NCBI GenBank assembly: GCA_003024785.1
Contig: PUQB01000206.1
Span: 186,001 to 250,000 of the forward strand
Source of the DNA: Selaginella tamariscina
Taxonomy: Eukaryota > Streptophyta > Lycopodiopsida > Selaginellales > Selaginellaceae
DNA length: 64,000 nucleotides
Direction of reading: 5' to 3'
How positions within the stretch are numbered: position 1 is the first letter of the stretch; each line of letters opens with the position of its first letter. Position numbers and translations under genes: made by a program. The notes under the pieces were generated by a model, which saw only the letters and a program-made list of their open reading frames with translations, had not been told where the DNA came from and did no database searches. Positions 1 to 64,000 of the stretch are shown here, piece after piece.

Positions 1-2550
1 GGCCTCCTCAAACTTCACCGGATCTAGCTGCACAATGTCCTTGTTGATGCTAGCACCTCCATATACAAGCTCATTGGGCAAGTCGAGGATGATGAGGTTG
101 AAGCCGTATTCACCTACCACTTCCTGGAACAACGTTTGTGACTCAACCGTATGTAGTCTGTCAACCTGTTCTCGGAGCTTGGTGTACACCTCTGTCTGGG
201 AAGCACCTGGCTCGAAGAAAGACCTGCTCATCTCCTCCATGTCGCACACAGCTAGGTCGTAGGATCCACGGGATGCAGCCAGGGTCGGGATGAAGGTCAT
301 CAGGTCGTCCTTGATGTCCAAACTAGCTACAAGTGGCTGTACCTCATTGATTGTAAAGTCGAATGCCGGCGGAGGTGCTGTAGAAGAGCTTGGTCCCGCT
401 CCCGATCCCTTTGCAGGTGTAGTTGTCTTCCGCACCGTCTTCTTCATCTTGCTCTTCTTGATAGCCTCTACTTCTTCTGGCTCCCAAACAATCGCTGGTA
501 GATCATTGGCGTGCATGTCGAATAGTGTGCTCTCCCAAGCTGGTGGCTGTTGCGACGGACAGTCGAGCCAGAATGGAACATGCTCCCGTTCGAACGGTGT
601 TAGAGCTCCTCTGCTCTTCGACCACATGTGAGGCTCGCTTGTATGATCTGTCCACAGCTTCATCGTATGGGACGGTGTCATTTGCTTCGCCAGTATGAAC
701 CTGCAACACAAAGTCAGACAGTAGCAATGCTGGATTGAAAGCTTACCTCCATATCATCCGACGCGCAGATTCCTCACGCTCCAGAAACTCATTCGGCTCC
801 ATCGAATAAGTGAACCGTATGCAGTCATGGAAGGGCTGAAAGACCAGGCACTTGCTCCGAATTCTCATCTCGTCAAACCAGCTCATGAAGTCGACATCCG
901 TTCCAACTTCTTCACCATCCTCTCGCAACCCCTTAAGGATCTGAATGGCTTCCTCGCGCACAGCCTTCCAATATAAGTCCAAGGTGAACCACTTGATCCA
1001 CTCTTTGTCCTGCATGCCCGGTAGCCCAAGTGTCTGTTGTTCTGCCTTGGATTCGAGACGGGTGAGCTTGTTGAGGTATCGGAGTCGCAGCATGTTTGGA
1101 ATCTTCGCCCTTGACATCGCATACAGCTTCTCAATGCCCATCCAGCGACACTGCTTATGAGAGATGTTTGTCACCTTCTGGAACCACTCCTCCCCCAAGT
1201 CTGGGTCTATGATGGAGAGGAACTTGTGCATACGCTTGTCATGCTTCTTGTATACTAGCTGCTTCAGGTTCACCTCAACCTGTGGATTGCCCTTAGCACT
1301 GGTGACTGCTCTGTCGAGATCATCGTCGATCTCGTTCTGCACATAGAACAAGTTAAAAATTTCTTTCCTATAAATTAAATCGGAGGTTACCTTGAAAAGT
1401 ATCTTTGCGCAGATCAGGTTCGGAAGAGGATGCCAAGCCGTCTTTCCTGATGAACTCTCCTTCCACTTCCGCACCTCAAGACGATCAACCTCCGTGAGTG
1501 ACTCGAGGATTTTCTGAGTTCCTTCTGTACTAGTGCAGACCGCCTTTACAGCGAGGAGAATATGTGGTAGCGTTGTTTCCACAGATGTTGCTGAAGATCT
1601 GTTCAACGAAACTGTAAGTCTAAACTCTTAACAAAAAGAAAAGAAAATACTCACATGTTAATCGATTGGAACATCGAAACCAGTTGAAGAATGTCGAGGT
1701 TCTCCGTGGAGATGAAACTCGATCGAACGCGAATAGCCCATCGCTGGTTGTCCTCTGCATCCTCTCGGTACAGCTTCTGCAAAGCCTGTAGCCTATGGTT
1801 CCCGTCCCAGCAGCTAAACTTCCTGTTTGAGAGCCTTGAAGCCCACTGTTTGTACTCCGGCTGAGTAAGAGCTTGCTCGAAAGACCGGTGCTGCTCGTAC
1901 TGAATCGTGTCCTTCGACAGCTCCGATAGCTCCTCAGCAGTGAGTCGATCTCCGATGGACAGAATGAACAAGGCCGTGTTGCGTAGATAACCAGCCTTCT
2001 TCAACGATGACACCAGCCTGTCCAAGTCCCCTGGGTTCACTCGTCGAACCACCTCGTTGGAATGTATTCTGCAGATGGGCACATCAGGAGGATCACCAAG
2101 TCCCTTGATAGTAATTTTGTCGAGCAGGTTTGCTGAGCTCTCCAAATGCAGGCTCGCCGGTATGCTGTATAACTCCTTCGGCTCCTTATCGCTCTTCGCC
2201 TTCTTGCCTTTTGAATCAGCTTTCCCGCGGCCTCTCTTTTTGCTGACTGCCTCCTCCAAGTCGTCCTCGCTAGCTTCAGCTGCCTCTGTCATCTGCACTT
2301 GCTCGTTCAGGACTGCAACCTCAGCGGATGAAGGAGGCAACTGCGACGAGCTCTCCGGGAAATCTGTGATTGTTGGTGGAGGCTGTTCTTGCTCAACTGC
2401 TACTACTCCAGACTGAGTCACTGGAGGATCCTCCTTTGGTACATTAGATGGTTCTCCTCTCTTGCCTCGCTTCTGCTTCGATATCCTCTTCTCTTCCCGT
2501 GGCTCTTCATCAGGCGCAGTCTCTAGTAGACGTTTTGAAGCTCTCACCAT
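1..2550 (-). CDS. ParB-like domain / DNA methyltransferase fusion, copy 1 (3' end off window)
   Basis: The gene starts at the ATG at 2548-2550 and reads leftwards. Exons inferred from GT-AG sites and frame: 2550-1655, 1598-1391, 1336-747, 700-1, with introns of 46-56 bp. The first ~130 residues are charged and low-complexity with basic runs. A ParB/sulfiredoxin-like domain follows: PICRIHSNEVVRRV, a DLDRLVSSLKKAGYLRNTAL helix, then CWDGNHRLQAL, the GNHR-type motif of ParB-like domains. A ~300-residue middle region has no family I recognise. Exon 4 begins the methyltransferase fold, with FNLIILDLPNEL at the catalytic motif IV position. In phages and bacteria, ParB-like domains are often fused to N4/N6 DNA methylases; here the same architecture sits in a plant transposon. 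This copy stays in frame across the window and is the better reference for copy 2. Any DNA target or activity is inference. Confidence 0.8.
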
Positions 2551-2626
2551 TTTGGGAACTCTGGAAAGTAAACACACAAGTCAATTGATGAGGAGTCAAA
2601 ATAAAAAAACAAACAAAGATGACTAA

Positions 2627-3612
2627 CCTTGTGGCTGCCGACTCAAGCTAGATGCTGCCGACCCTCTCAGTCGGCAGAGAGATGTAGAAGAAAAAACCTG
2701 CCGACTGAGATAGTTTGTGCCGACTCTGTCAGACGGCACAGAAGAGATAATGGTGCCGACTGAGATAGGATGGTGCCGTCCCTCTCAGACGGCACAAATG
2801 GGAAGACCCATTAACTGTTTTAAAAGAAATACTTGAGACGCAAAGAAAAAAAAAACTAATTCAAAATACCTTGTGGCTGCCGACTGAAGAAGGATGGTGC
2901 CGTCACTCTCAGTCGGCACAAATGGGAAGACACTATAACTCTGAAAAAAAACATTGTTATACGGATACTTGAGCCGCAAGCAAAATATAAACAAATTCAA
3001 AATACCTTGTGGCTGCCGACTGAAGAAGGATGGTGCCGTCACTCTCAGTCGGCACAAATGAGAAGACACATTAACTCTGAAAAAAAACAATGTGATACGA
3101 ATACATGATCCAGAAAGCAAAAAATAAATATATCGAACATACCTTGTGGCTGCCGACTGAACTAGGATGGTGCCGTCACTCTCAGTCGGCACAAATGGGA
3201 AGACCCATTAACTCTGAAAATAAAAACCTTGTGATACGAATACTTGAGCCAGAAAGCAAAAAAAAACAAATCGAAAATACCTTGTTTTTGCCGACTGAAC
3301 CAGGATGGTGCCGTCACTCTCAGTCGGCACAAATGGAAAGACCCATTAACTCTGAAAAAAAACATTGTGACACGTATACTTGAGCCGCAAGGAAAAAAAT
3401 AAATAAATCGACGATACCTTGTGTTTGCCGACTGAACCAGGATGGTGCCGTTGCTCTCAGTCGGCACAAATAAGAAGACCCTATATCTCTGGAAAAAGAA
3501 ATACTTTGAGCAGCAAATCATAAAATACAGAAATTACACATACCTTGTGGCCGCCGGCTGAGCAGGATGGTGCCGAGAATCTAAATCGGCACAGAAATCT
3601 CCATTGTTATAC
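2627..3612. repeat. Tandem hairpin array of copy 1, about 7 units
   Basis: Unit starts (CCTTGTG/T) lie at 2627, 2869, 3005, 3142, 3280, 3417 and 3543, giving a 136-138 bp period in the best part. The first interval is degenerate and the last unit short. Each unit holds TGCCGACTGA, about 23 bp, then TCAGTCGGCA, an inverted repeat able to form a hairpin. Inside it lies a second pair, GTGCCG and CGGCAC. The array sits between the starts of the two divergent genes. Read on the minus strand, each unit has a pyrimidine-rich TTTCAG acceptor, a ~71-nt segment (for example 3006-3076) and a CACAAG/GTATT donor, so it looks like a chain of tiny exons upstream of the methyltransferase gene. Confidence 0.9.
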
Positions 3613-4090
3613 TTGGGCGCTGCACGAATCGAGTCGAAATGGATGGCGCCGCAGTGGAAACCGTAACTCTGAGATCTGAGATTGAAGAAACCCTCTGGAT
3701 CTGCCGCAGTGGAAACAGATCTGAGATTGAAAGAACCCTAGCCGCAATGGAAACAGTAAACCCTATCTACCAAAAAACCCTAGCCGCAATGAAAACAGTG
3801 AACCCTACGGAATAAATGTGACATTAATATTTAGGGTTTATTTTAAAATATGTGAATAATTGGTAAATGTGAAGATATTTCAAATCATAAAAGGTAGAAA
3901 TTAAATTAAATCGGTGATACTAGAGAGGACATCATTAAGAACACTGTGAACTGGGCAGCATAGAATTAATTATATACAAACGTGTATTCACGTTTATTGT
4001 TAACGATTGTAATTTTTTTTTGGTAAGAGAAAGTGTGTTTAATCTTTTGCTTTGCTTTCCTAAACCACCGAGCTTTCTCCTTGCGTTGTC

Positions 4091-7000
4091 ATGGCCAGAG
4101 TTACCTATGAAGGCATTGACAAAGATTTCCCAGTCGATGAAGATGGAAATGCTTTTGTGTTTGAACATGATCTTCACATTGCTTTCAACATTCCTTGTTG
4201 GTTCAGTATACATGTGGTTCAATTGATGTCAGTTTCTGCGAGTTCTGGAGAAGATGTGGAGTTGTTACCAGAAGGCAATGCATCAAACCAGTTTGTCTTT
4301 TACACATTGTGCCCGGCAAAGGGCCCGTTGTTCAGGTTGCGGACAGAGGAGCGTGAGGAATCCATGCTGGTGTGTCTTCTAAGAGCAGACAAATGTAGGA
4401 TAGGGAAGGATCTCATTGGTTCGTCTGAAGTTAAACGAGTCTCTGAACTACCGCAGATATACAATGGAAATGTCATTTTCGAACTTCCCCCTAAGACAGA
4501 AAGCACAGAGAAGTACTCGGGGATGAATCGCAAGGATGGCTGCTACCATTGGACACACCCGAGCACAACACACTGGCATGTTCCGGCGCGAGTCAGTCGA
4601 AGTTCATGTGTCGGACATCTCCAATGCATCAATCCTACTGCCCCTACTTGGCTTTTGAGAAGAAAGCAAATGAATGTCACTTCAAGGGTGCTGTGGAGAA
4701 GGCAAAGACAACTGAGACAGGCAAAGTAATAGGCATAAAATGTAAGCATTGTGGAGAGGAGCCATTGCTGGTGCACACTTGTCCGGCTTATGTGTACTAC
4801 ATTCTGCCAGACGACATTTCTTTTACAAGGTTGTTCATTCACAGAGGTGTTCATCAGCATCCAGTCAGCCCCTCAGTGTCAGCTTCAAACGTTCAGCGAG
4901 CCAGATCTAGTGTCAGCAACGTGGTAAAGAGCAGTCCGCGAACCAATCAACGAGTGATTGAGTTTCAAGCCGCGCGTGAGCTCATCTTTGAAGAACTTTT
5001 CAAGGAAGAAGGAGAAGTCTCGTACACTGGTTTACTCTCAAAACTTGAACCTCTAACAAACCATCGAAGGTATTTTTTTTAGATCTCTACACACTGACGT
5101 GACCTTTTCTTTAGGACTCGGGACTGGATTACACAATCAAGACAGAAGGAGACACACTTTAGAGAGGGTTACGAGGGTCTTCTGGAGCTGAAGACAAAGC
5201 TGCCAATACCTTTCATTCACGTCATACATGTTCCAGGGATGGAACTGCATGGTGCTGAGGAGCAGCCTCTGATCTTCAAAATGACAGTTGAGGGACCGGG
5301 TTCAGGAGTTGAGTACATCAGAAGGTGTCAAAGTGGAGGAGACCTTCATGATCAATGGGTTGTTCTGGACCACACGCACCGCATACCAGACTGGGCGACA
5401 ATTGGAATACACCTTTATGACCCATTGTAAGTTGTAAAACTCTTCATAACACTTTCTAATCTTCGTTATCTAACGCTCTCTTGCAGTGTCAGATCCATGG
5501 TGACTATAGCTTACGCAGATATGTGCCGCGAAGATAATGTTGCAGTGCTGAAGTTCTTGAACACAATGCTAGAGGTTTGTAAGAAGCAGGGTTTGGAGAA
5601 TGTCAACTTTGCTGGTTTCATGTCGGATGAGGCTGGAGCGATATGGATAGCCTTGCGCCAAGTATTCAACAACGGAGCAAAGATGAAAGGGAGGGAAAGA
5701 AGCTGTCTGTTTCACTTTATGCAATCTGTGCGTCAGGTGACAAAGAAATGGATCGCAGAAGAACATCGCGAAGAACACATGAAGCTTGCTCGTGCCTGGC
5801 CTGCAGCACTGAATGAACAATCTAAGAAAGAACAACTGGCAATTCTCGAGTCTTTTGGGAAGGACGAGCGTCAAACATTCGAGCTTTGAAGACATGGCTG
5901 TCTTGGTGGATCAGGCATGAGGACCACATCTCCATGGCGGAACTGGGAGACATGACAGAAGAAGGACTCGCGAGCGTTCCAACTACAAACAATGCTGAAG
6001 TGATTCACGCGAGAGCAAGAAGAGCAAGATTGGCCAAAAGAGTACCACTGCTGGAGGCGACAATGTTAGACCTCACCGATGCAGTTATGCAGAGTGCGAA
6101 GGTGAAAGCGGCAATAGAAGGGAGGTATACAGGGTCAGGGCCTTCGAAGGAAACTCTGTTGAAACGAGTGCAACGCAAACTCTCTGAGGGGAAAAGTGTA
6201 TCTCCATCAACAATTATTAATCTGGTGGAAGGCGAGGAACACTTGACCAGCCCGGAGTTCACGTGTACCACTAACGTTCGAGTGCAAACTGTTAGGAGAA
6301 CAGTCACAGGAACAGAACAGTCTGATGCTCGACGTTCACACAGACATGATGTAGAGTACACAGAGCGGGTGGTCCAAAACAACAGGAGAAAGAGGTTAAG
6401 GTTCGAAGAGGTTTCGGAGAGAGAGATTGCTCAAACAGAGTGGGCCATCAGACGAATCGGAGCATCCAGTAAGGTTAAGTGTTTGGGGATGAATCAGGAA
6501 GGAACTGCTCTGTGTGGAAAACCAATCGGTTATCCAAGCAGAGTGCCAGCACCAGGATTCTATGGAAAACGAATGTACATTGATGCCTTGGGGAATGAGG
6601 AGTATGTACAACAGATGATGTGGTTCTGCCCAAAAGATTCAGGGTGTTTCACGCGGCCAAACGGCAAAATTCTTCGGTCACGTATTCCAACACCACCAAC
6701 GGTTTGGCCTGTGCTCAAGGAAACGAAGCTGACAAGTGAGGAGGTCAGAGAACTACAGGATGCAGGCTTTGTTCTGGAAGGTTTACAGGGGATGGCAGGA
6801 AGAGTAGATGAGGGTCAGAAGGACAAAACACCATCGCCACCACGTGGAGCTGGATCTACAACAATTCCACCTTTCGAAGGACGTATGGTTCGGACTCCAA
6901 CAAAAATGTCTAAGGAACAAGAGAAGAATTTCCGCAAGGCCAAGACGTTTTTAGGTTGTGTGCGAAATGTTGAAGTGACAGCTAGAGGACGGAAGGAGGC

Positions 7001-7253
7001 TTTCGTTGTGTCGGCAGGAAATGACTCTGCAAAGGTGACTATTAATACTTATCCTTCATGCAGTTGTTCTACATTTCAGAAGAGCAAAAGTTGGAGCCCA
7101 TGTGTACACATGTACTTCGTCTATAGCCGTGTGCTTGGCTTGAACCCGGAAGTCACATATTTTCTACAAAGGCGATCGCTCAGTGACATGGAGGTCCACC
7201 GTTTGCTGGTGAATTGCAACAGAGTTCATGACCCACCGGTGCTACAAGGATAA
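4091..7253 (+). CDS. MULE transposase with SWIM zinc finger, copy 1
   Basis: The start ATG is at 4091. Exons are 4091-5069, 5115-5426 and 5487-7253. In order: an N-terminal region, a Cys/His-rich segment (KCKHCGEE and HRGVHQHPV) like the WRKY-GCM1/FLYWCH-type fingers common in MULEs, then a transposase core with VLDHTHRIP (first Asp), GFMSDEAGA (second Asp) and CLFHFMQ (the CxxH typical of MULEs). A second Cys-rich stretch follows (KCLGMNQEGTALCGKP, MWFCPKDSGCF). The C-terminus carries a SWIM finger, CSCSTFQ...SPCVHMYFV, near 7055-7120. The protein should cut and join the element ends. A single-base loss near 4650 relative to copy 2 breaks exon 1. A second break, at the CTTTGA around 5885-5888, is shared with copy 2. 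Identity of the family is firm; the exact catalytic Glu is not assigned. Confidence 0.85.
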
Positions 7254-7467
7254 ATGGTTTAGGGTTTAGGATAATGTCTTATTAAGCCAGTCGGCATATA
7301 TTAAGCCAGTCGGCGATATTAAACCAGTCGGCATATTAAAAAAACTTATATATTCTAGAATATTCTTGAGAATATGCTAGAATATGCTAGAATAACCCTA
7401 GAATATCCGCGAATATACTAGAATAATATGAAGCCTCCTGAGCCGGAGCTCCTTTTCGCCGAGACCC
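7254..7467. repeat. Right terminal region of copy 1: CCAGTCGGC motifs and terminal inverted repeat
   Basis: Just after the transposase stop there is a telomere-like GGTTTAGGGTTTAGG, then three CCAGTCGGC motifs (7287-7295, 7306-7314, 7324-7332). Next comes a run of GAATAT/TCTAGAATAT words, and finally the terminal inverted repeat AGCCTCCTGAGCCGGAG...GGCGAGACCC ending at 7467. The motif core matches the arms of the central array. Confidence 0.8.
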
Positions 7468-8674
7468 TCATTTGATGAGCCCGTATCATCTATTTGTCGC
7501 GAGTCTGAGCCTCTTTCTAAGCGAGATCAATCAGACGTTTATGTTGAATTTTTTTGAGAAGATAAGTCATTGCTGCCTCCACTTCAGATGCGTCTGTAAA
7601 CTGACTTGTGATCTCCAAGGACCTGAAATGTTGTAGTCATCACTTTCGATTATTTGTTTGCCCATCGCAGCATAAAAACCGCTCATTGCTAATCCTCCAG
7701 CGGAGAACCTTTCCACCCGCGGATCACAATCGGGGTTTGCTCAGAGCGTCCATCACCAAGCCCAGCAGACACCGCACCAAGCCCAGCAGACACCGCACCA
7801 AGCCCAGCAGACACCGCACCAAGCCCAGCAGACACCGCAAGCTGCCTGATTACCTCCAACTCCATGGCACCCGGCACCAGAGCAAAATGACCTAGACGCA
7901 ACGTAGCGGGATCCAGACCCCACGAACCAGCAATGATGGCAATCGGGAAATCGGCGGAAACCACAGCGATTCATCTCCCCCTGCAACATCGGAAACCCTA
8001 ACTAATATTGTCCTTTCAGAGTTTTTAAACAGGCGTAAGCAATGGGCTGCTTCTGCTCCTCGGAATGTGGAGCAAGGACGACGAGCAATCTAGTACAACA
8101 CCAAGTGCACGAAAGCAGTAGAGGTAAAAATATGTGCTTAGGCAGCTGGGTAGTGTTAGGAGGTTGTCGTGGTGAGAGCGGCTGCAGCAGTGTGGAGTGT
8201 CGAATTTGAGAAGGTAGAGGAGTTAGGTCGAGTAGGGTTTGAGCAGGTGCAAAAGACTGAAGACAGTGAAATTGGGTAAATTGTTTTGTGCGCCAGGGTG
8301 AGAATCGCAAGTGGGCAGTGGTAAAAGGCAAGATCTGGCAAGGAATCACGGCGAGAAGCAGATTTAGTTTTGGGAGGTGAACAGGGTTTTAGGTTCATAA
8401 TTAAAAACAGGGGCGTTAGGTCAGGGTTTTGTGGTACGGCTGTGTGTTAAGGGAAGGAGCAGAGCACGATCAGTAAGAGGAGGAGAGCGCATTCGAGTGA
8501 GAAGAACGGTGGTGCTCGCAGGAGGTAAGCATAATACACATATATGCAACACGTGGTCCTCTTAGCAAATTGAGTCAACATGTATGCCTTGTTGGGAGGT
8601 CATTCCGAACTAGAGGAAAGATAAGGGGAAACGGTATATGCTGGTGTGATCTGTTGTTGATGCTAGAGTTGGCC
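7468..8674. other. Unassigned sequence right of copy 1
   Basis: No convincing gene is seen. A minus-strand open frame at 7689-7964 runs through a short tandem repeat and has no recognisable domain. The 8.0-8.5 kb part has overlapping open frames on the minus strand without family features. It could be an old gene or transcript flank, but I cannot support one. Confidence 0.4.
7756..7839. repeat. 21-bp tandem repeat, four units
   Basis: The unit CCAAGCCCAGCAGACACCGC plus A repeats four times without change. On the minus strand it would encode AVSAGLG repeats, but nothing around it shows that this frame is used. Confidence 0.9.
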
Positions 8675-8785
8675 ATATCCTAAAACACACACACACACTC
8701 TCCTTCACTCTACACACCACATATTCTGTATTATCATTCGTATGTATAGTACATAATAAATAAATCTCATGCAGACTTACATTTA

Positions 8786-8836
<51 letters not shown>

Positions 8837-9819
8837 TATAATATCATACCTTAGCAAGCATATTTATGCATATTTTTTTCATTACAAGTAACTGCAGTAC
8901 AGTAGCACTACTTCAACCATTAATCACCTGCATAATACACACTCCATGGTACCTGATGGTACATAAAAATTTGCTTTAAACTACATGGTGTGTATATATA
9001 TATATATTCTTGTATCTTTAAAAAAAATTTATCGTGTACATTTACATTAATATATAATTATTATATATATTATATGTTGTTCCTTGGTTTAAATCTTATA
9101 CAATTTTTAATTTAATATGAGATATACACATGTATAAGTATACTTCATATTCTTTTATCTTTATACACACAAATGTATAAATATGTAAACATGTGTGTAT
9201 AAAAATAAAAGAGAGTGTTTACATGTTTTTAATAAGTATTAACAATTTTAGTGATTTCTACATTTATTTAAATCACCACATTTTCTGCATTAAACACAAT
9301 TATTATCTAGTTCTTGCATAATATGTATTGTTTAAGGTATGTATATATATTATATATATATATATATATAATATATTAAAAAGAAATGTGTTACGTAGAA
9401 CATGAATTCCTTAATATTCTTTTAAAGAAAATAAAAGTGTTACTGTCCAGGTTGACTATTGTTCATCAATCATAAAATGAAGTGTTTTGTTCAGATTCAT
9501 TAAGAAAGTCTTATTTATTAAGTCGTAAAGTAGAGTGTTATTGTTTAGGTTTACCAAAAGAAGCATGTTCATTATATTCACATATTATATTTATAGTAAC
9601 ATAGCACTTTGCTATACGACTTGATAAATATGGCTTTCTTAGTTAATATAAAGAATAATATTTTGTTTTACATTCCGATAAATAGGCTTCTCTTGGTCAA
9701 CCTAAGTAATAACACTCTTCTTTCTTTGAATGGAATCTTAAAGAACTCGTGCTCATATGTAACATAATTTCTCTCTATAAAATATTATACATATACATGT
9801 TTATATATATACATAAACA

Positions 9820-9856
<37 letters not shown>

Positions 9857-10508
9857 CACATATACATATAAATTACATATCTTAGCAACAGTATATATCA
9901 TATTAAGAACCAAATTGAAATTAAGATGTGATTGTGACTGATGTAGAAAAGTAATAATTGAGTAAATGTAAGAACTTATTAAAAACATGTATGAACATTC
10001 TCTCTCTTTTCACATATACATGTTATATGTTTATACATTTGTGTGTGTATACAGATAAAAGAATGTGAAGTGTACTTATGTATGTGTACTTATGCATATA
10101 TATTAAATTAGAAATTGTATTAGTTTTAAATTAAGAAACATATTAAATTAAAAATTTATTGAGTTTTAAACCAAGGAATAACTATATATAATATACCATA
10201 TCAACGTAAATGTATATGATAAAAACTTTTAAAGATAAAAGGATATATATATATATATATATAATAATATATATACACCATGTAGTTTGAAACAGATTTT
10301 TATGTGTGTATTATGCAGTTGTTTGATAGTTTAATAATGCCACTGCATTGCAGTTGCTTGTAATAAATAAGTATGCTTGTTAAAAATTAATTATAATATT
10401 ATATATTATATATATAATGTAAATCTATACAAATGTTAATATACAGAATATATGTGTGTATGTAGAGAGAAAGAGAGTTCATGTGTGTGTGTGTGTTTTA
10501 GGATATAT
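8675..10508. repeat. Large AT-rich imperfect palindrome (~0.9-kb arms)
   Basis: The left arm begins ATATCCTAAAACACACAC at about 8676. The right arm ends with its reverse complement, GTGTGTGTTTTAGGATAT, at about 10490-10507. Matching pairs recur inwards: TGCAGT...GTAATAA blocks near 8890 and 10360, the TTCCTTGGTTTAAA block near 9080 and its complement near 10160, and TTATTTATTAAGTCGTA near 9510 with TACGACTTGATAAATA near 9616. The centre is about 9570. Arms differ by indels and TA-microsatellite length. No coding sequence is seen. It looks like a fold-back element or a locus able to give a long hairpin RNA. Confidence 0.8.
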
Positions 10509-11210
10509 ACTATATAAATCATATATCAGCAAAATATTACTAATGAAATAATATATATCTATAACTGCATATTCATTGCAGTTGCGTCTAATAAATGGAA
10601 ATCTAATATTTGAGTGTGTAGTTGTGTGTAATCAATGGAAATCTGACACTTGAGTTCAACAAAATATATATTAAGAGATTCATTTCAACAATGCACAATA
10701 CACATATACCAAGAGCCGTGTAATAAATGAAAATCTAGATTGTTATAGAGGAGACTTGGGTTTAGTCTAACAATAATACATAACTACCAGCATAGTAGTT
10801 AAATCCAAGGCACTCACATTGTCATATCCAGCTCTCCCCATGGCGCTTAAACCCTAACCTAACCTAGTAAATGTATACCAGTATACTGAAGTCATAAATT
10901 TTATTTTATTTTTTATGATTTTATTTCCTGATAATTTCTTCACATGCATTAACCTACGACACAAAATCATGTTAATAATATATAAATTAGAATAACGTAA
11001 TATTCATGCATACACATTTACAAAGTAAATTAAATTTTTTAAAGAAACATAAACACAATGTTTAGTTATACATAAAAAACATTTTACATACGTTACATGT
11101 ACAAAATACAGTTACATGCATACGACAATTTCTATGGTCGTGGACACACAGCACGTATGCTTTCATAAATCAACAGATACATATTTACACATACATACAT
11201 ACATATATAT

Positions 11211-11243
<33 letters not shown>

Positions 11244-12164
11244 GTTTACCTTTGTTCCTCTGTTCCTCTCGTTTCTTCTTCAATCGTCTTCAAGCCTCAA
11301 TTACAACTTGTTGTCGTAAGTATCACTCCTCTCGTTCTTGTTGTTGTCATTGTCTTTATCTCTTTATATCGTTAACGTTTAGCAAGAATACATTGATATT
11401 CATTCATTCTCTACTACTTGAAGCATCAAATCCATTCTCGTTATGCCTTAAATTCTTTTTTCGTTGTAATTTATCTTAAACTTTAGCACTTCCTTAGATA
11501 TCGGCCTACCCATATTTGTACATTCCTACATAAACTTCTTTATTTACTGCTAATACGACATCCTCCGTAGTCGCCATATGTTTCAACTTAAGAAAATCTT
11601 TAAAGCTAAATTTAACAATGGTCGCCACCGTCATTCGTAACAAGGGAATAAGGAGAAAATCAATAGAAAACATATCAAAACTTTAAAAGGTCAGAATAAG
11701 GTAAAATGAATAGGTATGTAGCAAGTAGTAGTACTACGGATCCGTCACAGCACTAAGAGAAAGAACAAATAAGAATAAGCAAGGAAAGACGTAATGAGAG
11801 TAAAATGAAATATATTATGTTGCTCACAGCACATAGTACATATACAGTATACTCGAGATACTTTCCTAGTCCTATCTTGGTTTATTTATACCCGACTCCT
11901 ATTCCCGTACTAACATTATCGTAGCTTCCTCTCATCCTTATCTATTTAGTTCATAACCTCCTCCATATCCATTATGGATAAGTTGTATTTCGCTTGGCTT
12001 ACTAATATGTATTCCGTCTCCATCTTCATATTACGATAATAACTCATAATTCGGTGTTTCCATCAACTCTCATTTTTCACAATATGTATTGTTTTTGGTG
12101 TTAGCCCAAAGAAAGAAATTAAACTAATAATCTCCTACATAATAAATTTACGATCTTAATAAAT
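10509..12164. other. AT-rich intergenic DNA
   Basis: AT-rich with TA microsatellites near 11200-11245. I see no gene, RNA gene or element boundary here. Confidence 0.5.
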
Positions 12165-13663
12165 TTTAAGCAAAGATAGCACTTACCTTTTAAAAAATCC
12201 ACCCCTGATTTTAATGTTCCAGTTATATTATTAGTTAATCCATATGAATTCGGCATGTTAAATAGGGTTAGGAACCCCTAGGGTTGCTCTAACCCACGTT
12301 TCTTAAAATCTCCACCCCCTGGGTAGGGTTTAGGGTAGGAGTTAATAGATTCAAATTAAAACTTTCTCTTGACTAAGGGGCTAGCATTCTATGCCAACCC
12401 ACTTACAACATATAGGAAAAGAGGGGGGAGCGAGGTTCCATCACATAAATAAGGTAAGGTATATGTAGAAGAGATCCTAGTTCATGATTGAGTTTGTTAC
12501 TCTTCTACCGATGCAAGCTCTATCTTGTGTCATTAAGGCACAACTCTTTGTTGTGCCGCTCTAACTTCCAACTAATAAGGGTATGTCCCACCTTCAAGGT
12601 AACCTACCTTTAACGTTGGCAAAATCCATGACTGAAAGTCTTGTCGGAATGCACGTTCCAAGGGACAAAGGTTGAGGCATATCTCCAGCCTTCTCCTCCA
12701 CATCAAGCTAAGTGTAACATTCACAGCTAAGTAAGACACATTCGTGTCCTTGTCCAACTATGAACGTGAGGTCTTTACTAACGAGTTTTCATTACCAAGT
12801 TCCAAAAGGGTTTTGGAATTGGCATTTAGGAGCCACGTTCATGGCACTTGGTGTAATTTTTGAATTTAAGGGGCAATAGCATGGTAATCCACATCGTGGA
12901 CATAATGTCATGTGAAGATGTGACACTAAGCTAGACAACTCACAATATAATGCTTGAGGCACGCTCTTTTGGGTTGTGTCATGGATTGTCGCCAAGAGGT
13001 TGGATACTCTAACAAGGGTGTTAGCCTTAGGCATCCGCTCAAGGAAGGTTATGTCTTGTAATTAGGTGTGTTTTGACACACTTGGCTAGGGGGTGTTCTC
13101 ATTGGAATTTAGGGATTGAACAACTTTAGCTTGTTATAATGAGCCCTTTCGTGAGACACTCGCAAGGTCATGTACTTAGGATTATCCAAACTTAGCCTTA
13201 GAGAGTTTCTTTAATAAAACACTCGTGCTTGCATACAGCGCACACTCGTGTCTTCACTAAGTACTAATCCTAATTCTAGGTATGACTTGGCCACTAAAAC
13301 CCTTAAGCGTTAGCCGTACCCTTATCACCCTAAAAAGGTTGTACTATTAGGGTGATTCCTCAAAGGGTAAGTGACGATATCTTAACTTTGTCACAAGAGT
13401 ATGTGTAAGACACATCTCCTTAATGAAGTTAAAGCATGAGCCTGTTTAGGTCTACTAGGACAAGATCTTAAAATTACTTGAGCTATCCTCTAGGTTCATG
13501 GAATAGTCATTCTAGAGGACTTATAGTAGGACTTTGAGTCTTCTGCCTAATTAGGCATCTAAGTTAGACTATTTAAGGTCATCTTAACATTGTTCACACA
13601 AGGTGATGATGCTAGATGGCCACTTAACAACCATGTTTGGCCCTTCAAGTTAAAATTTTAACA
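12165..13663 (+). mobile_element. Degraded solo LTR of a Ty3/gypsy-type element
   Basis: This is the reverse complement of the units at 53706-59623 and has the same sense as the 5' LTR at 59624-60577. It ends TTAAAATTTTAACA at 13663, equivalent to GGTAAAAACTCGACA at 60577. The left end is indistinct near 12165. No internal region adjoins it. Fossil, strongly diverged, old. Confidence 0.65.
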
Positions 13664-14896
13664 AATATAACCCAACTGAAAACATGAAGAGTAGTAAGTG
13701 GTAGTGGAACATTATAAATAATAAAAAAATTTAAGTATTTATAAACAAATAACTTATCCTGAGAAGTATGTGCAAATGAAAGTATTGCTTATCTATAGTT
13801 CAATGTGTATATATACATCTAGATGATGATAATGAAGGTATTTTTTAAAAAGGACTAATTTATAAAATATTTAAAATCTAAAAACTTAATTAGAACTCAT
13901 TCTTTCCAAGAAAAACATCCATATGTCTATATATATATATATATAACATATATATTATTTCAAACATGAAATCAGACAATCGGTCTTGTTGAAACCATGG
14001 CTGGAATTGACACACAAAAACTTGGGATTCCTCCATCTCCTTGCACCAGTTCAAAGCCCCTCATCCCAAGTTACCTATATAACCCACAGTGCAGAAAGCA
14101 CCATAAAGAAGAAACCTTGCTCACATAGGGTGATGACACTAGATGGCCATTAGGCAGCCACATGTTGGCCCTTCAGGTTAAAACTCTGACAACATCGATT
14201 GAGATGGTACTCCAACTTAACAAACGTAAGAAATTCAATTTTATTAAAATAGCAAAAATGGGTACAATCATGTTTAGCATGGAGTTTAATAAGTTATGTA
14301 AACCGTGCCGCATGCACACAAGTGTTGATGTGGGAGATCATTAAGTTTTAAATTAAATCAATACTTTGACTGTTAATTATCATACACCGCCTTAGATATA
14401 TGTATGTAGGTGTGCAACATGTAATGCATAATTATTTCTAGTTTGTTTTTGGATTTGATGGATTTTTCTTCATCTTCAATTAAGACCATGTTGTTATTGA
14501 TGGTCTTCATGAAATTGCTTCTTGTGCATACTGCATGCCAGCAATCGAATTGTTAGAGAAATGCTAATTGTGTGGATGGTAGCTACTCCAAGGTCTTTTT
14601 TGTAATCCTTGGTGAGCCAATCATGAAATGCCACTCTTGCTAGACAATTTGTTTTGCTACAAGGGCTTCAATAAATTGTAGTAGTTAAGTTATTGTTAGT
14701 TTCATTAATAAGTACCTAAAGAAAGTAAAGTTCAAATTCACCATTGTGAATTTTGAACATATGGAGTGAAAGGTAACATCTGTCAATGAAGCTGGCTCAA
14801 AGTTGCTTGATGTCCATGCTCCAGCTTCAAGATTTAGAAGCAAAGAAATACACAAATTAAATTATGATTATACCTTGCTACACTCTAATACCTATA
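13664..14896. other. Intergenic DNA with an LTR end fragment at about 14122-14192
   Basis: About 70 bp at 14122-14192, ending GGTTAAAACTCTGACA, repeat the 3' end of the LTR seen at 13663. The rest (13664-14121 and 14193-14896) holds short open frames without recognisable domains. Confidence 0.5.
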
Positions 14897-15527
14897 GAAT
14901 CCCGCCAAAAAGGAGGCTCATATTTAATTGAGAATATTCTAGAATCTTCTTTGAATATTCCCTAGTCGGAAAATTTTTACAAATTTTCATACTATTGGCT
15001 AGAATATTCCATGGTTGGCATAAGTCTTTAAAGGAGTATTTTTTAAACATGTTGCCATTGTGGACTTTAATTAGTTCACACATATATATATTGCATATAT
15101 ATTGAAAACTTGCATAAATAATATACAGTAAAAACACTAGTATATTAATATTATTATTTTAAAAACATATAGCTTAAATATTATACAATAATGAATTAAT
15201 CATGATATTAATAACTAGAGACATCACATACATATTCTGGCTCACATTTGACTATATATTTCTTTTCTTCTTGAACATCAATGTGATCCTTGATCCTACA
15301 CCTTGTGATGCATAATGGTTAAATCGGTAACTCGTCAAGTCTAATGTCACTTGCAATTCAAGTGTTGGCAATCCTCGCTAGCTCAAACGACCTTTATGTC
15401 CCAACATGTTTTTGCTGAGGTTAATGGTTGTAACAAGAGAGGATCTTGTCGCTAAGCCTATATCCCAAACAAGATTACCTTGCCTAATAAGTTGTTTGAT
15501 CACGAGATGCATTAGCTACACTCTCTT
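14897..15527. mobile_element. End of an old relative of the ParB-methyltransferase MULE
   Basis: GAATCCCGCCAAAAAGGAGG at 14897 aligns with the terminal repeats of the young copies (GAGTGTCGCC...GGAGGC and GGGTCTCGGC...GGAGGC). It is followed, as in the left end of copy 2, by GAATATTCTAGAAT words and a TAGTCGG motif. The methyltransferase fragment at 15385-15527 lies next, in the orientation and order seen in copy 2. The rest of this relative is lost or overwritten by the remnant at 15740-16450. Confidence 0.65.
15385..15527 (-). pseudogene. Methyltransferase motif I fragment of an old relative
   Basis: The minus strand reads LMHLVIKQLIRQGNLVWDIG and then SSLVTTINLSKNMLG. This aligns with LMQLLIERLSRPGDLVWDIG and SSLLAAVELGRNIIG of copy 2 (19506-19803). 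It carries two internal stops and has lost the glycine-rich SAM loop (LATRSS against SGTGSS). It is a decayed gene of the same transposon family. Confidence 0.75.
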
Positions 15528-15739
15528 GAGTTATAAAAAAAGCATGCAAATTTGGAATTAATAAGAAATTGGAGTAGGAAATCTCTTAATAGTGGTTTGA
15601 TAAATCCATGACGATTGTACAACCTAGTTGAAGGGGATTGTTAATTGGTACATTTATGAAAGCTTGGAAAAACATCATAACTAGAAGAAGCTCTTAGAAA
15701 AAGAATTTTGTTAATTATAACAAGAAAATATCGCTTCCA

Positions 15740-16450
15740 TATTTGATATAACCCTTGAGAAAACTCTTTGAAGTTTAGCACCTCAATCACAAGAAATGCA
15801 CAATTTTTTAGATGCAGTTTTTGGAGAGTTCTATCACATGTGGCAAGGTAAGTGCACTTAATTTATTGAGTTGGAAACCCTGATAAATAATGTATCAATA
15901 TCTTCATGATTGTGGCCAATCATAAGAAAACTAAGAGTGATCGTCTCAAACACGCCTTCAAGCATTGACAAGTATGCTAGCATATATATACAAGAAGCAA
16001 AGTAAGTATGATCATGAGAAAATTAACCTCCACCAAAAAATTTGCCTATTTTTGTTCTTGCTTGCACAATTATTCATTTTTAGAAGTGAATGATGAGGCA
16101 ACTTATTTGATGATGGTAATAATTGTACATTGTTTGGGCTAAATCCCTCCTCTAAACCGAAACACTAGTCAAAATCATTTATTTTTTGGTGTAGGATGCT
16201 AACAATGCCTCTCATATTCTCATATGTAGCCTCAACTATGGAAGTATGAGGGCATTGTGTAAAGGCTATAAGTGTTGTTTCTTCACTTTAAAATCACCCA
16301 TAGGAGATGTCTTTGTGTGGGCTTAAAAGTTTTTAAAACACATGATGAGCGATCTAATGTAAAGTTAAGGTCATTAGACTAGTAAGGAAGAAAAAAGTGT
16401 CTATATGTTTCATAACCATGCCCATGTGTTAGCACCCATGTCAATGAGAT
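15740..16450 (-). pseudogene. Remnant of an element with the VGHTHEDID-type signature
   Basis: The minus strand aligns with 52690-53200: a segment like MNNCASKNKNR, then AYLSMLEGVFETIT and IGHNHEDIDTLF. Those match the Asp-Asn-Cys...Glu-Asn-Lys-Asn and Gly-His-Thr-His-Glu-Asp-Ile-Asp signatures of a large family of uncharacterised, transposon-like eukaryotic proteins (I believe Pfam DUF7869). It is decayed and non-coding. Confidence 0.55.
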
Positions 16451-16860
16451 TGAAATTTTTTAAGACATTTCCAAGGTGTCACGACCCGATACAGGATGCA
16501 GAATTCCGGATACAGGATACAAGATACTGTCACGACCCGATATAGGATACAGGATTCCGGATACATGATATAGGATACAGGATATGCAACCTACACAGTA
16601 ACCAAGTTAATCCCTCTAGTCACAAGGATAACCTATAGGCACTTAACTTATGTATATAAATAAATGCCTATAGGATATACCTACAGGATATGCCTACATG
16701 ATATACCTTCAAGATAAGGGTCACCATTTTTAGCTCATGACTAGATTAGGCTCATGACCAAATTAGCTTGGAGTTGTGAGCATAAAAGCTCCGACCTAAT
16801 TGTTGTACAATCAGTTACTATCAACACCAGTCATTTTACGATTATTCTTGTTCCTTGTTC

Positions 16861-17470
16861 TTGTCTTGCTCTTGGATCGTGTTCTGCTCCTGTCTTGCTC
16901 CTGGATCATGTCCTGTTCTTATCTTGCTCCTAGATCCTGTCTTGTTCCTGTCTTGCTCCTGGATCCTGTCCTACTTTTGACTCCTGAGTTCCTAGTTCCT
17001 GTCTTGCGCCTTGTCCTGGCCCTAAGTTCTTAGTTCCTGTCCTGCTCTTGAGTTCTTAGTTCCTTGTCCTGCTCCTGAGTTCTTAGTTCCTTGTCCTGCT
17101 CCTGAGTTTCTAGTTCCTTGTCCTGCTCCTGAGTTTTTAGTTCTTGTCTTGCTCTTGGATCGTGTTCTGCTCCTGTCTTGCTCCTGGATCATGTCCTGTT
17201 CTTATCTTGCTCCTAGATCCTGTCCTGTTCCTGTCTTGCTCCTGGATCCTGTCCTACTTTTGACTCCTGAGTTCCTAGTTCCTGTCTTGCGCCTTGTCCT
17301 GGTCCTAAGTTCTTAGTTCCTGTCCTGCTCTTGAGTTCTTAGTTCCTTGTCCTGCTCCTGAGTTCTTAGTTCCTTGTCCTGCTCCTGAGTTTCTAGTTCC
17401 TTGTCCTGCTCCTGAGTTTTTAGTTCTTGTCCTGCTCCTTGTCCTGCTCCTGAGTTCCTAGTTCCTATCC
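16861..17470. repeat. Minisatellite with a 283-bp higher-order duplication
   Basis: Short variants of CCTGTCTTGCTCCTGGATC and CCTGCTCCTGAGTTCTTAGT alternate throughout. The block starting TTGTCTTGCTCTTGGATCGT at 16861 recurs at 17144, almost unchanged, showing a recent 283-bp duplication on top of the short repeat. A related short repeat of GGATACAGGATAC words precedes it at about 16485-16700. Confidence 0.85.
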
Positions 17471-17973
17471 CATTCCTTGTCCTATGCCTGAGTCAAGCTT
17501 CCTTGTTCTTGGATTGTGGCTTAACACAAGGCACTTTAGTGTCGTAATTAACTTTGGAATACTTGTCTTTAAATTGTCCATTTTGTCATAAATCAAACAG
17601 AGATAGTCTGATGGCATTAACATGAAAAGCATGTGACTTGCATAGCATTAGGAGCAACAAGTTTGTGGAGCAATCATGTGGTCCTCCATCTTTTTTTGAA
17701 TGACAACAATTTTCATTAATGTATTTACACATACATCTTCAGTTTTAAGTGACATACAAGTATCACATTTAGAAAAGTTGAAGTGCTTTTAAATTGTCAC
17801 ATCTTTGAACTAAGTGTTTCATATGTTATTAAATGTTGCACTATAGATTTTTTGAAGCCCCATCAAATTAAAGCACTTATTCACATGTTCACACAACTTT
17901 AATTGAATGTAGATTAATGGTAAAACCTTTAAATTTTTTATAACACATGCATTTGTGATACAACATTTCTAAG

Positions 17974-19302
17974 TTCATCTTCTCTATGGAACCAACCAAA
18001 TTCTTGGAGGTTGATGAGATAGCTCGGAGAATAATATGGAGGTAACATATAGCTTCTTCTTTAAATTGAGTTGACTTTAACATATGTAGTGTATGTAGGT
18101 ACTCGGTGGCAAAAAGTGTGCCTCCATCCTCAAATATGAAGATGTGGATGAACCATAAAAGCCAACCTCATATGTGGTCCAAGTTATATAGTGCGTTGAC
18201 CAAGTTCGAGAGAACAAATGCACCTTTTTTGCTGGATTTTCCTCAAGGGGAGCTATTGGCATGGGAACAAAACTTGTACAATGAACATGCAAAATATCTT
18301 CCAGAGCAGCCAAAAGAGGTGGATCTCATAATGAAGTCAAAAAACAGGCAGAGTTCCACACAACCTATGAGGAGAAAACTCGACCCTTCTATAAGCACTT
18401 CTGGGCCTACAAGAGAAGCAAATACGTTCAGTCTAGGTGATATCCAACCCCCGGCCGCATGTATTAACATCAAAGACAACCTCTTTTCTATGTTCCAACA
18501 TTAGCTACAACCCGAGGTGCATATGATTGTACTGTCTACAACATCGAAGATATGTGTAGGGCATTTTTTGTGGATCATACGGGCGACTTTTAAAGATGTA
18601 CACGAAGTTGAGAGCCGAAATTGACAAGCAACACACAGTAGACGCTTAATTAAGGTTTCTTGAGGAAGCAAGCGAGTTTAGATTCAACTTGATCCTCATC
18701 GACTTGCCCAACAAGCTACAACTAGCAGCACACAACTACAATAGGAATATGATCTTTCTAAACCCACTAAATTTTGATGAGGCAATACAACTTGCGGGTA
18801 TGCACATGGCGATAATGGGCTGCTTGTTATCTTTGTGGCAACGATGGCTATTGTTAGAGTTGTTGAAGCAGCTAAAGAAATCGATCTCCAACTTGGTGCA
18901 ATGTACAATGTGTACCAAGGGCATGGTTGGGGATTTTGAAATCACATGAATGTAAAGTATTTCATTTAACCATTTGGCATGCTAATATTTCTCATTTTTA
19001 TCCTTAGGAAAACCTTCTTATTCTACTTATTTTCGAAGCATTTGGGAGAGACATTAGACCAAATTCCATTGAACTAAGGTTGACCATCCTTGTCTACATG
19101 TCAAATCGCTTTCAACAGTCATGGTAAATTGTTTTCCTTGACTTATTGTCTTTGCATACTCTATGTCCAACCAAAGAGTGTTCGACTAATGCATATAATT
19201 ATTGAGCATTTAAGTAGATTTGGTGATCTTGTTTGGGACATAAGCTCCGATACATTTCCTCCCTAGTTGCAGCTACTAATCTTGGGATGAATATTATGGG
19301 AA
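17974..19302 (+). pseudogene. Old relative's ParB-methyltransferase gene, split by copy 2
   Basis: The plus strand aligns with the copy 1/2 gene over several exons. FSMEPTKFLE...ARRIIW keeps the same splice site after the Trp codon. MWMNHKSQPHMW...FPQGE aligns with LWTDHTSEPHMW...CPSQQ. TKLRAEIDKQHTVD leads into FNLILIDLPNKL. DLVWDIS...NIMGMEK follows. The frame is broken by stops and small indels. The last residues reappear at 28027-28185, beyond copy 2. It lacks a recognisable ParB part. It proves the family has been in this genome long enough to decay. Confidence 0.8.
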
Positions 19303-19311
19303 TGGAAAAAA
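19303..19311. repeat. Left target-site duplication of copy 2
   Basis: TGGAAAAAA, identical to 28018-28026. Nine base pairs is the usual MULE duplication length. Confidence 0.9.
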
Positions 19312-19505
19312 GAGTGTCGCCATTTTGGAGGCTTGGGGCCCAGGAGGCCTGGGCTCGAATATTCAAGAATATTCTAGAATATTTTGGAATATTCTTTCTG
19401 GTCGGCAGTATTGGCCTCAGTCGGCAAAAAAGAATTCTATTAAAACTGTTGTATTTCTTTTTATTTTTTTTATATTAGCTTAATTTATTACTCAATATAC
19501 ATTAG

Positions 19506-22500
19506 CTAAAGTTTCTTCTTCATCTTAAGTAAAGCTGCAGTTCTCGAACCACCAGTTACGCTTGGACGTGGAGGTGTTTGAGTAGGTAACTCTTCTGGTC
19601 TAATGTTCTCTGCAAGCTTGTTTGTTGCCAACCTAGAGAGTTCGAAACTCTTCTCGGTTCCTATAATATTCCTTCCGAGCTCGACGGCAGCTAACAATGA
19701 TGACCCGGTTCCGGAACCAATATCCCAGACTAGGTCGCCAGGTCTACTGAGACGCTCGATCAAAAGCTGCATGAGTCGAACACTCTTCGGTTGAATCATA
19801 ATCCTGCACAACTTCCATTAGGATAAACATAAGCAAAGTACTTCCTTACCAAGCCTCCTGATAACGGTCGGCAGTGTCGACGAGGATCGTGTTCGTCAAC
19901 GCCAGAGGGTTTGGCCTCTTCGACTTCTTCTCAGAGCTTTGCAGCACCAAGAGAACTAACAAGTTATCCTGCCACATAGACCAAGTTAAACTTGAACTTG
20001 AATAGCTAGCTTACCTTAATTTTGTCACGGTATCCCCAGCCTCGTGCACGGTAGACGCTGTAAGTCCCTGCAACCTCCAAGTTGATTACTGCAGCCGCCT
20101 GAATCACCGCCGAAACAGAAGGAGAACTCGCGAAGACGACCATGAAACCACTCGCTGCCAAGTGCATTCCACTGAACTGCAAGGCCTCCTCAAACTTCAC
20201 CGGATCTAGCTGCACAATGTCCTTGTTGATGCTAGCACCTCCATATACAAGCTCATTGGGCAAGTCGAGGATGATGAGGTTGAAGCCGTATTCACCTACC
20301 ACTTCCTGGAACACGTTTGTGACTCAACCGTATGTAGTCTGTCAACCTGTTTCGGAGCTTGGTGTACACCTCTGTCTGGGAAGCACCTGGCTCGAAGAAA
20401 GACCTGCTCATCTCCTCCATGTCGCACACAGCTAGGTCGTAGGATCCACGGGATGCAGCCAGGGTCGGGATGAAGGTCATCAGGTCGTCCTTGATGTCCA
20501 AACTAGCTACAAGTGGCTGTACCTCATTGATTGTAAAGTCGAATGCCGGCGGAGGTGCTGTAGAAGAGCTTGGTCCCGCTCCCGATCCCTTTGCAGGTGT
20601 AGTTGTCTTCCGCACCGTCTTCTTCATCTTGCTCTTCTTGATAGCCTCTACTTCTTCTGGCTCCCAAACAATCGCTGGTAGATCATTGGCGTGCATGTCG
20701 AATAGTGTGCTCTCCCAAGCTGGTGGCTGTTGCGACGGACAGTCGAGCCAGAATGGAACATGCTCCCGTTCGAACGGTGTTAGAGCTCCTCTGCTCTTCG
20801 ACCACATGTGAGGCTCGCTTGTATGATCTGTCCACAGCTTCATCGTATGGGACGGTGTCATTTGCTTCGCCAGTATGAACCTGCAACACAAAGTCAGACA
20901 GTAGCAATGCTGGATTGAAAGCTTACCTCCATATCATCCGACGCGCAGATTCCTCACGCTCCAGAAACTCATTCGGCTCCATCGAATAAGTGAACCGTAT
21001 GCAGTCATGGAAGGGCTGAAAGACCAGGCACTTGCTCCGATTCTCATCTCGTCAAACCAGCTCATGAAGTCGACATCCGTTCCAACTTCTTCACCATCCT
21101 CTCGCAACCCCTTAAGGATCTGAATGGCTTCCTCGCGCACAGCCTTCCAATATAAGTCCAAGGTGAACCACTTGATCCACTCTTTGTCCTGCATGCCCGG
21201 TAGCCCAAGTGTCTGTTGTTCTGCCTTGGATTCGAGACGGGTGAGCTTGTTAGGTATCGGAGTCGCAGCATGTTTGGAATCTTCGCCCTTGACATCGCAT
21301 ACAGCTTCTCAATGCCCATCCAGCGACACTGCTTATGAGAGATGTTTGTCACCTTCTGGAACCACTCCTCCCCCAAGTCTGGGTCTATGATGGAGAGGAA
21401 CTTGTGCATACGCTTGTCATGCTTCTTGTACACTAGCTGCTTCAGGTTCACCTCAACCTGTGGATTGCCCTTAGCACTGGTGACTGCTCTGTCGAGATCA
21501 TCGTCGATCTCGTTCTGCACATAGAATAAGTTAAAAATTTCTTTCCTATAAATTAAATCGGAGGTTACCTTGAAAAGATCTTTGCGCAGATCAGGTTCGG
21601 AAGAGGATGCCAAGCCGTCTTTCCTGATGAACTCTCCTTCCACTTCCGCACCTCAAGACGATCAACCTCCGTGAGTGACTCGAGGATTTTCTGAGTTCCT
21701 TCTGTACTAGTGCAGACCGCCTTTACAGCGAGGAGAATATGTGGTAGCGTTGTTTCCACAGATGTTGCTGAAGATCTGTTCAACGAAACTGTAAGTCTAA
21801 ACTCTTAACAAAAAGAAAAGAAAATACTCACATGTTAATCGATTGGAACATCGAAACCAGTTGAAGAATGTCGAGGTTCTCCGTGGAGATGAAACTCGAT
21901 CGAACGCGAATAGCCCATCGCTGGTTGTCCTCTGCATCCTCTCGGTACAGCTTCTGCAAAGCCTGTAGCCTATGGTTCCCGTCCCAGCAGCTAAACTTCC
22001 TGTTTGAGAGCCTTGAAGCCCACTGTTTGTACTCCGGCTGAGTAAGAGCTTGCTCGAAAGACCGGTGCTGCTCGTACTGAATCGTGTCCTTCGACAGCTC
22101 CGATAGCTCCTCAGCAGTGAGTCGATCTCCGATGGACAGAATGAACAAGGCCGTGTTGCGTAGATAACCAGCCTTCTTCAACGATGACACCAGCCTGTCC
22201 AAGTCCCCTGGGTTCACTCGTCGAACCACCTCGTTGGAATGTATTCTGCAGATGGGCACATCAGGAGGATCACCAAGTCCCTTGATAGTAATTTTGTCGA
22301 GCAGGTTTGCTGAGCTCTCCAAATGCAGGCTCGCCGGTATGCTGTATAACTCCTTCGGCTCCTTATCGCTCTTCGCCTTCTTGCCTTTTTGAATCAGCTT
22401 TCCCGCGGCCTCTCTTTTTGCTGACTGCCTCCTCCAAGTCGTCCTCGCTAGCTTCAGCTGCCTCTGTCATCTGCACTTGCTCGTTCAGGACTGCAACCTC

Positions 22501-22727
22501 AGCGGATGAAGGAGGCAACTGCGACGAGCTCTCCGGGAAATCTGTGATTGTTGGTGGAGGCTGTTCTTGCTCAACTGCTACTACTCCAGACTGAGTCACT
22601 GGAGGATCCTCCTTTGTACATTAGATGGTTCTCCTCTCTTGCCTCGCTTCTGCTTCGATATCCTCTTCTCTTCCCGTGGCTCTTCATCAGGCGCAGTCTC
22701 TAGTAGACGTTTTGAAGCTCTCACCAT
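19506..22727 (-). CDS. ParB-like domain / DNA methyltransferase fusion, copy 2
   Basis: This copy shows the whole gene. Start ATG 22725-22727, stop TAG 19506-19508. Introns of ~46-56 bp include 21776-21831, 19969-20014 and 19804-19849. After the ParB-like domain and the middle region comes a beta-class methyltransferase core: FNLIILDLPNEL (motif IV), a region equivalent to the pfam01555 linker, then IQPKSVRLMQLLIERLSRPG and DLVWDIGSGTGSSLLAA...LGRNIIGTEKS (motif I, the SAM loop). Motif IV before motif I is the permuted beta order. The catalytic tetrad usually DPPY is DLPN here. Against copy 1 there are about seven single-base indels: near 22615, 22386, 21576, 21250, 21040, 20351 and 20312. 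Function on DNA, for example marking or protecting element ends, is inference. Confidence 0.82.
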
Positions 22728-22802
22728 TTTGGAACTCTGGAAAGTAAACACACAAGTCAATTGATGAGGAGTCAAAATAAAAAAACAAACAAAGATGACT
22801 AA

Positions 22803-24160
22803 CCTTGTGGCTGCCGACTCAAGCTAGATGCTGCCGACCCTCTCAGTCGGCAGAGAGATGTAGAAGAAAAACCTGCCGACTGAGATAGTTTGTGCCGACT
22901 CTGTCAGACGGCACAGAAGAGATAATGGTGCCGACTGAGATAGGATGGTGCCGTCCCTCTCAGACGGCACAAATGGGAAGACCCATTAACTGTTTTAAAA
23001 GAAATACTTGAGACGCAAAGAAAAAAAAAACTAATTCAAAATACCTTGTGGCTGCCGACTGAAGAAGGATGGTGCCGTCACTCTCAGTCGGCACAAATGG
23101 GAAGACACTATAACTCTGAAAAAAAACATTGTTATACGGATACTTGAGCCGCAAAGCAAAATATAACAAATTCAAAATACCTTGTGGCTGCCGACTGAAG
23201 AAGGATGGTGCCGTCACTCTCAGTCGGCACAAATGGAAGACATTAACTCTGAAAAAAAACATGTATACGAATACTTGATCCAGCAAAAAAAAACAAATTC
23301 AAAATACCTTGTGGCTGCCGACTGAAGAAGGATGGTGCCGTCACTCTCAGTCGGCACAAATGGGAAGACACATTAACTCTGAAAAAAAAATTGTATACGA
23401 TACTTGAGCAGAAAGCAAAAAAACAAATTCAAAATACCTTGTGGCTGCCGACTGAAGAAGGATGGTGCCGTCACTCTCAGTCGGCACAAATGGAAGACAC
23501 ATTAACTCTGAAAAAAAACATGTTATACGGATACTTGAGCCGCAGAGCAAAAAAAACAAATTCAAAATACCTTGTGGCTGCCGACTGAAAAGGATGGTGC
23601 CGTCACTCTCAGTCGGCACAAATGAGAAGACACATTAACTCTGAAAAAAAACAATGTGATACGAATACATGATCCAGAAAGCAAAAAATAAATATATCGA
23701 ACATACCTTGTGGCTGCCGACTGAACAGGATGGTGCCGTCACTCTCAGTCGGCACAAATGGGAAGACCCATTAACTCTGAAAAAAAACCTTGTGATACGA
23801 ATACTTGAGCCAGAAAGCAAAAAAAAACAAATCGAAAATACCTTGTTTTTGCCGACTGAACCAGGATGGTGCCGTCACTCTCAGTCGGCACAAATGGAAA
23901 GACCCATTAACTCTGAAAAAAAAACATTGTGACACGTATACTTGAGCCGCAAGGAAAAAAATAAATAAATCGACGATACCTTGTGTTTGCCGACTGAACC
24001 AGGATGGTGCCGTTGCTCTCAGTCGGCACAAATAAGAAGACCCTATATCTCTGGAAAAAGAAATACATTGAGCAGCAAATCATAAAATACAGAAATTACA
24101 CATACCTTGTGGCCGCCGGCTGAGCAGGATGGTGCCGAGAATCTAAATCGGCACAGAAAT
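22803..24160. repeat. Tandem hairpin array of copy 2, about 10 units
   Basis: Unit starts lie at 22803, 23044, 23180, 23307, 23437, 23570, 23705, 23841, 23979 and 24105. Structure is as in copy 1, with three extra units of the GAAGAAGGATGG type between 23180 and 23705. The flanking units match one-to-one between copies, so the array has expanded or contracted by whole units. Confidence 0.9.
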
Positions 24161-24650
24161 CTCCATTGTTATACTTGGGCGCTGCACGAATCGAGTCGAA
24201 ATGGATGGCGCCGCAGTGGAAACCGTAACTCTGAGATCTGAGATTAAAGAAACCCTCTGGATCTACCGCAGTGGAAACAGATCTGAGATTGAAAGAACCC
24301 TAGCCGCAATGGAAACAGTAAACCCTATCTACCAAAAAACCCTAGCCGCAATGAAAACAGTGAACCCTACGGAATAAATGTGACATTAATATTTAGGGTT
24401 TATTTTAAAATATGTGAATAATTGGTAAATGTGAAGATATTTCAAATCATAAAAGGTAGAAATTAAATTAAATCGGTGATACTAGAGAGGACATCATTAA
24501 GAACACTGTGAACTGGGCAGCATAGAATTAATTATATACAAACGTGTATTCACGTTTATTGTTAACGATTGTAATTTTTTTTTGGTAAGAGAAAGTGTGT
24601 TTAATCTTTTGCTTTGCTTTCCTAAACCACCGAGCTTTCTCCTTGTTGTC

Positions 24651-27600
24651 ATGGCCAGAGTTACCTATGAAGGCATTGACAAAGATTTCCCAGTCGATGA
24701 AGATGGAAATGCTTTTGTGTTTGAACATGATCTTCACATTGCTTTCAACATTCCTTGTTGGTTCAGTATACATGTGGTTCAATTGATGTCAGTTTCTGCG
24801 AGTTCTGGAGAAGATGTGGAGTTGTTACCAGAAGGCAATGCATCAAACCAGTTTGTCTTTTACACATTGTGCCCGGCAAAGGGCCCGTTGTTCAGGTTGC
24901 GGACAGAGGAGCGTGAGGAATCCATGCTGGTGTGTCTTCTAAGAGCAGACAAATGTAGGATAGGGAAGGATCTCATTGGTTCGTCTGAAGTTAAACGAGT
25001 CTCTGAACTACCGCAGATATACAATGGAAATGTCATTTTCGAACTTCCCCCTAAGACAGAAAGCACAGAGAAGTACTCGGGGATGAATCGCAAGGATGGC
25101 TGCTACCATTGGACACACCCGAGCACAACACACTGGCATGTTCCGGCGCGAGTCAGTCGAAGTTCATGTGTCGGACATCTCCAATGCATCAATCCTACTT
25201 GCCCCTACTTGGCTTTTGAGAAGAAAGCAAATGAATGTCACTTCAAGGGTGCTGTGGAGAAGGCAAAGACAACTGAGACAGGCAAAGTAATAGGCATAAA
25301 ATGTAAGCATTGTGGAGAGGAGCCATTGCTGGTGCACACTTGTCCGGCTTATGTGTACTACATTCTGCCAGACGACATTTCTTTTACAAGGTTGTTCATT
25401 CACAGAGGTGTTCATCAGCATCCAGTCAGCCCCTCAGTGTCAGCTTCAAACGTTCAGCGAGCCAGATCTAGTGTCAGCAACGTGGTAAAGAGCAGTCCGC
25501 GAACCAATCAACGAGTGATTGAGTTTCAAGCCGCGCGTGAGCTCATCTTTGAAGAACTTTTCAAGGAAGAAGGAGAAGTCTCGTACACTGGTTTACTCTC
25601 AAAACTTGAACCTCTAACAAACCATCGAAGGTATTTTTTTTAGATCTCTACACTGACGTGACCTTTTCTTTAGGACTCGGGACTGGATTACACAATCAAG
25701 ACAGAAGGAGACACACTTTAGAGAGGGTTACGAGGGTCTTCTGGAGCTGAAGACAAAGCTGCCAATACCTTTCATTCACGTCATACATGTTCCAGGGATG
25801 GAACTGCATGGTGCTGAGGAGCAGCCTCTGATCTTCAAAATGACAGTTGAGGGACCGGGTTCAGGAGTTGAGTACATCAGAAGGTGTCAAAGTGGAGGAG
25901 ACCTTCATGATCAATGGGTTGTTCTGGACCACACGCACCGCATACCAGACTGGGCGACAATTGGAATACACCTTTATGACCCATTGTAAGTTGTAAAACT
26001 CTTCATAACACTTTCTAATCTTCGTTATCTAACGCTCTCTTGCAGTGTCAGATCCATGGTGACTATAGCTTACGCAGATATGTGCCGCGAAGATAATGTT
26101 GCAGTGCTGAAGTTCTTGAACACAATGCTAGAGGTTTGTAAGAAGCAGGGTTTGGAGAATGTCAACTTTGCTGGTTTCATGTCGGATGAGGCTGGAGCGA
26201 TATGGATAGCCTTGCGCCAAGTATTCAACAACGGAGCAAAGATGAAAGGGAGGGAAAGAAGCTGTCTGTTTCACTTTATGCAATCGTGCGTCAGGTGACA
26301 AAGAAATGGATCGCAGAAGAACATCGCGAAGAACACATGAAGCTTGCTCGTGCCTGGCCTGCAGCACTGAATGAACAATCTAAGAAAGAACAACTGGCAA
26401 TTCTCGAGTCTTTTGGGAAGGACGAGCGTCAAACATTCGAGCTTTGAAGACATGGCTGTCTTGGTGGATCAGGCATGAGGACCACATCTCCATGGCGGAA
26501 CTGGGAGACATGACAGAAGAAGGACTCGCGAGCGTTCCAACTACAAACAATGCTGAAGTGATTCACGCAGAGCAAGAAGAGCAAGATTGGCCAAAAGAGT
26601 ACCACTGCTGGAGGCGACAATGTTAGACCTCACCGATGCAGTTATGCAGAGTGCGAAGGTGAAAGCGGCAATAGAAGGGAGGTATACAGGGTCAGGGCCT
26701 TCGAAGGAAACTCTGTTGAAACGAGTGCAACGCAAACTCTCTGAGGGGAAAAGTGTATCTCCATCAACAATTATTAATCTGGTGGAAGGCGAGGAACACT
26801 TGACCAGCCCGGAGTTCACGTGTACCACTAACGTTCGAGTGCAAACTGTTAGGAGAACAGTCACAGGAACAGAACAGTCTGATGCTCGACGTTCACACAG
26901 ACATGATGTAGAGTACACAGAGCGGGTGGTCCAAAACAACAGGAGAAAGAGGTTAAGGTTCGAAGAGGTTTCGGAGAGAGAGATTGCTCAAACAGAGTGG
27001 GCCATCAGACGAATCGGAGCATCCAGTAAGGTTAAGTGTTTGGGGATGAATCAGGAAGGAACTGCTCTGTGTGGAAAACCAATCGGTTATCCAAGCAGAG
27101 TGCCAGCACCAGGATTCTATGGAAAACGAATGTACATTGATGCCTTGGGGAATGAGGAGTATGTACAACAGATGATGTGGTTCTGCCCAAAAGTGTTTCA
27201 CGCGGCCAAACGGCAAAATTCTTCGGTCACGTATTCCAACACCACCAACGGTTTGGCCTGTGCTCAAGGAAACGAAGCTGACAAGTGAGGAGGTCAGAGA
27301 ACTACAGGATGCAGGCTTTGTTCTGGAAGGTTTACAGGGGATGGCAGGAAGAGTAGATGAGGGTCAGAAGGACAAAACACCATCGCCACCACGTGGAGCT
27401 GGATCTACAACAATTCCACCTTTCGAAGGACGTATGGTTCGGACTCCAACAAAAATGTCTAAGGAACAAGAGAAGAATTTCCGCAAGGCCAAGACGTTTT
27501 TAGGTTGTGTGCGAAATGTTGAAGTGACAGCTAGAGGACGGAAGGAGGCTTTCGTTGTGTCGGCAGGAAATGACTCTGCAAAGGTGACTATTAATACTTA

Positions 27601-27802
27601 TCCTTCATGCAGTTGTTCTACATTTCAGAAGAGCAAAAGTTGGAGCCCATGTGTACACATGTACTTCGTCTATAGCCGTGTGCTTGGCTTGAACCCGGAA
27701 GTCACATATTTTCTACAAAGGCGATCGCTCAGTGACATGGAGGTCCACCGTTTGCTGGTGAATTGCAACAGAGTTCATGACCCACCGGTGCTACAAGGAT
27801 AA
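24651..27802 (+). CDS. MULE transposase with SWIM zinc finger, copy 2
   Basis: Start ATG 24651 (GTCATGG); exons 24651-25630, 25674-25985, 26046-27802. Exon 1 is open here where copy 1 has a lost base, giving INPTCPYLAFEKKANECHF and the second Cys pair KCKHCGEE followed by HRGVHQHPV. The transposase core and SWIM finger are as in copy 1. Compared with copy 1 it lacks single bases near 26285 and 26570 and eight bases near 27193 within the second Cys-rich stretch. It shares the CTTTGA break at about 26444. Length over ~1000 codons is normal for an autonomous MULE transposase. Divergent from the methyltransferase gene across the array, so both are probably driven from the array region. Confidence 0.85.
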
Positions 27803-28017
27803 ATGGTTTAGGGTTTAGGATAATGTTTATTAAGCCAGTGGGCATATATTAAGCCAGTCGGCGTATATTAAACCAGTCGGCATATTAAAAAAACTTATAT
27901 ATTCTAGAATATTCTTGAGAATATGCTAGAATATGCTAGAATAACCCTAGAATATCCGCGAATATACTAGAATAATATGAAGCCTCCTGAGCCGGAGCCT
28001 CCTTTTCGCCGAGACCC
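27803..28017. repeat. Right terminal region of copy 2
   Basis: Same layout as 7254-7467: telomere-like GGTTTAGGGTTTAGG, three CAGTCGGC-type motifs (the first with G for C), the GAATAT-rich block, then the terminal repeat ending GAGACCC at 28017. Confidence 0.8.
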
Positions 28018-28026
28018 TGGAAAAAA
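28018..28026. repeat. Right target-site duplication of copy 2
   Basis: TGGAAAAAA, identical to 19303-19311. Confidence 0.9.
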
Positions 28027-28185
28027 ATAAGAAGCTCGCAAAATTTGCACTTAAAGAAGCTCGACAAGAACATCACACCTAAGCCAATGCAGATTGAGCC
28101 ACCTCCACCTCCAAGCCACAGCGGCGGATCGAGAATTGTTGAAATGCTACGCACAAGAGGCAGATATGAGTTTTTAATGTTTTAA
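28027..28185 (+). pseudogene. C-terminus of the old relative's methyltransferase gene
   Basis: The plus strand reads KKLDKNITPKPMQIEPPPPP then SHSGGSRIVEMLRTRGR. This aligns with NKLAENIRPEELPTQTPPRP and SVTGGSRTAALLKMKKK at the end of copy 2's gene. It joins the pseudogene ending at 19302 when copy 2 and one duplication are removed, apart from a shift in the A-tract. Confidence 0.8.
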
Positions 28186-28326
28186 ACTGCTGCAGAATAA
28201 TAATGTTCTAGTTTGTATTTTAAAACAGCCGACTCATTATTACTTAAGTTTCAGCAATTTCAACATTCCGACGAAGATTGTTTGGCAGCATAATATGCGA
28301 TTGGAAGAGTATTACATGATACTCCA

Positions 28327-28360
28327 GGCCCAGGCCTCCTAACTGAGCTCGGCAGTGCTT
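28327..28360. repeat. Decayed terminal repeat of the old relative
   Basis: GGCCCAGGCCTCCT at 28327-28340 and CGGCAGTGCTT at 28350-28360 resemble the reverse complement of copy 2's left end (GCCCAGGCCTCCTGGGCC...GGCGACACTC). It lies about 170 bp after the pseudogene stop, close to the ~195 bp between methyltransferase stop and element end in copy 2. Confidence 0.55.
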
Positions 28361-28587
28361 ATATTATAAATGGACTAACGAAAACCAAAAATCAAAATGG
28401 AAACTCCACCCACTCCGTAAGTGGAAAGAGGGCCTATTACAGTGTCTACCCCCTGTACTATAAGAAGACTTTGACCAGGGAGGAGTGTTGGAGCATATGT
28501 TAAGGTATATGTAGTCGTAGGACTTGCATGACTCAAGCAATATTCTCCAAGTTACATATAATTTCATCATACAAGTATGTATGTATG

Positions 28588-28622
<35 letters not shown>

Positions 28623-28740
28623 ACACTGCAGTATGTAAGACCACACCAGAATGCAAGTTCTCTTACTGGTCATCTGGTGGTTTTTACGTGTTCCAACACT
28701 ACTATTTCATCCTGTTCCAATAACTTGTAACGCTCCTAGA
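28361..28740. other. Intergenic DNA with a TA microsatellite
   Basis: Holds a (TA)n run near 28591-28620. No gene is seen. Confidence 0.5.
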
Positions 28741-29440
28741 TTAATACAAGCCTTGAGTGCAGCAACTAATGTAACACTGTCTGTTGAACACATTCAAGAC
28801 TATTGAACACTCTCCGTTCTCCACGTATCCAAAGATTAAAGCGGTCCACGTTGAAAATATCTCCCGTTGCCTGTAGAATGCTATACATGTCCAGCAATGT
28901 GTATTCGCCATAAAAACATCCCTGTCAAATCCGCGCGCTTGTTTATGTGTTGCACCTTCTGGAGACAAGTCCTCTTGTCTGTTACCAAGCATTGAAGGCA
29001 GCAACAAATGTGAGACACAGTCCTTGTTATTGAACACGTCTAGAGCCACCCTCTCTCCAAGGATACACCTGAACTTCGTTGTGTAGCTGGCAGCATGTCC
29101 TTGAATTTGCTGTACATGTACACTGTTTGCAACAAGTAAATCTCTACGTTCTCAATCCAGACAAGCGACAGCCAAGCCATTGAACAGCATCCAAGAATAA
29201 AAACATTCCATGATACAGCATCATTCTTGGCATGTCGTTTGCCACAAACACGGCTTGTCAAAGCCATGCTCTCTGCCTCCCTTGTTGTTTGCCCATTTTC
29301 CACGTATACGAAGTCCAAGAAACCACATCTGGAAAACGCGTTGGCCATCCTGCAGCCAGGTTTGATTACATTAGATGTTGTCGCGCTCGCCAACGAGACG
29401 GTTCTTCCTTTGGTGACGGAACTCTTGATGAAGACACGTC
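28741..29440 (-). pseudogene. Degraded PLS-type pentatricopeptide repeat (PPR) gene
   Basis: Two overlapping minus-strand stretches keep PPR hallmarks: CGFLDFVYVENG, NDAVSWNVFILG, then further on DVFMANTHCWTC and WTALIFGYVENGECSIVLN. These match the VSWNALIxGYxxNG and VFVxNxLLxMYxKCG phrases of plant organelle PPR proteins. The repeats are irregular, the frame shifts near 29045, and no full array, E or DYW domain follows. Intact relatives bind organelle RNA. This piece is probably a dead fragment, although the same single-base indel noise as its neighbours could exaggerate the damage. Confidence 0.55.
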
Positions 29441-29567
29441 TTCAGTAAAAGCGTTGTGTTGGTGGTGATTAATGTTAACCACGTGTGAGTTATGGAATAC
29501 ACTGAGCGTGCGGCTTAAGAATTATATTTCTCAACTTAATTCACAACCTTACACATGTTGTTTGTTG

Positions 29568-32120
29568 TTAGGATGTGCCAGACGTACCAGAGGATTCTGC
29601 AGTGGGGCCATTATAGTCCCCTCTACCTGAAGCAGCCTCGATATACTGAATTCTTTTACCAGCAGCAATAGCAGCGGAAGAAGAAGATTCGTCCGAAGAG
29701 CTCGCAAAGGCCCTGCTCATTCTCCGCAGCCAGATATCATAGTCTGCAGGATATGGTGTCCCGATCAAGCTGTCTATGTAATCTGCATATGCCTTCAACA
29801 CCGTCGAAATCTCCCCAAGCACAACTTGAAAGCTTCGTATTGCCCATGCCCTCTCCCTCCATTGCAGTGCACCCTCCATGCTCTCAAACTCAAGCATGCT
29901 CCCCCCACCAGAAAATACATTAGATAAACCAAGCTCTCTGCATCTGCCGCCGGACACAATTTTCCTTCTTGGAGAGCATATGTTGATGAGTACCTCGGAT
30001 TGATTGCTGGACTATCCCTGTCTTCCAACACCGCCCGGCCCCAGTCCACTAGCACATAGTAGTAGTCCCCATCCCCACCTTTATGCACAAGATGGTGTTA
30101 ATATACTGCATCTAGATATATAGGCTATGCTGTACCTTTGACACGGATTACGTGATTTGGAGCAATATCCCCGTGTTGAATCCCGGCAGTGTTTGCACTC
30201 CGTAAAGCGGATAGCAAATCATGACAGCAGCGTAACGCCTCCACAGAAGAGAGCCAACCGTTTCTTGCAACAACTATGTCAAGAGGCTCTCCAACTGGGC
30301 TTGTTACCAAGACTGGGATTCCACACCAGGGATGATCACATCGCCCGCCTGGACTATCTCTTGTGCAAGATCCAGAATGTAGAATCCTCCCACAGCATAC
30401 CAGTTGTGGTAAATGTCTAGAGAGATAGAGAGACAGTGCTCAGCTTGTATATAATTAGCATATTGTCGTATTGTTATTACATAACTATGTGCTCTCTCTT
30501 TCAATAGGAAGACGAGTTTACCTGCTGGAGACTTCACGCTGCTTCATGGTATTCAAAACTCTGGTCTGTCGTTGTACTTGGTACCAGGTGGTCATATCTT
30601 CCCATGATGGCTCCAACTGAGATGGATGCGATCCAACATAAACAGCCAATGGACTTGCCACCATCATCCAACGAGGTAGCACTATAATGGAGTATTTCTC
30701 ATCTCCTAAGCAGCTCGTTATCCGAAACTCTCGTTGCCAGTTGGCATCCTCCACCCACAAATTCGCTCCTGGTTCAAGCTTGAGAGCTTCAAACTCCCGT
30801 ATAATGGCATGGTCTTCAATCTCCTCAATCTCCTGTATCTCATGAGCAGTCGTCTCATGATGAAAGGAATGGTCAATCCCGTTCTCTTGAATCTCTAGAA
30901 ACCGACGCTCTATCTTCCGTCTGTGCAACCTGGAGCCGTGATCACCAGCTAACTCTGCCAAGGATCTTGTTGGAGATCCTCTACACTGTTCTATGGAGTG
31001 CAATGTGGCAAGTATCAACTGCAAGGTCCCTAGATCCCCCCAGTTGGCATTTCCGAATCTGTTCCATACCTGCTCTACAGAAGAAAGGGTCACATCGGCA
31101 TGCTTCTCAGCCCAGTCTGCTGCCACCTCGTAAGTCAGTCCAGATCTTGTGTCTAGCCTCGATATGTCTCCTTGTAGTCTCATCACTCCACCACACTTGG
31201 AATCCACAAAAAGCACGTATGCCGTGTCAATGTGACGCCTCACCGAGGGCTTCTTCTCTGAGTATAGCCTCGCCATGAGCATGTGTATTCCATGGAATAC
31301 AGCTCGACCAACTATTGTGCTGATTATTTGCTAAGTATTATATAACTGTAAAACATAATATTACACGTAATATGTGTTACCTGATAGCCGAGCCTGTTTC
31401 TCCTCCAATTTCTGGTTGGACTTCAACAAATTCTACCACGTGCTCCCACAGAGTGTTCATCCCTCGTCCATTTTTGCCAACTAGTGCAACACCATCCAAG
31501 TGATTTCTCTTTCCCCGAGGCCCTGTTCCCACCAACATATATTTCATTAATGCCCTTCCCAATCGTGTGTACACATACATAAATAGATGTACGTACAAAC
31601 AAGTGTTATTACCTGTTACGAAGAAGGGCATTCGGTCCTCAGAGCTCCAGAGTGTTTCCCATAGAGTCTGAGCTACTGTGTGAAGGAAGTCTTCGACAGC
31701 CAGATGTATGTCTGCTGCCATGTTCCTGGCCCCAGGCATTCTCAGCAGCTGCTGGAAAATGACACCTTCAAGTGCATAGTCAAGCTGCCGGAGCTCGTCC
31801 AGTTGAAACGGTTCCTTAAACTGCTCTTCCGGGTTCCCAAGCTTGTTTAACAGCCATTCTTGTGTGTGGGATATGAACTCGTTACAATCTACAAACCGCC
31901 TTGCAAAATCTCGCAGCCCAGAATGCCTAACTGCAAGACCATCGAGGAAAATCAGCCAGACACGGACTTGATAGAAGAGGCTGATGTATAAGTGAGAGAA
32001 GAGTTTTAAGTAAGAACCTGAAGAGGCAATCTTCCCATAATTCCCGTCACTGCGACTGTGTGGACTGTGCTTGACAATAGACGATGCATCACTTATCCTG
32101 GCTCTTCGAGCTATGCACAC
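29568..32120 (-). CDS. Kinase-like protein resembling the fungal FunK1 type, 5' end uncertain
   Basis: The gene ends at the TAA at 29568-29570. Reading leftwards: an alpha-helical N-terminal region (31.4-32.1 kb; LRDFARRFVDCNEFISHTQE, LDGVALVGKNGRGM), a segment with LYSEKKPSVRRHIDTAYVLF then MRLQGDISRLDTRSGL, a charged linker, and a kinase C-lobe with GIQHGDIAPNHVIRVKG (HRD-like HGD with following Asn) and YYYVLVDWGRAVLED (DWG in place of DFG). The HxDxxxxN plus DWG set and the preceding RxF/MRL-like block recall FunK1-type kinases known mainly from fungi. Frames jump near 30330 and in the G-run near 29900, probably missing bases. Introns are short (for example ~30087-30135). I could not fix the start codon. 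Substrate unknown. Confidence 0.5.
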
Positions 32121-33575
32121 CCATGATCAGAATACGGAAAACTGTACAGAGGAAACGTACCAGATTTCATTGCTCGAGCATTTCCTTGCTGAGATTCTGC
32201 GCTAGCGTCCGAGATAAACGGCTCCTTGCAGTCTCACGTGCACATTCACAGCCCTGGCTCCGAGAATAGAACACAGATTTCGTCTATTTCTAATACGCAA
32301 TCAATGCGGCGCCAGACAAAATCCCGCTTCAAATCTTCTGCGTGATCGATCCAGAGAACCTAGCAGAGCACCTGTTCTTCAGAATCCTCCACTCATTCTA
32401 TAGATGCTGAGAATCCTCTGTTTCTGAACCTGTTCCTGGAGATGAACCGATCGAATTCTTACGCATGCGACAGCTCGAGCTGACCCTAGCGCCATTGTGC
32501 GGCATCCCTGCGCATCGCCATAGCCGCCCGCAACCTCACAATCCCACAAATGCGCGAACACACTTATTAAGGGTTTTTTTTTTGACCCCACCCGTCACGA
32601 CGGCCACGGTAACATGTTTTTACCCCGGGATTGAGTCAGAGGCGTCTAATTAGAGCATTATAATAAACTCGCACTTTAGAATCTTCTGCACTCGCTATAA
32701 ACCATCACGGAATATTCGCTCTATCTTATTAATTTACTCTAATTAACTCCGTTTTGTCATTTCAAATTTTGTTATGCATATTTTGGTCAAAAGCTAGTTG
32801 ATTAATTAATTCATGTGCTTGCGTGAGAAGTACATGTCTTAGCAAAGACGATAACTTGACCATCAAAAACAGCTTACGTGTGCATGCTTGTCGGCTGCAT
32901 GACGGGAATATCTTTCGAATCATCATATCACTTTTGACTAAAACATTTGTATAAAATGAAAACTATGTAACCAAGACAAGCTCATAGAAAACGACACACA
33001 GGATCAACTACTCCACATACTACTAAACTTTACACACATCGCCATATGCGCGTGCGTGTGTGTACATAACGTGTCCTTGTCTCACGATCCACATCATGCC
33101 CGTCTGTGCAGGCGGCTCACTTCCACATACGAAAAAAATATATAATGTTAAAATGGTAGACTCACATACGCAGAGCGTGCCTGTTGCTTTTTGAACCTTG
33201 TGACATTATCCTATGGTGGTACTTTGGTATATAAGCAAACGTAAATCATGCATCAGCGCTACTGAGCATTCCTGCTAATAAGAAATAAAAAGTCAGCTAC
33301 CAACTAGCCTAGGCATCTCTCCAGCCCCTACATTGCCAAACAAGGACAAACTGTCAATAGTTAGATATATGTTATGCACATATACATGCAAAGATAGGAT
33401 CAAAGTTAGTAAAATTGGTTAAACTATATAGATACCGACACGACAGAGTAATACTCGTGTGAAGCCAGTCTGTTCATGTTAGGCTACTTCCGTAGGCATC
33501 CAATGCTCGCACTTTTATTGTACGGAATCAAATTATAATCATGTGTCTAACTAATTAGCTAACCAACAAGATCGC
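32121..33575. other. Intergenic DNA between the kinase-like gene and enolase
   Basis: 32.1-32.6 kb may contain 5' exons or leader of the kinase-like gene. 32.65-33.57 kb shows no coding signal and probably includes the enolase 3' flank. Confidence 0.45.
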
Positions 33576-36293
<2,718 letters not shown>

Positions 36294-36466
36294 TTCCTCC
36301 CAAAACCCAAGAAACAGACTCCCCTGTCACTTAGGGTTCTTCACTCCCCGATGAAGGGACGCGATGCTTTGCATCATGGCCGTTGGCCTCATGAGCAGAA
36401 TATACGTACTGAATATTCTTGTCCCAGTGAATATGCTTTAGGGTTTTCTTGAAACCCCGATCGCAC
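36294..36466. promoter_or_regulatory. Short shared region between enolase and the NSE4-like gene, with telo-box motifs
   Basis: Only 173 bp separate the two divergent start codons. It holds TTAGGGTT (36331-36338) and TTTAGGGTTTT (36437-36447), matching the plant telo-box AAACCCTAA often found near starts of housekeeping and cell-division genes. A shared bidirectional promoter is inferred from spacing. Confidence 0.5.
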
Positions 36467-36914
36467 ATGGGCTCGAATGGCGAACGAACACCAGATGGTA
36501 TGTGTATGCTAATTAAATTTCAATTTCTCTCTTCAGTCCGCATTTTTAGTTTATACACTAACGAAATTTTTTAATGTATAGCTCATCAATAAATTGATAT
36601 ATTAATGCTGCTTGTTATAACATTATGAATCAAGTCATTTTTCTTTTAGCAGCGGATCCGGATGAAGTCCATATCACTTCTACAATACAAATGGAGAGTA
36701 ACTTAACATTACCGGAGCCTTCCTCAGACATGTGAGCTCAAATAGTACATTGTACTTATTACACACACTATAGTATTGTCTATACATCCACAGTTTATTT
36801 ATAAGATCTACAGTGAGTTTAAGTTTAAAATTAATTTGAATTTAAATTTATTGAATCCTTTACAACCGTTGAAATCATTTTTTACAGCCGTTGATAAACT
36901 CACTCAGACTCACC

Positions 36915-36977
<63 letters not shown>

Positions 36978-37872
36978 TGCACTGCAGGCATGCAGAAACT
37001 TAACTCAGGAAATGAGGTTTCAAAGCATACGACTCCTGAAGCAGTAAAGGTAGGTTGCGGATTTGTTTCCTAACAGTTATATACGAACCTAAACTTTGTG
37101 TAGGAACTAGATGTTTCGGAGGATGAAAAGGGTGAGAAGATGTTCAACGTCTTGGACACGGTAAAGCGGTGTGAAACTTGAAACTCTTGTTCTCGATAAG
37201 GATTCATTCACAAGGACAGCAGCAAATATATTGACATTAACTTTTCTACTCAAGGATGGCAGGGCAGAAATCAGTAAAACCAAGGACGGCACCTACTTCA
37301 TCAGTAAGCTTTCATCACACGTGCACGCATATAACACTGATGATTTGCTTATAAATAACATAACATGTCCATATTCGCTTTTCATTTCATGCTGTTATGC
37401 AGTTCCAAAAGCCGAGACTGAACCTTCTGATGAAGACAATACCAAGTTTATCTATCACTTCAACTACAAAGACTGGGAGGTTATTATTCAATTAAACTAT
37501 GCATATGGTATCTTTCTAAGTTTAAATACAATGAATAGATGGAGATACAGTCACACTATGGTTTTATAAATATCTATTGACGCACACATATACACTATGT
37601 AGTATTGATATCGATAGGCATACCCACACATGACATGTCTTGACATTTTACGTATACATACTATAAATATTAAATGATCGTCAAGCTTATAGATATTTTA
37701 TGTAAAAATTGAAAAATTAAGTTTTATTAAGTGAGACTAATAACCTGTACAAGTCATACATATCATTTGGCAGTTTTAAGTTCATTTGGTGGTGTACGGG
37801 AGGGCCTCTAGTTGCCCTCTTGATATTTGTAATAGATTTAGAAAACCAATTAAGTTATATATATATATATAT

Positions 37873-37910
<38 letters not shown>

Positions 37911-38923
37911 TTACAAAAAGACTTTTTGTAAATTTCTTGCTGGACTTATTTAGTTACTTGCAGCTAATGCGGGAGCAAGTACAAAATAATCAGGAGTCAA
38001 ACACGCTGGTCCCAAAAGGTACATACGCATACACACATGTGCATATGCATTCGTCAAATTTGTGTGTGTAAAGGCATTCGGAGGAAAGATAGAGAAAGGG
38101 CTGTTTATGTGCCTCAAGAAGCTGAGGAGGTTGCTGAGAAAGATGTTACAAATGACGTTGTAAGTTATTATTATGTACATTAATCACTATTAGTTAAACA
38201 TTTTAAAGCTAGAGTGGCTAACTTAGGACTGTTTATTAAGAACTTGTTTATGGGACCGGACAAAGAGAAAGGATTGTTGACATATTCAAGACGAAATAAG
38301 CAAGGAAAAGTTTCCGAACAGTTTCATAACACTTTGAAGAGGTATGTATCCGTATAATATATAGATTCACTACAATATTAGTGACTCACACACACACAGC
38401 CGTATGATGTAGATATACTTCCATATATAAGTATGTGCATTATAAATGCATTTGGCCATGTATGTCGATACAGGTATAGAAGACATGCAAATGATAACCA
38501 AACTAAAAACCATGATGAGGACCATGCATTTGAAATGCTTTCTGCGGCTCCTAAACGGAGGAGAACAGGTATTGATTTATTATTTTGTGATAATGCAACA
38601 AATATTCTGCCAGATTTATATTCACGTTCATAGTTTCTGTTCATATTTACCCATTTACAGTAAGGGAGCATCCAGCGTGCACTTCACTGGCTCCTCCTCA
38701 TAAAGGTACGCTTTCATAATACTAAGTCGATATGTAACTATTAACCGCCTCCGCCCCGTCCATTAAGTTTGTACAAATATAGAACATTAGTTTGTTTTTA
38801 TCAGAGTCAAGGGAAGAACTAATAAAGCCAAAGAGGTTTAAGAAATCAGGGCTTAAGCCTCGTCAAGTGTTGAAGGCACGGCTGAAAGCAATACTTAAAC
38901 ACCAGATTAGCACGCATGACTAG
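36467..38923 (+). CDS. NSE4-like SMC5/6 complex subunit, C-terminal type
   Basis: Predicted start ATG 36467 (MGSNGERTPD) and stop TAG 38921-38923, with about ten small exons. The recognisable part is 37.1-38.0 kb: KLETLVLDKDSFTRTAANIL, TFLLKDGRAEISKTKDGTYF, then FIYHFNYKDWE and LMREQVQN. This matches the C-terminal winged-helix domain of the kleisin NSE4 (plant form: LVLDRRSFAQTVENLF, SFLVKDGRVEI, FVFRFDFKDWKLM). NSE4 bridges the SMC5/SMC6 heads in DNA repair. The usual N-terminal NSE3-binding and SMC6-neck part is not visible between the start and 37.1 kb. The tail is Lys/Arg-rich (EELIKPKRFKKSGLKPRQVL). A frame break near 37170 (GTGTGAAACTTG) is again one base. A long TA microsatellite lies in an intron at 36922-36975. 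Partial or diverged paralogue is possible. Confidence 0.6.
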
Positions 38924-40626
38924 TATGTATAGTTGTTACTAATCATTGTACAGGGCATGCCTCTAATTTAGAAACATTATTGCATTCGTTTAATGATTCT
39001 AACATTGTACTCTATCCCCTATCCTTTACAGAGATATGTATTACTTAATATTTAGACGTTTTCTAGTTTGTTATCTCTTTGAGTTGTCACATATACTCTC
39101 TCATACGTATATATCACTTCATATTTAAATAAGGTTTCTATTATATTCTATTTAACTGAAATAAAGGACAGGCCTTTGCTGACATTCGTCATCAAAGTTC
39201 CATTCCTTTACCTTTCAAGTAGCACTTGAAAGACTTAAATGAAACTTAATTCTAAACACACGAGGATAATAGAATATATTACATTATGTCATATTTTATC
39301 GCACACCATATTATATTACACACACATATACAACGTCATCCTAGGATGAATAGTACCATTGTACTAGAAGATTCGTTCTCTTTTGAGGTTGGTAGCATTT
39401 ATAGTATGAAGTTTCTGTAAGCTTTTTTTTTTTTTTTTTAATAATCAAATTTTGATTATAGCAATAGTCAAAGCAAATGATCGTGAACTTACTAAATTAT
39501 GTACGTTCTTTTTTTCCTATACAAATATATATGCATTTCAGGCTTACATGAATCATATGCGAATAGAATATACTCATATAGGATCGTTAAACGTCATTGC
39601 ATGGTGTACCAAAACGACAAGAGCAACGTAACGAAAATCATTGGTGGGATGAATCTTTTGCTACAGTGGTCAGAGCACATTAACATTTAGTGGAGAAGTG
39701 TAGGCCTAGTGATGTAGAGTGTGTATAAGATTCCTGTACATGTACACACATACATAATCGTATCTGATCAAGGACCACTAAAACCCCACCTAGTCTAGCT
39801 TCCCATTTTGTCTGTCTCTACCCTACGCTACGTACGTATACAAAAACTGTCTTTTCTAGGAGTTATCTAAAGTAAAAGGAACATTCGTCTGGCAGTCGAG
39901 AATATTATAGATTAACCGACGAAAATTGACGTAGGTGACCAAGGGAGGGAGCATGATCTAGCTCACTGGAGAACCATATATTTCACTCTTTCTGTGCCTT
40001 CACAAACTCTACAACTCTGCGCGCACTAATCCCACTGATATTATTAATATATCCAAGGCTAAACTAAACTAATGAATGTGACGCTTTGGAGGGACCATGC
40101 CACAAGTGTCAGAGTAGGAGGGCGATGTATACAATAATAAGAATAGAATTAAAATAGCCAGGAAGACAGAGAGAAATACTAAAAAACCCAAGCTGGGTTG
40201 GGTTTAGGGGTTTAGGAGGCGGTGCTAAACCTCTCAATCTCAGGTCTGTACAACAGAGCGAGCTGCTTTTTTAGTTTTACCCTTACAACTTGAGACTGCC
40301 GTCTTTTAAGTTTTATTCAGCTTTTTTTATAAATCATTTCTTTATGTTTTCCTTCACACTCTTTATCACTGCAACCACAACTTGAACTGCTGTGTCTGGG
40401 CTTTGATGGTGAAGTCTGAAGGTCCTTGGCCTGGTAAAAGGCGAGATATAGCCAGATTTCAGTATTTAAAACTTTGTCTCCGTCTGGGAAATTATTATGT
40501 GTTGTTCTTAGCACCAAATTCAAGAAACGTTTTAAGCGAGGAACACAGTCATTTCTCCTATTTTTTTTGTCCCAAACATACAATGTTTGGTGCATACATT
40601 CATCTGCACGTAATTCCGTAAGTAAG
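38924..40626. other. Intergenic DNA upstream of the receptor kinase gene
   Basis: No convincing gene. A 63-codon frame at 39499-39690 has no family features. A T-run (39423-39438) and pyrimidine-rich stretches occur. The last few hundred bases probably contain the receptor kinase promoter. Confidence 0.5.
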
Positions 40627-43600
40627 ATGGAGGAAGGCAGAAATGTTGTTGTTGTTTTGGTGTTGTTGTCATGGTGCCTTGTAGCCGCGTGTTCATCGGT
40701 GGATGAGGTACTCATCAGTCTCCTCAGCACAGCGCAGGGCAGTAGCAAGAGCATCCTGCCAACAGCTGGAACGTTTAACAAGCAAGCCTTGCTCCGGGTG
40801 GATGGGGATATCGTGCTCTGCGTCCGACCAAGTCACTGGGATATCGCTAGCATTCATGGACCTCCAGGCAAGCATCCCCCCAGAGTTTGGCCTGCTCTCG
40901 TCTCTTCACACACTCAACCTCTCCAGCTCCAACATCACCGGAGCAATTCCCCGAGAGCTCGGCAACTGCACTGCATTACGTGTCATTGATCTTCAGCAGA
41001 ACGACTAGTGGGCAAGATCCCAGAGGAGCTTGGTCGACTGCTCCTCCTCGAGGAGCTTCACCTCAATCAGAACTACCTGTCCGGGATCATCCCCGAGGGC
41101 TTGAGCTCGCTTGGCAAGCTCCGGATCCTACACATCTCGGACAACCACCTCACTGGTAGTATACCGCCGTGGTTGGGAGAGCTTCACAGCCTCGAAGAAG
41201 TCAAAGGTGGCGGTAACTCATTGACAGGTCCGATACCCAAAGAGATAGGCATGTGCACAAACTTGACTGTGCTCGGATTCGCAATGAACCTTCTCACTGG
41301 CGCAATTCCATCTAGCATAGGCAGTCTCTCCAGGCTGACGTCTCTCTTGCTCCACGATAATATCCTCACCGGCCCACTGCCTCCAGAGCTCGCAAATTGC
41401 TCCAGCCTTGTAGAACTCTCCCTGTTCGAGAACAAGCTGAGTGGTGAGTGGAATTTGTGATTAACCAGTGGGTGATCGTGAGCCAAGTGTGTGTCTTTTC
41501 ACAGGTGAGATCCCAAGCTCCTTTGGTCGGCTAAACAACCTGGAAGACCTCCAAGTGTGGAACAACAGTCTCGAGGGGAGGATACCGGCCCAGCTAGGAA
41601 ACTGCTACAGCCTGGTGCAGCTGGTTGCAGCTCAAAACTTCATTGTTGGGCCCATCCCCAAGGAACTGGGAAGGCTCAAGTCCCTCCAGTACCTGGACCT
41701 CAGCCTCAATGCACTGACTGGGGAAATTCCGGCTGAGATAGCAAACTGCACGTTGCTGGTCGACATTGAGATACAGTCCAACAACCTCACGGGGCACGTC
41801 CCCCCGAGCTGGGAAAACTCGACAACCTCCAAATTCTCAACGCGTGGGAGAATTCCATCACAGGCTCCATCCCTTCCACACTCGGCAACTGCAAGCGGCT
41901 CTTCCGTGTCGACCTCTCCAGCAACCGCCTCTCCGGTCAACTGCCAGAAGAGATACTCTTCCTCGACAACCTCACCTACCTCAACCTGTTCAACAACATG
42001 TTGACCGGTCCCATCCCTGAATCTATTGGACAGTGCATCAACCTGAGCAGGCTGCGGCTGGAGAAGAACATGATGAGTGGCAGCATCCCAAGAGCATATC
42101 CAAGCTTCCCAACCTCACCTTCGTCGACCTCTCCAACAACCGCTTGGTTGGTACCCTCCCAGAGGAACTAGGAAACTCATTGCAGATGCTCGACCTCAGT
42201 AACAACTTCCTCACCGGCCACATACCCAGGGGATTCGGAGGCCTGGTTGATCTCTACAAGCTTGACTTATCCTTCAACCTCCTCAATGGCACAGTCCCTC
42301 CACAGCTCGGCAACCTCAACGTACTGGAGTTGCTACGTCTCAATGCCAACTCCTTGTCTGGCTCCATACCGGCTGACCTCGCCCGCTGCTCCAGACTGAG
42401 CTTGCTTGACCTGGTAGAAACCGGTTGGCTGGTACCATCCCTCCCGCATTGGGTCTGCTGGAGAGCCTTCGTATGGGACTCAACCTGAGCTTCAACGAGC
42501 TCCAAGGGCCCATACCAAAAGAGTTCCTCCACCTCTCCATGCTCCAGTCCCTAGATCTCTCACACAACAACCTCACCGGAACTCTTGCGCCGCTCTCCAC
42601 TCTCCAGCTCTCATATCTCAACGTGTCCTACAACAACTTTAGAGGCCAGCTGCCGGATAACCCATTCTTCAGGAACATGTCTGCAAGTTCATACGCAGGA
42701 AACCCAGGGCTCTGTGCTACAGGCACTTGTAGTACAGGCACCGGAGGTCGGCGGCACACACCCGCAGGAGCCTCATTGCGGCGCTAGTCTCGCTTGGGCT
42801 GGGGCTCTTCATACTTATTGCTGCACTAGCCTGTGCCCTTGTGTCTTCAAAGCGCAATGGGAGCCGGCAATCCATGTGGAACACGGACGAGAGAACGGCT
42901 GGTGGTGCATGGAAGCTAACCACGTTCCAGCGTCTCAACTTTGTCCTCAGTGACATTCTGGACAATCTAGTGTCTACCAATGTCATTGGACGTGGAAGCT
43001 CGGGAACTGTATACAAATGCACGATGCCAACAGGGGAGGTTGTTGCTGTCAAGAGTCTGTGGATGTCAATCAAGGGAGAGTCGAGCACTTCTGGGGTTCC
43101 ATTTGAGCTTGAGATCGAGACCTTGAGCCAGATAAGCACCGTAACATACTAGGACTTCTCGGCTACTGTACCAACCAGGAGAGTATGCTCTTGCTATACG
43201 AGTATATGCCAAACGGGAGCTTGGCAGACATTCTACACGACCACAAGTCTCTCGACTGGACGGTGCGGTATAACATTGCTTTAGGAGCCGCTGAGGGGAT
43301 TGCCTATCTTCACCATGACTCACTCCCATCCATTGTTCACCGAGATATCAAGTCCACCAACATTCTCATTGACTCACAGCTCGAAGCTCGCATTGCAGAC
43401 TTTGGAGTTGCAAAGTTGATGGATGTTTCCCGCACTGCAAAGACAGTTTCCAAAATCGCAGGATCGTACGGATACATTGCTCCAGGTACATATTGTGTGT
43501 GTGTGTGTGTGTGTGTGGTACACATCATGCATAAGAATGTAGTTTTGATATGAGAATTGTCTCAGAATACGGCTATTGAAGATAACACCAAAGAACGACG

Positions 43601-43926
43601 TGTATGCATTTGGAGTGGTACTGCTTGAGATCCTCACGAACAAGAGAGCGGTAGAGCACGAGTTTGGTGAAGGAGTAGACTTAGTCAAGTGGACAAGGGA
43701 GAAGCTGAAAACCTCAGATTCCGCAGTAGAAGTACTCGAGCCCAGAATGCAGGGAATGCCAGATACTCAAGTGCAGGAGATGCTCCAAGTTCTTGGGATT
43801 GCACTGCTTTGCACAAACTCAAAACCTTCCGGGAGGCCAACCATGCGGGAGGTTGTGCTTCTTCTCAAGGAAGTTAAGAATTCAGTGATGAATCCACTGT
43901 CCTCAAGGTTTCAACACCTTCGGTAA
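40627..43926 (+). CDS. Leucine-rich repeat receptor-like kinase, subfamily XI type
   Basis: A plasma-membrane receptor kinase. Start ATG 40627 gives a signal peptide ([20 protein letters not shown]). An LRRNT cap follows ([10 protein letters not shown]), then about 20 plant-type LRRs (LxxLxLxxNxLxGxIPxxLG), a transmembrane segment ([18 protein letters not shown], ~42785-42840) and a kinase domain: [11 protein letters not shown] (P-loop), VVAVKSL (Lys), [14 protein letters not shown] (RD type), [28 protein letters not shown]. The layout and sequence resemble CLAVATA1/RGF-receptor relatives, which sense small peptides. Introns: 41442-41505 and one with a TG run before 43565. The frame breaks at about nine sites (near 40770 twice, 41006, 41805, 42092, 42415, 42760, 43131, 43575). 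At each, one base added to a short homopolymer restores a textbook motif. I infer an intact gene with sequence errors. Confidence 0.88.
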
Positions 43927-44026
43927 CCTTTCAAAAATCTAGTGGCCAACCCCAACAGCTGTTGGTTGATAACAAATAAAACACGGCTCTACTAGTCACA
44001 GAATGGCAATTTTTACATGCTACACA

Positions 44027-44064
<38 letters not shown>

Positions 44065-44350
44065 TGATACATGTTGTATTCATGGTTCAGTCGTCATACA
44101 CTTTTCAATATATATACATGATAAAGTCTCGAAAATAATATGTCTCTCGACAAAACACACAAGCGGGCGGAATGTGATCGCGTGTATGTAAAACAGTATA
44201 AAAACCAGACAGTAATGGCAAACCGAGCCCTCTATGTATGTACGTTAAACATACGCATAACAACTAACAGAAACAGTTGGAAAATCCCACGTATATTCTT
44301 AGGGACGCCCTAATCCATCTTCTTTGAATGAGCTCTCGACTTGACGAAAA
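43927..44350. other. Intergenic DNA with a CT/CA microsatellite
   Basis: Contains (CT)n(CA)n at about 44028-44063. Probably the receptor kinase 3' flank and centrin promoter. Confidence 0.5.
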
Positions 44351-45205
44351 ATGGTACGCACATATTGTTCATTTGCTTCTTCATTTGCTTATTTATATTC
44401 ATAGAGTTACCGCAAGGGCATCGCTGCTGCAAAGCGTGACAAGAACAAGGGCCGGACACATGGCCTCACTGAGGAGCAAAACAGGAGATTCGGGAGGCGT
44501 TTGATCTCTTTGACACCGATGGATCAGGTATACATTCCCTACCACGCACATGTATTAAAATTACCCGTTTTCTTTTGTTAGGGACAATTGATGCAAAGGA
44601 GCTCAAAGTGGCAATGAGGTAGACCATTAACATATTTGGTGGTGGTTCTCTTCTAACGTTGGTCTGTTCCAGAGCTCTCGGTTTTGAACCCAAGAAAGAG
44701 GTAACACCATACACATATTTATAAACATGGATGTATTCGTACTGGTTTTTTTTTTTGTTTTCAGGAGATTAAGAAGATGATAGCTGACGTTGACAAGGAT
44801 GGAACAGGCACAATTGATTTTGAGGAGTTTCTGCAGATGATGACTACCAAGATGGGAGAGCGTGACTCTAAAGAGGAGATTATGAAAGCTTTCCGCTTAT
44901 TCGACGATGATGAAACTGTAAGTACACGCGCACCCACACGCACCCACGCACACACACCGTGTTCTACAGGGGAAGATCTCTTTCAAGAACCTAAAGCGTG
45001 TTGCAAAGGAGCTGGGAGAAAACATGACTGATGAGGAGCTGCAGGAGATGATTGATGAAGCAGATCGCGATGGTACTCATATTCTAAACTATGTTTTTCT
45101 GTTTTGTTTTTCTTTCATAAATTATGTCTCAATTCATTTACAGGAGATGGAGAGATAAGTGAAGAGGAGTTCTACAGGATCATGAAAAAAACAAGCCTGT
45201 TTTAA
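44351..45205 (+). CDS. CEN: Centrin (caltractin), EF-hand protein
   Basis: The first exon is only the start ATG (44351-44353), followed by a GT-AG intron. The rest reads [20 protein letters not shown], then four EF hands: [47 protein letters not shown] and [16 protein letters not shown], ending IMKKTSLF. Hands 1, 2 and 4 keep full calcium ligands; hand 3 is weaker. Length (~170 residues) and the basic N-terminus are those of centrin-2-like proteins, which act at microtubule-organising centres and in nucleotide-excision repair. Six short introns are visible. One base appears missing near 44481 (CAAAACAGG for CAAAAGCAGG), restoring [14 protein letters not shown]. Tail-to-tail with the TANGO2-like gene, 133 bp apart. 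Confidence 0.93.
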
Positions 45206-45338
45206 TTGTTTAAGTATCCCAGAACCAATATAAATGAACTTTATGGTGAACCTGCTAATATGTCTGTGTCCCTTTGTGTATGTATGCTTGTTTAGACATG
45301 GGGTTTGCTTTCTAATGTTTATTCACTTTGTTATGGAT

Positions 45339-45501
45339 TTAAGCCTTCTGAACAGTAAACTTAATTCTATGATCTTTCCAACCACATTCACTCGCATACT
45401 TCTCGTACACACAGACTGTCCCATCCTTCCTGCCTGCTATAACAGTCATACACATGGTCCCATAGTGGTCCTGCAAATGAATATATACATGAGTTTATGA
45501 A

Positions 45502-45560
<59 letters not shown>

Positions 45561-46491
45561 TAAGACACCTTAGGAGAACCGATGCTGACAAACAAAGGAC
45601 TAAGTTCCCTCTCTCTTTGTAGACTAACACCAGTATTAGGAAGAATGTTATCATCATAGACAGTTGGATCCTCCAACAGCTCCTTGACAAGAATCTCTTC
45701 AGGGATTTCCTCCTGTGGATATCTCTTTAACAGCTCCTTAAGTTTGTGCATTCCCCTGTCTACCTGCTAAACACTTGTTAAAACTTGGAAGTTCTTAATA
45801 CTAATGCAGATGTATAAACCTTTGGCCAGTTTGTCTCAAAGAAGCCATTGCTCACACCATGAACACCATTAGAAATCTGGGGTATCAAATTGTCTCCATC
45901 CTTCAAGCTGTGGGAGTAGCATGCCATTTTCCCCACATTTAAATCTGCCACCACAAGGTTGAATCCGTTGTACTTGTGTGCTTCATTTGCTAGCTCCCTT
46001 ATGTGTTCCGATGGATCCACGTCGGACTGAAGAACCCACGATTTATATCATTGAGCGCACACGCACACACAGAGTGATGTGTGGTCTGAATATTATGACT
46101 TGAAGACTCACTTGTAGAAAGTTCACAGGTAAATGCCCTCTGGAAAGGGCGTCTTCTTTTGTTAAAGGCTCGCGGATATTTGTGACAAAGGCAAGGCGGC
46201 CATTTGCAGACACTCCTAGCCATGTTCCACCTTCCTTGCCATCTAAATCGAAATAAAAGCTACATTTCACACACACACACACATATATTTATAAATAATT
46301 AAGTAAAACCTCTTCCAGCGAGCACGTTCATATCGCCCCACCAGTGCACAGGATAAGTCTCTCTGGAAATTAATTATTAAGAGAGAAATAAGACAGTGAT
46401 TAGTGTACCTGGAGTAGAGCTCGTCCCGATTGTGTGCGAGGAGAAATGAATAGATCGGATGGTCTTCCAGCGCCCAAATGGCCACACACAT
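45339..46491 (-). CDS. TANGO2 / NRDE family protein
   Basis: Starts MCVAIWALEDHPIYSFLLAH at 46491 and contains the family's HNRDE motif right after. Then HWWGDMNVLAGR, GGTWLGVSANGRLAFVTNIR and EPLTKEDALSRGHLPVNFL, matching the N-terminal Asn/Cys-dependent block of TANGO2. Further exons give YNGFNLVVADLNVGKMACYS, NGVHGVSNGFFETNWPKV and the C-terminal TVIAGRKDGTVCVYEKY, with TAA at 45339-45341. Cys2 is the conserved catalytic-type residue of the NRDE group. The protein is linked in animals and bacteria to heme handling and Golgi/mitochondrial homeostasis; its plant role is unclear. A long AT microsatellite (45505-45557) lies in an intron. Confidence 0.85.
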
Positions 46492-46628
46492 TGCAAAAAG
46501 AGCTGCCCTAATCACATTGGCATGTTCGACCATATTAATATCCTGTGATTTTAAGTTTAATTTGTTTAGTCTCAATCTATATATATATGTAGGTAAAAAT
46601 TGTTTTGTTCACAGGGTAAAAATAGCTG

Positions 46629-47347
46629 CTACTCATCATGTTTTTCTTTTTTTGCCCCTTGCTGCTGGTGGTTGTGGATGGATTTACGTTTCTCCTTGGC
46701 TTGTTCCGCTTTTGTTTTGCCCCTTGCTTTCTTCTTCACTTCTATCGGTGGTGGTTGCAAATGGAACTGGATTTTACGTTTCCCCTTAGCTTCTTCCGCT
46801 TTCTTGTAGCTGTCTCTGAGTTTTTCCCTCGCGTGTTGCAATCTAGGGTCCAGAACAAGTGTGGATTTTTTCTCCACTGCAACAGGTTTCTCGCCCTCCA
46901 CATAGACAGTCTCTTCGTCCACTTTCAGGCTTCCATCTCTCAATTGGCTAGCCTTCCGTTTTTTAAAACTCACAACGTGCTGCGTGTCTCGCGTACACGT
47001 ACTGGTGTTCGAAGAAAGGAGAATTCTTCTGGATCTGGTCGTGACAATGACGATGGCGTGGATACTACAATATATTCTGATTCTAATGGCGCCGGTGGTG
47101 GTGGTGGTGGAGGAGGTGCTGGCCCTATTGGCAGTGGGGGTGGAAATCCATGAAATGCACAAAGTCCAAGGTAGCATGTACAGTAATGCTGCACTCGGGC
47201 ATGAGCTTGTGGAGCCAACGGATCATCATAAGGTATATATTGCCCTGGGTGATCAAGCTCAGCCAATATATATGGGAACCTCTTGTGTATTTTGACCAGC
47301 GGAACCCCGTCCTCACGAACAGGCCTTCCCCTGATCGTCCTCACCAT
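46629..47347 (-). CDS. Unknown Pro-rich / Lys-rich protein
   Basis: I do not recognise a family. From ATG 47345-47347 it reads MVRTIRGRPVREDGVPLVKI and HKRFPYILAELDHPGQYIPY, then a Cys/His-containing stretch (QHYCTCYLGLCAFHG), a poly-proline run from a GGT/GGC-type repeat (47090-47120), and a frame change near 46975. The C-terminal part is basic and helical: LDPRLQHAREKLRDSYKKAE, EAKGKRK, IEVKKKARGKTKAEQAKEKR, stop at 46629-46631. The frame change again needs one base and may be a sequence error. The N-terminal block looks globular and coding; the rest is low-complexity. About 138 bp upstream of TANGO2's start, same strand. Confidence 0.5.
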
Positions 47348-49192
47348 CCGATCTACCGCCAATGCAACCGTTCGATTTTAACAAGATCTACGGCTGCAAA
47401 AGTGTGGAGCCACTCTTTAAAATTTGGTCGCGACCCCTGAGACCGGTCACGACTCCTCGGATAAATGCTAAGACTTTTAAATGGTTATTTACAAGTTAAT
47501 AATTATAATTTTCATAATTAATGTGAATTGACAAGAGAACTCCGGGGTTCTCTCGTGTCTCATGTCAGCTTGATCATTAACTCAATAAAAAACATTAAAG
47601 CCAGGTTGATTCTACTTTGGATAAGCATTCATATATATTGATCAAACTCCCATCCTGTGTATAACGAGCTTCTAGAAATAGATATATTTTCAGCTAGAAG
47701 GCATATTTTATTCATGTCTACCTAAAATCAAAACGAACTCCAGCTTGTCTGATTGATGCATTTCTGGGAGCTGGAAGGAATTTTATAAAATCGATTATAA
47801 CACCTCTCCCTCCTCCCCCCTCTCTTTCTATATGTGTGCAATACAAACTCACCTCCATCAGCGGAGGCGTCAATTTATGCTCGGCCAATATCTTCCACTG
47901 TCTGATCATGTGAATCCCTGTTAAGTACAAGTGGCCTCAAGCCTCACAACGTTCTTGGCCTGCAAAGTACCAAACATTTCTGCCATATTCTCCGGTTGCT
48001 TGTCCTTCGTCTCTCATCACCCTCCGTCTAAATAATTTCTAGGTAAGAAACTTGGTGTATACAAATACATTCTTCTTTTTCTTAATCGTGGCTGAACGTC
48101 CAGACGAAGTACTATATATAGCACATGTATGTGTGTGTAAAGATTAAAGATGTACAAGTCTTATAAGTGAATTGAAACAATTCAAGACATACCACTGCAC
48201 AATGAATTAACATTAAATGTTGAGAACAATGCAAAAGGCAAAAAAACATAGCTCACATTGTTGATAAACCAGGCGGATCACGGAACAATATGTAGTGAGG
48301 AACATGTTGGAAGGACAAGAAGACATTTTAACATGTTCCGTACCCAGGTTGCACATTTCTCACTTCAATTGGCTGCTTTATGTTCAATGATACCTTGGCG
48401 ACGCATACAACATGATAATGCAGGTAAAACGTGAGGATATATAAGCAGTGATATATGCCGTAGTAAAAAAATGCTACGGATTAATAATTAAATTAAATTA
48501 ATAATTAATAAATTAGTAATTAAATTAGTACTTAAACATTTCCGTACGGATTTAATCACTGTATATAAAGCATTAGGACTGCAAAATGAGGCATCACTTG
48601 AATACTGGATAACAGACAATTTGCATATTAGTCTCAAAAGTGTCACTGGAGCATGCTACTGCCATAAGACAACAAAGGGCGGATCGTAAAGATCAATGTG
48701 GTTTGTATACACAAGATGAGAGAGAAATGCTGGCATCTCATATGAAGGAACAATGGCCCTGGAGCAAAGTCGGGTTACTAAACTTTGAGTTCAATAGACG
48801 GATTAAACTCTTAATTATGATTTAATTATTTAAATAAAAATCTTAATAAATCAATTGTGATATCCAATCCGTACAGTCTTTGTACTTTTTAATAACTTCA
48901 TTTCTGTTAACATATATTAATGGATAATATAAGCACACGGGAAATAGATGTTCAATAATCAATAGTAAAATCACTATGGTCTCTAGTGTGTCTAGCGCAA
49001 CCATAGGGGTTCTCTACGCCCATAATAGTCCATTATTCTGCAATATGTTACCTCTTTTCATAGATTTTGTGGGTGATCAAGGGTTTTCTGTCTTCTTAAT
49101 GGGAGTTCACTCTTCTAAGACAAGTTATTAGCAATGACACCGTTGCTTTAATGAAAGCTGCTGTTTTCAAATACTTATACATGTAGAACACT
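47348..49192. other. Intergenic DNA
   Basis: Short open frames only (for example 48640-48825, no recognisable domain). No RNA gene or clear element boundary seen. Confidence 0.45.
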
Positions 49193-49470
49193 TTGCCCTT
49201 CTCGACTAGGGCATTTAGTGTGGGAGCAGTCTCAAACCCTTCATCCTCATATTGGGCTGATGTGAAGTGGATCATGAGGTACGTGAGTGGCACAAGGAAA
49301 TACACACTGAAATATGCAAGAGGAAATGGAGACAATGGCCTGGTGGGATACACGGACGTAGACTGGCAGGTAGATGACAGAAGATCCACCTCAGTGTATG
49401 TCTTCATATACAACCATAACGTGGTTAGCTGGTTTCCAGACTCACCACAATGTACCTGGAATGGTCATCG
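49193..49470 (+). mobile_element. Ty1/Copia fossil fragment, RNase H region
   Basis: The translation has VKWIMRYVSGTRKYTLKYA followed by GYTDVDWQVDDRRSTSVYVF and VVSW, the RNase H-region signature of Copia polyproteins. Only this part is present; a broken fragment. Confidence 0.75.
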
Positions 49471-49666
49471 ATAAATAACACAAAGTACCTCTTGTGGCTG
49501 AGTGTTTCCACGGGCAAGTAGCACGCGTCACTGTGAACTAGATCTAGCAAGCATGATCCTCCATAGTTCTTGATGTGAATGGAAGGCAAACTTTCTTGCT
49601 AAGATGGCCGGTTGGGAGTGTGATGCCTTTAGTGAGCTGGTTGCGAGCTAAGGCATGCAAATCTCA

Positions 49667-50281
49667 TGAATTGACATGCCCCAAACGAGCTTGCCATAGC
49701 TCGACGGTGTCTTTTGCTTGAAAAGCAAGCACTTGAATTGGAAATATCAGTTCCGCGTTTAAGTGGTAGAGAGTTTCATACCTGACGCCACTGGCTATAG
49801 GAGTACCATCATGAGCATAGATGTGCACCCTTCTATGAAGAAACTGGTGGTAAAGCCTTGATTCAAGGCTGCACCTATGGAAAGAACGTCTATCCAGCTT
49901 TAGGGACGAAGTGAACATGATGAACTCCTTGAGAGGTCCATCTGGAAGTTTGATCAACACCATGCCGCAACCTTCCACATGGAGTGGTGGTTTTCGCCAA
50001 CGTTGTGGAGCGTGGAGAGGCTCGTAGGTGTGAAACGCAGACCTCAAGGGAGTCATGTGAAACAAAGTGCCGCTATCTAGCCATACATCTCCAAAGTAGA
50101 CACCAGTGACAAGTGAAGAGCCATCACAACAAGTTGCTCTAAGTAAGCAGTGCTGGGTGGCTACCTTCTTTGCACAATATTCACGCTCCACATGTCCCAT
50201 CTCCTGCGGTAGTTGCAAGGACCCTTTTTCTTCTTGGAGAAATTGTTTCCAAAGTTGGGAGTTGCAGTAGAAGAGGTACAA
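49667..50281 (-). mobile_element. Ty1/Copia fossil fragment, protease to pre-integrase region
   Basis: The minus strand has VWLDSGTLFHMTP (Copia protease type) and ends with ELWQARLGHVN (pre-integrase type). It is opposite in strand to the RNase H fragment next to it, so the two come from different insertions or from a rearranged one. Broken. Confidence 0.7.
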
Positions 50282-50350
50282 GGCCCACGGCTAGTGCCTC
50301 CTTTCCTTTGCTCCCCACTTGACGGTTTCTTGCCAAGAAACAAGGCCTCG

Positions 50351-50910
50351 TTAAGATTGCACTAGAATCTGTTAGAATTTATCTTATTCACACATTTCTT
50401 TACTTAAAATTCTCAATTAATCCAAATTTTGAAAGAGTTTTTAATGAGGTGGCAGGATTAATCCAACTAATGCTTCCTTGCTTCCTAAAATGGTGGATAA
50501 GATTAATTCTGCCCATAATTCTCTAAAATATGGAAGGGGTGGCAGGATTAATCTCGTCAATGCTTTCCCACCTCCTAAAATGGACGGCGGGATTAATTCG
50601 TTCCACAACTCTCTGAAATTGGGAAAGAGATGGCAAAATTAATCTCATAAAGTTGTGAATATGATTAATCCTGTCCTTTATTTTTAAAGGTAGGGAAGGG
50701 GTGACATAATTAATTTCGGCATCTCTCTTCGTTTTAAAAAGTTGTGGATGGGATTAATCCTGCTGCCCATTTTAAAAGGTGAGAAAGCATTGACAAAATT
50801 AATTTTGTCACCCCATTGAGAACTCTTTGAAATCTTGGGTAACTAATAATTCTAAGTAAAAGGAATGTGTGAACGAAATAAATCCTTAATGGATTCTAGT
50901 ATAATCTTAA
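50351..50910. mobile_element. Small non-autonomous inverted-repeat element flanked by TTAA
   Basis: The two ends are inverted repeats of about 95 bp: GATTGCACTAGAATC at 50355 pairs with GATTCTAGTATAATC ending at 50906, and pairing continues through TTCACACATT and CAAAGAGTT-type words. TTAA precedes and follows (50351-50354, 50907-50910), possibly the target duplication. The interior is a tandem run of ~110-bp units with GGATTAAT in both orientations. No coding sequence. Confidence 0.6.
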
Positions 50911-50959
50911 TGGATTTCTAAACCCTAAAAATAGTTTCACCAAATGGCACATTGTAATA

Positions 50960-51115
50960 AGCCAATATGTAATCACGCCCACCATTTTAGGAGGTGAATT
51001 AATCTCACCATTTCTTTCCTATCGGAGAGAGTTGTCGATGGGATTAATCCCGCCCACCATTATAGGAGGTGGGAAAGGGGTGGCGGGATTAATTCCGTCA
51101 CCACTTGTATTAATC
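50960..51115. repeat. Further units of the GGATTAAT repeat outside the element
   Basis: CACCATTTTAGGAGGTG...GGGATTAATCCCGCCCACC...GGCGGGATTAAT repeats the interior of the 50351-50910 element. The palindrome GGGATTAATCCC stands out. Either the element is longer than drawn, or the repeat pre-dates it. Confidence 0.6.
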
Positions 51116-51459
51116 AAGTATAAAATTTATTTATATACATAATTATATGTCATTACACACACATATAAATTAAGCACTCTAGATTCAGATTTATTGCATA
51201 TTGTATAAACAAATATCATAATGACATAAATATTTATGTACAGGTTAATATATTTAATAATAGAGATAAATATATTTTCTCCAGAACAACAAGATAGTTG
51301 GCACTGGAACTGTGGAAGTTGCACATTAAGGTTCTTAGAATGAAATTTGAAAAGGGTTCTCATGTATTGTGAAATGTGAATGAAGTCGAAGCTGACATAG
51401 AGAATGCAAAGTCATAAACAAATATTAATATAAATTCATAAGATGATGACTTACTTGTT

Positions 51460-53360
51460 GTGAGGGATGAGGTGATTCCCTTTCTTCATGAGAATGAGGT
51501 TGGGAGGGGCATCATCTTAGTTATCAATGCAATAGAAACCATATTAAAAGAGAAATTAGGAGCCTACTTTGTGGATGTAATTGTGACAGAGGTTTCACCA
51601 AATGGCACATTGCATCCTGAATCCCTTGTGCAGTGGCAAACATCTGAACTAAAATGGCTAGATGGTTCAACATATCTAGGGTTGGATTACAATATTAATA
51701 ACTCGGAAGGGCATGTTCGAAAAAGTTCCTTACATTGGTTCTATAATAAGGAAAAGGAGATTACTACAAGAAGAAGTGTTATCAAATGGCAAACTAGAAT
51801 GAAATTATTCAATGTAGACATGCCTTTTGTAAGCTCACCCAAAAGCAAAAGCATGAGTTTGTATATGCTACAATAACTAGGGATGGAATGACCTTGGACA
51901 CAGGTTATAAGAGTACATCCATGGTATTTAAAAGGTGGCCATCTGCTTCAAAGCTTGATACACAATATACAGAACTAAAGACCATGTTCTATTGCGAAAG
52001 GAATGAGTGGCTAGATGGAGCATGCACCTCAGTATATAGAAACACTCGCATGGTCAAAACCCACTCTCACATTATGGTAGTCATAGAGATACTCAAAGAT
52101 TTTGTGAAGGCAAATGCAAATAGGATGCCTCACAAATGTTATACACAAATGCAGGGGTCAAGGAAAATCTAAAGGTTTTGCTTTCAATCTACACTCAATT
52201 GAAGCTGTGTGAACATGTGAACAAGTGCCTCAGTTTGATGGGGCTCCAAATAATCTGCACCGGTACCTTCAACAACATATGGAATACTCAGTTTAAGGAT
52301 GTGAAAATTGTAAAAACTCTAGTTTTTCCAAGTGTGACACTTGTACATCATTGAAGGCTGCAAAGGCTTGTGCAAAAAACTTGGTGAAGATCACTGCCAT
52401 TTAAAAGAAGATGGAGGCCCACATGATTGCATAATAAACTTGTCGGTCTCAATACTATGCACACCGCATGCTTTCTGTGTCATGCCCAAATACCTATGCT
52501 TAATCCAAAACAAGATGGATCATTCAAAGACTAGCACTCCAAAGCTAGTTGCAACACTAAAGTGCCTTGGAAATGTCATGAAACTTTCGATTTCATTAAT
52601 GTGTTAACACATAGACACAATTGTGAATCATATAGACACTTTTCATTTCTACACTAGTCTAGCGACTTCAATTTCACTATTGGGTTGTTGGCCATGTGTT
52701 TCAGAAACCTTGAAGCCCACTCACAAACAAGTTCTATGGGTGATCTCAAAGTGAAGAAACAACACCAACCTTTACACAATGCTCTCATGAACACATTTGC
52801 ACTTGAGGCTACTTGGGAATATGAGAAGCACTATCAGCAGCCTACATAAAAAATAGATGTCCCTATTAAGAGTTCCAGTTCAATAGAGGGATTTAGCTTA
52901 GACATGGTACAAGTGTCATTAACATCAAATAAGCTTCCTTATCATTTGTTTTTATAGATGGACAATTGTGTAAGCCAGAACAAAAATAAGTAAATCATTT
53001 TAGTTAATACTTACTTTTATTTTTTAGATATGTACTAGCATACTTGTCATCAAAGGTGTGTTTGAGACAATCATGCTCAGTTTCCTTATAGTTGGTCACA
53101 CTCATAAAGATATTGATGCATTCTTCAGCAAGGTCTCCAACTTTGCAAAACAGACAAGTGCATTTACCTTATCACATATAATAGATCTTTTTGAAAATTG
53201 CATCTAAAAAAAAAAAGTTGTGCTTTACTTGATTGAGGTGTGGACTTCAAAAAGTTTCTCAAGGAGTATATTAAAGAGGGAGCGATTTTTTAATGGTCAC
53301 CTTGTGCCACTACAGTTTCTTCTCCATAAGAGATGGTATACCTATTATGTAGTGTAAGTT
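51460..53360 (+). pseudogene. Remnant of an element with the VGHTHEDID-type signature
   Basis: Several plus-strand pieces follow the order seen in a large group of uncharacterised transposon-like proteins: FSKCDTCTSLKAAKACAKN (~52320-52380), MDNCVSQNKNK (~52960), YVLAYLSSKV and LVGHTHKDIDAFF (~53090-53130). The first 51.46-52.2 kb frames are open but unrecognised. Same family as 15740-16450. Decayed; cut by the LTR beginning at 53706. Confidence 0.55.
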
Positions 53361-53705
53361 ATGGCCATAAGTGGTTATCCAAAGAGGCTTAATGCTCCTC
53401 AAAAGTGGAGAGGATGAAAAGCCACTTCTCCCAAAAGGACAATCATACCCAGGAACAAAAGCTTATTATTGATGGCATCAAAAAGTAGTTTAAAAATTAA
53501 TGCCAAAGAATTCCATAAGGTGACTAGATACTCAAAACTATATAAGCATGTGGTCGACTATTGGGAGACTATTGTTCGAGAGTTAAAAGGGCATGTTGTC
53601 ACAATTACAGAATTACAATACCCTTTTCGACATAAAACAAGGTGGCAGGAAGAGATTGAAACGACATTAATGAGTGCAAACGACATAAAAGCCATTAGTG
53701 ATGTG

Positions 53706-55198
53706 TGTCAGAGTTTTAACCCAAAGGGTCAACATGTGGCAACACATGACTACATGGCCATCCGGTGTCATTACCATGTGTGAGCAACTAAGTCTTCCAA
53801 GATGACCCCAAGAGTCTGACTCAGATGCCTAGTTAAACAAAAGACTTAGAGTCCTACCCTAAGTTCCCTAGAATGACCATCCCTCGAACCCTAGAGGATA
53901 TCCCAAGTAGACTTTAGGATCCTATCTCAATAGAACGATAGGCTCATGCCTAACCCCACAAAGGAGATGTGTCTCACACATACCCCGTGATAGAGTTAAG
54001 GCATTGTCACTTACCCTTGAGGAATCACCCTCATCTGGGAGTAAAACCCCTTTAGGGCGACAAGGGGTACCCTAAACCATGACTAACCCTAAGGGTTTGA
54101 GTGGTCAAGTCATACCTTAAACCTAAGGCTAGTAATTAATGAAAACATGAGTGTGCGCGGAAGTCGAACACAAGTGTTCTGCTAAGCAAACTCCCTAAGG
54201 TTAGGTTTGGATAATCTAAATACATGACCTTGCGAGTGCCTCATGAAAGGGCTCCTGCTAACAAGCTTAAGTTGTTCAACTCTAGATTCCAAGGAGAACA
54301 CTCCCCTAACCAAGTGTGCCAAAACACACCTGGTTACAAGACCTAACCTCCCTTGAGCATATGCCCAAGGCTTAGCACCCTAATGTGAGCACAAGCATGC
54401 ATGTTTGATAGAGTATCCAACCCTTGGCGACAAACCCATAACAAACCCCAAAGGCCTACCCCATGCATTGTATTGTGTGACGTCCAACCTAGTGTCACAT
54501 CTTCATGTGACACTACCTTCCACGATGTGGGCTATCATGCCATAGCCCCTTAGATTCAAGAGTTGCACTAAGTGCCACAAATATGGCTCCTAAATGCCAG
54601 CTTTAAAACCCCTCAGTTATCCCTCAAGAACTCGGTAAGGAAACCCTTGTCAACTTAGAACCCATAGCCACAGTTGGACAAGGACATAAGCATGTCCTGC
54701 TTAGCTGTGACTGTTACTCTTAGCTTGACGTGGAGGAGGAGGCTAAAGACAAGCCTTAACCTTTAACCCTTAAAACGTGCATTCCGACAAGACCTCCCAA
54801 GCATCGCTAACATTAAGGGTGAGCTACCCCGAAGGTGGGACGTACCCATGTTATTTGGAAGTTAGGGGCACAACAAAGAGTGTATCTTAATGACACAAGC
54901 TAAAGCTTGCACCAGCATAAGAGCAATGAACTTAGTCATGAACCCAGGAGCTCTCCTACTACATACTCTACCTTATTTATGTGATGGAGCCCCCACCCCC
55001 TATGTGTAAATGGGTTGGCATGGAATTTCAGCCCCTTAGTTAAATTAATGAAATTAGCTTATAACCTACCCTTACTCCTACCTCTAAACCCTACCCAAGG
55101 GGGTGGGGGTTTTAGGGCATGGGTTAGGGCAACCCTAAAGTTAGTTCAACCCTAGGGGTGTTCCTAATCCTACTTAACACGCCAAACTCATCTGCTTT
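53706..55198 (-). mobile_element. Antisense gypsy-type LTR, unit A
   Basis: Begins TGTCAGAGTTTTAACCC and shares its length with units B and C. Orientation is opposite to the gypsy element at 59624. The outer end equivalent to ...ACTATGACA is missing where unit B starts. Fossil. Confidence 0.65.
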
Positions 55199-56794
55199 TG
55201 TCAGAATTTAACCTAAAGGGCCAACACGTGGCTACCAAGTGGCCATTCGGTCATCACCCTGTGTGAGCAACGCTAAGTCTTCCAAGATAACCCTAAGAGT
55301 CTGACCATGGGGCCCAATTAGGCAAAAGACTAGAGTCCTACCCTAAGTCCCTAGAATGACCATCCTCTGAACCCTAGAGGGTAACCCGAGTAGACTTTAA
55401 GATCCTATCCCAATAGACCTAGACAGGTTCATGCCCTAACCCCACAAAGAAATGTGTCTCACACATACCCCATGACAAAGTTAAGGCATCGTCACTTACC
55501 CCTCGAGGAATTACCCTCATTTGAGAGTACAACCCTTTAGGGACAAGGGGTACCCTAAACCACAACTAACCTCTAAGGGTTTTAGTGGCCAAGTCATACC
55601 CTAGACCTAGGGCTAGTACTTAATGAGGACACGAATGTGCGCCGTAGGCGCACGAGTGTTTTGCTAAGCAAACTCCTTAATGTTAGGTTTGGATAATCCT
55701 AAGTACATGACCTTGCGGGTGCCTTACGAAAGGGCTTCTGCTAATGAGCTTAGGTTGTTCAACCCTGGATTCCAAGGAGAACACTCCCTAGCCAAGTGTG
55801 CCAAAGCACACCTAGTTACGAGACCTAACCTCCCTTGAGCGGATACCCAAGGCTTAGCACCCTAGTGCAAGCACAAGCATGCCTGTTGGCTAGAGTATCC
55901 AACCCCTTGCCGACAAACCCATGACACAACCCCAAAGGGCATGCCTCGGGTGTTGTATCATGTGACGTCTAGCCTAGTGTCACATCTTTATGTGACACTG
56001 CCTTCCATGATGTGGGCTATCATGCCATAGCCCTTAGATTCAAAAGTTGCACCAAGTACCACAAATGTGGCTCTTAAATGCCAACTCTAGAACCCCTCAA
56101 TGAACCCTCAGGAACCAGGTAACGTGAACCTGTCAAACAAGATCCCACGTCCACAGTTGGACAAAGACACGGATGTGCCTTGCTTGGCCGTGAGTGCTAC
56201 ACCTAGCTTGACGTGGAGGAGGCTGGAGACAAGCCTCAACCTCTGCCTTTGGAATGTGCATTTCGACAAGACCTCCCAGGCATGGATTCGCCAACGTTAA
56301 GGGTAAGTTACCCCGAAAGTGGGACGTACCCCTAGCATCTGGAAGTTAGGGCGGCACAACAGAGGGTTGTGCCTTGACAACACAAGCTAGATCTTGCACC
56401 GGGAGAAGAGTAACGAGCTCATTCATGAACCATGAACCCTCACTCCTATATACTACCTTATTTATGTGACAGAGCCCCCCCCCCTGTTTTCCTGTTTACA
56501 TAAGTGGATAGCACTAAAATCTCATTCCCAGAGGAAATATACTTGGTGAGTTATCCATCGACCCCTAAACCCTAACCTATCAAACCTAGGGGTATTTCTA
56601 AACATATTCGACATGCCGAACTCATCGGAACTAACCATTAACCCAACTGGGACACGGTAACTAGGGTAAGAGTTTTCTAGAAGGTAAGTTCTAGCTTCGC
56701 CTAGAGTTTCTTGCAAATACCTTATCAACATAGTACAGTAGGTAATAACAGTCAACGTCCAAAGTAAAGGGGAGTCATAGTAAAAACTATGACA
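55199..56794 (-). mobile_element. Antisense gypsy-type LTR, unit B (most complete)
   Basis: Runs from TGTCAGAATTTAACC to ACTATGACA, so it has TG...CA ends and about 1.6 kb. A partial second copy of its last ~250 bp follows at 56795-57044. Fossil, moderately old. Confidence 0.7.
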
Positions 56795-57044
56795 GCTTTA
56801 ACTAATTAGCTTAACTGGGACATCAAAATTGGGGGTGGGTTTTCTAAAAGATAAGTTCTAGCTTCATTTAGAGTTTCCTACAAATACCTAATAACACCTG
56901 ACCAGATCATCACCAAATACTTAAGTGCACTAAGCGGATCTGTTTCCTACTACATGTAGGGTCCATCAACATAGTATAGTAGGTAATAATAGTCAATGTG
57001 CAAAGTAAAGGGTTGAGTCATAATAAAAACTATGACAATGTGGA

Positions 57045-58097
57045 AGTGCAAACCCCACACTTCGTTGGACAAAAGAACTAGAAACCTAAACCATCTTTAA
57101 TTGCTGCAAGGATTTTAAAAAATTGATATCGTCTTCATTACTCTAGATGTGTCATATAACCAGCCTATTTGGATGAGTCAAATTATCGACACACCCGAAG
57201 TCATTACAAAAATAATATGGTAAAGGTTACATGGTTCAAATCATAAAAAGGCGACATAAGAAAAGAACAAAGGTATAATAGATGCCTAAAGAAAACATAG
57301 TCTCCCAATTAAAAAGACCTAGCATGTTTTATAAATGCTAAATTCATTCGATATGGTTAGATGTTAAAAAGTGTTAATAAAGTCATAATTTATCACCAGG
57401 TCCAATTGATAGATTGCAATTTAGACCTATACAAAAACAACCGAATGGAAAAAAGTGATTGTGTGTTCGAAATGAAAATAAACAATGTATACTTCTGAAG
57501 CTTAAAGCAATAGTTATTTAATATTCATAATTATAATCAACTCTTTAATAATAATCTAAATTGTTTCCTTAACTATATAAATTTATAAGAAGATTGACTA
57601 TATAGGATTTTGTATATAATATATATATATATTATTACTATTACAATTTTTTAATTAATGTTATATTTAAATATTGATATTTTAATAACGACATAAATAT
57701 TTATATAATGTACCTTTCATGTTCTTTTCATACAATTTTAAATATAATATTTTATATAACTTAATACCTTCTACTTTTATAATAATATCAATTTTTTGTT
57801 CACCAATGCTATATTTTATTGAAGGGTTAATTACAAAAATAGAATGTTCTAAAAAATATTATGTCTTAAACATATATTCTAAAGAATATTCTTTCTTTAA
57901 ATAATATTATTATTATAAATAATATTCCTTTAATATTAAAAATTGTTAATTAACTAAAATTGCTAATCATTAAGAAATGGGATTATAGACATAACCATTT
58001 TAGTTACAACATGCATTTTCTCTTTAAGAAGAGTTCACTCTACTAGACCATCGATGGCATATGTCTCTTAAAAAACAATATTATATGCAACAAAAAG
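57045..58097. other. AT-rich spacer between LTR units
   Basis: Very AT-rich with short open frames; no gene recognised. Confidence 0.45.
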
Positions 58098-59623
58098 TGT
58101 CAGAGTTTTAACCTGAAGGGCCAACACGTGGTTGCCAAGTGGCCATCCAGCATCATCACCTTGTGTGAGTAATGCTAAGTCTTCCAAGATAATCCTAAGA
58201 GTCTAACTCAAAGGCCCAATTAGGCAGAAGATTTAGAGTCCTACTCTAAGTCCGTTAGAATGACCATCCCTGAACCCTAGAGGATAACTCGAGTAGACTT
58301 TAGAATCATGTCCCAATAGACCTAGACAGGCTCATGCCCTAACCCACAAAGGAGATATGTCTCACACATACCCCCGTGACAGAGCTAAGGCATCGTCACT
58401 TACCCCTTGAAGAATCACACTCATCTGGGTGTACAACCGCGACAAGGGGTACCCTAAACCACAACTAACCCTTAAGGGTTTAAGTGGCCAAGTCATACCC
58501 TAGACCTAGGACTAGTACTTAGTGAAGACACGAATGTGCGCCATAGGTGGACACAAGTGTTCTGCTAAGCAAACTCCCTAAGGCTAGGTTTGGATAACCC
58601 TAAGTACATGACCTTGCGAGTACCTCACAAAAGGGCTTCTGCTAATGAGCTTAGGTTGTTTAACCCTTGGATTCCAAGGAGAACACTCCCCTAGCCAAGT
58701 GTGCATAAGCACACCTAGTTACGAGACCTAACCTCCCTTTAACAAATGCCTAAGGGTTAGCACCCTAGTGCGAGCACAAGCATGTCTGTTTACTAGAGTA
58801 TCTAACCCCCTAGCGACAAACCCATGACACAAACCCAAAGAGGTGCGTCGGATGTTGTATTGTGGATGTCTAGCCCAGTGTCACTTCTCCATGTAACATT
58901 GCCTTCCCCGATGTGGACTATTATGCCATAGCCCTTAGATTCAAGAGTTGCACCAAGTGTCACAAAACGTGGCCTAAATGCCAAACTCTAGAACCCCTTA
59001 GTGAACCCTTAGGAACTGGGTAATGAGAACCCGTCAAACAAGATCCCACGCCCACGATTGGACAAGGACACGAATGTGCCTTGCTTGGCCATGAGTGCTA
59101 CACTGGCTTGACATGGAGGAGGAGGCTGGAGACAGCCTCAACATCTACATCTTGAAACGTGCATTCCGACAAGACCTCCCATGCATGGTTTCGCCAATGT
59201 TAAAGGTAAGTTACCTCGAAGGTGGGACGTACCCTATCATTTGGAAGTTAGGGCGATACAATAGAGGGTTGTGCCTTAACTACACAAGCTAGAGCTTGCA
59301 CCGGGAGAAGAGTAATGAGCTCAACATGAACCCAGGAACCCTCACTCCTACATACTACCTTATTTATGTGATAGAGCCCCCCCCTGTTTTCCTATTTACA
59401 TAAGTGGGTTGGCACAGAATCTCATTCCCAGAGGGAATATACTCTGTGAGTAATCCATCGACCCTAAACCCTAACATGTCAAACTTAGGGGTATTTCTAA
59501 ATATATTCGACATGCCAAACTCACCGGAACTAGCCATTAACCCAATTGGGACACAAAAAACCAAGGTAAGAGTTTTCTAGATGGAAGTGTTAGCTTCGCC
59601 CAAAGTTTCTTGCAAATACCTAA
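58098..59623 (-). mobile_element. Antisense gypsy-type LTR, unit C
   Basis: Begins TGTCAGAGTTTTAACC and follows units A and B closely. It stops where the sense LTR at 59624 begins, so two LTRs of one family meet in opposite orientation. Fossil. Confidence 0.65.
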
Positions 59624-60577
59624 TGTCATAGTTTTACTATGACTCGACCCTTTACTTTGGGTTTGACTATTGTTACCTATCGAGTTGTGTGGCAAACCCT
59701 AGTTGTAGTGAGAAACAGCCCCGATTAGTGCACTTAGGTGTTTAGGGGTAGTCCGGCCGCTATCACTAGGTACCTCAGGAAACTCTAGGCGAAGGTAGTA
59801 CTTACCCTCTAGAAAACTCTCCCCCAGTTTGACGTTACAAAGATAAGTTTTCCATTAAATATAGCTTGTCAAAAAGGGTTAGGACACCCTAGGGTTGCCC
59901 TAACCCCACGCCCTAATACCCCCCCCCCCCTTAGGTTAGGTTTACAATTAGGTTAGGACAACCATTTTCTCTAAGGATTGGCATTTTCATGCCAGCCCAC
60001 TTACTCACTTAGGTAAACAGGGGGGGGGGTCCGTCACTAAATAAGTAGAGTAATATGTAGTGAGGTTTTTGGGTTCAAAAGAGAGCTCGTTAACCTCCTA
60101 CCGGTGCAAGCTAAGCTTGTGTCGTCAAGGTGCAACCCTCCATTGTGCCGCCCAAACTTCCCACACAACAGGGTACAACTCACCCTAGGGTTAAACTATC
60201 CTTATCGTTGGCAGGATCTTGCCTTTAAGATAGGGGCACGTCACTTCCAAGGAGTTAGTCAGATTTCTTGGTCCGAAAACCTGCTTGCAAGCTCAAAGGC
60301 ATTGCCTGAGTTCACATTCTGCAAAACTAGTGGTTGAGGCCTTGCTCCGACCGCCTCAACCATGCCAAGCTAAGAATGACACCTAAAGCTCGGCTAGTCC
60401 GTGTATCCTGATTCACAAAGTGAGTCTCATTCGTGGACTTAGTCAGCTAGGGTTTGAGTTCCTAAGGCTTGGGTTCCTAATACGGGTTATTTACAAGATT
60501 CTGTGGGGTTTCCAGAGAGGGGATTCAAGTGTTGGCACCTAGCAAGCCGCCTTTGTGCACCAGGTAAAAACTCGACA
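59624..60577 (+). mobile_element. 5' LTR of a Ty3/gypsy element
   Basis: Starts TGTCATAGTTTTACTATGAC and ends GGTAAAAACTCGACA, immediately before a primer-binding site. About 954 bp, shorter than unit B. Confidence 0.75.
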
Positions 60578-60579
60578 AT

Positions 60580-60592
60580 TGGTATTAGAGCA
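60580..60592 (+). other. Primer-binding site, initiator Met-tRNA type
   Basis: TGGTATTAGAGCA differs by one base from the TGGTATCAGAGC complementary to plant initiator Met-tRNA. Confidence 0.75.
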
Positions 60593-63500
60593 AGTTCTCT
60601 GCGGTTAAAAGAACTGCCTTAAGTCATAGGGTGTTTTAATGTTTAAATAACTCTAAATTCTTGATATACTCTATTGCTTTGGTTGACATGTCTATATTCT
60701 GCGCAGAGAGTTTGATCTTGTGAGTCGTCAAACTTTGGAGAACACTTGCTCAGTGAGTCGGCGTGAGATTCTAGGTATGTCCGAAAGTCTTATGCTGGTT
60801 TAAGCTAATGTGTGTGGGTTTACAACCCGTGCAGGGTGTTTCCAATTCCACATTCGGAATATTCCAAGCAGTGTTGACACTAGGTTCAATACGATGAGCA
60901 AAAGAAAGCAACTAGAGCCTGAGGCAAAGGGGGCTGTTGCAGAGGCTCAAAATGAGGAGATGGATGAGGCTGATCCAGGTCGACCCCCTAGAGTTAACAA
61001 CAACCTGTTGGCAAGAAATAATGATGAATGCTCTAAACGAACTTCGAGGGATGTTTTGGGTTGAACGACCGAATGATAATGTTGTCATTTGGATTCCGAC
61101 GAATACTGTAGTAGATGTTCCGCAACCAGACACACGGAAAAAAAAGAAGAAGCATGACTCAGAGTCAGGTTCCTCTAAAATCAAATTCTTCAACAGAAGT
61201 AGATGGTAGAGGTCCCAGTAAATTCAAACCGGTAAAGCCTTTGAATTTCATGGGTTCAAAGGATTACAAGGTTTTGGATGACTGGTTGTATGATATAGAA
61301 AGCTATTTCGAGACTGCTTCCGTGAGAAAGACAGAAAAGGTTGCATGTGCCAAGCAATTTCTAAAGAAGAAGTTAAGACTTGGTGCAAATTATTGAAGGT
61401 GAATGTGGATATCGAAATAGCTGGAACACATGAAAAGGAGATCAAAAAGTAGTATGCCGGATGATCTCGGTTGCGATTGCATGCTGACCTGGCACTTTGT
61501 CAATATGGAGTTCTGGGAAGTCCAATGGACCACGTTTATCGATTCGAAAGTGTACGGCGATCGGTGCCAAATATGAGCGATGATGAAGCTCGAAGTTGCT
61601 TCATGGATAGCTTGAATGAGAAGATGCGAAGGGAAATCTTAAGTACAAGCCAACAAGCTATCATGAATGTCAAGAGGCAACTCAAAAGGTTGCTTATGGC
61701 ATGTCGTTAGAGGATTTGTACAAGGGAGGAAGCAGAATCTAAACCAAGGAGTTTTCCTCCAAAGTTGGGTTCAGAAGATTTGATAAACGACCGAATTAAT
61801 CACCATCCAAATCGAAGTGCAAGTCCCTTCGTCGACAGTTCCCAATTTTTGGATACATCGAGACCCATTAGATCTTGGAAGCCATTAGTTACCACCTCCT
61901 CAGCAGGCCAAGGGCTTGGCTCCAAAGTCTATTCCCGCGCAATCTACAGGTGGTCGTACATGTCACAATTGTAACAAGCCTGGTCATATTGCTAGAGAAT
62001 GTCGGCACCCTCACAACAAATGGGTCATTTCAAGGCGATGGTAGAAGAGGAAGTTGCTGAGCCAGAAACGCTTGAAGATCTGGAAGATGAGTCACATGAG
62101 TAATGTTGTTCCAGACACAACCTGCCTTATTCACTATTTAAGACAAAACTGACCTTGCTATATTTGACAGGAAGGATACGAGGGGACCGAGCCTGAATGA
62201 TGATCGATACTAGAGCAACATACAACTTCATATCGACTAGTCTAGCTCGTCGGTTGAATTTAAATGTAATAAAGATGTGTGAAATAAAGATCAATTTTGG
62301 CAAAGGTTCTCAAAATACTAATAATATAGCAAGGGCAGTTCCTGTCCAAATCAAAGATTGAAAGGCTAAGCTAGACTTAGTTGTATTGAATATGACGGGG
62401 TTGACTTTGTTTTGGGTATGAAAATTGTTCCATAAACATGTAATCGAAATGAGGGGTTCTGGAGATAATCGAATCACACTTGCAGCAGATAAAGAGGACA
62501 TTAGAAAAGACCACGCTCAAATGGAAACACTAACTGATAAGGATTGGAATCTTATGTTCCTTACCTTAACTCAGTTGTGTAAGGTAGTTAGGCATCATGA
62601 ACGTGTTTCTTGCAATGGTTTTGGATACTGGTGAAGTCAAAATAGGAGATGGTCAAGGATCAGTCTCCCGAATCCTATTTTGGGAGTCTTGAACATGTTT
62701 AAGGACATGTTGTCGGAAGACTTGTCGCCCGAGTTACCTCCACGTTGAGCTGTGGACCACAGGATAAAATTTGCCAAGTTCGTCTCCACCGGCGAGAGCC
62801 CCATATCGGTTGAATCCTCAAGAGTTAGTAGAATTGAAGAGACAGCTGACAGAATTGATTGGTCGAGGACACATTCGACTGTCGATCGTTTTATGGTGCA
62901 CCTATCTGTTTGTAATGAAAAAAGATGGTACGATGCGAATGTGTGTGGACTATTGAGCGTTGAATGCGATAATATCAAAAATAAGTATCCTCTTCCACGA
63001 GTGGACGACTTATTTAATAGGCTATCAAAAGCAAAGTATTTTTCAAGAATAGACTTGAGATCGGGGTATCATCAGATTCGGGTAGCAGAGAATGACATTG
63101 AGAGAAGACCGCTTTTCGAACGCGTTATGCATCATTTGAGTTTCTAGTCTTGCCATTCGGGTTGTGCAATGCTCCAGCAACTTTTTTGCACAATGATGTA
63201 GATGTGTTTAGAGATTATCTAGATGAGTTCATAGTGGTGTAATATTGATGACCTTATGATTTTCAATTCGACAATTGAGGAACATGTGGAACACTTAGAA
63301 AAAGTGTTTCAGAGGTTGAGAAGAACCAATTGTATGCTAAAGAAAGCAAGTGTGCATTTGGTCAAACAAGATAGATTTTTTGGACACTTGATCTTAAGGT
63401 GGGGAGGTGCCATGAATCCAAAGAAAATTCAAGCTATTACCGAGTGAATAACTTAAAAAGACGTGCATGAAGTTAGATCATTTCTTGGTCTGATAGGGTA

Positions 63501-64000
63501 TTACCGAAGATTCATAAAGGGTTTACTTGGAAATAGCAGCCCATTGACAGATCTTACGAAAACATTCCATGGCATTGGACTTAGAGTGCCAACGTGCGTT
63601 TCATTAAACTCAAAGAGGCTATCTCTTATGAGCCAGTTTTGCAATTGCCCATCTTTAAAGATCCCTTTGAAGTAGAATGTGATGCTTCCGACTTTGCAAT
63701 TGGTGGTGTATTACAAGAAAAAGGACAACGTGTCTTTTTCTCGAAGAGTTAGATGCCACGCAAACTCGATGGCCTATCACGAAAAGGAGATGTATGCTAT
63801 TGTTGCTTCCTTGGAGTATTGGCGTCATTATCTTCCAAGTCATGGCACTTGTGGTTTGGACAGATAGTGTAACTCTAAGGTATTTTGAAACGCAGCCGAA
63901 GCTATCGCCAAAGTATGCTAAATGGCAACAGAAGTTGGCACGATTTCAGCCTGAAATCAAACATAGAGCGGGAAAGAACAATGTGTAGCTGATGCACTCA
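60593..64000 (+). mobile_element. Ty3/gypsy element internal region, broken, runs off the window
   Basis: Order of parts: gag (from ~60895; FMGSKDYKVLDDWLYDIESY), a CCHC zinc knuckle (61961-62003, CHNCNKPGHIAREC), a protease-like stretch (~62200), reverse transcriptase (~62800-63400; KYPLPRVDDLFNRLSKAKYF) and RNase H (~63680 to the edge; MAYHEKEMYAIVASLEYW). Integrase and the 3' LTR would lie beyond 64000. The coding region is clearly broken, in about ten places. Fossil; LTR relatives nearby suggest a family with several insertions here. Confidence 0.85.

What the first reader, a model, noticed from the sequence alone, without database searches (positions are those of the whole stretch)
19312..28017. 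A MULE transposon carrying a ParB-like/DNA methyltransferase fusion gene
Seen: one element with MULE hallmarks (9-bp duplication, inverted ends, DDE/CxxH core, SWIM finger) and a second, divergent gene joining a GNHR-type ParB-like domain to a permuted pfam01555-type methyltransferase. Known: ParB-methylase fusions are common in phages and bacteria, and VANDAL-type MULEs carry an extra gene (VANC) that counters host silencing by binding short motifs in the element. Inference: this gene is an analogous accessory system acquired from a prokaryotic or phage source. I do not recall a described plant MULE with this cargo, but cannot check.
Basis: partly seen in the sequence, partly recalled or inferred. 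Interest (0 to 1): 0.92.

Follow-up and report, generated by a model that had tools for sequence, protein, structure and literature searches.

The report
Jumping gene carrying a methylase-like protein
A young and abundant jumping gene in what appears to be a plant genome carries, beside its own mobility gene, a second gene with a bacterial-type DNA-methylase fold and a set of short repeated DNA motifs, which may help the element recognise and protect or regulate its own copies.

Summary
The element is real. Window 19312-28017 is one 8.7-kb transposon: 9-bp target duplication, imperfect inverted ends, a three-exon transposase and, divergently, a six-exon 992-aa gene ending in a PF01555 methylase match. 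A second copy fills window 1-7468. The genome (300.7 Mb; size fits Selaginella tamariscina) has 126 exact left ends. A second family, dS-saturated, carries the same pair: 72 of 102 listed methylase exons have its transposase divergently 4-7.75 kb away. One copy per family compared, both genes show strong purifying selection. All 38 GCCGACTG sites in the window lie in the two copies, none of copy B's 22 in an exon: a VANC-like pattern. Corrections: the ParB label is weak (DGNHR plus sub-threshold superfamily hits; Pfam ParB_N finds nothing); the catalytic motif DPPY reads DLPN in all three families read, so ordinary methylation is doubtful; Pfam's MULE model misses this transposase. ParB-methylase transposon genes are already reported in brown, red and green algae (PMC12477816). 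I found no description of a land-plant, MULE-like, DLPN-type case in the papers searchable here.

The parts
19312..28017 (.). Complete element (copy B, family 1)
   Evidence: 9-bp TSD TGGAAAAAA, ends shared with other copies; 126 exact left ends in the genome
1..7468 (.). Second copy (A) of the same element, left part beyond the window edge
   Evidence: blocks 96.95% and 98.7% identical, same gene order; whole copy is L042
19312..19347 (+). Left terminal inverted repeat (about 36 bp, imperfect)
27982..28017 (-). Right terminal inverted repeat
21832..22727 (-). Cargo gene exon 1: charged N-terminus and ParB-superfamily-like region with CWDGNHRL
   Evidence: gene model; motif conserved in family 2
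21569..21775 (-). Cargo gene exon 2
20927..21514 (-). Cargo gene exon 3 (no domain matched)
20015..20880 (-). Cargo gene exon 4, with non-canonical motif IV DLPN
19850..19968 (-). Cargo gene exon 5
19506..19803 (-). Cargo gene exon 6: SAM-binding motif I (DIGSGTGSS), PF01555 match
22929..24155 (.). Tandem array of about 136-bp units between the divergent genes, most with two opposed GCCGACTG sites
   Evidence: 388 bp, about three units, shorter in copy A
24651..25630 (+). Transposase exon 1 (Cys/His cluster by eye)
25674..25985 (+). Transposase exon 2 (first D, VVLDHTH, by eye)
26046..27802 (+). Transposase exon 3 (SDEAG, CLFH, TTNNAE, SWIM-like CSC...CVH, by eye)
   Evidence: SWIM E 0.0086 and 0.04, below cut-off
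17971..19303 (+). Decayed relative of the cargo gene (family 3) into which copy B inserted; continues at 28045
28045..28158 (+). Remainder of the interrupted decayed gene
15325..15557 (-). Another decayed methylase C-terminus

Best explanation
The element is a young, multicopy MULE-like DNA transposon with a long-established second gene. That gene makes a protein with a ParB/Srx-like region (plausible, not shown) and a SAM-binding methylase fold whose catalytic tetrapeptide is replaced (seen at sequence level). I infer that the protein reads GCCGACTGA-type sites in the element's own control region and ends, rather than methylating DNA, and there opposes host silencing or tunes the two divergent genes, in the way VANC proteins act on VANDAL elements. 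Shown: structure, copy number, co-inheritance of both genes, purifying selection, motif enrichment. Inferred: binding of this protein to this motif, anti-silencing output, loss of catalysis.
For: Same divergent two-gene order in two families: 50 of 90 listed family-1 transposase places and 72 of 102 listed family-2 methylase places, with 1 pair in any other geometry; these lists are capped. Six segments, one copy per family: pooled pS 0.85, pN 0.24. Motif: 38 of 38 in the window lie in the copies, 0.76 expected. AGTCGGCA is the most frequent 8-mer of copy B (23 times, 0 in 47.8 kb outside), and 0 of 22 CAGTCGGC are in exons although exons cover 6023 of 8706 bp. Family 2 (one copy, 4.2 kb read) has three TGCCGAC sites just beyond the stop codons of its two genes. 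VANC21 motifs behave likewise: tandem, non-coding, changing in number (PMC5735166, passages). DLPN in families 1, 2 and decayed 3.
Against: No binding, expression or methylation data. The motif could be bound by the transposase. In family 2 only one site is the full GCCGACTG, and one AGTCGGCA in that 1.7-kb stretch is reached by 7 of 200 shuffles; the family-2 intergenic region was not read. I compared no VANC sequence. A dead catalytic site is inferred from one tetrapeptide; motif I is intact. At least 7 listed copies share the same broken first-exon pattern (89%, 2 TGA, 1 TAA; letters not read), four of them beside a transposase exon at 100%, so the protein seems not to be needed in cis.
Confidence: 0.45

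Rival explanations
1. The protein is an active N6-adenine or N4-cytosine methylase, steered by the ParB-like part, that marks the element's own DNA (the reading offered for the algal proteins).
For: PF01555 above cut-off; motif I intact, its segment the best conserved of the six (76% aa); profile match to four phage methylases, probability 97.5% over the SAM-binding half; published suggestion for algae.
Against: DPPY reads DLPN in the three families read: the aromatic residue and one proline are gone. The half with motif IV was not aligned to the phage profile.
Confidence: 0.25
2. It is a transposition accessory protein (a second subunit, or a regulator of excision or integration), and GCCGACTG is a shared transposase/accessory binding site.
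For: In copy B one site lies about 0.1 kb inside the left end and two about 0.15 kb inside the right end; fixed pairing with the transposase; copies with a broken cargo exon still multiplied, as expected if the product is supplied in trans.
Against: 19 of the 22 sites of copy B lie between the genes, 3.5-5.2 kb from either end.
Confidence: 0.22
3. The gene is a passenger: a captured host or foreign gene carried along (Pack-MULE style).
For: MULEs capture genes (known biology); decayed copies exist.
Against: Pooled pN/pS about 0.28 at saturated synonymous sites, and an open six-exon frame in 4 of 21 family-1 copies.
Confidence: 0.04

Closest known systems
ParB-like/N4-N6 methyltransferase accessory genes of algal transposons (Ectocarpus Sola1-1_Ec32; red and green algal elements)
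   Same: Large protein (1104 aa there, 992 aa here) described as ParB-like plus bacterial-type methylase, on the strand opposite to the transposase, inside a DNA transposon (PMC12477816, passages).
   Different: Sola1 in a brown alga there; a MULE-like element in a probable land plant here, with DLPN and a motif array. The passages do not say which red or green algal superfamilies carry it.
VANDAL elements with VANC
   Same: MULE-type element (recall) with an extra gene and short motifs in tandem non-coding arrays (PMC5735166, passages).
   Different: VANC is not, to my recall, a methylase or ParB fold; no sequence comparison was made.
Bacterial and phage beta-class N6/N4 methylases (MboIIA, CcrM, phage enzymes)
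   Same: SAM-binding half aligns.
   Different: DLPN for DPPY; a long N-terminal part; introns.
TET/JBP-carrying fungal DNA transposons
   Same: DNA transposons with a cargo gene acting on DNA bases (PMC12730594, search listing and start of abstract only).
   Different: Different enzyme.

Membership tests
Mutator-like elements (MULE) | Target duplication of about 8-11 bp | tested here: met
   Exact 9-bp TSD in 8 of 17 copies with both ends placed, 4 near-exact by eye, 5 none; 4 further copies dropped
Mutator-like elements (MULE) | Terminal inverted repeats | tested here: met
   About 36 bp, imperfect; 3 of 500 shuffles as good
Mutator-like elements (MULE) | Match to Pfam MULE transposase domain PF10551 | tested here: not met
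   No hit in the 1019-aa protein at E 10; 148 PF10551 matches in the genome, best 95 bits, none at the listed family-1 or family-2 transposase places (compared by eye)
Mutator-like elements (MULE) | DDE triad with CxxH and C-terminal SWIM finger | tested here: inconclusive
   Residues present by eye; SWIM E 0.0086 and 0.04, below cut-off
N6_N4_Mtase (PF01555) | Profile match above curated cut-off | tested here: met
   35.8 bits, cut-off 26.7, profile positions 164-219 of 221 only
N6_N4_Mtase (PF01555) | Catalytic motif IV (D/N/S)PP(Y/F/W) | tested here: not met
   DLPN in families 1, 2, 3; an insignificant CcrM alignment (-2.1 bits) puts DPPY opposite DLPN
ParB/Srx superfamily | Profile match to ParB_N PF02195 | tested here: not met
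   0 matches in the genome at E 10; control rings in 11 of 14 genomes
ParB/Srx superfamily | DGxHR/GERR box and a superfamily profile match | tested here: inconclusive
   CWDGNHRL in both families; with the insert left out DndB 0.031 and ddrB-ParB 0.07-0.21, all below cut-off, family 1 only, family 2 none; hhalign to DGxHR viral proteins 26% over 15 columns
VANC-type anti-silencing | Short motif in tandem non-coding arrays, specific to the element | tested here: met
   For the window and copy B; specificity across the genome not tested
VANC-type anti-silencing | Protein binds the motif and removes DNA methylation | not testable with these tools
   needs bench work
Algal transposon ParB-methylase proteins | Sequence homology of the whole protein | not tested
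   Algal sequences not in the collections at hand; red algal paper not held

The most novel reading that the evidence does not exclude
A bacterial-type DNA methylase fold has lost its catalytic motif and become a sequence-specific anti-silencing reader that co-evolves with a motif array inside a plant transposon: an unrelated, independent answer to the problem that VANC solves in Arabidopsis, kept through at least three gene families and accompanying two families with over 100 places each in one genome.
Probability: 0.28. Interest if true: 0.87.

Novelty: new variant of a known kind. Interest (0 to 1): 0.62.

Why it matters
Transposon-borne methylase proteins have been noted in algae; the passage I saw proposes a role without a test. 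Here is a probable land-plant case with many near-identical copies, a compact candidate binding motif, open reading frames and copies with a broken cargo exon. That makes the question 'do these proteins modify DNA or only read it?' directly testable.

Tried and rejected
Recent phage or bacterial capture: methylase queries hit phage enzymes over at most 39% of the query in the 30 rows listed of 103 records (31-43% identity). The ParB-like region found one irrelevant phage hit (E 2) and nothing in plasmids. Pattern-plus-tblastn scans of viral contigs and prokaryote genomes confirmed 0 of 137, 78, 107 and 257 stretches. They use few peptide patterns, so they exclude only close relatives.

Chance juxtaposition of two genes: rejected. 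Passenger gene: disfavoured.

Dead ends: a viral DGNHRL scan gave mixed proteins, several probably unrelated frames; P1 ParB was fetched and scanned but not aligned; phiRM10 gp46 is DUF4317, not ParB; the ParB-like exon has one PHROG hit of unknown function (0.0078). Family-3 decayed exons had no listed transposase of family 1 or 2 within 15 kb in divergent order (0 of 19, the query among them).

Corrections to my notebook: it says 9 of 17 exact TSDs; one search gives 8. The 20 full copies were drawn at random from the first 60 listed places with at least 99% ParB-exon identity, so describes young copies only (18 and 19 of 21 passed its length filter). The 126 left ends are ends, not elements: some contigs carry two opposed ones about 0.8 kb apart.

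Full report
What is there. Window 19312-28017 is a single element of 8.7 kb with a 9-bp flanking repeat. On the plus strand lies a transposase gene of three exons (1019 aa, open in 2 of 21 distinct copies). On the minus strand, starting 1.9 kb away, lies a six-exon gene of 992 aa (open in 4 of 21, 5 of the 21 not scorable). Gene models rest on frames and splice sites, not RNA. Between the genes is an array of about eight 136-bp units. A second copy occupies window 1-7468. Outside the array the shared part of the two copies differs by 5 substitutions, 17 indels of 1-2 bp and one of 8 bp. So many small indels beside so few substitutions suggest assembly errors; that is an inference.

The genome. 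The window is G000:C512:186001-250000 of a 300,702,823-bp, 1391-contig genome. The size fits Selaginella tamariscina, listed at 301 Mb in PMC8732986 (passage); the identification is an inference. A 34-base stretch of the left end (element bases 3-36) occurs exactly 126 times, with 0 for the reversed-pattern control. The first cargo exon was found in 128 places (all that were scored of 1788 candidates, 87-100% aa), the last transposase exon in 90 (of 2483). Within these capped lists 50 of 90 transposase exons have a divergent cargo exon 2.5-3.6 kb away. Median pairwise substitution between copies chosen for at least 99% ParB-exon identity is 0.31% over the cargo gene (18 copies) and 0.13% over the transposase (19 copies).

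More than one family. A decayed relative of the cargo gene lies on the plus strand at 17971-19303 and continues at 28045-28158: copy B jumped into its last exon. Searching the genome with a decayed exon gave 150 scored places of 1137 candidates: 19 of the decayed kind including the query, 102 of a second family (41-42% identical to the query, nearly all with the same or a close score) and 29 of family 1 (44-45%). I predicted a transposase some 5-7 kb from one family-2 methylase exon and read 1.9 kb there: it encodes a SWIM-type transposase 50-54% identical to family 1, frame-broken in that copy, while other family-2 places have open frames of 607 aa and more. With it as query, 72 of 102 family-2 methylase exons have a divergent family-2 transposase exon 4-7.75 kb away, against 1 pair in any other geometry (both lists capped). 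Decayed family-3 exons had none (0 of 19).

Selection. Between one copy each of families 1 and 2, six segments (two of the ParB-like region, three of the methylase region, one of the SWIM region) show pS 0.81-0.93 and pN 0.17-0.32. Both genes have been kept as proteins.

The methylase. The SAM-binding end matches PF01555 (35.8 bits), PHROG methylases, MboIIA and CcrM and a four-member phage profile (97.5%). Motif I is DIGSGTGSS. The place of motif IV reads DLPN in families 1, 2 and 3; an insignificant CcrM alignment places DPPY opposite it. I take ordinary N6/N4 methylation as doubtful, not excluded.

The ParB-like part. Pfam ParB_N has 0 matches in the genome even at E 10, while the control rings in 11 of 14 genomes; the full protein gives no ParB hit. 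CWDGNHRL is conserved in family 2. With the stretch between the two candidate boxes left out, the Pfam hits are DndB (0.031) and ddrB-like ParB (0.07-0.21), below cut-off and for family 1 only; family 2 gave none. DndB is called a ParB-superfamily protein in PMC10853773 (passages). So ParB-like is plausible, not shown.

The transposase. TSD, TIR, catalytic residues by eye and a weak SWIM match say MULE-like. PF10551 fails on it though it finds 148 matches elsewhere in the genome, so I do not file it as a proven MULE.

The motif. GCCGACTG occurs 38 times in the window, 16 in copy A, 22 in copy B, 0 elsewhere, 0.76 expected. The unbiased 8-mer count puts AGTCGGCA first in copy B (23 against 0 in 47.8 kb). 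None of the 22 in copy B is in an exon; 19 lie between the genes, 1 near the left and 2 near the right end. Fetched copies L025-L044 hold 11-22 each. In the 4.2 kb of family 2 that I read, GCCGAC occurs three times, each beyond a stop codon, against 7 in 47.8 kb of the window outside the copies; one of the three is the full GCCGACTG, and that alone is not strong (7 of 200 shuffles). The array is 388 bp, about three units, shorter in copy A. VANC21 of Arabidopsis binds a 9-base motif held in tandem non-coding repeats that expand and contract (PMC5735166, passages). The likeness is in how it may work, not in descent.

What is known. [quoted passage not shown] I saw neither of the two works it cites. 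So the kind is known. Listings of my searches showed no land-plant or MULE case: 'ParB, MULE, transposon, methyltransferase, plant' (2 papers), 'ParB, methyltransferase, transposase, Bostrychia', three of four (30 of 117 listed), 'ParB-like, transposable elements, fern' (7), 'Plavaka, red alga, methyltransferase, transposons', three of four (15 of 57 listed), 'Mutator-like, 6mA, DNA methyltransferase, transposon-encoded, ParB, green algae', four of six (1), 'ParB, DNA methyltransferase domain, transposons, algae' (1), 'ParB, Selaginella' (6). A word search of the MULE survey PMC6446971 and of a 2026 review on gene capture by plant transposons, PMC13317346, found neither methyltransferase nor ParB. 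The library lacks most subscription papers, so this is not proof of absence.

Verdict. A real, young, abundant transposon with a stable, selected second gene of a kind known from algae, in a new element type and host setting, with a degenerate catalytic motif and a matching motif array. Most likely a DNA-reading anti-silencing or regulatory protein (0.45), with active self-methylation (0.25) and a transposition accessory (0.22) as rivals.

Noticed in passing
1-7468: A second near-identical copy of the element with the same gene order; no target duplication was found for it (L042).
   Followed up: yes
17971-19303 and 28045-28158: Copy B inserted into the last exon of a decayed gene of the same kind as its own cargo; chance or target preference unknown.
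   Followed up: partly
G000 C111, C447, C448, C449:948283, C475:438658, C660:221542, C866: Seven listed copies share the same score and stop pattern in a broken first cargo exon; four sit beside a transposase exon at 100%. Letters not read.
   Followed up: partly
19358-19405 and 27900-27975: Clusters of GAATATTC palindromes just inside both ends, also seen at the family-2 end (L046).
   Followed up: no
53700-59624 and 12386-13663: Several 1.3-1.5 kb units about 75-87% alike, one inverted: an unrelated repeat family.
   Followed up: no
37165-37566: Exon of an Nse4-like SMC5/6 subunit (PF08743, 6.8e-14).
   Followed up: no
40685-43923: Leucine-rich-repeat receptor kinase gene with frame breaks (read by eye from the ORFs).
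   Followed up: no
49667-50290 and 62749-63144: Remnants of a copia-type element and of a reverse transcriptase (sub-threshold Pfam hits).
   Followed up: no
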